Positions 1-64,000 of a DNA stretch of 64,000 bases are shown here, in pieces. The notes under the pieces were generated by a model. It was given only the letters and a program-made list of their open reading frames with translations. It searched no databases and was not told where the DNA came from. Position 1 is the stretch's first letter. Every line of letters begins with the position of its first letter. The DNA is taken from positions 951,825-1,015,824 of the forward strand of contig CAJNDT010000591.1 in NCBI GenBank assembly GCA_905221615.1, in the 5' to 3' direction. The stretch is from Symbiodinium sp. CCMP2592. Lineage: Eukaryota; Sar; Dinophyceae; Suessiales; Symbiodiniaceae. A program made the translations under genes and the position numbers.

Positions 1-70
1 CGCATTCGCATGATGATGTTTTCGCTTTCTGCTAAACTAAATTTGTGATTGCAGGACTTCACGGTATTTA

Positions 71-163
71 CCCACAGGCTCCATAGTAGTTCCTTTTTGG
101 GAATAGTTTATAGGATTCTAATTATGAACCCCAAAAAGGGAACTACTATGGAGCCTATGGATA
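71..163. repeat. Foldback element, family B
   Basis: Arms GGCTCCATAGTAGTTCC and its complement GGAACTACTATGGAGCC around an AT-rich middle with ATAGGATTC. Further copies at 1,937, 8,250, 11,594 and 18,695. Confidence 0.85.
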
Positions 164-1073
164 AGTAGTAGAACTAGGGACACTAGCGACGTTTGCTATG
201 CCTCCTTTCCTCGGCACAGCCATGAATCCATCACCTACTCCGCCACCATGAGCCATCGGTGATCACACCTGTGGCTCAACCCAACACACCCAAGCAGCCT
301 CAAAAGCAGGAAGACTTTGTTCCCACATCCAGAACGCAAAAGCCCAATGCCAAAGATAAGACGCAAAGACCCTCATGCTTTCGCAGGCTCAGATGGCCCT
401 AAGCCCTGCACACATCTGCACACTTACAAACTACAACCCTAAATATCAACCAAACCCGACCTTCCCACGATGCCCTCGAAGGCCTTGAGCAAGAAGGCAT
501 CCTAGGCCTTAAATGCTTCAACCCTCAAGCTACAATCTGACTCCCTTGTCTCCTCTAGACCTGGATCTGATGTATTCCTAAGCTCGTGATGATGTCACCT
601 AGGGCTTCGGGAGTTTGAGGGTTCAGGGTTTAGGTTTGGGGGTTTTGGCAAGGGTTTGGAGTTTAAGAAGACCCCGAAATCTGCGGCTAGAGCCTCAACC
701 ACAGAAACCGTTACGACACCCTCAGGCCCCAAGCCCTACACCTTTAGAAAGCCACGCCCCTAAGCAAGAACCACACAAGCCCTAAGCCCCAAGACCCTAA
801 ACCGTCAACCTTGTACATGTAGCCCAGTTCTCCTGGCCGCTAGGCCTTGATAAACATGATCCAGACTAGGTTGGCGGACATCAAAAAGGAGCTCAAAACA
901 AACCTATGATAATTACACTAGAATGTACCCCAAACCCAATTCGATTTCTCAAGACCCCTATAATACCCTTAAGCTCTGTGACAAAGGCTCCAGCCCCCGC
1001 GTCCTTCCCAGGAAGCCTGCGGCACCCACGCAAGTGACAGGGCCTGCGGCTGTTACGCAGGTACCATTCCCTA

Positions 1074-1160
1074 TCAGGGTCCATGTGCCCAACTAGTATA
1101 TACTTTTGGCCTCAAAGTACTTTCTTGTTTTCCTGGACCCCAAAAGTATGTAGAATACTA
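1074..1160. repeat. Foldback family E, partial
   Basis: AGGGTCCATGTGCCCAACTA then TAGTATATACTTTTGGCC; the right arm is replaced by CCCCAAAAGTATGTAG...ACTAG. Confidence 0.6.
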
Positions 1161-1936
1161 GCCTTCGGAAAACGCCAAAACTTGGAAAGCTTTTTTGGGT
1201 TTAGGTGGGCTTTGTGAGTCTGCCTGGTGGGCTGGGGGTTTTAGGTCGAGTTTAGGATTTCGGGTTTCGGAGGTTACGTTGTTATTGGGCTTCATCTAGT
1301 TTAGTTTACGTGAGCCTTCCGGGTTTGTTTCCAAAGTGTTTACAGGGATCGGGTTTAAGAAGAAGGGCTTGACTTGGTCAATGGTTTTAGGTTGCTTGGT
1401 TTGTTGCGTGGCTTGTTGATTTGTTAGTTGGGTGGTTGGCTGCCTGGTTGGTTGGTTGGTTCAAAGACACTGGCGTGTCATCTCTGGGCGGAGAGATGTG
1501 AGGAGGGGGAAGGAGCAGGAGGAGAAGCACTGGGTGCTCACACTGAAAAGTTCAGATTTTGTTTCTGACCATGCCCTCGATCAGCTGCGGTTGTAGGAAG
1601 TTTTCTGTAGGAAGTTATCCCGTTATCCCCTAACCCTCAAACCACGAAGTCTAACCCTTTAAGCCCTACCTGAACCCTAAAAGTTCTGCTGTACTTAGTT
1701 ACTTGTTGTAGGTTTCCTTGTTATGCTTTCCTTATGTGAGTCCTCAAGAGCGTAGCTTTCCTGGTGATACGTTACGGTAAGCCCGAAAACCGCTTCAGCT
1801 TGAAGTTTCAGCCGCTCCGGCTTCACCATGGAGAGGTCTAGGGTTGTACGCCGTGGAGAAGCGCCACAACGTAGGCTTGCAGCCGTAAACCTAAACGCTG
1901 GCGACCCTAAACAACAAAATGCCACTACACAACCCT

Positions 1937-2030
1937 ACCCAGAGGCCCCATGGTAGTTCCTTTTTGGGATTCCCTTATAGGATTCTCCACATGTGTCCCA
2001 AAAAGGAACTGCTTTGGGGCCTTAGGGTTA
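1937..2030. repeat. Foldback element, family B
   Basis: ACCCAGAGGCCCCATGGTAG arm against CTTTGGGGCCTTAGGGT; more degraded arms. Confidence 0.75.
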
Positions 2031-2266
2031 ACCTTACACAACCTCGAGAGCTTGGAACCGGAGGTTTGCAGTATGCGCTCTGAGGGACCAAACATCACAA
2101 AGCTCCCATGGCACTCCAGCAAGGGCCGGTTAAGGTTAAATTCTGAACCCTAAACTATTAAGCCCTGAACCCCAAAACCCTAATCCCAAACCCTTAAACC
2201 CTAAGCCCAAAACCCCTAAACCCCTAAAACGCCTAAGCCCCAGACCCTAAACCGAAGGCCTTGCAG

Positions 2267-2316
2267 CGGCAGCTGCCGGATGGCTGGGAGATGCGGAAGT
2301 CGAGGCCCGGGCCTGG
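2267..2316 (+). CDS. Possible early ARM-like exon
   Basis: Between TTGCAG| and |GCAAGG; reads AAAAGWLGDAEVEARAW-like. Weak but with both splice-like ends. Confidence 0.35.
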
Positions 2317-5300
2317 GCAAGGGTCCCTTTGGGAGTTTCCGGGAATTGGGGATACCTTAAAGGGTTACTATAAGGGTACTATAGTTAAGCGTCCCTTTAA
2401 AGGGCTCTGTAAGGGTTTAGAGTTTCCGAAAATTAGGGGTACCTTAATTTAGGGGTCCTTATCATAAGGATTCTACTATTTACGGTGCCGTATTATGTCC
2501 CCCAGATTTGGGAACTCCCATTTATATACTTTAGGTCCCAAAAGACAATCCCTATTTTGGTTTTAGGGACCTAATCCCCATAATGCTAGTATGTATGAAC
2601 CCTTTGGGTAAGCAGCTGGCACTTGACTCGAAACCAGATAACGTCATAATGGCTCTTTCAGGTTTTGAACAGTTTGGAAGACAGAGAGTCAATGCGTACT
2701 ACAAATATGATTCTGATACAGATGATTGTGGAATTAGGTCCCAACGATCATGCCGATAATATGTGTGGGATACTGGTGGTGGATATGGACCTTCTGGGTA
2801 CATATTGTTCCAAGCAATGTTTCTCCATGTTGAGAGCCCTTCCTTTAAAGGAACCGTTTGGGCAGGGTTAAGGTGAAAACTGGGTTTACGCGGTCAGGAG
2901 CTTCAACTGGCTTTACGGTTTGGGATTTGTTATAGGGATCCTCAGGGGGGTAGGGGGCGGGGGGTAGGGGACTATACTTCCTTAAATTCCGTATTATGTC
3001 CTTGTCATAGGTATTAAGGCCCCCCCTAACCCCCCTAAGGGTCCTTATGGATGTAGGACATTGGGTTTTGGGTTGGAATCCAAAAAGCGACCTCCAGTCT
3101 CCATTTGTGGGGGTTACCTTATAGGATCCTACATGTAAAACTGGTTGTAAACCAGAACTACAATGGAGACCACAGGTAACAGATGCGTATCTCAGGACTC
3201 ATTTCGTAGGCTCCAGCTACTGCAGCTTGAGAATGGCCGCCAACTACCCAGGCCAGGGCATGAGTCCGCAGCCTACTTACCAATTTTCGGGTTGTATGGT
3301 TTAGGCTTCATAAGGCTTTGGGTTCACCCTACACTAAACCCATGCAGGAGTTTCAACAAGAGAAGTAAGCCTAATCTAGACCCCGCCTACAAGATGACCC
3401 GTGCAAAACCATCTGACCCCACCTAAATTCATATCAAGGCCTTCCTAGACTCTGCACCCTGAATAGTTTTTCCTGGCCCGCTCAAAAACAACAAAGAAGC
3501 ACCCTCAACATCGCCACGCTTGAATTTGGATATTCCACCTTCTTGAGGGCGGCTCGCGGTAAGTCCAGCCAGGAGCACCGGCAAGATCTACTATGCCTGC
3601 AGCTTACTTCGGGATTCAGGGATTGTTAGGATTGTTGGGGTCTCGTCGGGGTTTTATAAGTGGGTGCTGCTTAACTGCAGTCTGCAGAACCTGCCTTTTG
3701 TCGGAGGCACTGTCAGTTTGAGACCTTAGTGTAGGTCCCGGTAGGTTTCGTATGCTCCGGTAGGCAGAGCTGCTATCTTGCATGCCACCACTTGGAGGCT
3801 CATGGGACTTAGTGAGTAAGGTTATAAGTACCGTAGTTGGAGTTTTAAGTAGTTATAAGTAGTGTTACCCCAAGTATAACTCTAGTTATTAAGTCCCATG
3901 ATCCTCTAAGCATGGGCCAACACTGAACCCGGAGCTCCTTACAATTGTTGCTCGCAGTTGGGCGCAGAAAGGGCCCAGAGGCTCCAATACCCCCTAAATT
4001 AAGGAATATTCTTTAAATCATATTAGGGCTCTTATTTTCAATTAAGGTACATTCCTGAATTAAGGGATATATTGGCGTCTCTGGGGGCCAGAATCCACAG
4101 ATCTTGCTCAACGAAACCGGCCCAGTGGGTCAGCCGTGTACATCTCTTGGAGGCTCTTATAAGGGCTCCTTTAAGGGTCCCTTGAAAGGGAACTATAGGG
4201 ATTCTGTAAGGGTATGGGGTTTAGGGTCTACTTGGAGGTTCATGGGTACTGTAGTTATAAGTAGGGATATAAGTAGGATAACTATGGTTGTATCCTATAT
4301 TAGGGGACTTAGAACCCTACTTATAACTACCCATGAACCTCCAAGCTCCGACCAGAACACTACAAGTCTCCCAAGACCTGGAGTTCTCCTACACCCAACG
4401 GTTCAGACTTGCAGGTAGTTGTACATTCTATGCCAGCCCACACAAGCAGAGCGCAAGGACACCCGGAACTGGAAGTTTCGCCTCAGTTTCAGATTGCTCC
4501 ATTGCCTTTGCAGCTCTTTCGAAGGGCTCTCTGACTACTCTACATGCAACAGCGGCTCCAGCCTCTGCATCCATGCTTCATTTTCCTATGTCCTATGTCT
4601 ACGTATCTGTCAACCTTTCGGTGTGCATGCAGTACAGCCTTGTAGCAATACGAATCGCACGCATGCACATGCACGCACGCACACACACACACAAACACAT
4701 CCACGCTGTAATGAATGTCGAAGCTAGGAAGATGTATGCTTATCTGAGAACAGTAACCCTGACCGCAAGGCAATTGCATGACAGACTAGAGTGACTAGAT
4801 GTAAATCGGGACACGCTCTTTCGGCTTTGGTGGTATTACAAGCGCAGCATACCCTGTTGTGCCCGTGGCATTTGGCGTCCCAGCTTCTAGTGCGGGAAGG
4901 TTCGAAAGATAAGGAACCTTTTGAAGCCATCGAAACAGAATTCTCAGCCTGAAGAGACTCCCCAAAAGATCCTCCGCGAGGTGAATGAGAAGCTGGGAAA
5001 GTCCCAGTTTGAACCCCCTGCTGGCTCCACAATTGACAAGAAGGCCGCCCGCTCAGAACAATTCCCAAGGGTTTAGCATAGATCCTTGAATGGATAACAA
5101 TACTATTACTAATAACCAACTTATAAGAAGAGTATGAATTACGTCAGGCCGCTATAGCTTGATCCCTGCACTTAATCTGGGCCCAAAGCCTGAACCTTGC
5201 GATGTCTTGAAAGGGTCGACAGAAGGATGAAGAATTTCGGAGATTGGGTTCTTGCTAAGGAGTTTAATTTAAGTTAGCATAATAAGGAGACCATGTTATT

Positions 5301-8300
5301 TACTATAGATCCCTACTACTGTAACGGAGATAATGAGTCGTGACATAGACTCATAGACTTCAGTTCCCAAAGCAGGTATGGGAGTTTTGGAAAATACAAT
5401 AAGAATCCTACTATTTAGGGTACTATATTAGTGTGCCCATTTTTCGGAACCCCGCCTTCCTCCCCCCCAAATTATATTTTATTCGTACACTTCGAGTCGT
5501 TGACATTGGTTTTTGAATCGTATCATGGCTTTCATGCTCAAGGTTTGTTTAAACCCTATATAAGCCTTGAAGCCAAGTAGTCCGCGTTTGTAATTGCATC
5601 GTGTTGTTAGTGAATGGATTGACCTATAGGCTTCCGAGGACCAACCAGTCAAGAACGAGGGATCTCAACACATCTTCAAAAGTTAAGTGGCTGGGAACCC
5701 CGCCCAAAGATGTGTGCGTATGTATGCATGTATATATGTATATATATATATATATATGTATATATAGGCATGCATATATGCATGTCTGTCTGTATGTACT
5801 GTATGTATGTATGTGTGTATGCATGTATGTCTGTATGCATCAACCTGTGGAATGAGTCGGCAAAGACGCATGTAAAGCCTCAATGTAGCAGTGCTTATAG
5901 ATCATAAACCTCAAACCTCTAAGGGCTCAAAAGACCCAATAGATAGGTAGTTGAGTTTCGGATCGTAGTTTTGTAGGTGATCATTTAAGTGAGGGTATTT
6001 CGAGTTCTGGGACTCTTACCCAGGGAACCGTGGCCAGGTGGACCCCAAAAAGAAGAAAGCCGCCGCCAGAAGCAAGGCCTCTTCCGGGTGGTTAAGGTCT
6101 AAGGGTCCCTGTGCTGATATAGTATATATACTTTGGCCTTACAGTCCCTCTGTAAGTACATTGGGGCGTAAACCCTAAACCCTAAACCCTAAACCGTGGG
6201 GGGCGTAAGTATATACTATTTGGGCACATGGACCCTTAGGGAGCGGCTTTTCAAGATTGCAGCTTCGGGAAATGGAGTGGCCGGCTCCAGAATTAGTTTC
6301 CGAAAATTCGGGGTACCTTACTTTGGGGCTCTTTATAATAAGGATTCTACCATCTAAGGTGCTAGATTAGGGTCCCCCATTTTCGGAAACTCCCATGTAG
6401 AGAGTCATCAGGAGGGGCGTTACATTTGGGACCGTGACTCCGCAAGTGTCGTTGCAAGCTTCTTGTCTCCGATATCGAATCGTGCCAAAAGATAGACGAA
6501 CTGGCGAGTAGGGCAGGCTGTAGACCGAAGGTGGTGCAACAGACATCGACAGGCATATGCACAAGAAGTTCCAGACACCTACAACTTTCGGATAACTGCG
6601 TCAAGTATCTGTGGAGATGTACTGAGTTCCGCTACAACCGAAACATACCTGTGCTGGGGATGCACTTGCCGTGTGAACTTTGCATATCTGTGCTGTGGGC
6701 ACTAGACATTGTACTCCAGGACACCAGCGGTCAGTGAGAACGACCGCGGAATCCCATGTCATTACTGGGTCCAGAGGGCTGGGTTGCATGTTTCATGATG
6801 CTCAAACCTTATCCGTCGCAGACATTGCTGGACTTTCTATGTATTGGTCTGGCATGCAATTATGTAGTCGCTTGGCGCCCATGACTTTTGTTGAGATTTG
6901 TCAGAGTCTTCGGGTTCTCACAGCAAGTTACCAAGAGCTCCCGGGTTCTCTACTCATGCTTTTCTCGAAGAGCATAGCGAAGAGACAGTCCTTCTTTTCA
7001 TATCTCTTTGCACCATCACCTTGGCTCCCTAAAGCCCGAATAGCCTTGAATCCTAAACCCAAAATTTCTTGAATCCTAAACCCAACAGTTTCCTGCAGCC
7101 CTCAGTTGATCGGTACACTCTGGGATCTGTTTACGCTCGGGCGCTGCTGATCGTGATTCTGCCTTCCGCCAGACCTGGAAGCCTGGATCATGCAGCATTC
7201 GTTCAGGGATTTAGGGTTTGGGGTAGAAGGTCACAGTGCCACGTTGGGCTTGAAGTCGCAGCACACAATCCTGCAGCAAAGCCAGCCCCAGCATCGGCAA
7301 CGCCTGCAAGATTATTGACAGCCTCAGCTTTCCCCAACGGCCCGAAGCCTGAAGACTTAGAGCAAGTTGACATACCACATGCAGACCCTCGACTTCAACC
7401 CGCAGCGCTAGAGACGGCAAGGGCACTCTAGAAATTCGAGATGCCATGGACACGGTGAAGAGACTGCAGCCTTCCGTTCGGGAGCTCTCCAGCAAAGATC
7501 CGACGACTCGCAGTGATGCTGCCAAAGACCTGGCTGTGATCGCGACCTGGCTGCGGGATGTGGGATTTGGGTGTAGGCTCTTTTTGGGTTTTCGAGGCTT
7601 CTGGGATTCGTGCTTAAAGCTTCAAGGTTTAGGATGCACCACTGACAAGAATTATGCAAAGTCACAACCCCAACTACCCAAAGCCTGTGCGAGGTGAAAC
7701 AACATCATTTGTATCCCATCTCGCTGGTGCAACTGGATGGCGTGAAGCCCCTCATCAAGCTGGTGTCGGCAAAAGAAGCTTGGGCAAGTCATATTCAGGT
7801 ATATAAGGGATTCTTGGATAGTTTTACCGGTATGTGTCTTGCTACCAGCCTTACTATCGGGAGTGCTCTCGTCACAACTGATGCCATGATTCTAACATGT
7901 CGTGGCACCGCTTGATTTCATGACGGAGCGCACTACCAGGTTGTGGTTGGTGCTAGCGTTCCTGCCATGTGCTACGGTTGTGAAGCCGGCGTTGATGCTT
8001 GCAGGCTACTGATTTGGATGTCACTGCAGGTCGACCTGCGATCACTACTACTGCATGTTGCGAACGCTGATAATTAGAGGCTTGCAAAGGCCCCGCAAGA
8101 ACGCAGTCCTGGTAGGGCTTTGGGTTTCAGGATGCCTGCAATCCGAACCAATTGTGGGCCGCTGCAGACCAAACAGTAAGATTTGAGAATCCGCGCTGCT
8201 AACAGCAAAGCCCGAAGCATTTGTCTCATGATCTTCAAGGCTTGCACTTTACCCTAAGGCCCCGAAGTAGTTCCGTTTTGGGGTTCGTATATAGAATCCT

Positions 8301-11300
8301 ATAAGGGAATCCCCAAAAGGAACTACTGTGGAGCTTCTGGGTAAGCTGAACCCAGGAAAAGGATGTGCAAGGGGGTATGGAGCGTGCAAACGCCGCCCTG
8401 GCCCTCGGCCATTTTGTCGCTCGCCTGATACCAAAGCAGCATGATGAGCTTACGGGTTCGGCATTCTCCTGGTTTTGAGCTTCACGGTCTTGGTTCCCAT
8501 ATGCATGTGTCTGCATGTATGTATGTACGTACACAGTATGTATGTATGCATGTATGTATTTATGTACGCATGTGTATGCATGTATGTATGTGTATATACA
8601 CATATATATATATATATGTAGCGCACTGCTTGTTGTTTCGTTTAGGAGCTTCAGGCTTTGAGGTCTCGCGTCTCCAAGTTGATAGCTTCTTATACTATAA
8701 ATCTATATAGGGCGGTCGAATCGGGCACACGGTTCATCTCCAGCTCACACATGCTAGTGGCACGCTGAAGAATGCTTTGCGTGAGCACTTGAGGGAGCAC
8801 GCATGTTGTGTAAGCGGGGATGATTTTGTCCCAAGTTGCAACCACCTGAAGCTCCAATGCCTCGCTACGAGAAACCTTCTTGATTTGCGCACCATCAACC
8901 CGTATTCCAAGGCCTAAAGTTTCTAAATTATCCCAAGCCCTCAACCATCCTAAACTCTAAACTCGGGCAGGGCGGTTGTACGGGGGGTTCCCGTTTGAGA
9001 GTTCGGTTTTATCCGCAACTAGCCCAGTTCGCTGGCCGTGGGTGGACCCGCTCAACCCTTGTCCCGAAACCCCGAAAAACGCCGAAGCTCTGGTTCTACA
9101 AGCCCTAAAGGAAACGAGTGAAACCATCAGGGTTCTTAGCGGAAGCCAACTCATTGTAGTACTTTCTATGGCTACATTTACGGACAGTTACCTTTCAGGT
9201 GTATTATAATTATAAGGGCTCTTCACAATTCTAAAATGAGGCGGCTGGGGTTGGAGGCTTGTCCCTGCAACTGAGTTGTTTCTGGTGCGCCACGCGAACC
9301 ATCTAAGGCCAAGAGCAGCAACAAGCACCGCGAGGACCGGACTGTCAACCGTATGATGTTGTTAATGTTACTCTTACTGTCCATATTTACTGTTCTGATT
9401 CAGGGTTGGGGTTTAGGGGTTTAGGGTTTCGGGTTTAGGGTTGATTGCTATGACCAGCTTTTATGAGATCAACTTCCCGAACTTGGGGTATCGGGTTTGT
9501 TTTGGATGTGGAAATCGTGCTGCTGTCACAGTCCTTCGCTCATTCAGGCCTCCAGGTGGCTAGAGTCTATGCATCATCATCATCACCATCATCATCAGTA
9601 TGTTTGCTTTTATTGTTTCCTAGTATTAGCATGAATATTTGGGTTGTTCTGTCTTATGGTTGAATTGTTGACGTTATCATCATCATCATCATCATCATGC
9701 TCGCTTGTCTTCGTATTTTCTTTTACTTCAGCTTCTCGCAGCTCCTTGGTGTCGTTTTGTGCACATTTTGAGCGTGACTCGTATTTCCCGTTTCCGCCTC
9801 CAAAGTCGTGCTTGTGTCAAAGCCGCATGCGTCTCTGCCTCACGAAGTCACAGGCTACCGCCGCAGTGCTGTGCGTGTGGTGTTAGGGACACAAAAAGGA
9901 CATAAGCACAATACCTTATTGGGCTTCCTCATAATGGGGGTTATCCGGGATATTCCTCTCCTTCTTTTTGCTTATGTGCTTTTTTGGGGCCCTATGGCAG
10001 GTTGCCAATACCGCGCCTGCCACAGTGTTGCGAGCATTGTCGGCTCATGGGATGGTTTGGGGACCCTTGAGTGGCTCGTGGGCATGTACGGTTTGTACTT
10101 TCAAAAATCCACCAAAAAGTCCAGGCTTGTATTTACCAAAAACCACCAAAAAGTCCAGAAACCCTAAACCCAGAAGCTTATGCTCATTCTTGGTTAAGGC
10201 CCCTAGACCCCAAATCTCTGATGGAAGCAATTATTACAAGAACCCTGTCAGGGAACTCTTCAAAGAAGCCCTCTTTTCTGGAGCCCTTTAAAGGAGCTCT
10301 GTAGACAAGCCCTATTCTAATCAGTACGGCCCCTGCCAGGCCGTGGTGGCGGCCGGAGGCCTGGGTCCCTTGGTTCGAATGTGCCTGGGCTGGATCAGAT
10401 ACTCACTAGGTAGGCTTTTTCTGGGTTCTTGTTAAGGAACTTAATTTAAATTACCATAATAGGGATCTATCGTAAAAAATAGGGTTTCCTCATTATGGTA
10501 ACTTAAATTAAGTTCCTTAACAAGAACCCAGTTTTGGGACATGTTCTATTTTTCCCTTATTGGGCTTAACAGGACCCTATTTACGATTATTTGTCCGAGG
10601 CTTTAAGGGGGCCAACCTAGCTCAGGGTTTCGGGCAAGTGGTTTAGGTTGTAGGGTAGAAGTGAATACAGGCCGGACAGTTTAGTCTTAAGGGTTTGGGA
10701 CCTAAGGATATGGGTTTAATTAGGGTTTATGCATTTCTATATATATATATATATATATATATGCACATATACATATTATACATATACATATATTATGTAA
10801 TTTCATACATATATATATATATATACACATAAGTATGTATTATGCAGACAGTTCAGGAGATAGCACAGACATAGCTATAGATGCATCTTGAACGTTTCGG
10901 AGTTTAGGGTCTAGGGCTTGGCCTTTGAGTTCAGGAGTTTAGGAGTTTAGAGTTTGTAGGCCAGGTGAACTTTGGGATGCCTTGCGAATTGGTGTCTTTC
11001 TCCGTCGACAATCGCAACTGGGGCTTTGCGTAGACTCTCCAACGACCCTCTGTTCGTCCCTGAATACCAGTATTTGCGCACGAGGCCTCCCTCAACGGTA
11101 CTTCGCGGGTGGCCCTGACGGACATTTCGTCCCAAAACAAAAAGCGCCATAAGCATTACATGAGCTTTATTTGGAGGTTCATGGGTAGTTATAAGTGGGG
11201 GTATAAGTCCCCTAATATAGGTTAGGTTATAACCATATTTAATCCTACATATATCCCTACTTATAACTACCCATGAACCTCCAAGTAGGTGGTGCAGGCT

Positions 11301-13328
11301 AAAACGCTCAGGGTAAGCTCTAGGCTTCTCGTGCAGGCCCCAAGATAGAGTCGCCAAATCGATCAGCTTACGTCCTTACTTCTGCCAGAAAAATCTAGCA
11401 AGATTTGCAATCTTTCATTGAGGCTTTTGTGGCTTCAGGGTTTCGGGTAGGGTAATGAACACCGGAAAAGGAGCCCTGTTTTGGAACAGTTCCGAGACTC
11501 AGCACTTCTTGACCCACCCAGGCTACACAAACGCCTGACCCTAAATCCCCTCAGCCACAAATCCAAAGCCCGTTTAAAGCCACCAGAAGCGTCTACCCAG
11601 AGGCCTCATAGTAGTTCCGTTTTGGGATTACATAGGATTCTAATTATGAACCCCCAAAGTGGGAACTACTAGGGGCGGGGCCTCTGGGTAGTAACTTAGC
11701 AAAAACAAGACCACACCCGAGAAAACAAACCGAAGCAGAGGCTCGATTCTGACCGTGCAGTGGAGCGCTGCCAAGCGAGCTTTGCTGTGGCGCAGCTTTG
11801 CGAGGACGACGCTTGGACGGAGATTTGAGGCCGTTATGTGTTCCCAGAGTTTAGAGGGTTAAGGGTTTGGGCTTTCGAGGGTTTATTATCGAGGGGCTTC
11901 AGGTCTTCAAGACTTGTTTATAGTTTACGGTTTAGTTTCGCGGTGTTTTTCGAATCGAGGTCGGTTGGGGCGCTTCACAGGCTCTGTGGTTCAGGCTCGG
12001 GGGCTGTGGGTATAGGGCCATAGGGGTTGAGCTTGGTCTTTTTGTTGGAGTACTGGGGTCGTTCCATGGGGCTTGGGGTGCAGGGTTTAGGGGCTGCAGG
12101 CGATCGGCTTCGGAGCGTTTGGCCTGAGCTTCGGGACCTCAAGTAGTTTCCTACGAACAGACATATGGGAGTTTCCGAAAGTTAGGGGTACCTTAATTGG
12201 GGTCCTTATTATAAGGATCCTACTATTTAGGGTACTATACAACGGTTCCCCATTTTCGGAAACTCCCATATGCATGCCAGTCAGTCAGTCTGTAATGCGA
12301 TGCAATGCAATGCAGTGGAATACATCGTAATTGTAATGTAATGTAGTTTCATGTAATGTTATGTTATTCCTTGCTATGTTATGATATATGCCATGCAGTG
12401 CAATGCGATGCAACGCAACTTAACGCAGTGCACACACACACACCCACACAAGTCTCACACACACACACACACATACATACATACATACCTACCTACCTAC
12501 CTACCTACATACATACATACATACATACATACATACATACATGTGTGTACATATATATACGTATATACATATACACACACGGAGATGCTTACGGCTCTCA
12601 TAGCACCACTACGGTAGCAAAGCAAGCTGTCGTGAAACTGACTGGGTTCTTGTTAAGGAACTTAATTTAAGTCACCATAATAAGGAAACCTATTATTTAT
12701 GATAGATCCCTATTATGGTAACTTAAATTAAGTTCCTTAACAAGAACCCAGCTGAGGATGCCAGAGCTCAGAGCATTGCTGTCCGCCTCAATGCTGTGCA
12801 CCACCTGGCCTGAGCCTAGGATCAGGGCTTTGGGGCTGGCGGTTTGGGAGTTATTGGTTTTAAGTTTTAGAATAGTGTTTTAGTTTTAGTTTAGGGTCTG
12901 GGGTGGAGAGTGTATGATTATTGTGGGGGTTTGGGGGGGTGTAGTGTAGGGCTGAGGGCGCAGGGCTTCAGGGGGCCAGGTTTCTGTGGGGCCAGGTTTC
13001 TGTTTCAGGGCTTTAGTACAGTCCGACTCGGACTTACATTCGGTTTTGCATTAGGGTGTTTTTTTTCCGATGGGCAGCTCAATCCGACAGCATCATCATA
13101 CGACAGCTTGCTTCGGAGACGGAGCTGAATCAGTGGTACATGGTCTGGTTAGACTCTCTGAGATTTAGTCTCATGCTGCCCTTGTGTTACACCGAAGGGA
13201 AGGCAGTTTTGATTGCTTCTGTCGGCTCGGGCTACGGTTGCTGCAGCCTTGTTTTGGACTAACTGCTGCCAGCCTAGCGCATGTCTCTTAAAGCCCGAAT
13301 CCTTACGTCTAGACCCTACAGTACCCTA

Positions 13329-13388
<60 letters not shown>

Positions 13389-14313
13389 GCCTTAATAATT
13401 ACCAATACTATTTTGGGGGGCTCCTTAACATGAGTGTTGTATAATGGGCCCCACAACCCCATTCTAAATATGAAGGCCCCTTTATTGCACCCTTATCAAC
13501 CCTTATCCCTTAATTAGCCTTCCTCCTACAATGGCGCGGCCAAGGTCCGAGAGCTCAGCTTGGAGAGCGGTGCCGTAAGCAACGCGGCCTACGCGCTCGC
13601 CGTGCTGTGCGGAAAGATGCAGGCCAGAGTTTACGGCTCGGATTTGGGGGTCAGAGCCCCAAGGGTCTTTCACCCATATGCAGGATTTTTGCCCTTGAAG
13701 TACCTAATCCTCCCAATCATATATGGAGTACCTTATTAAGGCCACCTTACATGAAGCCTTAGGCCATATTACCGGTTTGTGCCGATCTGACCTGGACCTC
13801 CGCAAATTTTCACCAGGGAGTGATCTTATCCGGGGTTTAGGGGTTAGGGGTTTAGGGTTCATGAGTTAGGGGTGTCTAGAGCTCGCAGTTCATTCCCAAC
13901 TCATCTGACATAGAGGCCCACATCTGACAAGTAACCCTCCTGAATAATTCAGGAGGGTTCCTTGCTAGAGCTATACCAGGCTATAGCCAAGAAGCCTTTC
14001 AAAGCCTTGTTTTGGCTTCCAACCATGGTTCTTGCCATTTTGGGGTGTGACGTTTCGCATGGGAGCACCCGGACCCTGTAAACCCTTCGCGGCAAACCCC
14101 TGACCCTGAACCACGAACTTTTCACCCAAAACTGACACTTAATCAAGCAGTAGTAGTCGTCTTTGTAGTAGTCGTCATCGTAGTAGTCTGAGAAGTCGTC
14201 GTTGTAGTGGTCGTGGTAGTAGTAGCGTAGCAGTAGTGGTAGTAGTAGAAGTAACAATTACTACTAACTACTAACTATAATTACTACTACTACCACTACC
14301 ACTACCACTACCA

Positions 14314-14400
<87 letters not shown>

Positions 14401-17400
14401 GTACTACTATTGCTTGGCTGCCTCGGACTACCCGCGTCCAGGCCCGACCCCCACAGTGCGGCCGAGAAGCCCCGAGTGTAGCCCTAAGGGTTCAGGTTCA
14501 GGGTTTAGGGCCTTTGGGGTTTAGAGGTTTAGGGTGTAGGGTTCTGCATACTTCACTTACAGCTAGAGTGCTTCAAGGCCAAAGTATATACTGTATGGGG
14601 ATAGGTGCCCTTCGAGCAGCCCGAAAACCCGCACCCTGAACATTGGCTCCCTGCAGCAGACGAGTGACAGCCCGCAATACCCGAAAACCCAAGCCCAAAA
14701 ACCCTATATGGGACTTTCCGAAATTAGGGGTACCATATTTGGGGGTCCTTATAATAAGGATCCTACTATTTAGGGTACTATATTAGGGTCCCCTATTTTC
14801 GGAAACTCCCATATGTGATCCCGATATCCGAAGGAACTTTAACCTTGCAGATTCTTTAAGGAACATCAAGGAACCATAAGCCCACAACCCAGAACCCAAA
14901 ACCCAGAACCCATATCCCCAGATCCGAACCACGAGGTTCAGTCAGAGATAGGGCGGATTGGGGCCGCAGAGCCACTGGTTCAGTATCTGCTCCTCGGCTA
15001 GCATGACAAATCCATGCTTCAAAGCTTTAGCGTGTAGGGTTCAGGGGTTGAGGGTTTAGGGGTTTTGGGGCTGACGGTTTAGCAATTTAGAGATTTAGGG
15101 ATTTAGGGGTTTCAGGGTTTAGGTTATTCGACAACCAAGGGCTCCTGTATGGATTCAAAATGTGGGTTTTGGGGTGCTGAGTCCAAAGTAGCTATTTAAT
15201 TGTGGATAGTAGTACGTACCCCCCGAACCCAACACCATTATTTCTGCAGACTGTTAGGGTCCGGGTAAAGTAGGTTACGCGGATAGGGTCCATGTGCCCA
15301 TATATCATATACTTTGACCCTACAGCACCTGGGCCAAAGCACATTGATACAACAAAGGCACATGGACCTGTAGGGTGAGTATCTGAATCTGAAGGACCCT
15401 AGACCCCAAACCCTGAACTTTTAACCCTAAACCCTTAAACCCTAAACCGTGAGTATTCGATACGTGTACCTGGAACAATGGGCTCAGCGTTTACACTTCG
15501 GGGCATGAAAGGGCCTTCCTGCTGAGAGTTCTTCCCTCTCAACCCCAAACCCTGGATCCTACTTAAAGCTCAGAACACCTGCCTAAGCTTGGACGTAGAC
15601 TAGCTACAGATCCTAGAAAGGCAAGATCTTTTCAGGTTCAGGAAGACCCTAAACCCCCTGCTTCCCTCCAAGGTCTGCGCCGAATGCCGCTGAGCGCATC
15701 GACGCCGCGCATTGCCTGTCGAAGCTGGCAAAGGGAAACGCTGAAAACCAGGCAAGCAACTGTTATGGTTTTAGGGGTTGAGGGTTTAGGTGCTGTGTAC
15801 GGCATTTGGCTATGAGGTTCTTGAAGAGTAGGTACGTGTTGTTTTGGGTGTCATACGCTTTTAGAACGTGGTGTTCTGTGAGGCGTTTGTAATATGTAGA
15901 GTCTTGCTAAGCTTTAGTAGGTCAAAAGCGGCGGCCCTGAACCCGAAACGCAAGTCTTTGGGCTTTAGACTGTACGAAGCCTATAGAGACGGTTTATTGT
16001 TTAGGGTACTATAGAGAAGCCTGAATTCAAAGCTTTGCGATCCTTCTGTTTGAGCAAGCTTTGAGCCCGCCCGATTCTCGAAGTATCCCTGCACGGACTC
16101 CTCTTGCAAGCAAGGTTCCTCACAATCTCCCTTAACCCTAAACCCTTTCCAGGTTGAGATCAAATGCAAGCTCCGTGGTACAAGGTCTGAACCATTCCCA
16201 ATCTCGTATACAAACAACCAGTAGCTGTAGTAAGAAGGTGGAAGATGAGTATCCAGTCAAAAAGAGTGCCCATCGATGCCCAGTTTCTTGAGGAACAGGT
16301 AATACACGGAACAATGCCAAATCTTACATAATTCCAATATAATAGGACATAATTGATAAATATATTTGTATATATATATATATATATATACATGTATAGA
16401 TATATCGTAGAAAAATTTATTATGTTATATATATATAGGCCCTAAAACTATCGGGTGCTGAATGCACCAGGCGCGGATCTTGGAGGCAGGGGTCGTCGAG
16501 CCCCTGATGGTGCTGCTGAGTTCTTCCTTCTCTGGCGAGAGACACAACGTGCCTGGGCAACATGGGAACACACGGATAACCCTAAGGGTCCAAAGGACCC
16601 AATAATTAGAAACTCGGTTTTAGGATAGTAGTTATGTTGTGGGAACACAAGGAAAACAGCATAGTAGTAGAGTAGGTAACCTTCAACCTTTTTTGGGTAG
16701 TATAGTCCCTAAATAATCCTTATATAACCAAATGGTTAACCTTTAGTTCCCCATGATACCTGACAAGTAGGACAGGATAACATGAACTTCGCAGGAAGCC
16801 CTAGGCCCAAACCTCTTCCCCCGTAGCCCATACTCCAGTTTGGGCTTCCCGATGACACCCTAAACCCTAAACCATGAACCCTAAACTCTCAACCCTAAAA
16901 CCCTAAACCCTAAACCCTAAACCCCTAAACCCTAAACCCCTGTTTTTCACTTCAGGCCGCAATGGCTTTGAGCAGCATCTGCGATGGCTATGAGCCTGCG
17001 CAGCCCCACGTCCCATGAGTTTAGGGTTGATACTTTAGGGGCCTAGATAATTATCTATACTATTGCGCGGGGTTCCTTATTATAAGTATAGTAGCATGGG
17101 CCCCGAAACCCTATTCTAACTATTAAGGCCCCCATAATAGTGCCTTTCGGTCTTTGTTTACTTTCTGTGTGGGCGCTTGAGGTGGCTTTGTCGAGGGGCT
17201 GAAGGGTTTGTTCAGTGGCGGATTCAGGCGGTGGCTCTGTTTTTTTCAGTTTTTTGCGGTTCGGCTGCGGTGGCGGCTTGCCTGCTCGGTGCTCCGCCTT
17301 GCAGCACGTGCATCCCATACAGGGGCTAGCGGATGGAAATTCCCAAACCCCAAACCCCCTGAACCCTAACCCTGCTAGGCCCAGTTTAGATCCGCGCATT

Positions 17401-18938
17401 ACGTGTTACGGGTTTAGGGTTCAGTGTTTGTGGTTTAGGGTTTGGGGTTTAGGCTTTGGGGGTTTCTTCAAGAAGCCTCAATGAATTTTCAGTTCCGGCT
17501 TTCATGTGCGACTGGCACCCGAGGTATCTGAGTTAAGGGTTTACGGAGTAACATCCGCGAATGCCTGCATGAGGTTCGACACCCTGGCAAAATAAGGCTT
17601 GGAGTGCACCGTTATCCCAAAAAAACAGGCGCCCTAAAAAAGGGGTAGGGTATGAGCCTTTAGTCAGGGTCTGGTATTTAGGTTTTGGATGCTTGGGGTA
17701 TTGGTCCAAGCAATTACTCGTATGGCAGTCCGCTCCGTCGGCTCCAAGCAGGTACCTCGATCTAGGATAATGCAGGAGCCTGAATGCTAGAAGCATTGTT
17801 CGTTTGGGCTCTGTATCCTTTTCTAGACTTCTTTTCTACTTGTTAAGGTTCCGCATCACACCGCTAGTTGCTCCCAGGACGGCATTTGCGGAAGCGGGCG
17901 CATTGGAGGTCATGATTCAGGCAGGGCAACCAGGAAGTCGGGTTTCGGTTAATATAATTCGGCTTGAAGGAACTCAATTTCCCTAGAGTTACTGCTCTAG
18001 GGCATCTTAGAGGGATAGTGTTCAAAGGAGTGAGGTTGAGCGTCTTAGGCTCATGGATTATCGGGTTGCTGGAACTTCGTATGTAGGGTTCAAGGTGCTA
18101 GCATGTCGGACGAGGGGTCGTGACAGGAGCTGCAGGTTTCGCCTTCAGTGTTTGGGGTTCGACGCTTTCTCAACACTGTTTGGTACACTGCAGGAGGATG
18201 GCTGTGGAATTTCTGCGACCTGTAAGTGACGCGAGCCGCTCAAGATAGATAGTCTACCCCGGAATTTGCAAGCCCAAATCCTTAAACTGCCAGGTCTTCA
18301 GGGTTGAGGGCTTCAGTGTGTTACCCCGAACCCTCTAAAACCTATGAACCCTCAACTCGCAAACATCGCGAATCCTATGAACCCTGGTATCCCTAAACCC
18401 GTACGGAAAGGAAAGGGCCGTCAACACAGATTAAACAACAAAACCTGGCCCTAAACCCCCCTAACCCTCGGTCGTATCTTGGAGCATGTTTTCTTCCGCC
18501 AAGGCTCCACGTGGGAGTTTCCGAAAATAGGGGTACCTTATTTAGGGGTCCTTAGAATAAGAATCCTACTATTTGGGGTACTATATTGGGGTCCCTTATT
18601 TTCGGAAACCCCCATGAAGCCATGCAGTGCTGGTCCTTCTTGGTCGAAGCCCTTTTCCGCTAACGTGTATACTATTACATGGCTTACCCATTGACCATAG
18701 GCTCCATAGTAGCTCCTTTTTGGCGTTTCATATTTAAAATCCTATGAGCTCCTATAAGGCAGTCCCAAAAAGGAACTACTATGGAGCCTATGGCTTAGAG
18801 GTACATGCAGGATAAACCTTATAAGGTATGTATATATGAGCCCCCCTTGTCAGGGAACCTTGCCCTCGTACCCTCAACCCCACACAAGCCCTAAATCCTC
18901 AATCGTAGAATATATATATATATATATATATTAGATAG

Positions 18939-18981
<43 letters not shown>

Positions 18982-21900
18982 CAGTAATATACACACATAC
19001 GGTTGAAGAAAAGGAAGGCTAAGGCTATGACAGAGACTCTCATGGCTCAGGGTGAAGGGGAGCACATAGAAGGTTTAGGGTTGAAAATGGAGATCTGGAT
19101 CCTTGGTAGCAGTGCTTCTTTAGGTGGGTCGTATGGGGCTTTAGTTGGCTTGTACGGTATCAGTTCAGTCACCAAGGCCCTTACCACCCGCTCGGTGTTT
19201 AGTCGTAAGGGGTTCTTGTGGGGTTTGTCTGGAGAAGGCTAACCTGCGAATGCCGAGCGTTTGGAGCGAACTGCTGGAGGGTATTACCTTCGTGGATTGA
19301 GTGTTGGGGTTGGGCTCGTGCGGCTTAGGGGGCTCAGCTTTGAAAGTCGGGAAGTGCGATCCGACCTTCACAATAGCAACGGGGCTGTTGGAACGCCGTG
19401 CTGCATGTCGTCGTTCCTCTGAACCCCAATTGGGCTCTTCACAGCCATCTTTCCAAAAATCGGCTCTTAAGTAAGATAGTAGACCCCTGCTCAGAACAGG
19501 AGTTTCAGACAAAAAGGGGGCCCTACAGTAGACCTTATAAACAGTAAGGCCTGTGTCATCAGGGCTTCCTAAACCTTCAACACATCCCCCTCCTTGCGTG
19601 TAACGCTAAGACCTACACACCCCTTACCCACACGCCCACGCCCCCCAATCCCCCCCCCCTGTGCCGATACACCCCCAAGGGATACTCCTTGTGAGGAGGT
19701 GTATGACCAGTTTATTCCCTAAGGATCAAAGGGCAGCGCCCTGCACACGGACAGTAGTTGTTTTGTCTTGCTACGCAAGGAGAGCTTGTCTTGTCTCAAT
19801 ATGGTAAAACCACTGTGAGCCAATGGGCAGCGGAATGTATATGTATGAGCATGCAGCCATTGCTGTAGGTACCTGTTAGAGCTACCCCTTTAGAGGTTTA
19901 TGGTTTCAAACAGACACTAATTTTCTTTTACCGGAAGCATGGCCGCACATTCACACATATACTATTATGCCCACTGTCACAGTTGCGGAGTTTTGGACTC
20001 ATTATAAAAACAGCATATTGTTTTATGCTATGTATAGCACTGAAGTACACTGCTGAGGACACTCCACTCATTTTGCACACACATTCATGCATGTTGGTCA
20101 GAGAGATCATCTGTACAAGATCAGGTCTGGTGATGTCCTACTACCGAATTATGCAGCCATTCATTGTGCTCTTGTTAGAGCCTTACGATTCACTATTGTG
20201 AAACTCTGAGAATTTTACTATCTCAGATTCGGATCCAGGTTTGGATCATAGGCTCGAGCATAGACGTTCGGATGTGGCTCATCCGGGTCTGAGTGATCTT
20301 CTTCGGAATTTGAAAAGATTCCGAGTAATCTGTTCTCAGCCCTGGTGAAGGCGGCATCTGCAGTATCATATCCATGGTTGGATGTTGTCGCCTTTGGCTC
20401 GGCCTTTGGAGCAGCTTGTGAGCTGACTGGAGTTGCCTTGGCTTTTGCCGGTTGTGGCTGCTTAGCCTTTGCCCGTTCAGCCGTTCTTCTTTCAAGCTGT
20501 CCGTCTGAGGACGCCCATGATCTTTCACTTTCATCTCCTGAAGGAGATAAGGCGTGGGCATAAAGGCTATTCCAGTACTGTGCTGCAGAAGGAGTTAGGA
20601 CTTCTTCATTGTCAGATTCTGACTGGTCTTCCTCAGAGCTTTGGTCGTCAAAGAGTGTCTCGAGGACATTTTTGAGATTGTTATTTCTTCGCTCTATCTC
20701 TAGTGAGGAATGGACCAATTGGTTAAAGACTGTCCTTGAGTCCTTCAGTGCTGTTAGAAGGATTTCCACTCTGGATAGAGTATCTTGGATGGTGTCAAGA
20801 TGTTCCTTTCTTTCCTCCTTGTCTCTCTGGATAGAGCCTCGCAATGCTTGTGCGATTCTGAGGAGGTCTGTGTATTTCGCAAGAGGCATAGTTACCGTTT
20901 GATTGTCATGTATGACAGTTGTTTCGTCGCCGCTTAAGTTCCTGAATAGGACTTCCACGATTGGTAGGAACTCCGTGCTCCACGGTTCCTCTTCATCATA
21001 TGTTTCTACGTGCTGTAGCACGCGTTGTGTAAACTGGCCGGCTGCTTCTACCGTTGCATCGATAGAGCTGACGTGTCTTGATACTATGTTTCGGCACGTA
21101 ACGTTAATTGCCTGGCCTTGATTGGCTTCGTCAAGTGCAGCGTCTGCATAAGTGCAGAGTCCACTGTTGTGGGCTTCTCTGGCTGCCTTTCGTTGAATAC
21201 GCCGATTTTGACCTCCTCTTCTGGTAGGACCTTTTGGTCTCGGAGGAGCAGAAGGTACTGTTCCTTTCGCCTTTGGCGGAGGACTCTTAGGTGGAGGTGA
21301 TATGTTTGCCTTGTTAGGCCCTGGTGGCATTGCCTTGGGCGCTGATGACGATGCGGCACTTGAGAGTGCAGATGTACCTCTGGCCTTTGCCGAGGATCCC
21401 TTGGGGATCGATGTATAGGTAATCTGCATGGCTTCCTCGGCCATTTGTGCATGCAAGGCATCCTGGAATAATTGTGTCATGTGAGGAGTGTTACTTGCAT
21501 CATCGTAGGTCTGGAAGCGCTCAATGTCTCTTTCGGTGCCACGTGGTCGTGTATCACCTCTTTGGAAAGGATCATTCCTGCGAATCTCCGCAACTTGTAC
21601 TGCATGAAGGCAGTTTTTGCACAGCACCTTCCTGCAAACATCTCTTGCTTGCTTAAGCTGGTAACAGCTGTCTGAGAGATGGTAGACTTCGCTTCGGGAA
21701 GTATGCCAAATAGGTCGCAGATCAGTTGTTTCTCCGGAATTGACCCTGTTGGGTCCTAAAGGTTCACGCGTCTGCGGTTCATCCTCGGGTTCGAGGAATG
21801 GAACTCTTTGGTTCGCTGCTGCTCTTGATTTTGGTTGTTGGCGCTCCATACATCTGATAGGAGGCCTGGTAATCTGCTTCCACATCCAGTGTAAGCCCAT

Positions 21901-24900
21901 TAGCAGCAGGAACACATTCCACGTGATGCTGAAGACGGAGAAGTCTTGCTCACTGGTTAGTGAGTCTGGAAGTGAAGTTTCATCAGTCTTGGTAGACTCT
22001 GCGTTTGCTCCACCTCGGTTGCGGTGTCCGAACCAGCCCGACAACCCCGCTGCTGTAGCAGCTGTTCTGAGTGCCTTGCCGCTCGGAGCAGACGGTGGAC
22101 GCGATGCCTTCCTTCTTCTTCTCCGACTGGAGGATTCGTCCTCTTGTTCCTCTTCATCTCTCTGAGCAGACATCAAGTTTGATGTTTCTCTTTCGTGTTC
22201 TTCGATGTCACTTTTTGTTGGTGACGGTTCTTCTTCTAGTCCATCCAGCTCTTCCAAAGACATGTTGAGCTTGTCAACAATATTGGTTCTTTGAGGCCTG
22301 GACCTTGATCTTGGTAGATCTTGTTGTGAAGAGGACGATGATTCCTGGTTCCTTCTTGGAGGAGGACCTTCAGGCTCGCTGGGACGTTCAGGCTGTGGCC
22401 ACTCCCAGAATCTTCCATATCTGTGATGGCTACCTGATGGTTGCGATTTGTCGTACCAGCTGTTGCCGGATGAGTAAACGAATGAATCGTTGTAACCCCA
22501 GTATTCAGCATTACGCTGCTTGTAAGCCTTTCGCTTGTCAGCGATCTTCTGGACCTGGGCATCTGACCGGTTGTGTTTCCCTTTTGTAAGGATTGGTTGT
22601 ATCGTGAAGCCCAAAGGGCTGTGCCAATCTTTGTCAGTGGGACTCAACCATAGGTCAAGGTTAGAAAAAGTTGAATAGTACTGCTTGACTGAGACAAACA
22701 GACGGATATCAATATCCCTGTTGTTGTTCGTGTCCTGCCACATATCTGAGATTCGTTCCCAGTATGTTCTTTCAGCGGCAGGTGTGACCTCTCTTGGACT
22801 AGGTGACGCCGTGTGCGGCGTTTTACTCCAGTCAAGGATATAACTGTTGATACAGTCAAGGTCAGCAACTTTCTTCGCCGGGTCCGCCGGTAGACGATCT
22901 GCACGTGCCAGTCTGTGCTGGTCGGAGTTGTTCAAGCAAAGATGTCGCACTTGTGAGTGCCTTCCTGCTATTCTGTTGAATGCTGCAAGTTTCTTCTCCA
23001 GGTATAGAGAAAACAAACTGTTTCGCGGGTGAACGTCTCCACCTTTTAAGGTGAGCCTCGACGCAATATTATTGAGATCTCCCGCTATTACATCCGGTTT
23101 AAAAGGGAGAATCTCGTTGAGGAACGCGTTCACCAGTTCGCGTCTCTGTTCTTCCTTATGAGTCATGAACGAGTTGAAATGGACGATCGCGATGGTGATG
23201 ACCTTGTAAGGCCCTTTTGTACACCACATCTCGTCAAGATCGTTCGATGCTTCTTGTGAGAAGATCTCTGCGTATGTCTCAAAGTCTTCCTCTGGTGGCT
23301 CATCACCCTCGACATGGCCGTTCCATTCACAGAGAATCGGCGGAGGGTCGAGGTTCGACAGTGTCAGGCAAGCCTCTGGTGAGAGGTAAGAGCCATCAGT
23401 GGGTCCATCCTTGTCAGGATTTTTGCCCTTGAGCGGGTCATATCCGATAATCTGCATGAACTCGTCTCTCGTCATCCTTTGGCCAGAATTTGGGTGGACC
23501 CATTCTTTTGCCTCTGGTATGGTACTGTGGTACCCGAATGTGAGGCGGCACACCGCACCGTGGCATGCCCACAGTCGCTTCTTGGTACCACCATTCTTAG
23601 GCTTCATTGTTCGATGACGGTAAAAGTGGTGGACGAGAGCGATGTCTGTCGTTGGGTCACCCTTGACTCCGATGTACATTGAGGGTGCCTCAGGCTCCTT
23701 GGGAGGAGAGTGGATTAGCATCCCTCTGTATTCGTGTTTTCGCATGGTTGCGATTGAGTACTCTGACGCAAGTGCTCCTGCCTCGAGTACGAGGGTAATA
23801 TGAGCTGAATTGTTGAAGCACATGTCAATAAGAGGGTGATAATCGAATCCCTTCTCAGGTTTGAGCTTCTTTTTGGGATTCCCTGCGGGCACCGGCGCTC
23901 GATCCATATTTCCCCAGTTGAATACCACTAGATTTAGCGATACGCTATCTGGGTTCGAGCCTTCAATGTATTCTCTCTTCTCATTGACACCGGCCATCCT
24001 ATTGCGAACTATCTCGTAATGTGCATCGAGCACCAGTTTGTCTTCGTGGCCAGTAAGAGTGAGAAAAGAAGCCGGGTGGCTTGTTCTAGAGTCCTTGATG
24101 TTGATGTGACTCTTGTTAACGCTCTTATATTCCTCCAGGGTTGGAGCCTCTGTGGAGCTGTCATACGTATTCGGAGGATTGTTCCTGATATCATCAAGGC
24201 TGTATGGATCTACGCCTGGATGGTCCTTTTCGAACATGCTTCTTGCGTGTTCGCAATACATGTTGATTTTCTGGACTGCCAAATCTACGTCCTCATGTGT
24301 GAGGATGGCCTCGTATAAAAACTGACGCTCATCTGAGGTCATTCCTGCTCTCACTTTGGAGGTCTCAAGGCAATCGATTGGCAAGACGCACTCGCACATC
24401 CGTTGTTTACCCTGTGGGGTAAGTCGACAGTCTGCACATACAATCGTTCCACAGGAATAGCAAAAATAGCCTGTAGGCTGTTTGCAGAGATCGCAGAGAG
24501 GATTGTCTGGTCGAGGCAACATTCGTATCCTTTGGTTAAGGCTCATGGCTGTCCTGCGTACTCCTACAAATCTCTCCTTGTTAGGAGGCGCAGAGGAGGA
24601 AGATGCTGACTCTCTGGGTCTGTCCCACTCCTCTTCGTCAGGAGCCTCAGAATCTTTGATCATGAGTGGACTTCGGATTTTTCGATTCCATCGACTAACC
24701 CAGATTCTTTCTTGCATTTCCTGTTGCATAGCCGGGTTAGACGGTGACTTCGAAATTCGGTGCTTGGTATTTTCTCGAATCCGAGCGCTGATGCGCTCGT
24801 GTTCTCTTACGAGATCTTCCTCATCAGCAGGTTCCTCGTATTCGAGGTTGAGCTTGCTTCTGTTGACTCGATAATAGGTTTCTGTTTCAGGATCGAAGAG

Positions 24901-27900
24901 AACTAGGAATGTTTCCTTCTCCTTTTTAGGAGATTTTGGTTTTCTTGGCTCTTCGTCTGAACTCTGAACATATTCTGTTTCAGGCTTTGGTTGGTCAAGT
25001 TTGACCTTCTCAAGTTTCTCTGTGATCTCTTTCGTGGGAGATTCTTTCTTCTCCTCTGATGCTGCAGGTGCAGAGTTCGTCTTGTGAGACGGATTAACAT
25101 CAACTCGGAGTTCTGAGGATGACGAAGATTTTGAGCTCTTTTCGCTCTTCTCGCTCTTTTCGCTTGATGCCGTCTCAGCGTCTGATTCTTCGTCACAATC
25201 CTGGTTAGGATCTGGTTCCTCAGGTTCCGTCTCTGTTCCAGAAGATTCTTCCTTGGGAGGAATTACGTTGGCAGAAGTATCCTGGACAGGTTCTGGAGGT
25301 TTGTGACCTGTCGTTATCTTAAGAACTTCAGTGGCGCTTCTGGTGCCGTCGGAGTTCCAGAGCTGTCCCATAAGACTGTCCGGATCCTTGTCGGCCTCGG
25401 CCTGCCGGGCGAGCTTGGATCTCGGGTGGATCTCCTTTGCAGTAGTTTCCGTGTTCGGAGGTACTTCACCTGCAGAAGCGGTTTGCTCCTGGTTTGGAGC
25501 TGTGTCAGCCTCTGTATTTGGCAGAGAGAAAGACTTCTTGTGAGAAGATCTAGCCTTGGGAGGCTCTGGAGGCAGATTTCGCCTTGACATCTTGCGAAGT
25601 GTCGATTCGATCTCCTTGCCGTAATTTGAGCACCATTTCTTAGACTCGTAAGTCGCTGACGGCATTTGTTCGGAGCAGTGGTCTGCCCACCATGGTCCGA
25701 TGCTCTTGAGCTCATCGTATTGCGATGATACCCAGAGTGTTTCAGAGGGTGCAAATACGGCGCTAAGAGTACGGGCATGCACTACATCTGGTGTAGCAAA
25801 CATCCCCGCTTGCGACTGCCACATGTTTGTGACTTCGTTCACTACGTTATTTGCGTCGAATACTAGGAGCAGTGCCTTGTTGGCACGCAGCAAAGTCGGA
25901 TTAGGATTCGCCAGGTTTAGCGATGAAAACTGAACAGTGTCCCTGTTGGAACGACTGTTTTCATTCACGAGAGCTTGAAGACCTGGTGAGGTCACCACCT
26001 GAGATAGGAGATTTGATGGTACCAGACCATGCCTCAGGATTGAGGATAATGCCTGCAAGTCCGTGGCATGCATGATGTAACAAGGGTTGTTCTGTCGAAC
26101 AAAATCTTCCATGCCTACGGGCCTTGGCGCGTTAGTGGAGAGACGCTGTGCATGGGACTGCACAGGATTGCTCCCCGTTGCCATGAAGTCTGAGATGGTC
26201 ATGTGTGACCTTGGCCTCTCTTCTTCAGGATCTGGTTCTTCAGCTCTTGGTAGAGTTCTTCGTGAACCGTGTCCTCCCACTGCCGAGAGGTAAAGTTTGG
26301 TCATGGTCATCACATTTGCATCCTGTGGGATGGTAACGGCGGCAACTGTTGTTTCAGCCCTGCCATCTTGGTCATAAACCATAGTGACCACGAACCTGGA
26401 CTTAGTGTTAAGTAAAACACCAAGCGCGATCTCTTGTGGTGAATATTGTGCGAGCTGTGCATCGGCCAACCTGGACATGTCCAGAAGATAATTGTGTTGG
26501 CCAGCGAAGAGATCTTGGCGCTGATTCTGAAGGTGTCTTGTTGAGTGTGCTAACCATCTTCCGACCTTGTTGGTCTTGGAGAGAATGTGGAAGCACATCT
26601 CTGGTGAGAGACCTGTTACCTCTACCAGTCTTGGCACTGAGGAGGAATAGTCATATTCTCCAGATGCATCAAGACTCACACATTGTTTTACCTCCTGTGG
26701 GAGGCCAGTCTGAAGGTGATGTGCAAGCATCGTACAAAACTGGCGTGGATCACGAGCGTGATTGCCCACGTTGTTATCCCAGTATAAAAGGGGACTGTTG
26801 TCCCATGGTCCTTGGAGGACTCCTTCGTAGAGCCTGACTCCATGTTTGGAGATTGGAGTGAGCTTTGCTCGACTCGCATGGCCACATCGTAAGATCAGGT
26901 CAGCAAGATCTCTTGGACGCGGATTGAACACCTGTTGGTGACCCATGTAAATGTACGGAGGCTCGTTATTTTTCTCACGTTTGTGAAATCGGTGTCCACC
27001 GTGTTCGGTGTGTCGACGTGATGCGTCCCGACGAGACTCGGGGTAAGAGCTATCCATGTGTGGATGTCGCTCATGGTACGCCTGTTCTGCCCTTGGTAGG
27101 GCGTATCCATCACGGCTACGGAAATTTGATCGTGTGCTCATTACGGCACGATGACCAAACGGGATCAGGAATGCTTGGTTAGCTCAAAAGGCTAGTTGCT
27201 GTGAGGCTCGAGGCTGAAAGCGGCTGCGGATGGTATAGAACATAGAGTTCTCATGAACATGTCTGATCTTGATGAAAACGCAGCTTGCAGACACAAATTT
27301 TCTTTTAGACGAAAAACAGTCTAAATAGAAAATCCAGCACATGGTTGTGCTACCAGCAAACAAGACTACCACCATGTTCCTTGGCAGTAAAATAATCGGT
27401 AAATCTCTGTTGAGACATCAATTCCAAGGAAGGCTACCGCTGTAGCGGCATTCCTAAGGTTGTCTATAATCCACCGAACAGTGAAAGCTTTATGTTGAAG
27501 GAGTTCACGGAAGGGTGGATGAATGTCTGTTTCTGGTAAGTTTCCTGTTTCCAGAGCCTTGATAAGCTCATCAGGTTGTGCCGAATGCTTTGTTAATGCA
27601 TCAGCTAGGCAGTACTTCGAGCTTACATGAGCTAGATCATCTAGAGATCCAGAGTTGGATTCCTTACGAAGCATCTGTATAAGATGGTGAGTTTCCTTTT
27701 GCTCTGGAAGGTGTGTCGTGCCTGCTGTTGTCACAAGATTGTTCGCATCTGTTCTGATATGTATAGGTACGGTCTCTGATGAGAGATCTGCCCAAAGTCC
27801 CTTGAGGAACAGGCAGGTACCAAAGCAACGCATCAGTGCGTTAAGCTCTGCCACTGTTGTGGACATTGTGGTTGTCGTAATCTTGTGAGACTCATAGTCC

Positions 27901-30900
27901 ACCAGGCTACCTCTCGAGGATGTTTCCTTGATAGAGGATTCAGAGAAATCATTCTTCTTGGAAGAAGCAGCTGCTGCTGATTGTTTCATTCCTTTTAGCT
28001 TCGGATTTCGATCTTCAGCAAGGAAAATAACATGTGCTCTCTGAGATGATTTGTCATCATTGTTCCTGTAGGAAGCATCAGGGTAACCGAGGATTCTGAG
28101 ATTTCCTTTCAGCGGCCAAAAACGCAATTCTACTTCGGTAGACTTCAAAATCCTAACAAGTTTGTTCAGTTCTCGAATATCACCGATAGTAGGCTTGGCA
28201 GCCTTGCTCGCACACCTACTGAAGCGATAACAGATGTGGGCTTGAGTCCGGCTTTGTAGCCAGTTGATCTGTCCTAAAACACTTCTATAAGCAGTGTGCT
28301 GCTGTGGTGTGCATTGTTGCTCATTGTTGAGCTTCTTGTCAAAAACAATTTCTTCTAGAGCTTCAACAGCTAGGTTCTGATTTACTGAGATATGTGCTGG
28401 CACTGATGCTGTAGCATCCTTCCAGACTAATCTCTGTCCTACAAACATGATATCATTCGTATCTTCAGAACCTACTGCAAATTCCTTTTTGATCGATTCT
28501 ATCACGGCCTTACGAAAGGTGTCATCACCGGCCATGCACAGGTCATCTACATGCAAACAGACTACTCCATGTACCTGTCTACCCTTGGCATTGTTGCCTG
28601 CTATGGGATCTAGAAGATAGTCAATCGCTGATTCCATGGTCTTTGGCTGAGACTTCTTGAGCTCAGCATCTGCTGTTGCAGACTTCTTACCATACAAAAC
28701 ATATGTACAGCGATCCGCACGGGTTGGCACCAGGCCATAAGACAGGAGTGCCTTATCAACGATGTTCCACCATCTTCGAGGTGCATCGTTAAGTCCATAA
28801 GCGGGTTTCTTCATCCTCGCTGCAATGTGGGAAGGATAACCTGCTTCAGGAGGAATCTGACAGATTATGTCTCTCGACTCATCATAGGCTTCACCCTGTA
28901 GGAAAGCAGTCTTTAAGTCGATGTGTGTCAGATTCCACAGCTTGTTAGCTGCTAGTTGAATCGCTAAGCGGAAGCCTGGGCGACTCGCAGCAGGACTATC
29001 AGTTTGCTGAATGTCCTTCTGTCGATCCTGGAAACCTCTCAGGACCCATCGGGCCTTGCACTTAAGGAAGTTTCCGTCCTTGTCTCTTTTTAGAGTCAGG
29101 ACCCATCGACCAGTGACATAATTTCGGATGTTTCCGAGTTTCCGTGTATCGACGAGCTCAAAGACATCATTGTCTAGCCAGCTCTGATATTCTGCTGCTT
29201 TCGCTTCATCAAACTGTTTCTTCATCTCACGCTTTTCCTTGGCGGTTGCCTCCTTCCGCTGTGCCTTCTGGGTTAAGTTCGCTGAGTTCCTGGAGGAACT
29301 TAGAGATAAAGCCTTGTCCTCTTCCGTGAGAAGATCATACTCTTCACGGATGTCAGATCGAAACCTTTTAGTGGGTTTATACCGTGTTCGGTCTGACCTC
29401 ACTCTTGATGTTACCTCTCTGATGTCCACGGGTCCGCCATGCATGTACCGAGGCATGGAGAAAGAACCTGTGTTACTGCACAGTTTCTGTTCTTCTGTGA
29501 GAAGGACCCAGTCCTTCTCATCTACGACCAAGTCACCTTCCTCATCAGAGTAATACCTTGTGTTCTCTGACTCGGCATCGCTCTCCGGTTCTGGTGAACC
29601 AGAAGTGTGAGGAGGAGCGGACGGTTGTCCGGGGTCGTCTGGGACCAGTTCTTCTTCAGTGTCTTCTTCATCTTGTTGTAATGGAAGAATGGGTCCCTGT
29701 GGATGTGCCTTCGGTTTAGGTTTAGGTGTCGGCACCTGTGAAGGTGATTTCTGTTTGTGTGGCGAAACTTTCCTTTCCGATGAAGACCTTGGCGACACAT
29801 CACCCCCCAGACGCCGAGGAGACGGAACGCGAGGAGGCGGATGCACGCGAGGCTTAGCCCGAGCAGGAGCCACGGGCTCATCGGAGGAAACGGCCGGTAG
29901 TCGCGGTGGAGGTATGGGAGGAGGAGGACGCGACGGCGGCGTGCCGGGAGGCATCGGCTGATCTGGTTCCGGCATAGAGACATCGTCAGATGTGATCCGT
30001 GAGCGATTAGTGCTCATTGGTTCCGACGGGTCTGACGGCGAAACCTCTTCGTCCGACATGATGACATCCGGCGGTGTTCGCACGGACGGTGAAGTCTTGC
30101 CGCCTGTCATCTGGAATAGCACCCCCGAGAAGGTTGATGGGTGTACTTTGTTCCAGGAAACCTGGTGCGGCAAGCAACACGTCATGGTCGAATTAGGCTT
30201 CTTCTTGTTCCAGAAAACAAGAACGCCATCAGTTACACTTGTGAGTGCTTTAACTGTTCCAAATGTACCTCTGTATAGAGTACACTGTTCGAAACCAGAC
30301 CCTGGTAAGAGTCTTGATCTAAGGCGAGTAATGTCTGACACCAAGGCATCAAGGGACGGTGATGGTTTGGAATGATGCAATGGTAATTCAGTTTTACTCG
30401 ATAAAGAATTTACTCTAGCAACAAGTGATCTGATTTTCGGATCTTGCAGGAGTTTCGAATCCTTGAGAGGATTTGTCGTCAAAAGTGAATACTCCTGATC
30501 AAGAAGTTCCGAAAGTCCCTGGAGGCATTCATCTCCAGAGTATTCTAGTATGTCTGTGACTAAAGACAGATGAGATGCATACGCATCTCGTTTCAGGAAT
30601 CTTGCCAAACACGAGGCAAAGGTCTCACAGAATTCATAAGGATACACTTGTGCGAGTTTCGTTTTAAGACCGTAGCCTTGAATACCCTTTTCGTCTCCTG
30701 GTGGAGATGTTGGAGATTTCGTTTTGGCAGAATGCCTCTGGAGAGGAATTAAAACTTGCGGTGGCAAGTTGTGCATAAAAATCGAAGATTTCGATTCATA
30801 GTATCCTGTTGGATCTTTCATGCCATAGGCCTGTAGGTTACAGACCTCATAGCTGATCTTATGATTAGAAAACAGGCGTTTTGCTTCTGGTGAAGACCAG

Positions 30901-33900
30901 AGCCTGCTGTAGTATGGGTTCTCAAGAACAAAGTAACGTCCGAGCTTCATTTGGTGGTCTGCGACCGATTCACAGAATTTTAAAACAGAAAGTCTCTTGG
31001 CAGAGCCTTTCTTCCACTGTGAGTACCAGCTAGACCACTGAGAATGGTCAGGTGACATAACAATAATAGTAGGTTCTTGTTCCTTGATGATCCTAAGAAG
31101 ATTGGAGCGACCTTGCGGTTGCTCAAGATCTAGACCGCTACGCAAATCGACTGGCTGACCTACTCGAAGACCTGATAGGGCAGCCTTGTGACTCATGCGG
31201 GGAGATCCGCCGTAGAGTTCTAGAAAATCAATCTTCCCAGTACTGGTGACCTGCCAGTGACACTCTTGATGTGGAATCGTTAGGTCTGTCGACTGCAGGG
31301 AAGCATCGAAGGTGACCATGCAACTTGCGTGGTCAGAACCTTCTGACGTCAGAGTTTCCTCATCAGGCGCGAGAGGAATCTCCACATCAGATGTTATGTC
31401 ATAGTTTTTCCTCAGTTTTGAGATATTGACACGGACGATGCGTGTTCCAAGATCCACACCTACCATGGATCCTCCGAGTTCGGAGATCACCTTACCTTTT
31501 AGCCAAGATCCATGTTTGGACCCAGTGGATCCAATCTTAGACTTATCTTCTGACCAGTAGAAAACCTTATCTCCCAAAGAGAAAGGTCCTTGGGTCATTG
31601 ACAGTCTGGCTGCAAGATCTCTACGCAGATCATCAGATTGGCGTGCCTCTTGGTCAGCCCTGTTGGCAAGCTCCTTAATGGCTCTCGCAGTGACTTCCGT
31701 ATCAGTTGGATTACCTGTCAACTGATTGGGATCGGCGTTCTCTGGTGTGATAACATCTCGAGGACGCCTTCCGAAGGCCATTTCCAAAGGAGTAACTCCT
31801 CCGTAGGTAATCGAAGAGTTTCTTTCCTTAACCCTTTGCGCCGAACCAGAACCACAGGGTTTAGATCAACAAGGCTTATATGAAAGGAACCCAAAATCTC
31901 ATTTTTGTATGTGGTTGGCTTTATTTGTGTTTAAAAGTGTTTTTTTGTATTTAAAAGTATTGTTTTGTATTTAAAAGTTTTTAAATAGGTTTTTTTTGTG
32001 TTTTACAGTTGTTAAAATTCTTTTATTTTATTTTTGGTGTAAAAATACATGTTTGTGAATTTTGTTTCTGAGTGAGTCAATTGGCTTCCTGTTGTTCTAC
32101 CTGGTTTCCTGCTGCTGTATGTCTATAAAATTGTTGTTTATTTGTTGTTGAAGTTAATAATTTTTAATATTTAATCTTTTTAAATAGTTTTGGGTTGTGA
32201 TTGAACAAAGAAGGGAGGCCGTAGTGACATGTTGACTTGCCTTGAGATCTTGCCCTTACCCACACTGATCGACTGCCCTTCTCGGTTCGTGGGCACCGTT
32301 GGCCGGGTGTCAGGTTATGAGGCGATTGTATCTAGACCGCCTTGGGGCCAACGTGCCAGGGCAGTGGCATATGACACCCGGACAAATGGGCTAAAGTGCC
32401 GGGTGGGGCGGTTGAGGGGTTGTTCGCAGCCGTGCTTACAGCCTTGAAGGGGAGGCCATCCATGCTTGTCACGTTAGTTAGGGAGCCTTGCGACTTGGAT
32501 CGACAGAGGCAGAGTGCCACCTTACCCACACGGATCGACTGCCCATCTCGGTTCGTGGACACCGTTGGCCGGGTGTCAGGTGTTGTCGATGGTACATGGA
32601 CCGCCTTGGGGCCAACGTGCCAGGGCAGTGGCATATGACACCCGGGCACATGGGCTAAAGTGCCGGGTGGGGTGGTCCAGTGGTTGTGGCTTTTTTATTT
32701 TTCTCCCAACCAGGAGGGGAGGCCATCCATGCTTGTCACGTTAGGTAGGGAGCCTTGCGACTTGGATCGACAGAGGCAGAGTGCCAGTCGAGCCTCTCGA
32801 GGTTGCCTTACTTAAGTCCCTGCCCCATCGGGGTTGCTCCCCACACCGTTGGCCAGGTCTAAGTGTTCGGTTTGAATCCAAGCCTAGTGAACGCCTTCTC
32901 TTCCATTTCCTTATCTCCCATCGGTCTTCATCGGCTTCCAGCCCATCGAGAAGTGGATGCCAACTGCTGGGATCTCAGCATCAGCTTGCTTCAGCTACTT
33001 CCATTATTATGTTACAGTCCTGGCACCGAGGCTCATGACGAGGATCCTGAGGACATGCTGCCATCGCAGAGGACAAGCTGCCTTGCATAGTCAGTGAGCG
33101 TGTCATGTATCGCAACTTGCCGCTGCAGCAGTTGTGCTCGCTGTTGCCCTGCGTAATCTACTATAGTCGTGTTACAGCTGCTCTGTCTATAGTCTAAGTC
33201 GTAGTAGGCCCCCCTGCAAGCCGGCAGATGTCGTCGATGTCGTGGAGTGACAGTGAGTATGTGGGCTCGGACTGGGTTCTGGTTGACGATGAGGGTGCAA
33301 GTACTGCGGGCTCGGTCGCGGACAGTGCTGACGACGATGATTATGTGATTCCGTTCGACGAGATGCTAGAGGAGTCCTTTTCGCCATTGTGGATGTTTCT
33401 GGATTCTAAAGAGCGTGGGCAAGTCTTTCGAGCAGCCTTCCATATCAATGAACAGATCATGTTCGTACTGTTTCCGAGACTTTTGCGGGATTTTAGGTAA
33501 GGCAGAGTGCCAGGAATTTTATATTTCAATGTGACAGACGAATGGCTGTCGTCACTGAATCAATGATTTGTCGTGTTTGTACAGCCTCCGCGACCGTATC
33601 ACGGATCTTGGGGAAGGCAGAGTGCCGGGTTTGCGTGTGTTTAGGGGATTTTGAATGCGACGATCTAGCCAGCAGAGCTAGACTGTCCGATTTGAGACCT
33701 CAGCGGTAGTGTGCGCAACTTGGATTCAAAACGGTTACCCAGCATGACATGCTGACTACACAGTGCCGGGTGGCAGTGATGTCCTCAGGACCCTGCTGTC
33801 TCCGAGGCTGGCTGCCTGCCTGCATAGTCTGTCAGTGAGTTGACTTGCACCATACATGATCGACATATGCCGGCCAGAGAATCAAGCGATTCATGCATAC

Positions 33901-36900
33901 TGATGTAACAGTAGTAACAAAATGTTACATATCATTGATTAATGTACTATATAGTGATGCATTAGTCACTGTTAATGTTTTAATCGGTGGACAATTGTGT
34001 GCTCGATGAAAGCAGTGATGCCGACGACCTGCTCTGTCTCTAGTCTAAGTCGTAGTAGGCCCCCCTGCAAGCCGGCAGATGTCGTCGATGTCGTGCAGTG
34101 ACAGTGAGTCTCGGGACTCGGACTGGATTCTGGTTGCCGATGAGCGTGCAAGCACTGTGGCCTCGATCATGGACAGTGACTACGATGATTATGTGATTTA
34201 TTTCGACGCGCTGCTAGAGGAGTCCTTTTCGACATTGTGGTTCTTTCTGAATTCTGAAGAGCGTGGGCATGTCTTGCAAGTAGACTGGCATAGCAATGAT
34301 ATGATCCTGCACGTACTCTTTCCGAGATTTATGCAGGATTACAGTGAAGGCAGAGTGCCAGGAATTTTATATTACAATGACGTGCGAGACGAATCTCTGT
34401 CGTCAATGATGAATCAGTGATTCATCGTGTTTGTACAGCCTCCGAGACCGCATTACGGATGTTGGGGAAGGCAGAGTGCCGGGTTTGCGTGTGCTTAGAG
34501 GATTTTGAATTCGACGATCTAGCCAGCAGAGCTAGACTGTCCGATTGGAGACCTCAGCGGTAGTGTGCGCAACTTGGATTCCAAAAGGTTACCCAGCATG
34601 ACATGATGACTACACAGTGCCGGGTGGCAGTGACGTCCTCAGGACCCTGCTGTCTCCGAGGCTGGCTGCCTGCCTGCCTGCCTGCATAGTCTGTCAGTGA
34701 GTTGCCTTGCACCATACATGATCGACATCTGCCGGCCAGATAATCAAGGGATTCATTCATACTGATGTAACAGTAGTAACACAATGTTACATATCATTGG
34801 TTAATGTACTGTATAGTGATGCATTAGTCACTGTTAATGTTGTAATCGTTGGACAATTGGGTGCTCGATGAAAGCAGTGATGCCGACGACCGTTTCAAGG
34901 TGCTCAGGGAGTTCCGAGGCAGAGTGCCAGACTTCTGCTGATGACCATCAGAATCAGGCCAATCACATTGACCTTGGCAGTGATTACTGGAACGAAGACG
35001 TGCAACAACTTCGGTGGAATTGTTTACACTGTGGCAGATCAGCTGCCGACTATACCACCGGGCTCCGAAAGATCCAAAGGGCTGCACAATTGGATCAACG
35101 AATCAAATTGGCAGTTGAGGCCATCTCAGATTTCGGAGATATGGATATGAAGTTGTACAAAGCATGGACAGGCCAGACAGATGTGCTGCCTGGGTCGATC
35201 CCGCCACCTCGGCCATGCCAGCATGATGTCGAGACGTGGCCCATGGATGATGTTTTGATTTACGACCATCCCCAGTGGCAACTGTGGCAGTATTGGTTGC
35301 CCGATCCGATATGACCAGCTCCGGGTCAAGCCTGACATTGTCATCTCTATGAATGCAGATGACAGACATCGGAATTTTGAGCCATGGGACTGGTATCAGT
35401 ATTTGGCGAATTGTGGACCGTTTGGCACTGCACATCTTCGGTATGGTGGCTGGGATCAAACACATGCCAATGACTTTGATGCTGAACAAAGAAGTCATGA
35501 GTTCAAGACCATTTGGCGCCGACTCATTTCAGATTTCAGAAAGATTATGATGTGCTGGCAGCGCTCAGCAGAGGAGTTCAGCCAGAGTCAAAGGCAGAGT
35601 GCCATCAAGGGCAAAATGATGGGCAAGGCCAATGGCGGCAGGGGCAAGGGCAAGACAATCAGCAAGGGCTACAGCGGCCCCTGTCAGGTTTCCAATCACA
35701 TGCAAAGCAAGAAGGCATCGACGAANNNNNNNNNNNNNNNNNNNNNNNNNNNNNNNNNNNNNNNNNNNNNNNNNNNNNNNNNNNNNNNNNNNNNNNNNNN
35801 NNNNNNNNNNNNNNNNNNNNNNNNNGCTTGCATGCCGATGGCCGGGCATGGGGGCGCTTTGGGGGACCGTGGAAGACGGAACCGAACGAGGACTTGGGGC
35901 CAACCACCAGAGCGGACACCTGGTGATGACAGCCAGACACATGGGCTAACGTGCTGGCTGGGTCCGAGCTCGGCACCCGAGTGTCCCCCTTTGCAACATG
36001 GGAGGCCAAATATCGAGCAGAAGTACAGTAATTAGAGTGTCAGTCGAATCTCCTCAAGGTTGCCTTACCTAGCTGGATTTTCTGCGACCTCGGATCGTGT
36101 TGTCCGGGCCAGACTTCCAGGTTCCGAACAAAGAAGGGAGGCCGTCCGTTCTTGGGACATGGTTGTATTATTGAGCAGAGAACCTTGCTCGGCTTGCTGT
36201 TCGGTTGTGTTTGTCACGAGTGCCAACATGTTCAGAATGGGGTTTGGTGTATGTTGCTCTACCAAGCGGCAGCTGCATGCCCGCCAATTTTGGCAGCTAC
36301 CGACACACTGTTGGCCGGGTGTGGAGCGAGGGCAAGGGCACTGGGGTCCCGCAGTCTAGGGGGGGGTTTGGGCCAACGGCCAGCGGGCATCTGGCTATGA
36401 CATCTGGACACATGCGCTAACGTGCCAGGTGGCCCCTCCCGAAAATGACGTAGCCTCGGTGACCCAAGCTCTTCCATGGGAGGCCGAAGAATGGTGTTGC
36501 TTGCGCATAGTGTTGAAGTCCAAGTTGTACTTTTGTATCTCAACGATTGCAGCGAACGAATCGATCGCTCCTTGACTTGCCAGCTCAGGTGTGCCTGAGT
36601 CCAGCTGTGACGAGTGGCAGCTTCGAATCAATCGGTTGTACCAGGAGAGAGCTATCACTGCTATGCAGCACTGTCGACAAATCAACTTCATCGCCGATGG
36701 GTCTACTCACAGCACCAGCGATTGTCGTGTGACAGTGGCTTGGGCGAATGAGATTTCTGCTGCAGTGTTTGCACCCATGCAAGTGATGAAGACTGGACAA
36801 GTTTCTCCACAAGACCGGTTTGACGACGACCTGCTTCTTCAAATATCAAAGCGAAAGAAGCTGGAAAGGATTGCTGCATTCAGGCAGCTTCAAGCGATCA

Positions 36901-39900
36901 GTCACCAAATCTGGATTTTGCACAGAGGGCGAATGGATTTGGGCTCTTTCAAGATCGCCCCCTCTCTTGGGCAGAGGCCTGTGAAAAGATATGAAAGCAG
37001 GGTGGGTTTCCAAGTTGGAAAAGAAGACAATGACATTGACCGCTGTTTTCAGTGGTTGAGGGACAATCCGGATCCGGCTGAAGGCAGAGTGCCAGAAGGC
37101 AGAGTGCCAGAAGGCAGAGTGCCACCAGCTTTCCTCATGTCTCCTTTCTGAAGACAATGTCTGAGGATGGAGAGATCACAAATGTGCTCCCCGTCTTGCC
37201 AGAGTCAGAGAAGTGGTGGCTGAACATTCCACTGCTGGTCTTGGGCCTTGAACAGGGCAGCATCGGACTTGCTGGCATGGCCTATGCTATGCGTGAAAAC
37301 ATGATTCATGTGAAATGTGACAAGATTCACAGGGCCATTCGAGATTTCAAAAACAGCATGTCGAGATGCCTCAAAGGACTCTTCCTGAAAGCACAACTTC
37401 ACTCATCTTACATCTTTGCCCTGAATTATAAACCCTTTGGAAGTGGTGGTTTCTACCAGCAGAAGAAGGAAATGCTGGCGAGTTTTGTTTCCTGCACATC
37501 ACCGAGCAGAAGCTTGTTGTGGGACGCTTTTCGAGATACGATTGCCTATGACTTAGACAGGCAGCTATCCGGTGACGAGCATGAGATTGAACATATGCTT
37601 GCAAATGTCGAATCCTTCATGAAGAAGGGCAGCTTGGTGAAATCCTTCAGATGGTTCAGCTGGAACCAGCTATGTTGTGAGCAACTTCATGAGTTTCATG
37701 TCCTCAAAATGCTGCTGGCTGATCATTTCGGCGAAGATCAATCTTTCAGCCCTTGCTCAAGGGAAAGACTCAGCCTGTATTCAAACTCGGCGAATACACA
37801 ATCGGGCAAGGAGCTCTTCGAAGGCAGAGTGCCAGAGTCCGAAGGCAGAGTGCCGGACTCTGACAATGGTGAGAGGCAGGAAGATGCACTGGGTGATTTG
37901 CAAAAGCTGTCACAGGCTGGTCGTGCCACTGATCCACGGAAAGAACTCAGCTTGTTGAAAGCCAGCATGGGGTGCTTCAAGTTGGCATACTATCTCATGA
38001 CAGAAGACCTTTTCGATCACTCCAAGATATTGTACAAAGTGACCGAACCGTTGTGGACATGGTATGGGAAACAAGTAAAAAACGTTAAATCGCCGCAGGA
38101 TGGTCGAGGTTATGCCGAGTTGATGACAGTGAATGATGCCTGGAAAGCAGACAAACATTTGTTGCAGATTGTCTCCAACCTGCAGAAGACCGAGTTGGGG
38201 AAGGAGCATCTGGATACTGATTTACACGAGCCCGCAGAAAAAATCATGATGTTGAGCTTGCATTTGCTGATGAACAGGGTCTGGACTTGCAGTCTTTTTC
38301 ACTTCCACCAGATGCCTATGCGGGATTGCTGTCACCTGATGCAGAAATTCGGACGATCACGGCTTTGAAGGCAAAGGGCCATCACACATCACTCTTGAGG
38401 TTGGAGTCGACATTGGCACGGTCCACTCCAAGTGTTCATGCCCGGCAACTATTCACAGACCTGCAAGTTGGAATCAGCCATCCTTCGAGACTTTTTCTGG
38501 ACACATTGGAGGCACAGGGATATGAAGTGGCGCCTCCGGGGTCAGAAGACGTTGTCGTGGATGATGTTGACACAGAGCAGGACGGGGAGATGGAGGATTC
38601 TGTGCCTGAAGAAGCAGATGACGGTGCCGGAGTTGGTGACATTTTGTTAGACGGGCAAGAGGGCAGCGTGCCAGCTCAAAGGACTGTAACAATATCGGTA
38701 CCAGCATGCCCTGCAACCCACCTGCTGAGTGTTCTGGTGCAGACGCTGCCAGACAACAAGATTGTGGAAGATGTGCACAACAAGATTCGTAATGATTCTT
38801 TGTTGAACAAACCCCGCAAGCAAACATACTCCACGATTCAAACTGTGATCGAGAATTCAAACGTCTTTGAAAGCCGTTCAATCAGGCATCCGGCAAAAGT
38901 CAAACGGGAATATTTTGAAAGGGAGTTTTGGAATGTGGACAGGAAGCGCCAAAAGTTGTGCTTCAGAGGATGTGTCCACAAGCTGCAGTCACAGTATACC
39001 GAGATTGTCGGCGACAAGACATGGAACACCCTGTCAGAAGAGACACTCGAACGAGCATCAGCTGCGTGGTCATGGCTAATTCACTACAATGATGCAAGAC
39101 TGGCATCTCAGCATGTTCCCTTGCGTGCTGGGAAGTTTAGCAGCCTTGCAGCCCCTTTGAAGATCGTGAACCATGTCTTGGATTTGACATGCTATCTCTC
39201 TCTTGGGGCAAAAACCTGGGCTGCTCTCATGTGGCCAGTGGTCCAGCATGAGGACCAGTCGACAGGAGAGATATATTTTGTTTTGAAGGCAGAGTGCCCG
39301 GATGGTTCCAGCGTCAAGGCCTGCTGGATTCATTTGTATGAGCCCCCGTATTGGGAAGTCATCGAAACAGAGGCAGTCTTCTGGAATGGCTTCATTTGCC
39401 TCCGTCGTTGTGCTACAAGCTCAGTGTCACTTCTATCCTATATGTTGCAGCATCCCAAGTGACATGTTTTCATTTAGGATTCTGTCAACTGTCGACCCAT
39501 ACAGTAAATAGTACAATAAACTTATATAAGTTTTGCTGTGTTTGTTTTTGCTGACTCGACTGAGGGAAATGTCACAAGCATGTCGGACTCTCGCAGACTG
39601 CCAGAATCTCGCCGAGCATGTGATCTCCCAGACTGGAAACGTAGACGAAAAAAAGCGAAAGGAGCTGCCACGAATGCGCCGTCCAAAGCTCATGAGCCTG
39701 ATCGCTTCTCATCACCTTCCGGAAGATGAGGATTTCATGCGCAAAATTGAGGCTATGTATTCGACAGCCAAAGATTCAACAGAGGATGAGGATGAGGGTG
39801 ACATTATCATGGGGGACTTTGTTGATGAGCTGGTTCTTGACGACCTGCTTGCTGAGGACAAACAGGAATTTAAAATGGTCTCAGACGCAGTCAGAAAACG

Positions 39901-42900
39901 CAGAATCAAAAGGGTGCATCAAACCTGGCAGGCCATCAAGACGCAGCAAGAAAAGGCCAAGGCAAAGGGCAAGGCCAAAGCAAAGACCAAAGCAAAGGCC
40001 AAGCCACAGGCCAAACGGAAAGCCAAGAGAAAGATTTGTCGCCCACGTATGTTGCCCAGGAAGCAACCCGCGCCTCCTGATGAAAGTGTTCAAGAGGGAG
40101 CAGAAGGCAGAGTGCCAGCACCTCCTGCTGAGGTGCCGGTGGAGCCGGAGCCTGATAATCACGTGGAGGCCGCGGAAGGCAGAGTGCCAGCCCCTCCTGA
40201 TGAGATGCCGGAGGTGCCTGCTGCAATCCCTGTCCCAGAGCCTGATGATCACGTGGAGCCCGAGGAAGGCAGAGTGCCAGCCCCTCCTGCTGAGATGCTG
40301 GAGGTGCCTGCAGTGCCTATCCCAGCACTCGAGCCACGGGAGGTTGCAGTCCGTGGCCCCCAACATCAGCGGCGGCCGAACCGTGTTGACTACCAAGGGG
40401 TATGGAGACCTGTTCAATGCCCGGAGTGTCCCAAGATAGCTGGTGAGATGAAGTACGACCCGAATCCTGGTGGCACTGACAAAGCAAAATGGTTTCTCCG
40501 AGTTCGTGTGACAGACGGCGGTCTCTTGGAAAGATTCGGAACATTTGTTATAGCTTCGCTGTGGTTGCCTGATCTGCTGTGTGTTGTGTCACATTACATG
40601 AACCCATGTGTGTCTGGCATTGAAGGCGAGTGGAGCCACCTCGTACCCTATCACTGGGGACGTGTGGCTTCCAAGATGACAGAAGCTCAGGCCAGACAAC
40701 ACGTCATTGACCATAGGCCCTGTTGTGGCCCGACCAGGAGGCCTGGCAACAACTAGAGGATTCATCCTGCGCTGCAAAGAAAAGTTGTGTGTCTGTCTGT
40801 GTGCTTGCATTGATGGCAGCGGGTCCTGCTAGATTGGAATGCGTCCGAGAGACTGTGTGTTTCTGCTTGGGGAAGACGGATTGCGAAAGCATGTTCGCAT
40901 TTTCCCACATGTGGAATTTGTCACGTGCAAGCACATGGACAATCATTTCGAGTGCCACAACCCGGAAGCCGCACAAACTAGCACATGTGGTTTGAAGCCG
41001 TGCGTGCTGGTGACTGAACAGTAGCCGTCCAGAGCAATGCATTTCGCCCCGATCGAACGAGGAGAGTGTTTCTTCAGAGGCGAGCTCTCCCCAATCTTGA
41101 TCAAAACCGCTTGCGAAAAATTGGCCAAAGCGCCTTACCAGTGGAAACCAGCTGAGAGATGGAATGAAGTTTATGACGACGTGCCTTGGGAAATCATGGT
41201 TCGCTACCTGCGTTACTGGCCACGTATTGGCTCCCGCATTACAGGAGGCCTCAGGCTTCTTCGACGGTACCAAGGCCCCTTCCCGAAGTTTTATCAGGTG
41301 GGTGAAGGAGAAGAACCGCTGGAGTTGCCGCGCGTTTCTCTCGTTTGTGATTTTGTTTATGTTTGGAACGACGAAGATGAACAACAACGGCAGTTTGTCC
41401 TTCAGATGAAACACCTCTCACTTGTTGCCATCCTTCTCGGTGGTCCGGGGGAACTTCCTGACCTTGATGCTGGAGCAATACCTTTGACCGACCAGCTTTG
41501 TGCAAAGTTGGGGTGGCAATAATTAATGGATCTTGATGCGGGAAGGCAGAGTGCCAGCAGCTGGGAAGGCAGAGTGCCAGACGTTGTCGCGTCACCCAGC
41601 TGTACCCTGCTTCGCCTGCACGTGATTCGCTTGACAGTGTGGTCAACGCAGAAAAGCGCAACATCCAGCAGTTCGTAGCCACTTCACGTGATTTGTGCAT
41701 CCCTACTACTATCAAACCCTAAAACTATGGCACTCTGCCTTCTAGCCCCAAACCCTAAATACTAAAGACCCTGAAACTCTAACCCTAACCCTTTCATGAC
41801 CCTCAAACCCTAACACTATGGCACTCTGCCTCTAACCCCAAACCCTAAATATACTAAAGACCCTGAAACTCTAACCCTAACCCTTTCATTACCCTCAAAC
41901 CCCTAATACTATGGCACTCTGCCTTCTAACCCCAAACCCTAAATATACTAAAGACCCTGAAACTCTAACCCTAACCCTTTCATTACCCTCAAACCCCTAA
42001 ACTATGGCACTCTGCCTTCTAACCCCAAACCCTAAATATACTAAAGACCCTGAAACTCTAACCCTAACCCTTTCATTACCCTCAAACCCTAACACTATGG
42101 CACTCTGCCTGCTAACCCCAAACCCTAAATACTAAAGACCCTGAAACTCTAACCCTAACCCTTTCATTACCCTCAAACCCCTAATACTATGGCACTCTGC
42201 CTTCTAACCCCAAACCCTAAATATAATAAAGACCCTGAAACTCTAACCCTAACCCTTTCATTACCCTCAAACCCCTAATACTATGGCACTCTGCCTTCTA
42301 ACCCCAAACCCTAAATATACTAAAGACCCTGAAACTTAACCCTAACCCTTTCATTACCCTCAAACCCTAATACTATGGCACTCTGCCTTCTAACCCCAAA
42401 CCCTAAATATTAAAGACCCTGAAACTCTAACCCTCACCCTTTCATTACCCTCAAACCCCTAATACTATGGCACTCTGCCTTCTAACCCCAAACCCTAAAT
42501 ATAATAAAGACCCTGAAACTCTAACCCGAACCCTTTCATTACCCTCAAACCCCTAATACTATGGCACTCTGCCTTCTAACCCCAAACCCTAAAGACCCTG
42601 AAACTGTAAACCCTGTGCCAGGTCTTCTTCATCCTCGTCTTCTTGGAAAAAACCTTAAAAAATGTAGTTTTTTTTTGTGTTTTAAAGTTTTTAAAAATTT
42701 TAAAAGTTGTTTAAAGTCTTTAAAAGTCTTTCAAATTCTTTTTAAAGTTTGTAAAAGCTTTTAAAAGCGTTTAAAAGTCTTTTAAAGTATTTTTAAAGCT
42801 TTTAAATGTATTTTAATGTTTTTAAAAGTCTTTTAAATATTTTAAAAGCCTTTTCAAGTTTTGAAAAGTCTTTTAAAGTTTGCAAAAGTCTTCTAAAAGT

Positions 42901-45900
42901 TTCTAAAAGTCTTTTAAAGTCTTCTAAAAGTTTTTAGAATGTTTTTTCTTGCATTTGAAAGTTTTTAAAAGTCTGTAAAAGTCTTTAAAAGCCAACTCTG
43001 TCGAAAAAGCCCTGTGGATCTAAACCTTGTGGTTCTGGTTCGGTGCAAAGGGGCAATGATTCTTGCCAAACATGCTTGGCGAACGAGGTTGCCATACTTC
43101 ATGGTGATTCCGTTATACTGCGGGTCACCATCCTTCAGGATCTGAAGTATGAGCTTAATCTGATGCTTCAGCAACCTTACAGCAGCTTCGTCCCTGTTGG
43201 GCCATGGTGTTCCAGGTCCTGTTGCCACAGGCTTGATATTCTGCCGATTGTAATAAGCCTCCATTTTTGGAGTCATGAATGCTTGATCTCCAACTACAAC
43301 CTTTGTGTTGATCTGAAATTTTTCAAAGTAGTCATTCATAATAGACATTGTAGTATGTTCTTCTTTATCCTGGACTACTTCGGCAGTCAACAAGTTTGTT
43401 GCTCCATCATAGATAATAAGAAATACTAAGCGACTATCCTTGCCGGGAATTGGAAGCTCACCGTGATCTACGAAGGTGAGATCACCGAAAGTCTCTGATC
43501 TTAGACCAGAAATCTTCGCTCTCGAAGGAGCTCTCACATGTTCCTGGCAGGCTGAACACTTTTTGACCAGTTGGTCATATATCTCGTAGATCTCCTTTGG
43601 GATCTGTAAGGCTTTTGTGCGTCGCTTGAACTGATCCGTACTCATATGACGGTGCTTAAGGTGAAGCTTGTAGAGTTCTACAGGGTCCTTAAGCTTCTCA
43701 TGAATCCTGCGAAGAGCAATTGGAAGAGATGGCGAAGGTTCTGCGACAATCTCTTCACCTGTTGGTGAGTCTGTGCCAGGAGCCGGGTATTCTCTTGACT
43801 CAAGTGGTCTTACCTCCGTCCCGTCATCAGCTCCTGGGACTGTAGACTTCTCTTCAACAGGAGGTTTGTCCGCATATTTGCGGGTTTTCTTCAGAAGGTT
43901 TTTAAGACCCTTTGGAGTCTTTATTTTCGCAGATGGAACCTCAAGTCTTTCTTCTTCTGGAGGTTCATGCGGTGCAGAGGATTCTGCAGGTTTGTCTCTA
44001 GAGCCTGATGATGGTTCCGATGGTCCGGAAGGCTCAGGAACATCTCCAGATGATTCTGGTGGATCAAGTCTCTTGGCAGATGATTCTGCCGGATCAGATG
44101 GAAGAGGCTTCCTTTTCCCTGAAATCCTCTTCGGTGGTGGATCAGCTGCTCCCTCAGGTGCTCTGTCACAACCCTTGAGGTACGTGTGAGCCTTTTTCTG
44201 TCCGGCACAGGCTGGACATCGACCTTCCGGTATCCTAACATAAGGCTTATTGGCTCCTAGAGCAGTCTCCGTCGCACGGAACGATGTACCTGACTTAGGA
44301 AGGTACTTCCTGGTGGAGGTAAAGCCTAGAAGGTCCAATACCAAATGGTTATTGGTACTAATCGGAAGAGGGGTTTTATACAAACCGAAAGCTTCACACG
44401 TTGCTAGGTCAGCTGTGGGACTACACTCGAGAGTCATTCTTAAATTTCTCATCTGTTCAATGGAGAACAAGATGGGGACTCTTCCCTGATCCAAAACTTC
44501 TATGGTTGTATCTCTTCTTGGAGTTGTGTTAAACCATAGAGTTACACGCTCCTTGATAAGAGCTGTTTCACTATCTGCGAAAGAGAACTTCGTGTTCGAA
44601 GGTGAAAAAGTGAAATCAATCATGCCTGGGGCATGTTGCTTCATGGCCTTGATAAGCCTGTTCACCGCATAGCGGGAACCCATAGCCCTAGTACAACCAG
44701 AGTCAAGAATGACAAAGGTAGGGCTCTTATCAAGATTGATCCTCTCGGTGAGAGCAGATAGGACGGTGTGCTGCAACGGAAACACTGCTGTTGCAGTCTC
44801 CACACCTTGCCCCTCAGATGGTTCAAAAACCTGGGGCGCGTAACTCACTGATGAGTTGTACACGGGTTCTTGGTGCGCGCTCGGATCTGTGCCTCTACCT
44901 GATGATCCTGCTTGATTTCTTCTCTTCTTTTTTCGTGTCTTTCTTCGTGAGGCTTGTGATGCATAGTATGTATAAGACGTTTGATCGTCATAAGCGGCAT
45001 AATTCCAACTGGAGTCAGTATAATAACTGTCCTCATACCATGAATCCCAGCTCGGTGCGGTGGAACTTTCATAGGCCTGTGGATATCCAGTTTGGTCTCC
45101 TTGTAAGGAGGCAGACTTAGCTGTATCCTTACCTTTGCCTTTTGATTTTGTACCCTTGAAGGAGCTTCCTTTATCTCCTTTGTCCTTTCCTTTTCCTTTG
45201 CCTTTTCCACCCTTTCCTTTTTCCTTTCCTTTACCTTTACCGAAATAGCTGGAATCATTTGGATCATGTTCTGCCTGGTTGGCTCTCCCTTTTCCGCGGT
45301 ATGACCTAAAACGGCCACGTCCTTTTCGCTTGCCACCCTTTGCTCTTCCCGGTGATCCGGGACGCATTCTTGGTCTTCTTCCCTTTTTGAATCTCCTTGC
45401 AACGAAGGCCTCATGGTCGTCAACTGTCCAGAAGACAGCTTCTTCATCCTCGGCGGCAAGAAAGCCTTCCTCAAGGGTGTCTTCGTCTTGAAGCCAGAAT
45501 CCATCGACTCCGTCGTATTCACCCTGATCGAGGATGAGGAAGTTTCGACCTCCGCGTTGGCGGCGTTGATCTCTCCTTCCATGGCGGTCCTTCTTGTGAG
45601 AAGTGTGCCGAATATTGGGATCCTGCAGACCAGTTCTGGTCGTTGAGAACTGATCGAACATGGTCTGCCGTACTATAGGGTACGTGTAGGTCTCAATTCG
45701 GTAACCTTGGTTGGTCAATGCTGTTACCAACCTCTCACGTTGCATCTCATTTAGGTCGGACTGCACTAGGAAGAGGAGAGCTAGGAGATTATCATTTAGA
45801 GGAAACGCTCTTCGATGATTATCAAGGCGTTCCTTGTTCCATGTTTCGAAGAAACGTGCGGCGTATGTGTCTCTCTCGGTTGCATCCTGTAGGCGCATGA

Positions 45901-48900
45901 AGGTTTGATCTGCCTGCACAGCCTGCATGAAATCAGGATGGGCATCTTCCAGAATTATCTCTGGTAAGAGATCCATCCATGAGTTTCTCACGCGCTGTAG
46001 CACGATCTCAAACTTAGCAATCCAAGTCACAAAGTCTTGGTTGCCCTTCCATGCCTTGAATAGGCCGAGGAAACGCCACAGGAAAACGTACTGTTCTCCT
46101 TTCACGAAAAATGGACGCATCTTCTTCTTGAAGTAATCTACTCCATCTGGGGCTGCAAGCCTTTCTCGGTTGAGTGATTCTTTTTGTACTGCGGCCAATC
46201 CGGAGAGCCTCGTCTTGAGAGACGGACCTCTTTTGGTGTCATCCAGCGTTGTTATGTCGCACCAGTCGTCAATCAACTGTTCATACTCAAACCACGAGGT
46301 GGTGCCATCATAGGCAGGCGCGATCTTGGGCGTTATGCCTAATGATGCAAGCATGCGGTCAGATGTTGCATATGACTGTGCGACATAAGTAGCTGGACCT
46401 TGGGAGGTCTCTTCGTTCTCATATCCCCCGGAGGATTGGGAACTGCCGTCGGCTTCGCTATGCGAGCTCGACATTGTGCTGCCTCTTGTCCGCTTGGTTA
46501 AGCGTTCGGCGAGGCCGACCGCTGTAGCGGACTTTGTGAGGCGGGCGGCCCTTTCCGGGCTCCGCTACCAGAAAACTGTGCCGATACACCCCCAAGGGAT
46601 ACTCCTTGTAAGGAGGTGTATGACCAGTTTATTCCCTAAGGATCAAAGGGCAGCGCCCTGCACACGGACAGTAGTTGTTTTGTCTTGCTACGCAAGGAGA
46701 GCTTGTCTTGTCTCAATATGGTAAAACCACTGTGAGCCAATGGGCAGCGGAATGTATATGTATGAGCATGCAGCCATTGCTGTAGGTACCTGTTAGAGCT
46801 ACCCCTTTAGAGGTTTATGGTTTCACCCCCCCCCCCCACGCCCCCCCACGCACACACGCACACACATGCACACACACACACGCACACACACCTCGAAACG
46901 CCCTTGCTAGGCCCTGCCGAAGCAATCTGCGGAACAGCGCCAAGCCATTGTGGCCTTGGGGGCCATGGCGCGAGGAGCTCCGAAGTTCCTTCAGTGTTTC
47001 GGGTGCAGGGGGCTCCCTTTAAGGGATCCTATAAGGGATCTACCGGGCTCCTTTAAAGGGATCTACCTAGGGGTGGGTTTCGGTTTGGTGTTTTGGGTTT
47101 GGGAAGTAGGGCTTGGTTTACTGCATCAGAATTCCTTCAATCATGTTGGTGTGTCCAGGTTTCAGAGCCCTAGGGAATTCAGCGGTCCGGGTTGAATTAG
47201 GGTTTTAGGGTATGTATAGCGGCTTAGAGCTTAAAGCTGCGTTTAGCCTGCCCCGAGTTCAGCATGTGCAGGTCGGGGGTTCCCCTAAACCCTAAACCCA
47301 GAGAGCCCGATACCGCTTAATTAAGGAATATAGCGTAAATCATAATATGAAGCCCAGTATAATTTAAGCCATATTCCTTAATTAAGGGGTATTGGGCTCT
47401 TTGGGAACCCGTTGACCAGTTCAGGGTGTCGATCGCAAGCCCTGCGCAAGGAAACGTGGACAACGCTGCCGTCTCTTGGCAACCGAACGCCATTGGCTTC
47501 CCTTTGCCTTAACCCTAAACCCTAAACCCTAAACCCTAAACCCTAAACCCTAAACCCTAAACCCTAAACCCTAAACGGGGGGGCTCGCCCAACCTGGGGT
47601 TGAGGGTGTATTGTTTAATTGTTGAAAGCATTTATCAGTGCTAGTCAACTTGTCATTCTGATTTAGAGTATACAGTATACTCCCTAGTTACTGAATACTG
47701 AATGGGTACTAGTTTTTTGTGGTTTTTTTTGAGCACCGGGCTTATACTTATTATTGCATTGCGAAGCACGGGCTGCTTCGTGTGTCAACCCTATGTCAGT
47801 GCGAAAGTACATGGATGCCGCATGGGATGACAAGACTGCACTACCTCAAGCATCCTGAATACGGATGATGCAGCATTCCGATGATGACCCTTTTTCGAGG
47901 TTTGGTGTGCACGCTTGAAACAGTAGGCAATCGGGGCAGGTGGGGCCTGGGGGACCAGTCTGAGCCAAAAGGGTCTTTGTCGTCGGATCGTGGCTCAAGA
48001 CTTACCTATAGTCTCCATTGTAGTTCCTGTTTCGGGTTTACCCAATATTATATATATATGTAGGATCCTGAAAACGAGATCCATCAACTCTGAAACCCCA
48101 CATCCGCACCGAGAGGCCTCAATAGAGTGGTAGGGTGTGCGGGGTGCCTATACTGCAGGATTACATCCGAAGCCGTAAGGAACATAATCTTGCTGGTTAA
48201 TCCTGCCCCACAGATCAGCCTTTATCCTAAGCCTTAAACCATCTGGGGCCCTTATTCCCTTTTTGTAGTCCTAGGTTCCTTCTGAAGTCTGAAGTTACCC
48301 AATACCAAAAAGGGAGCCCTTGTTTTCCTAGGTGACTGGGCATCCTAGCCATCGATCATAACCTTAAGCCCTAAACCCCACACCGATTAGGAACCGCCGT
48401 GCCAAGGCGATAGTCGAGGCAGGCTGCATGGAGATCCTGCTGCAGCAGCTTCGCTCTTGCTCCCCGGCTGCGTTTCGAGGGGGTCTGGGTCTTGCGTCTA
48501 GGGTTTAGGAAACCCTAAACCCTTTAAACCCTAAACCCTATAAACCCTTAACCGTGGGGTTTCGAGTTTTGGGATTTGGGTTTGGGGCTCATGGGCACTG
48601 GGGTGCAGGGTTGCCCATGTTGGCAGGGGTCCTGTGGGTCTGGGGTTGTGAGCACGAGTTTGCAGGTATTTGACGTTCAAGGCTGAAGGATTTGAGGCCA
48701 GGCTTTCGGGGACTAAGGGGTTTAGGGTTTAGGGGGTTCAGAGTTTTGAGGGTATGGTTTAGGGTTCACATTTTACGTTTCCGGGTGCTGTTGCAGGCTT
48801 TGACGGGCTGATTTAGCGCAAATACCTGCAACACATTGGAAACCCCTCTGCACCGCATGAGAACTTCAGAACGCGACATAGTAAAGCATGTATCCTGGCA

Positions 48901-49505: not shown

Positions 49506-50448
49506 TGAGCGGCTTTCGGGTTAAACGGTAAGGGCTTTCATATAGGAGTTGTGTTGGGTTTTACTTGTTGCTTTGGGGCTTAGGGTTTAGGTTTATGGAG
49601 ATACTGCTAGTCCCCTGTTCATGTGCCTACTTTCTGAGTACATTGGTACGGCGACCGTTATCAGTCTTATACAAGCCCATAGATACGACCCACGTGACAC
49701 CTCGTGTTAGCGTCTACTTGTGCAGTTCCCCTAGCATTCAAGTGCGGTCAACGGACTTCCTGCAACGGTCTGCCAGGCTTACACAGCTTTTGGTTTAGAC
49801 TGTCGTCTTGAAGATCTGGGGTTCAAAGAGAGTGGAACAAGTTTGTTAATCAACACGTGATTGTACCCTGCCTACCTTGATTTGACCCCTTTGAACATGT
49901 GCCACCACAATAGTTTGTGTGTTAGGTTGCATGTACTAGGGATTAGGAACGTTTTTAGGATGTCGAATGGTGTCCAATTGAAAGTCGGCAGCTGCTCTTG
50001 ATCCTTTTTTCAGACAGTCGCAGCTTCTTCTGTACTATCCTGTAGCAGCTAGGTTTAGCCGATTCCGGTTTAGCCGAGCTTGCTGGACACCGTCGCTTAC
50101 ATTATGGAGATGTTACTTCCGGCAGATTGCGAAGCACTGCCGGATCTGTTAGATTCAGCCATTATGCTGCGACGCTTGCACATCTCCATGTAGGAGAAGT
50201 ATGCGGTCAGGATGTGTCACCATCCTCTTGCGTGATTTGTAATCCCAGAGAGACTATCCCGAGAAGTCGAAGCCCTAGAGCGCTCAGGCACTGAGCCGCA
50301 AGGGCCTAAGACATGTTTCCTGGCTGTTAATTCAATATAACACTAACAGAAATCTTTAACCGTTTTAACAGCACCAATATTGCTGCTGATACGAGTAAGT
50401 GTTATCAGAACTCAAGATTTACATATCTGTGCTCACATATAAATATTC

Positions 50449-50449
<1 letters not shown>

Positions 50450-50494
<45 letters not shown>

Positions 50495-50552
50495 ATGTGC
50501 ATATTACTACGAGTCTTTGAGCTCCCCGCACTGCGAGACATTCTGGCTTGGG

Positions 50553-50588
<36 letters not shown>
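50450..50588. repeat. Microsatellite (TA)n, two blocks
   Basis: TA runs at 50,453-50,498 and 50,556-50,587. Confidence 0.9.
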
Positions 50589-50589
<1 letters not shown>

Positions 50590-51429
50590 TGTCTGTTTAT
50601 ATTATATGTTTAAACAAAAAAGTATAGGGTGGGTTTCTAGTTGAGCAAAGGATAGAGGGAGATGCTGAGCGTGAAGCGGCTGCACCAAAGGTGCAACCAC
50701 ATCTCTGAGAGATGGCAGCAGAAACGCGCGGCTGCTTGTGGGTTTAGGGTTTGGGGCTGGGGGGATGGAGGAGAGAGGGGCGAGAAAGGAAGTGATATGG
50801 GTTTCTGGACCCTACCAGGACCGGTAGGGTGCTCTGAATAGATGCCTCAAGTCGAGCCTTTGTTAATGGTCGTCTGCAGTGTGTTCCAGAGTGTAGTTTC
50901 GGTCCCCCAAACCTTGAGCCACCGTGTGGTTGTGGGTTAAAGGCAGTTGAGGTTAAGTCTCAGGAGCATTGCCTACCAGAACTTTATTGGGTAGGGCCGT
51001 TAAGAAACCAATATCGGGGTTCATGACCAGAACCTATTAAAAGACTCTAGCTCTTATTTGTTTAAGGTAGTCCTTTCTAGCAGTTGGTTTGTCCGTTATC
51101 CGTCTCAGATGTGCACCGAGGAGACAGCTCTAAGAGCTAGCTGCTGCAGGAACTAAGCATTTACTATACCATACTATACAAAATCTGAATTGCACTACAT
51201 TGCATTAGGCTGTTGTATAGTACAGTATAACATGTTATGTTATGTTATGTTATGTTATACTCCATTATCATACTATTCTTGTATTCTGACCTACAAAGCC
51301 GAAGGCTCTGCTGACGAATAAGGTCCCCTAAGGGTCCATGTGCCAATACCGTATGTGTAAAACAAGTACATAAATATGCGCAACATATTTATAAATGCGC
51401 ATATGCATACACATGCCTTCCTACCTCCG

Positions 51430-51489
51430 CACCTACATACATGCAGACATACATACATACATACATTCAGAGCTCTCCCTCTCTGTATT

Positions 51490-51527
<38 letters not shown>

Positions 51528-51600
51528 TACATATGTATGTATATGTATATGTATATAGACATACATACATATACATACATACATATATACATACATATGC
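51430..51600. repeat. Microsatellite (CATA)n and (TA)n
   Basis: ACATACATACAT words flank a (TA)n core at 51,492-51,525. Confidence 0.9.
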
Positions 51601-52065
51601 CCGGGCCTTTAGATACTCCGTTCAGGAAGTTCAGGCTCTTTGGGTTTGCGGTTTAGGAAGGTTGCTAGCAGGCAGTGAGACAAACGACCCTGTATTGACC
51701 CTGATAGGTTTCTTATGCGGTGACTTCATGCTTTGCTTTGGGCAACCTTTCAATCGCTCCGAACAAATATTTCCACCACGAAGAGCAGATGTTGTCGTCC
51801 TCACCTGGTTGTGGCCTCTTGACTGTTCAGCCCTTTATCTGTCCTTTAAGTCTTAAGCCCTGAATCCTAAGCCCTATCCCCTGGGCCGTAAGTCTTACTG
51901 GTGTGCTCTCGAATTTCTACCCTCGAGCCAAACTACGAAGATCCCTCAACCGTTTTCCTGAGACGCTTATCCCCGTGCAAGCTGACCCACCAAACCCAGA
52001 CACAAGCAGCTTGATTCTTTGCAGACCCAAGGCAGGGATCGTGCTCATGTAATTTTTCGGGGGGG

Positions 52066-52216
52066 TCCTGATTATAGCTATGGTATAGTATCCCCCCTAA
52101 AGCCCTATAATTATTAAGGCCCCCACATTATAACACCCTTAATATAGATCCCTTATAGTAGCCCTGATAGGCCCCCTTTCAAGGAACCCTATTCTAATGA
52201 TTAAGGCCCCCCAGAT
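52066..52216. repeat. Element family H, two overlapping copies
   Basis: GGGGGGTCCTGATTATAGCT ... ATAATTATTAAGGCCCCC and again CTAATGATTAAGGCCCCCC. Confidence 0.55.
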
Positions 52217-52871
52217 GACTCTCCGGCTTGCAGGAGATCCCTGACGCTCAGTTCAGCGACAGGCAAGAGCCACTGGATGCAGGGGTGGGGTTTAGGGTTT
52301 AGGGTTTCAGGTTTGGGGATCATAGAGTTCAGGGATTGCGGTTTGGGGTTTAGGGATTAGGGTGGGGGGGAGGGTTTGCTTAGGAGGGGCTCTGTAAGGG
52401 CTCCTTCAGGGGAATCCTTTAAGGGATCCTTTAGGGGTTTAGGGATCAGGGTGTGAGGCCCAGGGTTCATTGTTCATGATCTGCGGTTCATGGCTCTTGA
52501 CGTGGTGTAAGGGCTCAACAGATTTTTTGAAGTGGGACACGAACCAGGGAAGCCAAAACCCGACACCCTAAAGCCTAATTTGCAAAAGTACGTGCGCTAT
52601 CGTTTGGGGCACTCGGTGACTCAGTGACTAAAGGCCCTTGGAAATTCCAAAACCGAAGGAAGGCGCATGCCCCAGTACCGTTAAACCCTCATGCACACCT
52701 GAAGTTTTGTGGTTGCGTGCGCATTTGCGGAATTTGCATCCATGTAGTAAAGTTCACACCGTATAACCTTAAACATTCAACCCTAAACCGTAAACCTTTA
52801 CAGTTACGGGTTGCCTGGTAGACCATGCCTCAGTCCTGGGTTTTGACAAAGTGAGTGCGGTACGTATCATA

Positions 52872-52980
52872 AGGGAGTTTCCGAAACTAAGGGGTATCTG
52901 ATTTTGGTGTCCTTATAATGAGGATCCTGCCATTGAGGTTACCGTATTAATTGGGGTCCCCTATTTGTTGGAAACCCCCA
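52872..52980. repeat. Foldback element, family A
   Basis: AGGGAGTTTCCGAAACTAAG against TATTTGTTGGAAACCCCCA; diverged copy beyond the copia element. Confidence 0.8.
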
Positions 52981-53300
52981 ATAAACTCCAGGACAAGCTC
53001 CGTTGGTGAAGGGCTGCATAGGGCTTTTGATGCAGGCTCTCCAGGACGATACGTGGGTTGCATTGAAGCGGCTAGAAACCACAATATGTTCAACGAGTAT
53101 CGTGTTTGGCATGTTTGTTGCGAACATAGAAACATGTTTCATGTTCCTGAATGATGGTGAGACTAGAAGCGTTGATTGCACGAAGACAAGCCTTGCTAGT
53201 ATTGGCTGTAAAATTGCGTCGCTAATTTGTTCAATCAACCGTGGCCGTTTTCATCTGGCAGAGGACCTCATGATGTCAGCATCGCTGTCAAGGGCGCATA

Positions 53301-53409
53301 ATATAGAAGCTTTAATAATTACCAAAACGAATTTTGGGAGTTCCTTACAATTACGGTATAATTATTGAGCTCCACAACCATGTTCTCATTATTAAGGCCC
53401 CTATATTAC
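53301..53409. repeat. Element family H
   Basis: TTTAATAATTACCAAAACG ... TCATTATTAAGGCCCCTA. Confidence 0.65.
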
Positions 53410-54188
53410 TTCCATGATTCTGCAACCTGAGTTCCCCCCCTTGCAGCCCGGAGCCAGAGATCCGGCAATTCCAGGATTAGGGGTTTGGGGTTTAGGGGCC
53501 GATTGAGGGAGTGGGGGTCAGTGTAGGCCATTGGGGCTGGAGGCCTAGACCTTATGGTTTCGCGGCTAAAGGCATTTTGGTTGATGGATTCGGGGGTTGA
53601 GGTAGCGACCCTGAGCGCAGGGGCGGCATGATGGGCATGATGCGTGCCACAGAGCAAAAGAAAGGAAGGCCAGCACGGGGGGTGGGTCAGGTGTTTGTAC
53701 TAAAACCCGTCTAAACCCAATTGACGGCAGTGTGCATACTTACATTGGATTTGAGGGCTGCTCTGGTGGTAACTCTTGAGATTTAGAGTGGGTTTGTGGG
53801 GTGCAAAATTCGGTTTTGTTTTTTGCTTTAATGTTTCGGAACTAGGGGGTTGATGGGTTGCAAATGGTTATGCTGGGTTCGTGACACTCCACCCGAACCC
53901 CCCAATGCGCGGCTTCTAAAGGCTATGCTACATACTACACAGCTGCCTGGATGAAAATCTCCGAACTGCAGCAACCCAGCCCTTAACCTGCAGCCCTGAA
54001 CCGATGACTACCCCTTGACCTAAAATCATGAGCCACGACATCCGAAGCTTTAAGCACCTACTAGACCATGAACCCAACAACCTGCGACTATTGTCCCGAA
54101 GCCCAAACCTCACCCAGCCAGGTGGGCGAAGTGGCAAAAGTGCAACGAACTCCTCAATGAGCTCCGCTCCCAGCATCGAAGTTGAACC

Positions 54189-54296
54189 CTCTGGGTCCAT
54201 GTACCCCGATAGTATATACCTTGGCCTCAATGTACTCCTTATATAGGTACATCGGGCCTAAAGTACATATTCTTGGGGTACATGGAGCCTTATAGG
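54189..54296. repeat. Foldback element, family E
   Basis: GGGTCCATGTACCCCGATAG against TCTTGGGGTACATGGAGCC; inner AGGTACATCGGGCC. Confidence 0.75.
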
Positions 54297-54554
54297 GGAA
54301 AGTTAGGGTTTCGGGTTTCAGGCTTCGGGTTTGGAGTTTCGGATTCGGGCTGTGGCGCTTGGGGTTTGCTTGCGCTGTTATGCAACTCATGGCCACTCTA
54401 CTTGTCACGACACATGTAGAAGCACATAAATGTATGAACAAGCTTCAAGAAGCAGCTCCCTTCCCAAGCTCTCTCTGTCTCCGGCTGTCCTTCCACCGGG
54501 ATGGGTGTCCGTGTCTGTCTCTGTCTCTGTGGTGCGTGGGCGTGCGTTCGTGTG

Positions 54555-54561
54555 CGTGAGT

Positions 54562-54657
<96 letters not shown>

Positions 54658-54770
54658 TGGGTGTGGGTGTGTGGGTGTGGGTGTGGGTGTGGGTGTGGGA
54701 GTGGGTGTGGGTGTGGGTGTGGGTGTGTGTGTGTGTGTGCGCGCGCACATGCGTGTGTGTGTGTGTGTCT
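54555..54770. repeat. Long (TG)n / (GTGTGG)n tract
   Basis: About 200 bp of TG with GGGTGTGGGTGT variants, then GCGCGCGCAC; all open frames here are repeat artefacts. Confidence 0.95.
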
Positions 54771-54805
54771 CTGTATGTGCGTGGCTGGGGGTGGGTGAGC
54801 GAGGG

Positions 54806-54875
54806 AGTGAGTCCTGCCTGCCTGCCTGCCTGGTTGCTTCCCTACCTGCATGCCTGCCTGCCTGGTTGCTTCGGT
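54806..54875. repeat. (CCTG)n minisatellite
   Basis: CCTGCCTGCCTGCCTG blocks, repeated about 50 bp apart with GGTTGCTTC. Confidence 0.85.
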
Positions 54876-55157
54876 CGGTTCTGCCATCTTAAGAGACGTC
54901 TCCGTGCAACGACGATCTCCATTCCTACCGCCACAGAGAGCCAATACAAAGCCAGTGCCCAAACAACATCAGCATAAAGTTGACATCGCCTCGCCCCTTC
55001 CCCCCGTGCAGTGCAGGGACAGAGATGCTGAGCCCCTAAAGCCCTATTCCAATGTTGTCGGCTTTCGCCTAGTAAATTGATGAGGCGATTCAGATGTTTG
55101 TTTTCGGCCTTATATCGGACTTTCTAGAGCCACAAGGGCGGCTATCTTTCCTTCCAG

Positions 55158-55232
55158 GGGGTCAAGATGATGAGCCCTGAAAGCCTGAAAGCACGGAGGT
55201 CATCACTTAGAGATCGGCCGTGGGTTTGCAAG
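55158..55232 (+). CDS. Possible isolated exon
   Basis: From CTTCCAG| to TGCAAG|GTTTGG; reads VKMMSPESLKARRSSLRDR. Both splice signals look good; whether it belongs to the ARM gene is unknown. Confidence 0.35.
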
Positions 55233-56347
55233 GTTTGGGTGTGCTGATGTGATTCGGTCCATTCCGTCGCGGGCGAAGAGCAAGCTGTGCGAAGCTGTTG
55301 TTTTGAAATAGCAAATCCAAAGTAGCATCTGATCCCGAGTTGTGAAACCTTCAACCATCAAGCAAGACCAAACCGCATGTGCATGTCTCCCTGCTTGTCC
55401 TGCATTCCCTCGTACAACACTGTGCTAGGCATCCTTAGTCCGCTGCAGGCCGAAACGTAATGCAGAACGACCTCGTGCATGCAATACACGATTTTCAGAA
55501 TAGGCGCGTACCTCGACAGCATGGCCATCAGGTTCAACACATTGTGATACAAGTGCTTGTCGAGTGCATGAACCCAACGCCTGTGTTGCATTCGAGACAC
55601 CAAATCAATTGTGCCACGCTGATTAGATTCGGTGTCGGCGTCGTGCTCTCCTGTGATCTGTGTATCTTGTTCGCATGATCTGCGCAGACAGAGGCTCTGG
55701 ACTCAGCGAGGCAAACATCGGGAGCCGGAAAATGCTCAACATAACCAACGGGAGAAGCTTTTTGTGTGAGGACGGTTGGCATGTATCTCGCGTTCGAACG
55801 AACGGGATGATTGCTCGATGTTCTTGCTGCATGACATATGTGCCGATGGGGTTCCGCGGTTCGGGTCTGAAGCTGCTTGCGGGAGTATCTTCGTTTTTTG
55901 ATGCACGGGCAGGATTGGCGGTCCTTGAGTCATTGAGCTGAGAGCCGCGGTTGCATCATGCATGAACAGTCAAAACCTTGAAAGTAGACTGGCCGCAAAC
56001 TCTGAGTTGCGAATGCAAAACTCCAGCACAGGTGTTTTGGCAGTTGCTCTCTTCTCAATGCGAAGACCATGGCAAATTTGAGCATGTGTGAGCAACGCTG
56101 CGTTCGGCGGTGAAGTTCAAAGGTGCCCCAGGCAACTATCCGAGAACACAGGGAGTTGTATGAACAACTTTTCAGGAACTACCTAAGTAGCCCCGGAGTT
56201 ATGTTGAGTTATGTTGAGTTATGTTGAGTTATCTTGCAGGTCCGAATAAGTCGTAATAACTTTTTGCAGTCTCAAAAACCATACTTTTGCTGAATCGCAC
56301 CTTTTTTTCGGCATTTGCCAGACTTTGCGAGTATAATGTCTGTATAA
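55233..56347. other. Spacer between plus-strand and minus-strand genes
   Basis: No gene I can support. GAGTTATGTT is repeated four times at 56,198-56,236. A minus-strand frame at 55,358-55,603 (HRRWVHALDKHLYHN) looks faintly protein-like. Confidence 0.45.
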
Positions 56348-58366
56348 TTAATGCAACAAAGTGACTTTGGCCCCTTCTTGAAGGGACCAAGACACGCGAC
56401 AGGTATGCAAGATGAACTTGCAGGGTACTAACACGTTCTCTTCCGTCGTTGTCCACACACTGTTGCATTGAGCAAGCCGCGAAATGGAATCATTTACCGT
56501 GTGCATCTTATGGCAAAGCCCGAAACAGTCATTGTTGAGCTGGACCCAGCATCTCACATTGACCGCCAGGGTGGGAGCCAAGATGTACACGGTCTTTTTT
56601 GCTTCAATAGCACCGCTGCTGCACAACAGGCGCCTGGAGCAAAGGGCCTTGGCCACGCCAAGCTGCAGTGCCAGAGCTGCATCAGGTCTTGGGTTCTCCA
56701 AGGCTGGCTGCAAACTGAAGGACGTTTGCATTTGGGCATCCGTCCTTGCAAGTCGCAGCAAGGCAGCTTGTTCGAAACCTGTTAGTTTCTTCATTCTGGG
56801 TGCCACATCCTGCTTGAAGAGATTGTTTCGCCTCTCAGTGGGGAAGCAATCAGCCAGAACATGGCTTTCCTCAAGTTGGGAAGGTATGTGCATCGCATAG
56901 TGGTGCTTCGGTTTCACTTTGTCCGTCCCGTAGCACTTCTCGTAAAGTTCAAGGTGCTTCTTTTGCAGCTGGAGCATGTCCCGGGCCGCCGCTTTGTCCC
57001 GGGACTGCTTCAGGAAACGCACATAATTAGAAATTCGGCAGAGTAGCTGCAGTGATCGAACGTTGTCCCTCAGCAACTCGCAAGGAGCCAGCACTCTCTC
57101 GGCAAAGAAAACGACCAAAGGCAAGACCGACATTGTTTCGGAGGCCTTGCCGCGATATTCCCCACCGGATTGCAAGAGTTTGGAACTGAGCAGTCGCGCC
57201 ACCCTCATACCTTGACCCTGCCAAGCATGTTTTGCCAAGGCATCCGCCAGCTCTGCTGTTTTCTTAAGAGCACCCGCTTCTAGCGCTGCATCCAGGAAGA
57301 GTCCCAGCTCCACGTTCACTATACCGTTCACATAGAAGCAATGTTGCCCGTCGTAGAGAACCCGCTGCGGAGGGATCAAGTCGGGTTGCCGGCAGGGGAG
57401 ACTCTGCGGCACATATCGCCAGCCAAGCAGGGTTTGGGCTCGCTCCAGCTGGGCTTGGTTGGGAAGCTGCCTCAGGTGTTGCAGGTATTCCTTTAATTTT
57501 TCGACATGCAAGCGGCGAAATACCCCAAAATCTGGCTCTGTTATCGGATGCAAGGAGTCGATGCTGTAGCCGACGTTGCAAGCATTCCTGCACTTTATGC
57601 AGGGCCGCACCCCGGAAGAACCTTTAGCCGCCATGGTCCCTCTCAAAGCAGCTTCATCTGCGAGCAGCCAAAACTTCTGGGCTCGCACCAAAACGGGCGA
57701 GCCCGTGCTGTCCTGGATTGCGAAACCCTGGAGCTCCTCTTGCAGGCGGCCAACGAATTCGCACATGACGCCGGCCAAGCCTCCAGCTGCTGCATTTACT
57801 AGAGAATGCCTGACGCACCCCACCGTCGTCCATGAGTACTCTGCCTGCAACGTCGTGGCCAACTGCAGGAAGCTAATGTACATGAGGTACGCTTTTCTGC
57901 GGTTGTCTGGTTGGACAATGTTGCCTGGGACGGCTTCGTCGACATACACCAGGGCATCCAGGGTGCCGTCAGGTGCCGTTTTTACAGCCGCAGACAAAAT
58001 GTCTGCGAATGCTTTGTTCGCCTGGCACTTCTCAGTCAATGACGCAGCTAGGCTCATGACAGGGATCCTTATCGGGTCTCCCTTCGCTGCTGGTAGCAGA
58101 AGGTCCCGAAGGCATCCTTGTTCTCTCTCATACTTCAGGCCGGTGTCGTGCTTGATTGCAGGCATGCCCAGGCCAGCTGTAATTTTCTCGATGTGGGCAT
58201 CGGTAAGCCCACGTATACTCTGCAGCCGCTCAATGAACTCAGACCTGCTCGGAAGACAAAGCAGCTCGTCTCGCTTCCGTTTCCTCGAGGTTTCCATGGG
58301 CGGCAGGCAACAGGACGCTACATCCTCTTGAGCTGAGTTGGTTCTCCGGAGGCAAGTATGCAGCAT
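56348..58366 (-). CDS. DDE-transposase-like protein (dinoflagellate family)
   Basis: 672 codons; the better start may be Met24 (58,297, METSRKRKRDE), which places a basic nuclear-localisation-like stretch at the front. Candidate catalytic acidic residues are D237 (LLADEAAL), D339 (YDGQHCFYVNG) and E511 (PTERRNN). A CIKC zinc pair is at 256-259, and KPKHHYAMHIP at 484-494 resembles the KPKxHxxxH segment found before the last acidic residue in several eukaryotic cut-and-paste transposases. The C-terminal 100 residues form a separate, Cys-containing domain. Assignment to a superfamily (CACTA/Plavaka-like?) is uncertain. It is the last gene of a minus-strand cluster. No frameshift is seen. Confidence 0.6.
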   Translation of the reverse strand: MLHTCLRRTNSAQEDVASCCLPPMETSRKRKRDELLCLPSRSEFIERLQSIRGLTDAHIEKITAGLGMPAIKHDTGLKYEREQGCLRDLLLPAAKGDPIRIPVMSLAASLTEKCQANKAFADILSAAVKTAPDGTLDALVYVDEAVPGNIVQPDNRRKAYLMYISFLQLATTLQAEYSWTTVGCVRHSLVNAAAGGLAGVMCEFVGRLQEELQGFAIQDSTGSPVLVRAQKFWLLADEAALRGTMAAKGSSGVRPCIKCRNACNVGYSIDSLHPITEPDFGVFRRLHVEKLKEYLQHLRQLPNQAQLERAQTLLGWRYVPQSLPCRQPDLIPPQRVLYDGQHCFYVNGIVNVELGLFLDAALEAGALKKTAELADALAKHAWQGQGMRVARLLSSKLLQSGGEYRGKASETMSVLPLVVFFAERVLAPCELLRDNVRSLQLLCRISNYVRFLKQSRDKAAARDMLQLQKKHLELYEKCYGTDKVKPKHHYAMHIPSQLEESHVLADCFPTERRNNLFKQDVAPRMKKLTGFEQAALLRLARTDAQMQTSFSLQPALENPRPDAALALQLGVAKALCSRRLLCSSGAIEAKKTVYILAPTLAVNVRCWVQLNNDCFGLCHKMHTVNDSISRLAQCNSVWTTTEENVLVPCKFILHTCRVSWSLQEGAKVTLLH

Positions 58367-58512
58367 TCAGACGCGGTCAAGTTATTATTATTCTTATTAT
58401 TATATACATCGTGATGTGGAACGCTTGCAAAGAGCAGCAAAGCTTTTTTTTTCCTCTGCTATTGCGATCGATCGTGGGTCAAACCACGTTTGCTCTGTAC
58501 ACAAGTACTAAC

Positions 58513-58842
58513 TCAGTTGAGCTGGTCGCTGACACTTCGCTGTGTTAGCATGGCCATCTCTTCCTTCCGCAAAAGTTTCCCTGGTGTGTCCGAGGGCTGC
58601 TTGGAGTCTGCAGGGGAGCTGCTGTCACCGAGCCTGCGAGTCTTCCGCGACTTGGGGCTGCAGTGGCGGCTTCGCTTGCAGTTCCTCAACTGCACGACTC
58701 TGCCTTGGACCAGGGCTTCAGCGTCCAGGAAACGTCCGTCAGGCTCTAGGCCCTTGTGAACCCAACCGTGCAGGGCGACGTGCTCGCAGACTGTTGCATT
58801 CGCAGACAAAGCGAAAGCATGCTTCAGTGTCATCATTCTCAT
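58513..58842 (-). CDS. Hypothetical small protein or exon
   Basis: 109 codons; LKHAFALSANATVCEHVALH and LEPDGRFLDAEALVQGRVVQ look protein-like, the rest is Ser/Lys-rich. Could be an exon of a gene running 59.6-58.5 kb. Not recognised. Confidence 0.3.
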   Translation of the reverse strand: MRMMTLKHAFALSANATVCEHVALHGWVHKGLEPDGRFLDAEALVQGRVVQLRNCKRSRHCSPKSRKTRRLGDSSSPADSKQPSDTPGKLLRKEEMAMLTQRSVSDQLN

Positions 58843-59388
58843 CTGGGCATGGAGATCTTATATTCATGCAGCAAGCTAGTAGGGTTTCGGGTGTAGATAG
58901 AAATCTCCATGGAACCCTACCTTGTTTTTCCCGAAGTAGAGGTCCACCGCACGACCTTCGTCCTGGAGCACCGCACGAGCTTGCTTCGACATGGCCTTCA
59001 GCCGCGGACAGTACGGGGAGGGATGCGGTCTGCCCTAAAGGATTTCCCTGCATGTATTTGAACCAACGCAGCCACATATATAGGTTCCCTGTCAAGAAAG
59101 TATAGACATGATGCCGTGCAGACACAGGGCAAGCACTACTGCCCTCCAGCTCACAGCTTCCAACTAATACGGCCGCATATAGCCCTGACGGGGATCTGTA
59201 TCGGGCTGCTTATTAGAAGAAGGCCGAAGCTTGCACTACTTCCAGCTGTGAAGGGCTCACGCTTTTCACGGGCATGCAGTCCCACGGCAGTGGCGAAAGC
59301 AAATTCGATTTGAGCAGACTCTCTATACAGTGCATCTGCTGTGACATGCGACATGCCGCGAATGCACAGCAATTGCAAAAACTGGCAG

Positions 59389-59610
59389 CTACTGCTCGGA
59401 GTCCTCCGACTCAGACCTCTCGCACCTCCGCTTCGTGCCCCGCGACGATGCCGCGGCCGGCTCGCTGGCTTCTGCCGAAGTGTGGTCCCGGGCCAATGGA
59501 TACTTGAACCACTTCCACCACCACACGACGGCACCGCCCAGGTCGATGCTTTTCTTCCAGCACCAGCGCCATTCGAACGTCGCCCTGGGGGACCGCGAAC
59601 GTTCTCTCAA
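59389..59610 (-). CDS. Hypothetical small protein or exon
   Basis: 73 codons: FEWRWCWKKSIDLGG, VVWWWKWFKYPLARD, then a Ser/Arg/Glu-rich tail with KRRCER. A frame at 58,739-59,125 on the same strand carries a similar WLRWFKY segment, so this kind of aromatic segment occurs twice. Not recognised. Confidence 0.35.
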   Translation of the reverse strand: MRERSRSPRATFEWRWCWKKSIDLGGAVVWWWKWFKYPLARDHTSAEASEPAAASSRGTKRRCERSESEDSEQ

Positions 59611-60017
59611 CGAACGCCTCGTGGTGTCGGGGCTCGCCTGCCAGTTCGAACAAGAATATATTCTGGAGAGATATTATATTATGCGTTGTACAGACAAGCC
59701 TGACGCTGCCGCATACTGTACAAGGCACTGCAGGGGCGAGGCTACACAGGGTCTGGAGCAGAACTGGCTGCAGAAAGAGTGAAGCTGTGCACAACGACGC
59801 TTCTGACCATGGTCTTCGCAACTCCATGCTTGTTTCGTCCTGAGCGGTCTGCATCGGTTCTCGTTGTTTTGAATTAGATTGCATCGAATTATAGAAAGCT
59901 AGAAGAAAAAACTACCTGCTGCTAAAAAACTATGGCCTTGCAAGATGCATGCCTGCATGCGATGATTAATGCTACCTGGGCGGAGGATCACGTGAAACCT
60001 CCTACTTCGGTGACGGC

Positions 60018-61049
60018 TCAGCTGCCCTTGTTGACCCTGCGTCTCTTTAGGGCAGGCGGGTTCTCTGCCTCCGTCGCTGCCGGCTTCGCTTCCTTCGCGG
60101 CCTTTTTCAACCTGCTCTTCTCCTTCTGGGCCTGCTTGCAGTCCCCCAGCACGTCCTGGACTTCCTTGCTCAAGGTCTTCAGGTCGCTCTTGGAAAAGGC
60201 AAGGGGGACAACCTCCTCGGTGTCCTTCTTCGCGAGGACCTGCTCGGCCGAAAGCTTCCACGTGCCCAGCTTGCATTTCTGGTCCTTCAGCTTGGCGAGC
60301 AGCTCCGGGTCGGTCTCCTTCCCTTCCCAGGTGCTGACGGAGCACCACAGTGAGGTTACCGAGGCCAAGGAGGACTGTGCCACGGCTACAGCTTGCTTCT
60401 TCGCCTTCACCGCCGCTTTCTTGGCGGCTGTCTCCGCTTTTGCTGTCTGACTCTCCTTGGAGGTGTGCGACGGTAGGTCCCAGTCTTTAGTGGTCGGGTC
60501 CCCCTTCTTCTTGCGAACGTCCTTGACCCTCTTGTTGATCTCCTCCTGAATCGACTCCCTGATCTCGCCGGTGCTGCGAGACTGAATCGGGATTCTGATA
60601 GTCTCGCCGAGGTGGGGATGCTCGCGGCGATCATCGCAACTGTCGATGTGCTCTTGGGTAAAGCCCTTCGCCAAGTACACCGTAGCCGGCAAGTACTCAC
60701 CTTTCTCACACTCCTTCTGGAAGCGAACGGCACGGGACGTGAGGACGTCCGTGAGACGAGCTTCGAGCGTCGGCCAGTCTTTGTAGTCGCCTGAGCCCTT
60801 GTAGAACTCCGCCTTCTCTGCCGCGGTGGTATTCTTCCATGGCTCGAAGGACCCGAGCTGCCGCCACAACTTCATCTCCAGAGCGGCACAGGTCTTGCAC
60901 TTCTTGCTTGTCCACCGCCCGGTCAGGTCTTGGGCCGCGAAGGTCTTCTGGCAGAGTACACAAGCTTGCGGCTCCGCTGCCGTGTCCTGCAAGGGCTGGG
61001 TCTGGCTTTCGAGGCTTTCGCCTTGAGCGTCCTCGAAGGTGGCAACCAT
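60018..61049 (-). CDS. Hypothetical protein with N-terminal four-Cys zinc site
   Basis: 343 codons starting MVATFEDAQGES. CVLC (residues about 31-34) and KCKTC (about 52-56) form a probable zinc ribbon, followed by WRQLGSFEPWKN and YLPATVYLAKGFTQEHID. From residue 200 on it is Lys/Ala-rich and probably helical (AKAETAAKKAAVKAKKQ), ending with a basic KRRRVNK, NLS-like. It lies between the 181-aa gene upstream and the transposase-like gene downstream, same strand. I do not know the family; it is likely nuclear. Confidence 0.6.
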   Translation of the reverse strand: MVATFEDAQGESLESQTQPLQDTAAEPQACVLCQKTFAAQDLTGRWTSKKCKTCAALEMKLWRQLGSFEPWKNTTAAEKAEFYKGSGDYKDWPTLEARLTDVLTSRAVRFQKECEKGEYLPATVYLAKGFTQEHIDSCDDRREHPHLGETIRIPIQSRSTGEIRESIQEEINKRVKDVRKKKGDPTTKDWDLPSHTSKESQTAKAETAAKKAAVKAKKQAVAVAQSSLASVTSLWCSVSTWEGKETDPELLAKLKDQKCKLGTWKLSAEQVLAKKDTEEVVPLAFSKSDLKTLSKEVQDVLGDCKQAQKEKSRLKKAAKEAKPAATEAENPPALKRRRVNKGS

Positions 61050-61225
61050 GGCTGCGGTCTGGGCAAGCTAGGAGGAGAGGGGCAAACTAGAAGCTGAAAG
61101 TAGGTAGCTGCGGAGGCCAAGAAATCACGAGTCTGCAGATCTACTTCTGCTTCCTAAATCCACAAAGAAACAGACAGCAGCGATTCCAGAAAAGCTCCTG
61201 CCGGCAGCTTAGCCGCAGAGTACCA

Positions 61226-61462
61226 CCTACAATCACCTACGCCAGGCCCCCATGTTGAAGGCCTAAAGCCAGGGTCGCCACCTACACCACCTACGCCTGG
61301 CCCGACCTGAGAAGTAAGGAAAAGCAGGCCACCTACACCACCTACGCCTCCAGATCCATGGAAAGGTAAGGGAATAAGACCACCTACGCCACCTACGCCA
61401 CCTGCTTAGCCAGGTGGCCCAGAGTGACCACCTACAAACACCTACGATCACCTACGCCTCCG
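61226..61462. repeat. CACCTACGCCACCTACA minisatellite
   Basis: At least eight imperfect CCACCTAC[AG]CC units in about 240 bp between two minus-strand genes, joined by CTGGCCCGACC-like spacers. Confidence 0.85.
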
Positions 61463-61524
61463 GCCGGACGTTTTGCAAGGCCAAGATCAGCAGAAGGAGT
61501 CTCTCCGGAGAGCTAGCAGGAGCA

Positions 61525-62070
61525 CTAACTCTTCTCCTCCATTTCGAGGCCTTCAAGCAGTCTATAGTCTCTGTTGTGCACGATTTCCAGCAGCATCATC
61601 GTGATCTGAAGCTGCTCCGTAGCAGCTTCGAAGTAGCTCTCCCACTCTCGGTTCAAGTTGGAACCGAAATAAGCGGGGATAATTCTCAGAGCATGTCGCA
61701 ACTCGCGAACCTGCTGGTCGACTCGGCTGTGGCTCCACTCCGCCGTGAGCGCCCTGACCCGCTCCTGCTCTGTGAGCAGCGGATACTCAGGCTCTGCCGG
61801 CACATAGCTGTATCCGTTGTACATTTGGCCATGATCCGCTCCGGTTTCCTTAAGAAGGTCCTCCCACTGGAATCTTAAGAGACACAGTGCTGCTATGACG
61901 CGAGCGGACTTGTCGCGATTCTCATCAGCACTCTTCATCGCCCAGTAGAGTGCTTCTCGCACCGCCTCCGCCTCAAAGTCCAGCCAATCCCCAGGAGGGG
62001 GAAGCGAACTCTGCAGCAGAGACTGCTGCAGTGCACAAAGCTCACCGCGAGAAAAGCATTGCTTCGCCAT
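61525..62070 (-). CDS. Hypothetical 181-aa helical protein
   Basis: I start at MAKQCFSRGE (62,070); the longer frame upstream only reads through a (TA)n/(GA)n microsatellite. The protein is helical and rich in aromatic and acidic residues (ALYWAMKSADENRDKSARV, YSYVPAEPEYPLLTEQE, YFGSNLNREWESYF). No family recognised. It is transcribed with the same direction as 60,018-61,049 and 63,036-63,836. Confidence 0.5.
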   Translation of the reverse strand: MAKQCFSRGELCALQQSLLQSSLPPPGDWLDFEAEAVREALYWAMKSADENRDKSARVIAALCLLRFQWEDLLKETGADHGQMYNGYSYVPAEPEYPLLTEQERVRALTAEWSHSRVDQQVRELRHALRIIPAYFGSNLNREWESYFEAATEQLQITMMLLEIVHNRDYRLLEGLEMEEKS

Positions 62071-62125
62071 CTCTGCCGAGCCCAACCTGTGCCACACGGT
62101 TGGGGATTCTGCGGCTTTCGCGATG

Positions 62126-62131
62126 TATATG

Positions 62132-62184
<53 letters not shown>

Positions 62185-62213
62185 CATGTCTATATATATA
62201 TATATATATATAT
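62126..62213. repeat. Microsatellite (TA)n-(GA)n-(TA)n
   Basis: TA run, then about 14 GA units, then TA run. A matching (TA)n-(TC)n block lies at 63,901-63,958. Each lies within about 65 bp upstream of a minus-strand start codon. Confidence 0.92.
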
Positions 62214-63035
62214 GGCCTTGCCGATGCCGAGGCCCAAGGTCTGCAGCTGCTTCCCAAAATGGACTCTATACTAGAGGGCACTGTCTTGAAACATCACGGC
62301 TACACCAACCTGCTTGCACATGTTTGTATAGTTACAGAATCCCTGTCGAAAAAAAAGCTCCACCCTTTTCTTCTCTGAGTTCCAGCTCGCAGTGCTCCGC
62401 TTCGCCGTCTGGCCACTCTACGACTTAAGACTGGGCTTCGACAGATCCGGGCGAGAGTTTTAGAAGCACTCAGCTTTAGAAAAAAACCTAAAGCACTCAA
62501 CCATGGGGCTTCCTCTATGATCTTATCTTTATTTCTTCATGCCGGGTCCTGGGTTTGTACTGGGGCCGAGGGCTTCCGGGGTTTAGGGTTTAGGGTTTAG
62601 GGTTGAGTGTTTCCGGGGGTGCTTCCTGTTTGGCTTAGCAGATCTTCCTGTCGAGGCCCTGCGAAGTCAGCTACGACCTGGAGTCACCCTGCATCTGAAT
62701 TTTTCCTTGGGTTTAGGGTTTAGTGTCTATATATATATATATATGGGTTTCAGGTTTAGGGTTTATGTTAGGGCTCTTTGAGGCGATTGCAGATGCAGGG
62801 CTTCGCAGGGAGCTACAGGCCGGCTCGGCTACTCTACAGCAGCCCTGAGCTACAACCCATCAAGACTAGGCGGGGAGCTCAAGGGGCTGCAGGGTGCTTG
62901 CTCCGGAGTGCTGCCTCACAGCACAGCTCGGAGTGTCGACTCCCAGAGGCTGGTCAGCACCGCCGCCTTGTCCAATCCGCCACCGCCCCGCGATCCCGAT
63001 CCGCCTCCGATCCGCCTGGGGGTGGATCCCGCGGG
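62214..63035. other. Spacer with telomere-like array
   Basis: TTTAGGG array at 62,579, a short (TA)n at 62,728, no supported gene. Confidence 0.45.
62579..62606. repeat. Interstitial telomere-like array
   Basis: About four TTTAGGG units, opposite orientation to the array at 47,510. Confidence 0.9.
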
Positions 63036-63836
63036 TCACGCTTGGCCAGAGGGCGGAGATCGATGATCGGTGGAGGCGGGGCTGGCTTCTTCTTCTCGCC
63101 TCCTTCTCGATCTCGCGGCGGAGATCCTGCTCCAGGGACGCCGCCCGTCGTGCCACTGACGGTAGGCGAGGCATGCGGCGGAGCGACGATGGTTCTTGAA
63201 CCCATGCCTCGTTGGCGCTATGTACGTGCCACAACGCCGGCATTGATATGTGCGGCGAGCCCGGTTCCGGGGAGGCCGCACCCTTGGTGCCTTTGCCGTC
63301 ATTACTGACATGCTCCGCACCGTGGCTGGCTTGCTTGGGCTGCGGCTCCTCTCGTGCTCTTCCACCTCCACGACCTGCTTGGCCACCTGCTTGGCCTCTC
63401 GCTTCGCCCTCTGGTGAGCTCGCCTGTGCTTGCCCAGAGTCGGAGACGGCTCTCTGTCCCGGTCCTCGGCTCTCAGGAGGTGCTCCCGCAAGGCTTCAGC
63501 CTTCGCCTCGTTCCTTGCTCGGGCCTCACTTGAGGGAGGGAGAACGGGCTCCGGCACTCCTGCTGCTGCCTTTGCCATCGCCGCTGCTGCCGCCGCGGCC
63601 TCCGCTGCACGTCGTGCGGTCTCCTCCGCCTGGTGCTTCTCCGCCGCTTCTCGCATGGCGTCAACTCTTTCAGCTCTCTCCCTCTCCGTCGCTGCTGCCC
63701 CGTGGGAGGAGCTCGACTGCGAGTCGCTACTTGGGCTGCGACGTCTGCGACGGGGCTTGGGTCGACGGTCCGGGCTGCTTGAGCGGGAACGGTGGCGGCC
63801 TCGCTCCTCGTCCTTCTTTCCACTTCGTCGGCCCAT
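63036..63836 (-). CDS. SR-rich protein with C-terminal zinc-finger-like segment
   Basis: About 266 codons from MGRRSGKKDEE (63,836). Residues 15-50 are RS/RRR-rich (RSRSSSPDRR), residues 50-130 are Ala/Glu-rich and helical, and a second SR patch (ERSRSPSKP) follows. Near residue 205-230 is YQCRRCGTYI...HGFKNHRRSAAC, a C-x2-C...H...C arrangement like a zinc finger. SR-rich proteins commonly act with RNA in the nucleus; here that is only by composition. First gene of the minus-strand cluster in this window; a (TA)n-(TC)n repeat lies just upstream. Confidence 0.5.
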   Translation of the reverse strand: MGRRSGKKDEERGRHRSRSSSPDRRPKPRRRRRSPSSDSQSSSSHGAAATERERAERVDAMREAAEKHQAEETARRAAEAAAAAAAMAKAAAGVPEPVLPPSSEARARNEAKAEALREHLLRAEDRDREPSPTLGKHRRAHQRAKREAKQVAKQVVEVEEHERSRSPSKPATVRSMSVMTAKAPRVRPPRNRARRTYQCRRCGTYIAPTRHGFKNHRRSAACLAYRQWHDGRRPWSRISAARSRRRREEEASPASTDHRSPPSGQA

Positions 63837-63900
63837 GACCTGCCAGGACATATATCTATATAATATTTAAAATTCTTATATTTCTCTACATGAAAAACTA

Positions 63901-63922
63901 TATGTATATATATATATATATA

Positions 63923-63958
<36 letters not shown>
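63901..63958. repeat. Microsatellite (TA)n-(TC)n
   Basis: TA run followed by about 17 TC units, upstream of the minus-strand gene starting at 63,836. Confidence 0.92.
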
Positions 63959-63960
<2 letters not shown>

Positions 63961-64000
63961 TTTGCACGGTGACCGTAGCCACACGGTGCATGACTGCACA

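Follow-up and report, generated by a model that had tools for sequence, protein, structure and literature searches.

What does a reading frame of 2,307 codons do in a Ty1/copia retrotransposon? Such a frame lies in the window, the whole 64,000-nt stretch of DNA analyzed here, and an earlier note had credited it with nuclease-like and Tpt1-like segments. The element that carries it belongs to a kind already known, LTR retrotransposons whose third ORF (ORF3 below) is captured and resembles enzymes.

Structure of the element

The element lies on the minus strand and is bounded by terminal repeats (19659-19908 and 46576-46825) that are identical at 249 of 250 bases. The repeat opens with a C that lies outside TG..CA, so the LTR proper measures 249 bp, which places the 5′ LTR at 46577..46825 and the 3′ LTR at 19660..19908 (both minus strand). 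Runs of C border the element at both ends; the target duplication falls within them, so its limits are not definable. Six nucleotides inside the 5′ LTR is a primer-binding-site-like sequence, TGGTAGCGGAGC (46559..46570, minus strand), which we take to match the 3′ end of initiator tRNA-Met. No tRNA genes were found in the 64,000-nt window.

The gag-protease-integrase part of the polyprotein is a truncated frame of 1169 aa (42965..46474, minus strand), in which the protease DSG and the integrase residues were assigned by eye; upstream of the reverse transcriptase, Pfam reports rve as a weak match (E=0.036, 14.8 bits, under the cut-off of 32.6). The remaining pol frame of 1473 aa (27366..31787, minus strand) comprises the end of the integrase, a linker, the reverse transcriptase and RNase H, the last assigned by eye. 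RVT_2 matches here at E=8.9e-18 (65.2 bits vs a cut-off of 31.6). The LTRs, the primer-binding-site-like sequence and an RVT_2 reverse transcriptase preceded by an integrase-like segment are features shared with Ty1/copia elements (Pseudoviridae), from which this element differs by its 6.9-kb third ORF with enzyme-like segments and its size of ~15.9 kb without the nested insertion described below. A LINE identity (EEP-type, non-LTR) is ruled out by RVT_2 and the LTRs, as LINEs are recognized by RVT_1 and have no LTRs or integrase.

Overlooked in the first reading was a DNA transposon of 11,235 bp nested inside pol (31825..43059, no strand assigned; inverted ends 45/53 bp), which truncates the upstream frame and is flanked by the target duplication TTCTT at 31820-31824 and 43060-43064. 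The empty-site peptide, with the transposon removed, is identical to P0003. Because pol is interrupted, this copy of the element is unlikely to be autonomous.

ORF3 itself (20218..27141, minus strand) is a single, intact open frame of 2307 aa with an ATG start, placed between the pol frame that bears the reverse transcriptase and the 3′ LTR. At the local base composition, a stop-free run of this length has a chance probability of ~10^-48. The third ORF described in the earlier note is confirmed, as are the LTRs and RVT_2 that define its setting. The spacer between pol and ORF3 is 224 nt long and contains TAAAAGAAAATTTGTGTCTG (27288..27307, minus strand), an internal copy of the purine-rich, PPT-like 20-mer that adjoins the 3′ LTR (19911..19930, minus strand); the two agree at 19 of 20 bases (score 35 vs a shuffle maximum of 24, n=200).

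Both the additional ORF in the interval from pol to the 3′ LTR and the second PPT-like copy upstream recall Sireviruses, plant copia elements some of which have an env-like ORF, although the ORF found here resembles enzymes rather than env. Sireviruses carry copies of the PPT octamer AGGGGGAG between pol and the 3′ LTR (PMC2829016, available text). There are no copies of this octamer in the linker, spacer or ORF3 of the element. Its LTRs are only 249 bp long, and the 250-base repeat holds one CGG and two CCG, not the many CGG-CCG repeat motifs of Sireviruses. With the octamer absent and CGG/CCG few, the relation to Sireviruses suggested earlier was rejected.

Enzyme-like segments of the ORF3 protein

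A Tpt1/KptA-like NAD+ lobe was assigned to aa 346-470 (25732..26106, minus strand) on the basis of PF01885, a profile comparison and motif blocks. PTS_2-RNA (PF01885) is the top Pfam family for the 530-aa piece of ORF3, at 17.1 bits and E=0.006, below its cut-off of 26, and it matches three of five members scanned. The ADP-ribosyltransferase (ART) profile comparison with hhalign scored 41.5 vs a shuffle maximum of 27.3, with none of 300 shuffles reaching the real score (0/100 were above it in an earlier column-shuffle run); in the 300-shuffle control, columns with ≤25% gaps were kept and leftover gaps set to X. An hmmsearch with a KptA profile, made from 15 of 17 fetched KptA loci after exclusion of two partial E. 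coli copies, gave ORF3 6.4 bits, with the best decoy at 6.1 and 312 of 1001 decoys reported. Three NAD-lobe blocks occur in order, HGT at residue 352, VDA at 421 and NGVWLT at 439 (0, 23 and 0 of 500 permutations), and the string HATDLQ lies at residue 358. The R-x-x-VHL block of the Tpt1 NAD lobe was not found in ORF3 (325/500). The shuffles and the three ordered blocks thus support the Tpt1/KptA-like segment as a prediction, with PF01885 below cut-off.

A second, collinear hhalign alignment points to a possible, weak Tpt1-like RNA lobe at aa 125-225 (26467..26769, minus strand). The aligned part, aa 155-196, is weak and alone not significant, and among its blocks LD..G reached 62 of 500 permutations, while LRH (100/500), KKRF (173/500) and GHS (117/500) fail. 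The catalytic tetrad of Tpt1 is Arg-His-Arg-Arg (PMC6333775, available text). By sequence alignment, this tetrad is incomplete in ORF3: the first Arg corresponds to His141 (Tyr in relatives), and His142, Arg195 and Arg400 are present, where positions one to three depend on the weak RNA-lobe alignment and the fourth was missed by the block test. The apparent loss of one Arg suggests that the reaction departs from that of canonical Tpt1.

The EEP-like segment, aa 1066-1516 (22594..23946, minus strand), was assigned from a profile comparison and three of six catalytic blocks. The strings NWGN (1075), VLEAG (1118), VHFNS (1320) and GDLNN (1354) are present, and the earlier note had read the EEP motifs as being in the right order. 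That reading holds for the E, H and D-x-N blocks, which are above chance (0, 6 and 0 of 500 column permutations) and whose best places within aa 870-1560 follow EEP order. It does not hold for FNWGN (329/500) and the terminal D..H (113/500), which like the D block (430/500) are not above chance and have their best places over aa 870-1560 elsewhere; within its own search interval, the terminal D..H has its best place at 1504. Every block-test stretch that extends past aa 1430 was evaluated without one relative, P0004, as this region is skipped in its gene model.

The EEP profile comparison scored 34.0 vs a shuffle maximum of 22.2, and 0/300 shuffles reached it. In a first control with gaps unfiltered, 1/100 and 6/400 shuffles (same seed) reached 132-135 and thereby exceeded the real score, 39.5; an inspected high-scoring shuffle aligned 14 columns at a gappy end, and gap filtering brought the real score from 39.5 to 34.0. 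The hmmsearch gave 12.4 bits (highest decoy 5.3; 339/1001 decoys reported). Neither Exo_endo_phos family, PF03372 or PF14529, matched at E≤10 in the nine members scanned.

Between these segments lies a B-box zinc finger (PF00643; aa 876-925, 24367..24516, minus strand). The zinc segment of the earlier note scores 24.9 bits in a 691-aa piece, above the gathering cut-off of 24.1; when the whole protein is scanned, the score is 21.5 and falls short of that cut-off. Pfam lists the B-box for three of nine members scanned at E≤10, and no part of the AlphaFold model other than aa 876-925 has a pLDDT of around 70. The Ada-like Cys/His site that had also been proposed matched no families and is unsupported. 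AlphaFold models of aa 870-1560 (six sequences, mean pLDDT 32.9) and aa 1-530 (five sequences, 32.8) were unusable, and searches of ORF3 and its pieces against PDB sequences returned only weak zinc-finger or chance matches. We consider three predicted parts of the protein to be supported: an ADP-ribosyltransferase lobe of Tpt1/KptA type that would bind NAD+, the B-box, and a domain resembling EEP phosphoesterases. The ART and EEP folds are not proven, because both segments stay under the Pfam thresholds, several of their blocks do not rise above chance and the AlphaFold models are unusable.

Relatives of ORF3

ORF3 is intact within its pair of LTRs, and it has long but divergent relatives, some of them in gene models that carry gag/pol of the same family. 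The searches recovered ten related proteins; for those that are divergent, identity in the longest match is 53-68%. All five that are named belong to Symbiodinium, under three Symbiodinium names. A location of the homologues mainly outside LTR elements, which the earlier note had raised, was not seen: gag/pol of the same element family occurs in 3/10 of these gene models, which are predictions and in part chimeric. In Pfam scans, a single one of the ten had RVT_2, and RVT_1 was not detected in any. Viral contigs scanned for relatives of ORF3 yielded none, nor did the same contigs scanned with E. coli KptA, YafD and XthA.

Two relatives were compared with the window across the element. In P0006, the reverse transcriptase blocks are identical at 69/72, 15/15 and 107/121 positions (spliced gene-model predictions of a slow-evolving protein) and the linker blocks at 30/34, 20/32, 6/35 and 5/12. 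In P0009, the gag blocks are identical at 35/37, 17/26, 14/15, 11/16 and 2/10. The longest ORF3 matches are 65% (P0006) and 68% (P0009) identical. These sequence comparisons hint, and only hint, that ORF3 may move as a module among elements whose pol is similar.

Possible functions of ORF3

Our best guess for the function of ORF3 is RNA-end processing. With less than even confidence, we favor the view that it is an accessory gene of a Symbiodinium Ty1/copia family, whose Tpt1-like lobe, B-box and EEP-like domain act on RNA ends. Its site of action would be the cytoplasm or the virus-like particle. There the EEP part would hydrolyze ends that carry phosphodiesters or cyclic phosphates, and the ART part would either act on 2′-phosphates, by modification or removal, or ADP-ribosylate RNA. 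In this way, element RNA that host RNases have cut would be protected or restored. For its translation, ORF3 would probably have a separate capped mRNA, which splicing or spliced-leader addition within the spacer would produce. CCR4/ANGEL proteins are members of the EEP superfamily. One of them, ANGEL2 (CCR4 family), hydrolyzes 2′,3′-cyclic phosphates (PMC9525292, available text).

There are precedents. KptA occurs in a few RNA-virus polyproteins, for which an RNA-processing role has been proposed (PMC9503650, available text). These are also RNA-based replicators with a KptA-type ART inside a large protein, but they are positive-strand RNA viruses and no retroelements; the text of PMC9503650 uses neither "retroelement" nor "retrotransposon" anywhere. 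Bdelloid rotifer LTR elements carry enzymatic ORF3s, with GDSL or DEDDy (PMC5408684), but the enzymes and the host are others, and the available text of that paper mentions neither KptA nor a phosphotransferase. SymbioLINE and SymbioDIRS are Symbiodinium retroelements with captured enzymes, the Exo_endo_phos domain among them, but they are LINE and DIRS elements with DNMT; the Symbiodinium Copia superfamily is without the DNMT domain, and the available text describes no ORF3-type gene (PMC5890265). Among the matches listed from open-licence papers, none was found that describes an NAD-dependent RNA-processing module in LTR retroelements. If the assignment is true, one family of LTR retroelements carries such a module, and it becomes testable whether dinoflagellates fight retroelements by cutting RNA and the elements answer by healing it.

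RNA-repair counter-defence is of a kind described for phages and has been proposed for a few RNA viruses. A more specific version of our reading, which we consider rather unlikely, is that ORF3 is an RNA-end healing or RNA ADP-ribosylation enzyme, possibly module-exchanged, whose Tpt1-type NAD+ lobe and EEP domain repair or mark, as a counter-defence, element RNA on which cutting by host RNases has left 2′,3′-cyclic or 2′-phosphates. Healing of a half-tRNA primer, in which the EEP/Tpt1 pair would make a 3′-OH on a cut primer, was set aside because the primer-binding-site-like sequence begins with TGG, which fits an ordinary CCA 3′ end.

It is doubtful that ORF3 is instead an envelope-like or membrane-targeting protein, in which the C-terminal part and a hydrophobic segment around aa 1740 bring the particle to a membrane and the enzyme-like segments are inactive binding relics. 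Its position resembles that of env-like ORFs, several catalytic blocks look degenerate, and a hydrophobic stretch at aa 1730-1756 (21874..21954, minus strand), a possible membrane segment by hydropathy, falls in the best conserved segment relative to P0001 (aa 1726-1760, 77% identity), whose model begins with a hydrophobic stretch upstream of the common start. However, the hydropathy maximum over 19 residues, located in this stretch, is 1.43, low for a membrane helix, and the EEP segment is conserved above the first linker (68% vs 49-51% to P0001 and P0002). Counting against the enzyme reading, the linker at aa 1511-1725 is as conserved as the ART segment (61% vs 58% to P0001).

AP-endonuclease-like EEPs nick or trim DNA in LINEs. 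A corresponding role of ORF3 in cDNA or integration steps, with the EEP domain nicking or trimming DNA such as LTR ends or the target, seems improbable to us, despite the EEP-like blocks and although Exo_endo_phos is shown as the endonuclease of DNMT-bearing Symbiodinium retrotransposons (PMC5890265, available text). With its own LTRs, primer-binding-site-like sequence and weakly matching integrase-like segment, the element needs no LINE-type nick; target-primed integration was therefore set aside, and target nicking, one of two activities suggested in the earlier note, is left unsupported as the main idea. The pairing with a Tpt1-like lobe also points to RNA.

Nor do we expect that both enzyme-like segments are resemblances of chance or composition in a dinoflagellate-specific protein of unknown fold. 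The Pfam scores, below every cut-off save that of the B-box in the piece scan, the failed blocks and the uninformative AlphaFold models would be consistent with this, but neither profile comparison was matched by any of 300 shuffles, and independent blocks stand in the correct order.

Very unlikely, finally, is a captured passenger without transposition function that is open only through the youth of the element, as the single base difference between the LTRs and the pol broken by the nested transposon might suggest: a frame merely too recent to have decayed appears to be contradicted by the long, divergent homologues, which occur under several Symbiodinium names and are still open, in P0001 over 1,850 positions aligned to ORF3.

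Organization of the element and its third frame

The terminal repeats of the Ty1/copia element (19659-19908 and 46576-46825) share 249 of 250 bases. Because the first base of the repeat is a C lying beyond the TG..CA ends, the LTRs proper are 249 bp long (19660-19908 and 46577-46825). The element is flanked by C runs, so its target duplication has no definable limits. Read along the minus strand, the element starts with an LTR and a PBS-like TGGTAGCGGAGC, followed by gag-protease-integrase (42965-46474; weak rve match at E=0.036, protease and integrase residues recognized by eye) and the rest of pol (27366-31787; RVT_2 match at E=8.9e-18). A spacer of 224 nt separates pol from ORF3, and a purine-rich tract precedes the other LTR. 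The whole spans 27.2 kb, or ~15.9 kb without a nested insert.

This insert is a DNA transposon of 11,235 bp (31825-43059) that splits pol and has inverted ends (45/53 bp) and a 5-bp TTCTT duplication. Once it is removed in silico, the peptide spanning the insertion site is the same as in P0003, a homologous predicted protein. The transposon contains repeats at ~850- and 278-bp spacing and a 100-N gap, and three of its plus-strand ORFs (37157-40756) have no Pfam family at E≤1.

The intact frame proposed in the earlier note was recovered: ORF3 runs from ATG to stop on the minus strand (20218-27141) and encodes 2,307 residues, with a chance of ~10^-48 for a stop-free run of this length at its own base composition. 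Two PPT-like 20-mers on the minus strand are alike at 19 of 20 bases. The first adjoins the 3' LTR (19911-19930), and the one in the pol-ORF3 spacer (27288-27307) is a possible second polypurine tract.

Two further features were observed on the minus strand. Between integrase and RT, the pol segment 30588-31250 reads FLELYGGSPRMSHKAALSGL...VMSPDHSQWSSW...FVLENP; from its motifs, we take it to resemble a cytosine methyltransferase that has lost the catalytic cysteine, and searches of Pfam, NCBIfam and PDB returned no methyltransferase match. Beyond the element lies a 672-aa frame (56348-58366) without a convincing match in Pfam.

Tpt1-like and EEP-like segments of ORF3

The evidence for a Tpt1/KptA-like segment (the proposed NAD+ lobe, aa 346-470, hereafter ART) comes from profile comparison, motif blocks and Pfam. 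Four ORF3 sequences (aa 340-480) compared with 15 KptA proteins scored 41.5, against a maximum of 27.3 for 300 shuffled profiles, and three motif blocks of the lobe lie in order at residues 352, 421 and 439 (0, 23 and 0 of 500 column permutations, respectively). These results support the claimed resemblance. The R-x-x-VHL block is not in order (325 of 500 permutations). Pfam PTS_2-RNA is the top family for a 530-aa piece from the window (E=0.006) and reached 17.1 bits, below its cut-off of 26. PTS_2-RNA matches were found in three of five scanned members of the ORF3 family. A KptA-profile hmmsearch against ORF3 alone gave 6.4 bits, barely above decoys (up to 6.1). Residues ~125-225 may represent the Tpt1 RNA lobe; a second, collinear hhalign match there is non-significant, and three of four RNA-lobe blocks fail. 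As read from alignments, at most three positions of the Tpt1 Arg-His-Arg-Arg tetrad, described in a passage of PMC6333775, are kept in ORF3.

For the EEP (phosphoesterase-like) segment, we compared six sequences (aa 1055-1520) with nine bacterial EEPs after removing gappy columns. The score was 34.0, and the maximum of 300 shuffles was 22.2; in an earlier control without the gappy-column filter, 6 of 400 artefact-like scores exceeded the real score of 39.5. A single-sequence hmmsearch gave 12.4 bits (top decoy 5.3). EEP motifs had been claimed in the right order, which is borne out for the E, H and D-x-N blocks, whose best places within aa 870-1560 are 1113, 1315 and 1351. The remaining three blocks, for N, D and the terminal D..H, did no better than chance in the block permutation test. 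If the domain is real, sequence likeness makes an end at ~1516 (LDLWLSP..DKDWHSPLGFTI) more likely than the ~1445 suggested before. No EEP family appears in the Pfam results of nine scanned members at E≤10, and AlphaFold yielded no usable model for either part of ORF3. We therefore regard EEP and Tpt1 as supported resemblances with unproven folds.

Elsewhere in ORF3, a B-box exceeded the Pfam cut-off in a 691-aa piece, and the hydrophobic stretch from aa 1734 is a weak membrane candidate. The Cys/His stretch at ~1812-1852, previously described as an Ada-like site, has no match to any family.

Possible role and precedents

On our best reading of the sequence, ORF3 would be an accessory enzyme working at RNA ends. 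The Tpt1-like lobe and the EEP-like domain are both compatible with phosphate chemistry at the 2' and 3' positions of RNA. As to how ORF3 would be expressed, the second PPT-like 20-mer in the spacer could start a second plus strand or adjoin a splice acceptor. According to excerpts of the respective sources, KptA occurs in a few RNA-virus polyproteins (PMC9503650), ANGEL2 hydrolyses cyclic phosphates (PMC9525292) and rotifer LTR elements carry enzymatic ORF3s (PMC5408684). Exo_endo_phos domains occur sporadically in Kuafuorterviruses, as a section of PMC11673190 indicates, so there is some precedent for LTR-type elements with an EEP. Among the papers listed in our literature searches, we found no copia element with an ORF like ORF3.

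Relatives of ORF3 and their divergence

Three protein searches, one of which scored only the 7,996 candidates with the most shared words, recovered at least ten relatives of ORF3 (P0001-P0010, predicted gene models). Five of the ten are named, all from Symbiodinium: CCMP2592 (two), S. microadriaticum (two) and KB8 (one); these homologues point to a Symbiodinium host for the element. Heat-activated copia elements of S. microadriaticum were reportedly described by Chen et al. 2018, and that work could already cover the window's copia family. In three of the ten (P0003, P0006 and P0009), gag or pol of the same element family lies within the gene model. Some of the models may be chimeric, since P0003 and P0004 continue into unrelated host-like sequence and P0009 has repeated parts.

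Compared with ORF3, P0004 has 99.0% identity over 500 positions (69.7% over a gapped 76 and 98.4% over 61) and P0003 has 89.9% over 682 (72.6% over a gapped 212 and 96-97% in two short pieces). P0001 and P0002 share 56.8% and 57.1% identity with ORF3 over 1,850 and 1,513 aligned positions, respectively. The longest matches of the others have identities of 62.4% (P0005), 65.2% (P0006), 54.3% (P0007), 61.8% (P0008), 68.1% (P0009) and 53.4% (P0010), with shorter pieces of P0008 and P0009 down to 33-45%. The earlier note had considered the frame possibly too recent to have decayed; relatives this long, open and divergent speak against a young passenger and suggest that ORF3 may be under selection.

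Conservation between ORF3 and P0001 is uneven, being highest in the hydrophobic (77%) and EEP (68%) segments, followed by the linker 1511-1725 (61%), B-box (60%) and ART (58%), and lowest in the first linker (49%) and N-terminus (38%). The proposed domains thus match the conservation pattern only in part.

Comparison of P0006 and P0009 with the window hints that ORF3 changes more quickly than pol or is exchanged between elements. RT blocks of P0006 are close to those of the window's element (84/87 in two adjacent blocks and 107/121 in a further one), as is a single gag block of P0009 (35/37). The linker blocks of P0006 and the other gag blocks of P0009 are less close, and the longest ORF3 matches of these two proteins stand at 65% and 68%.
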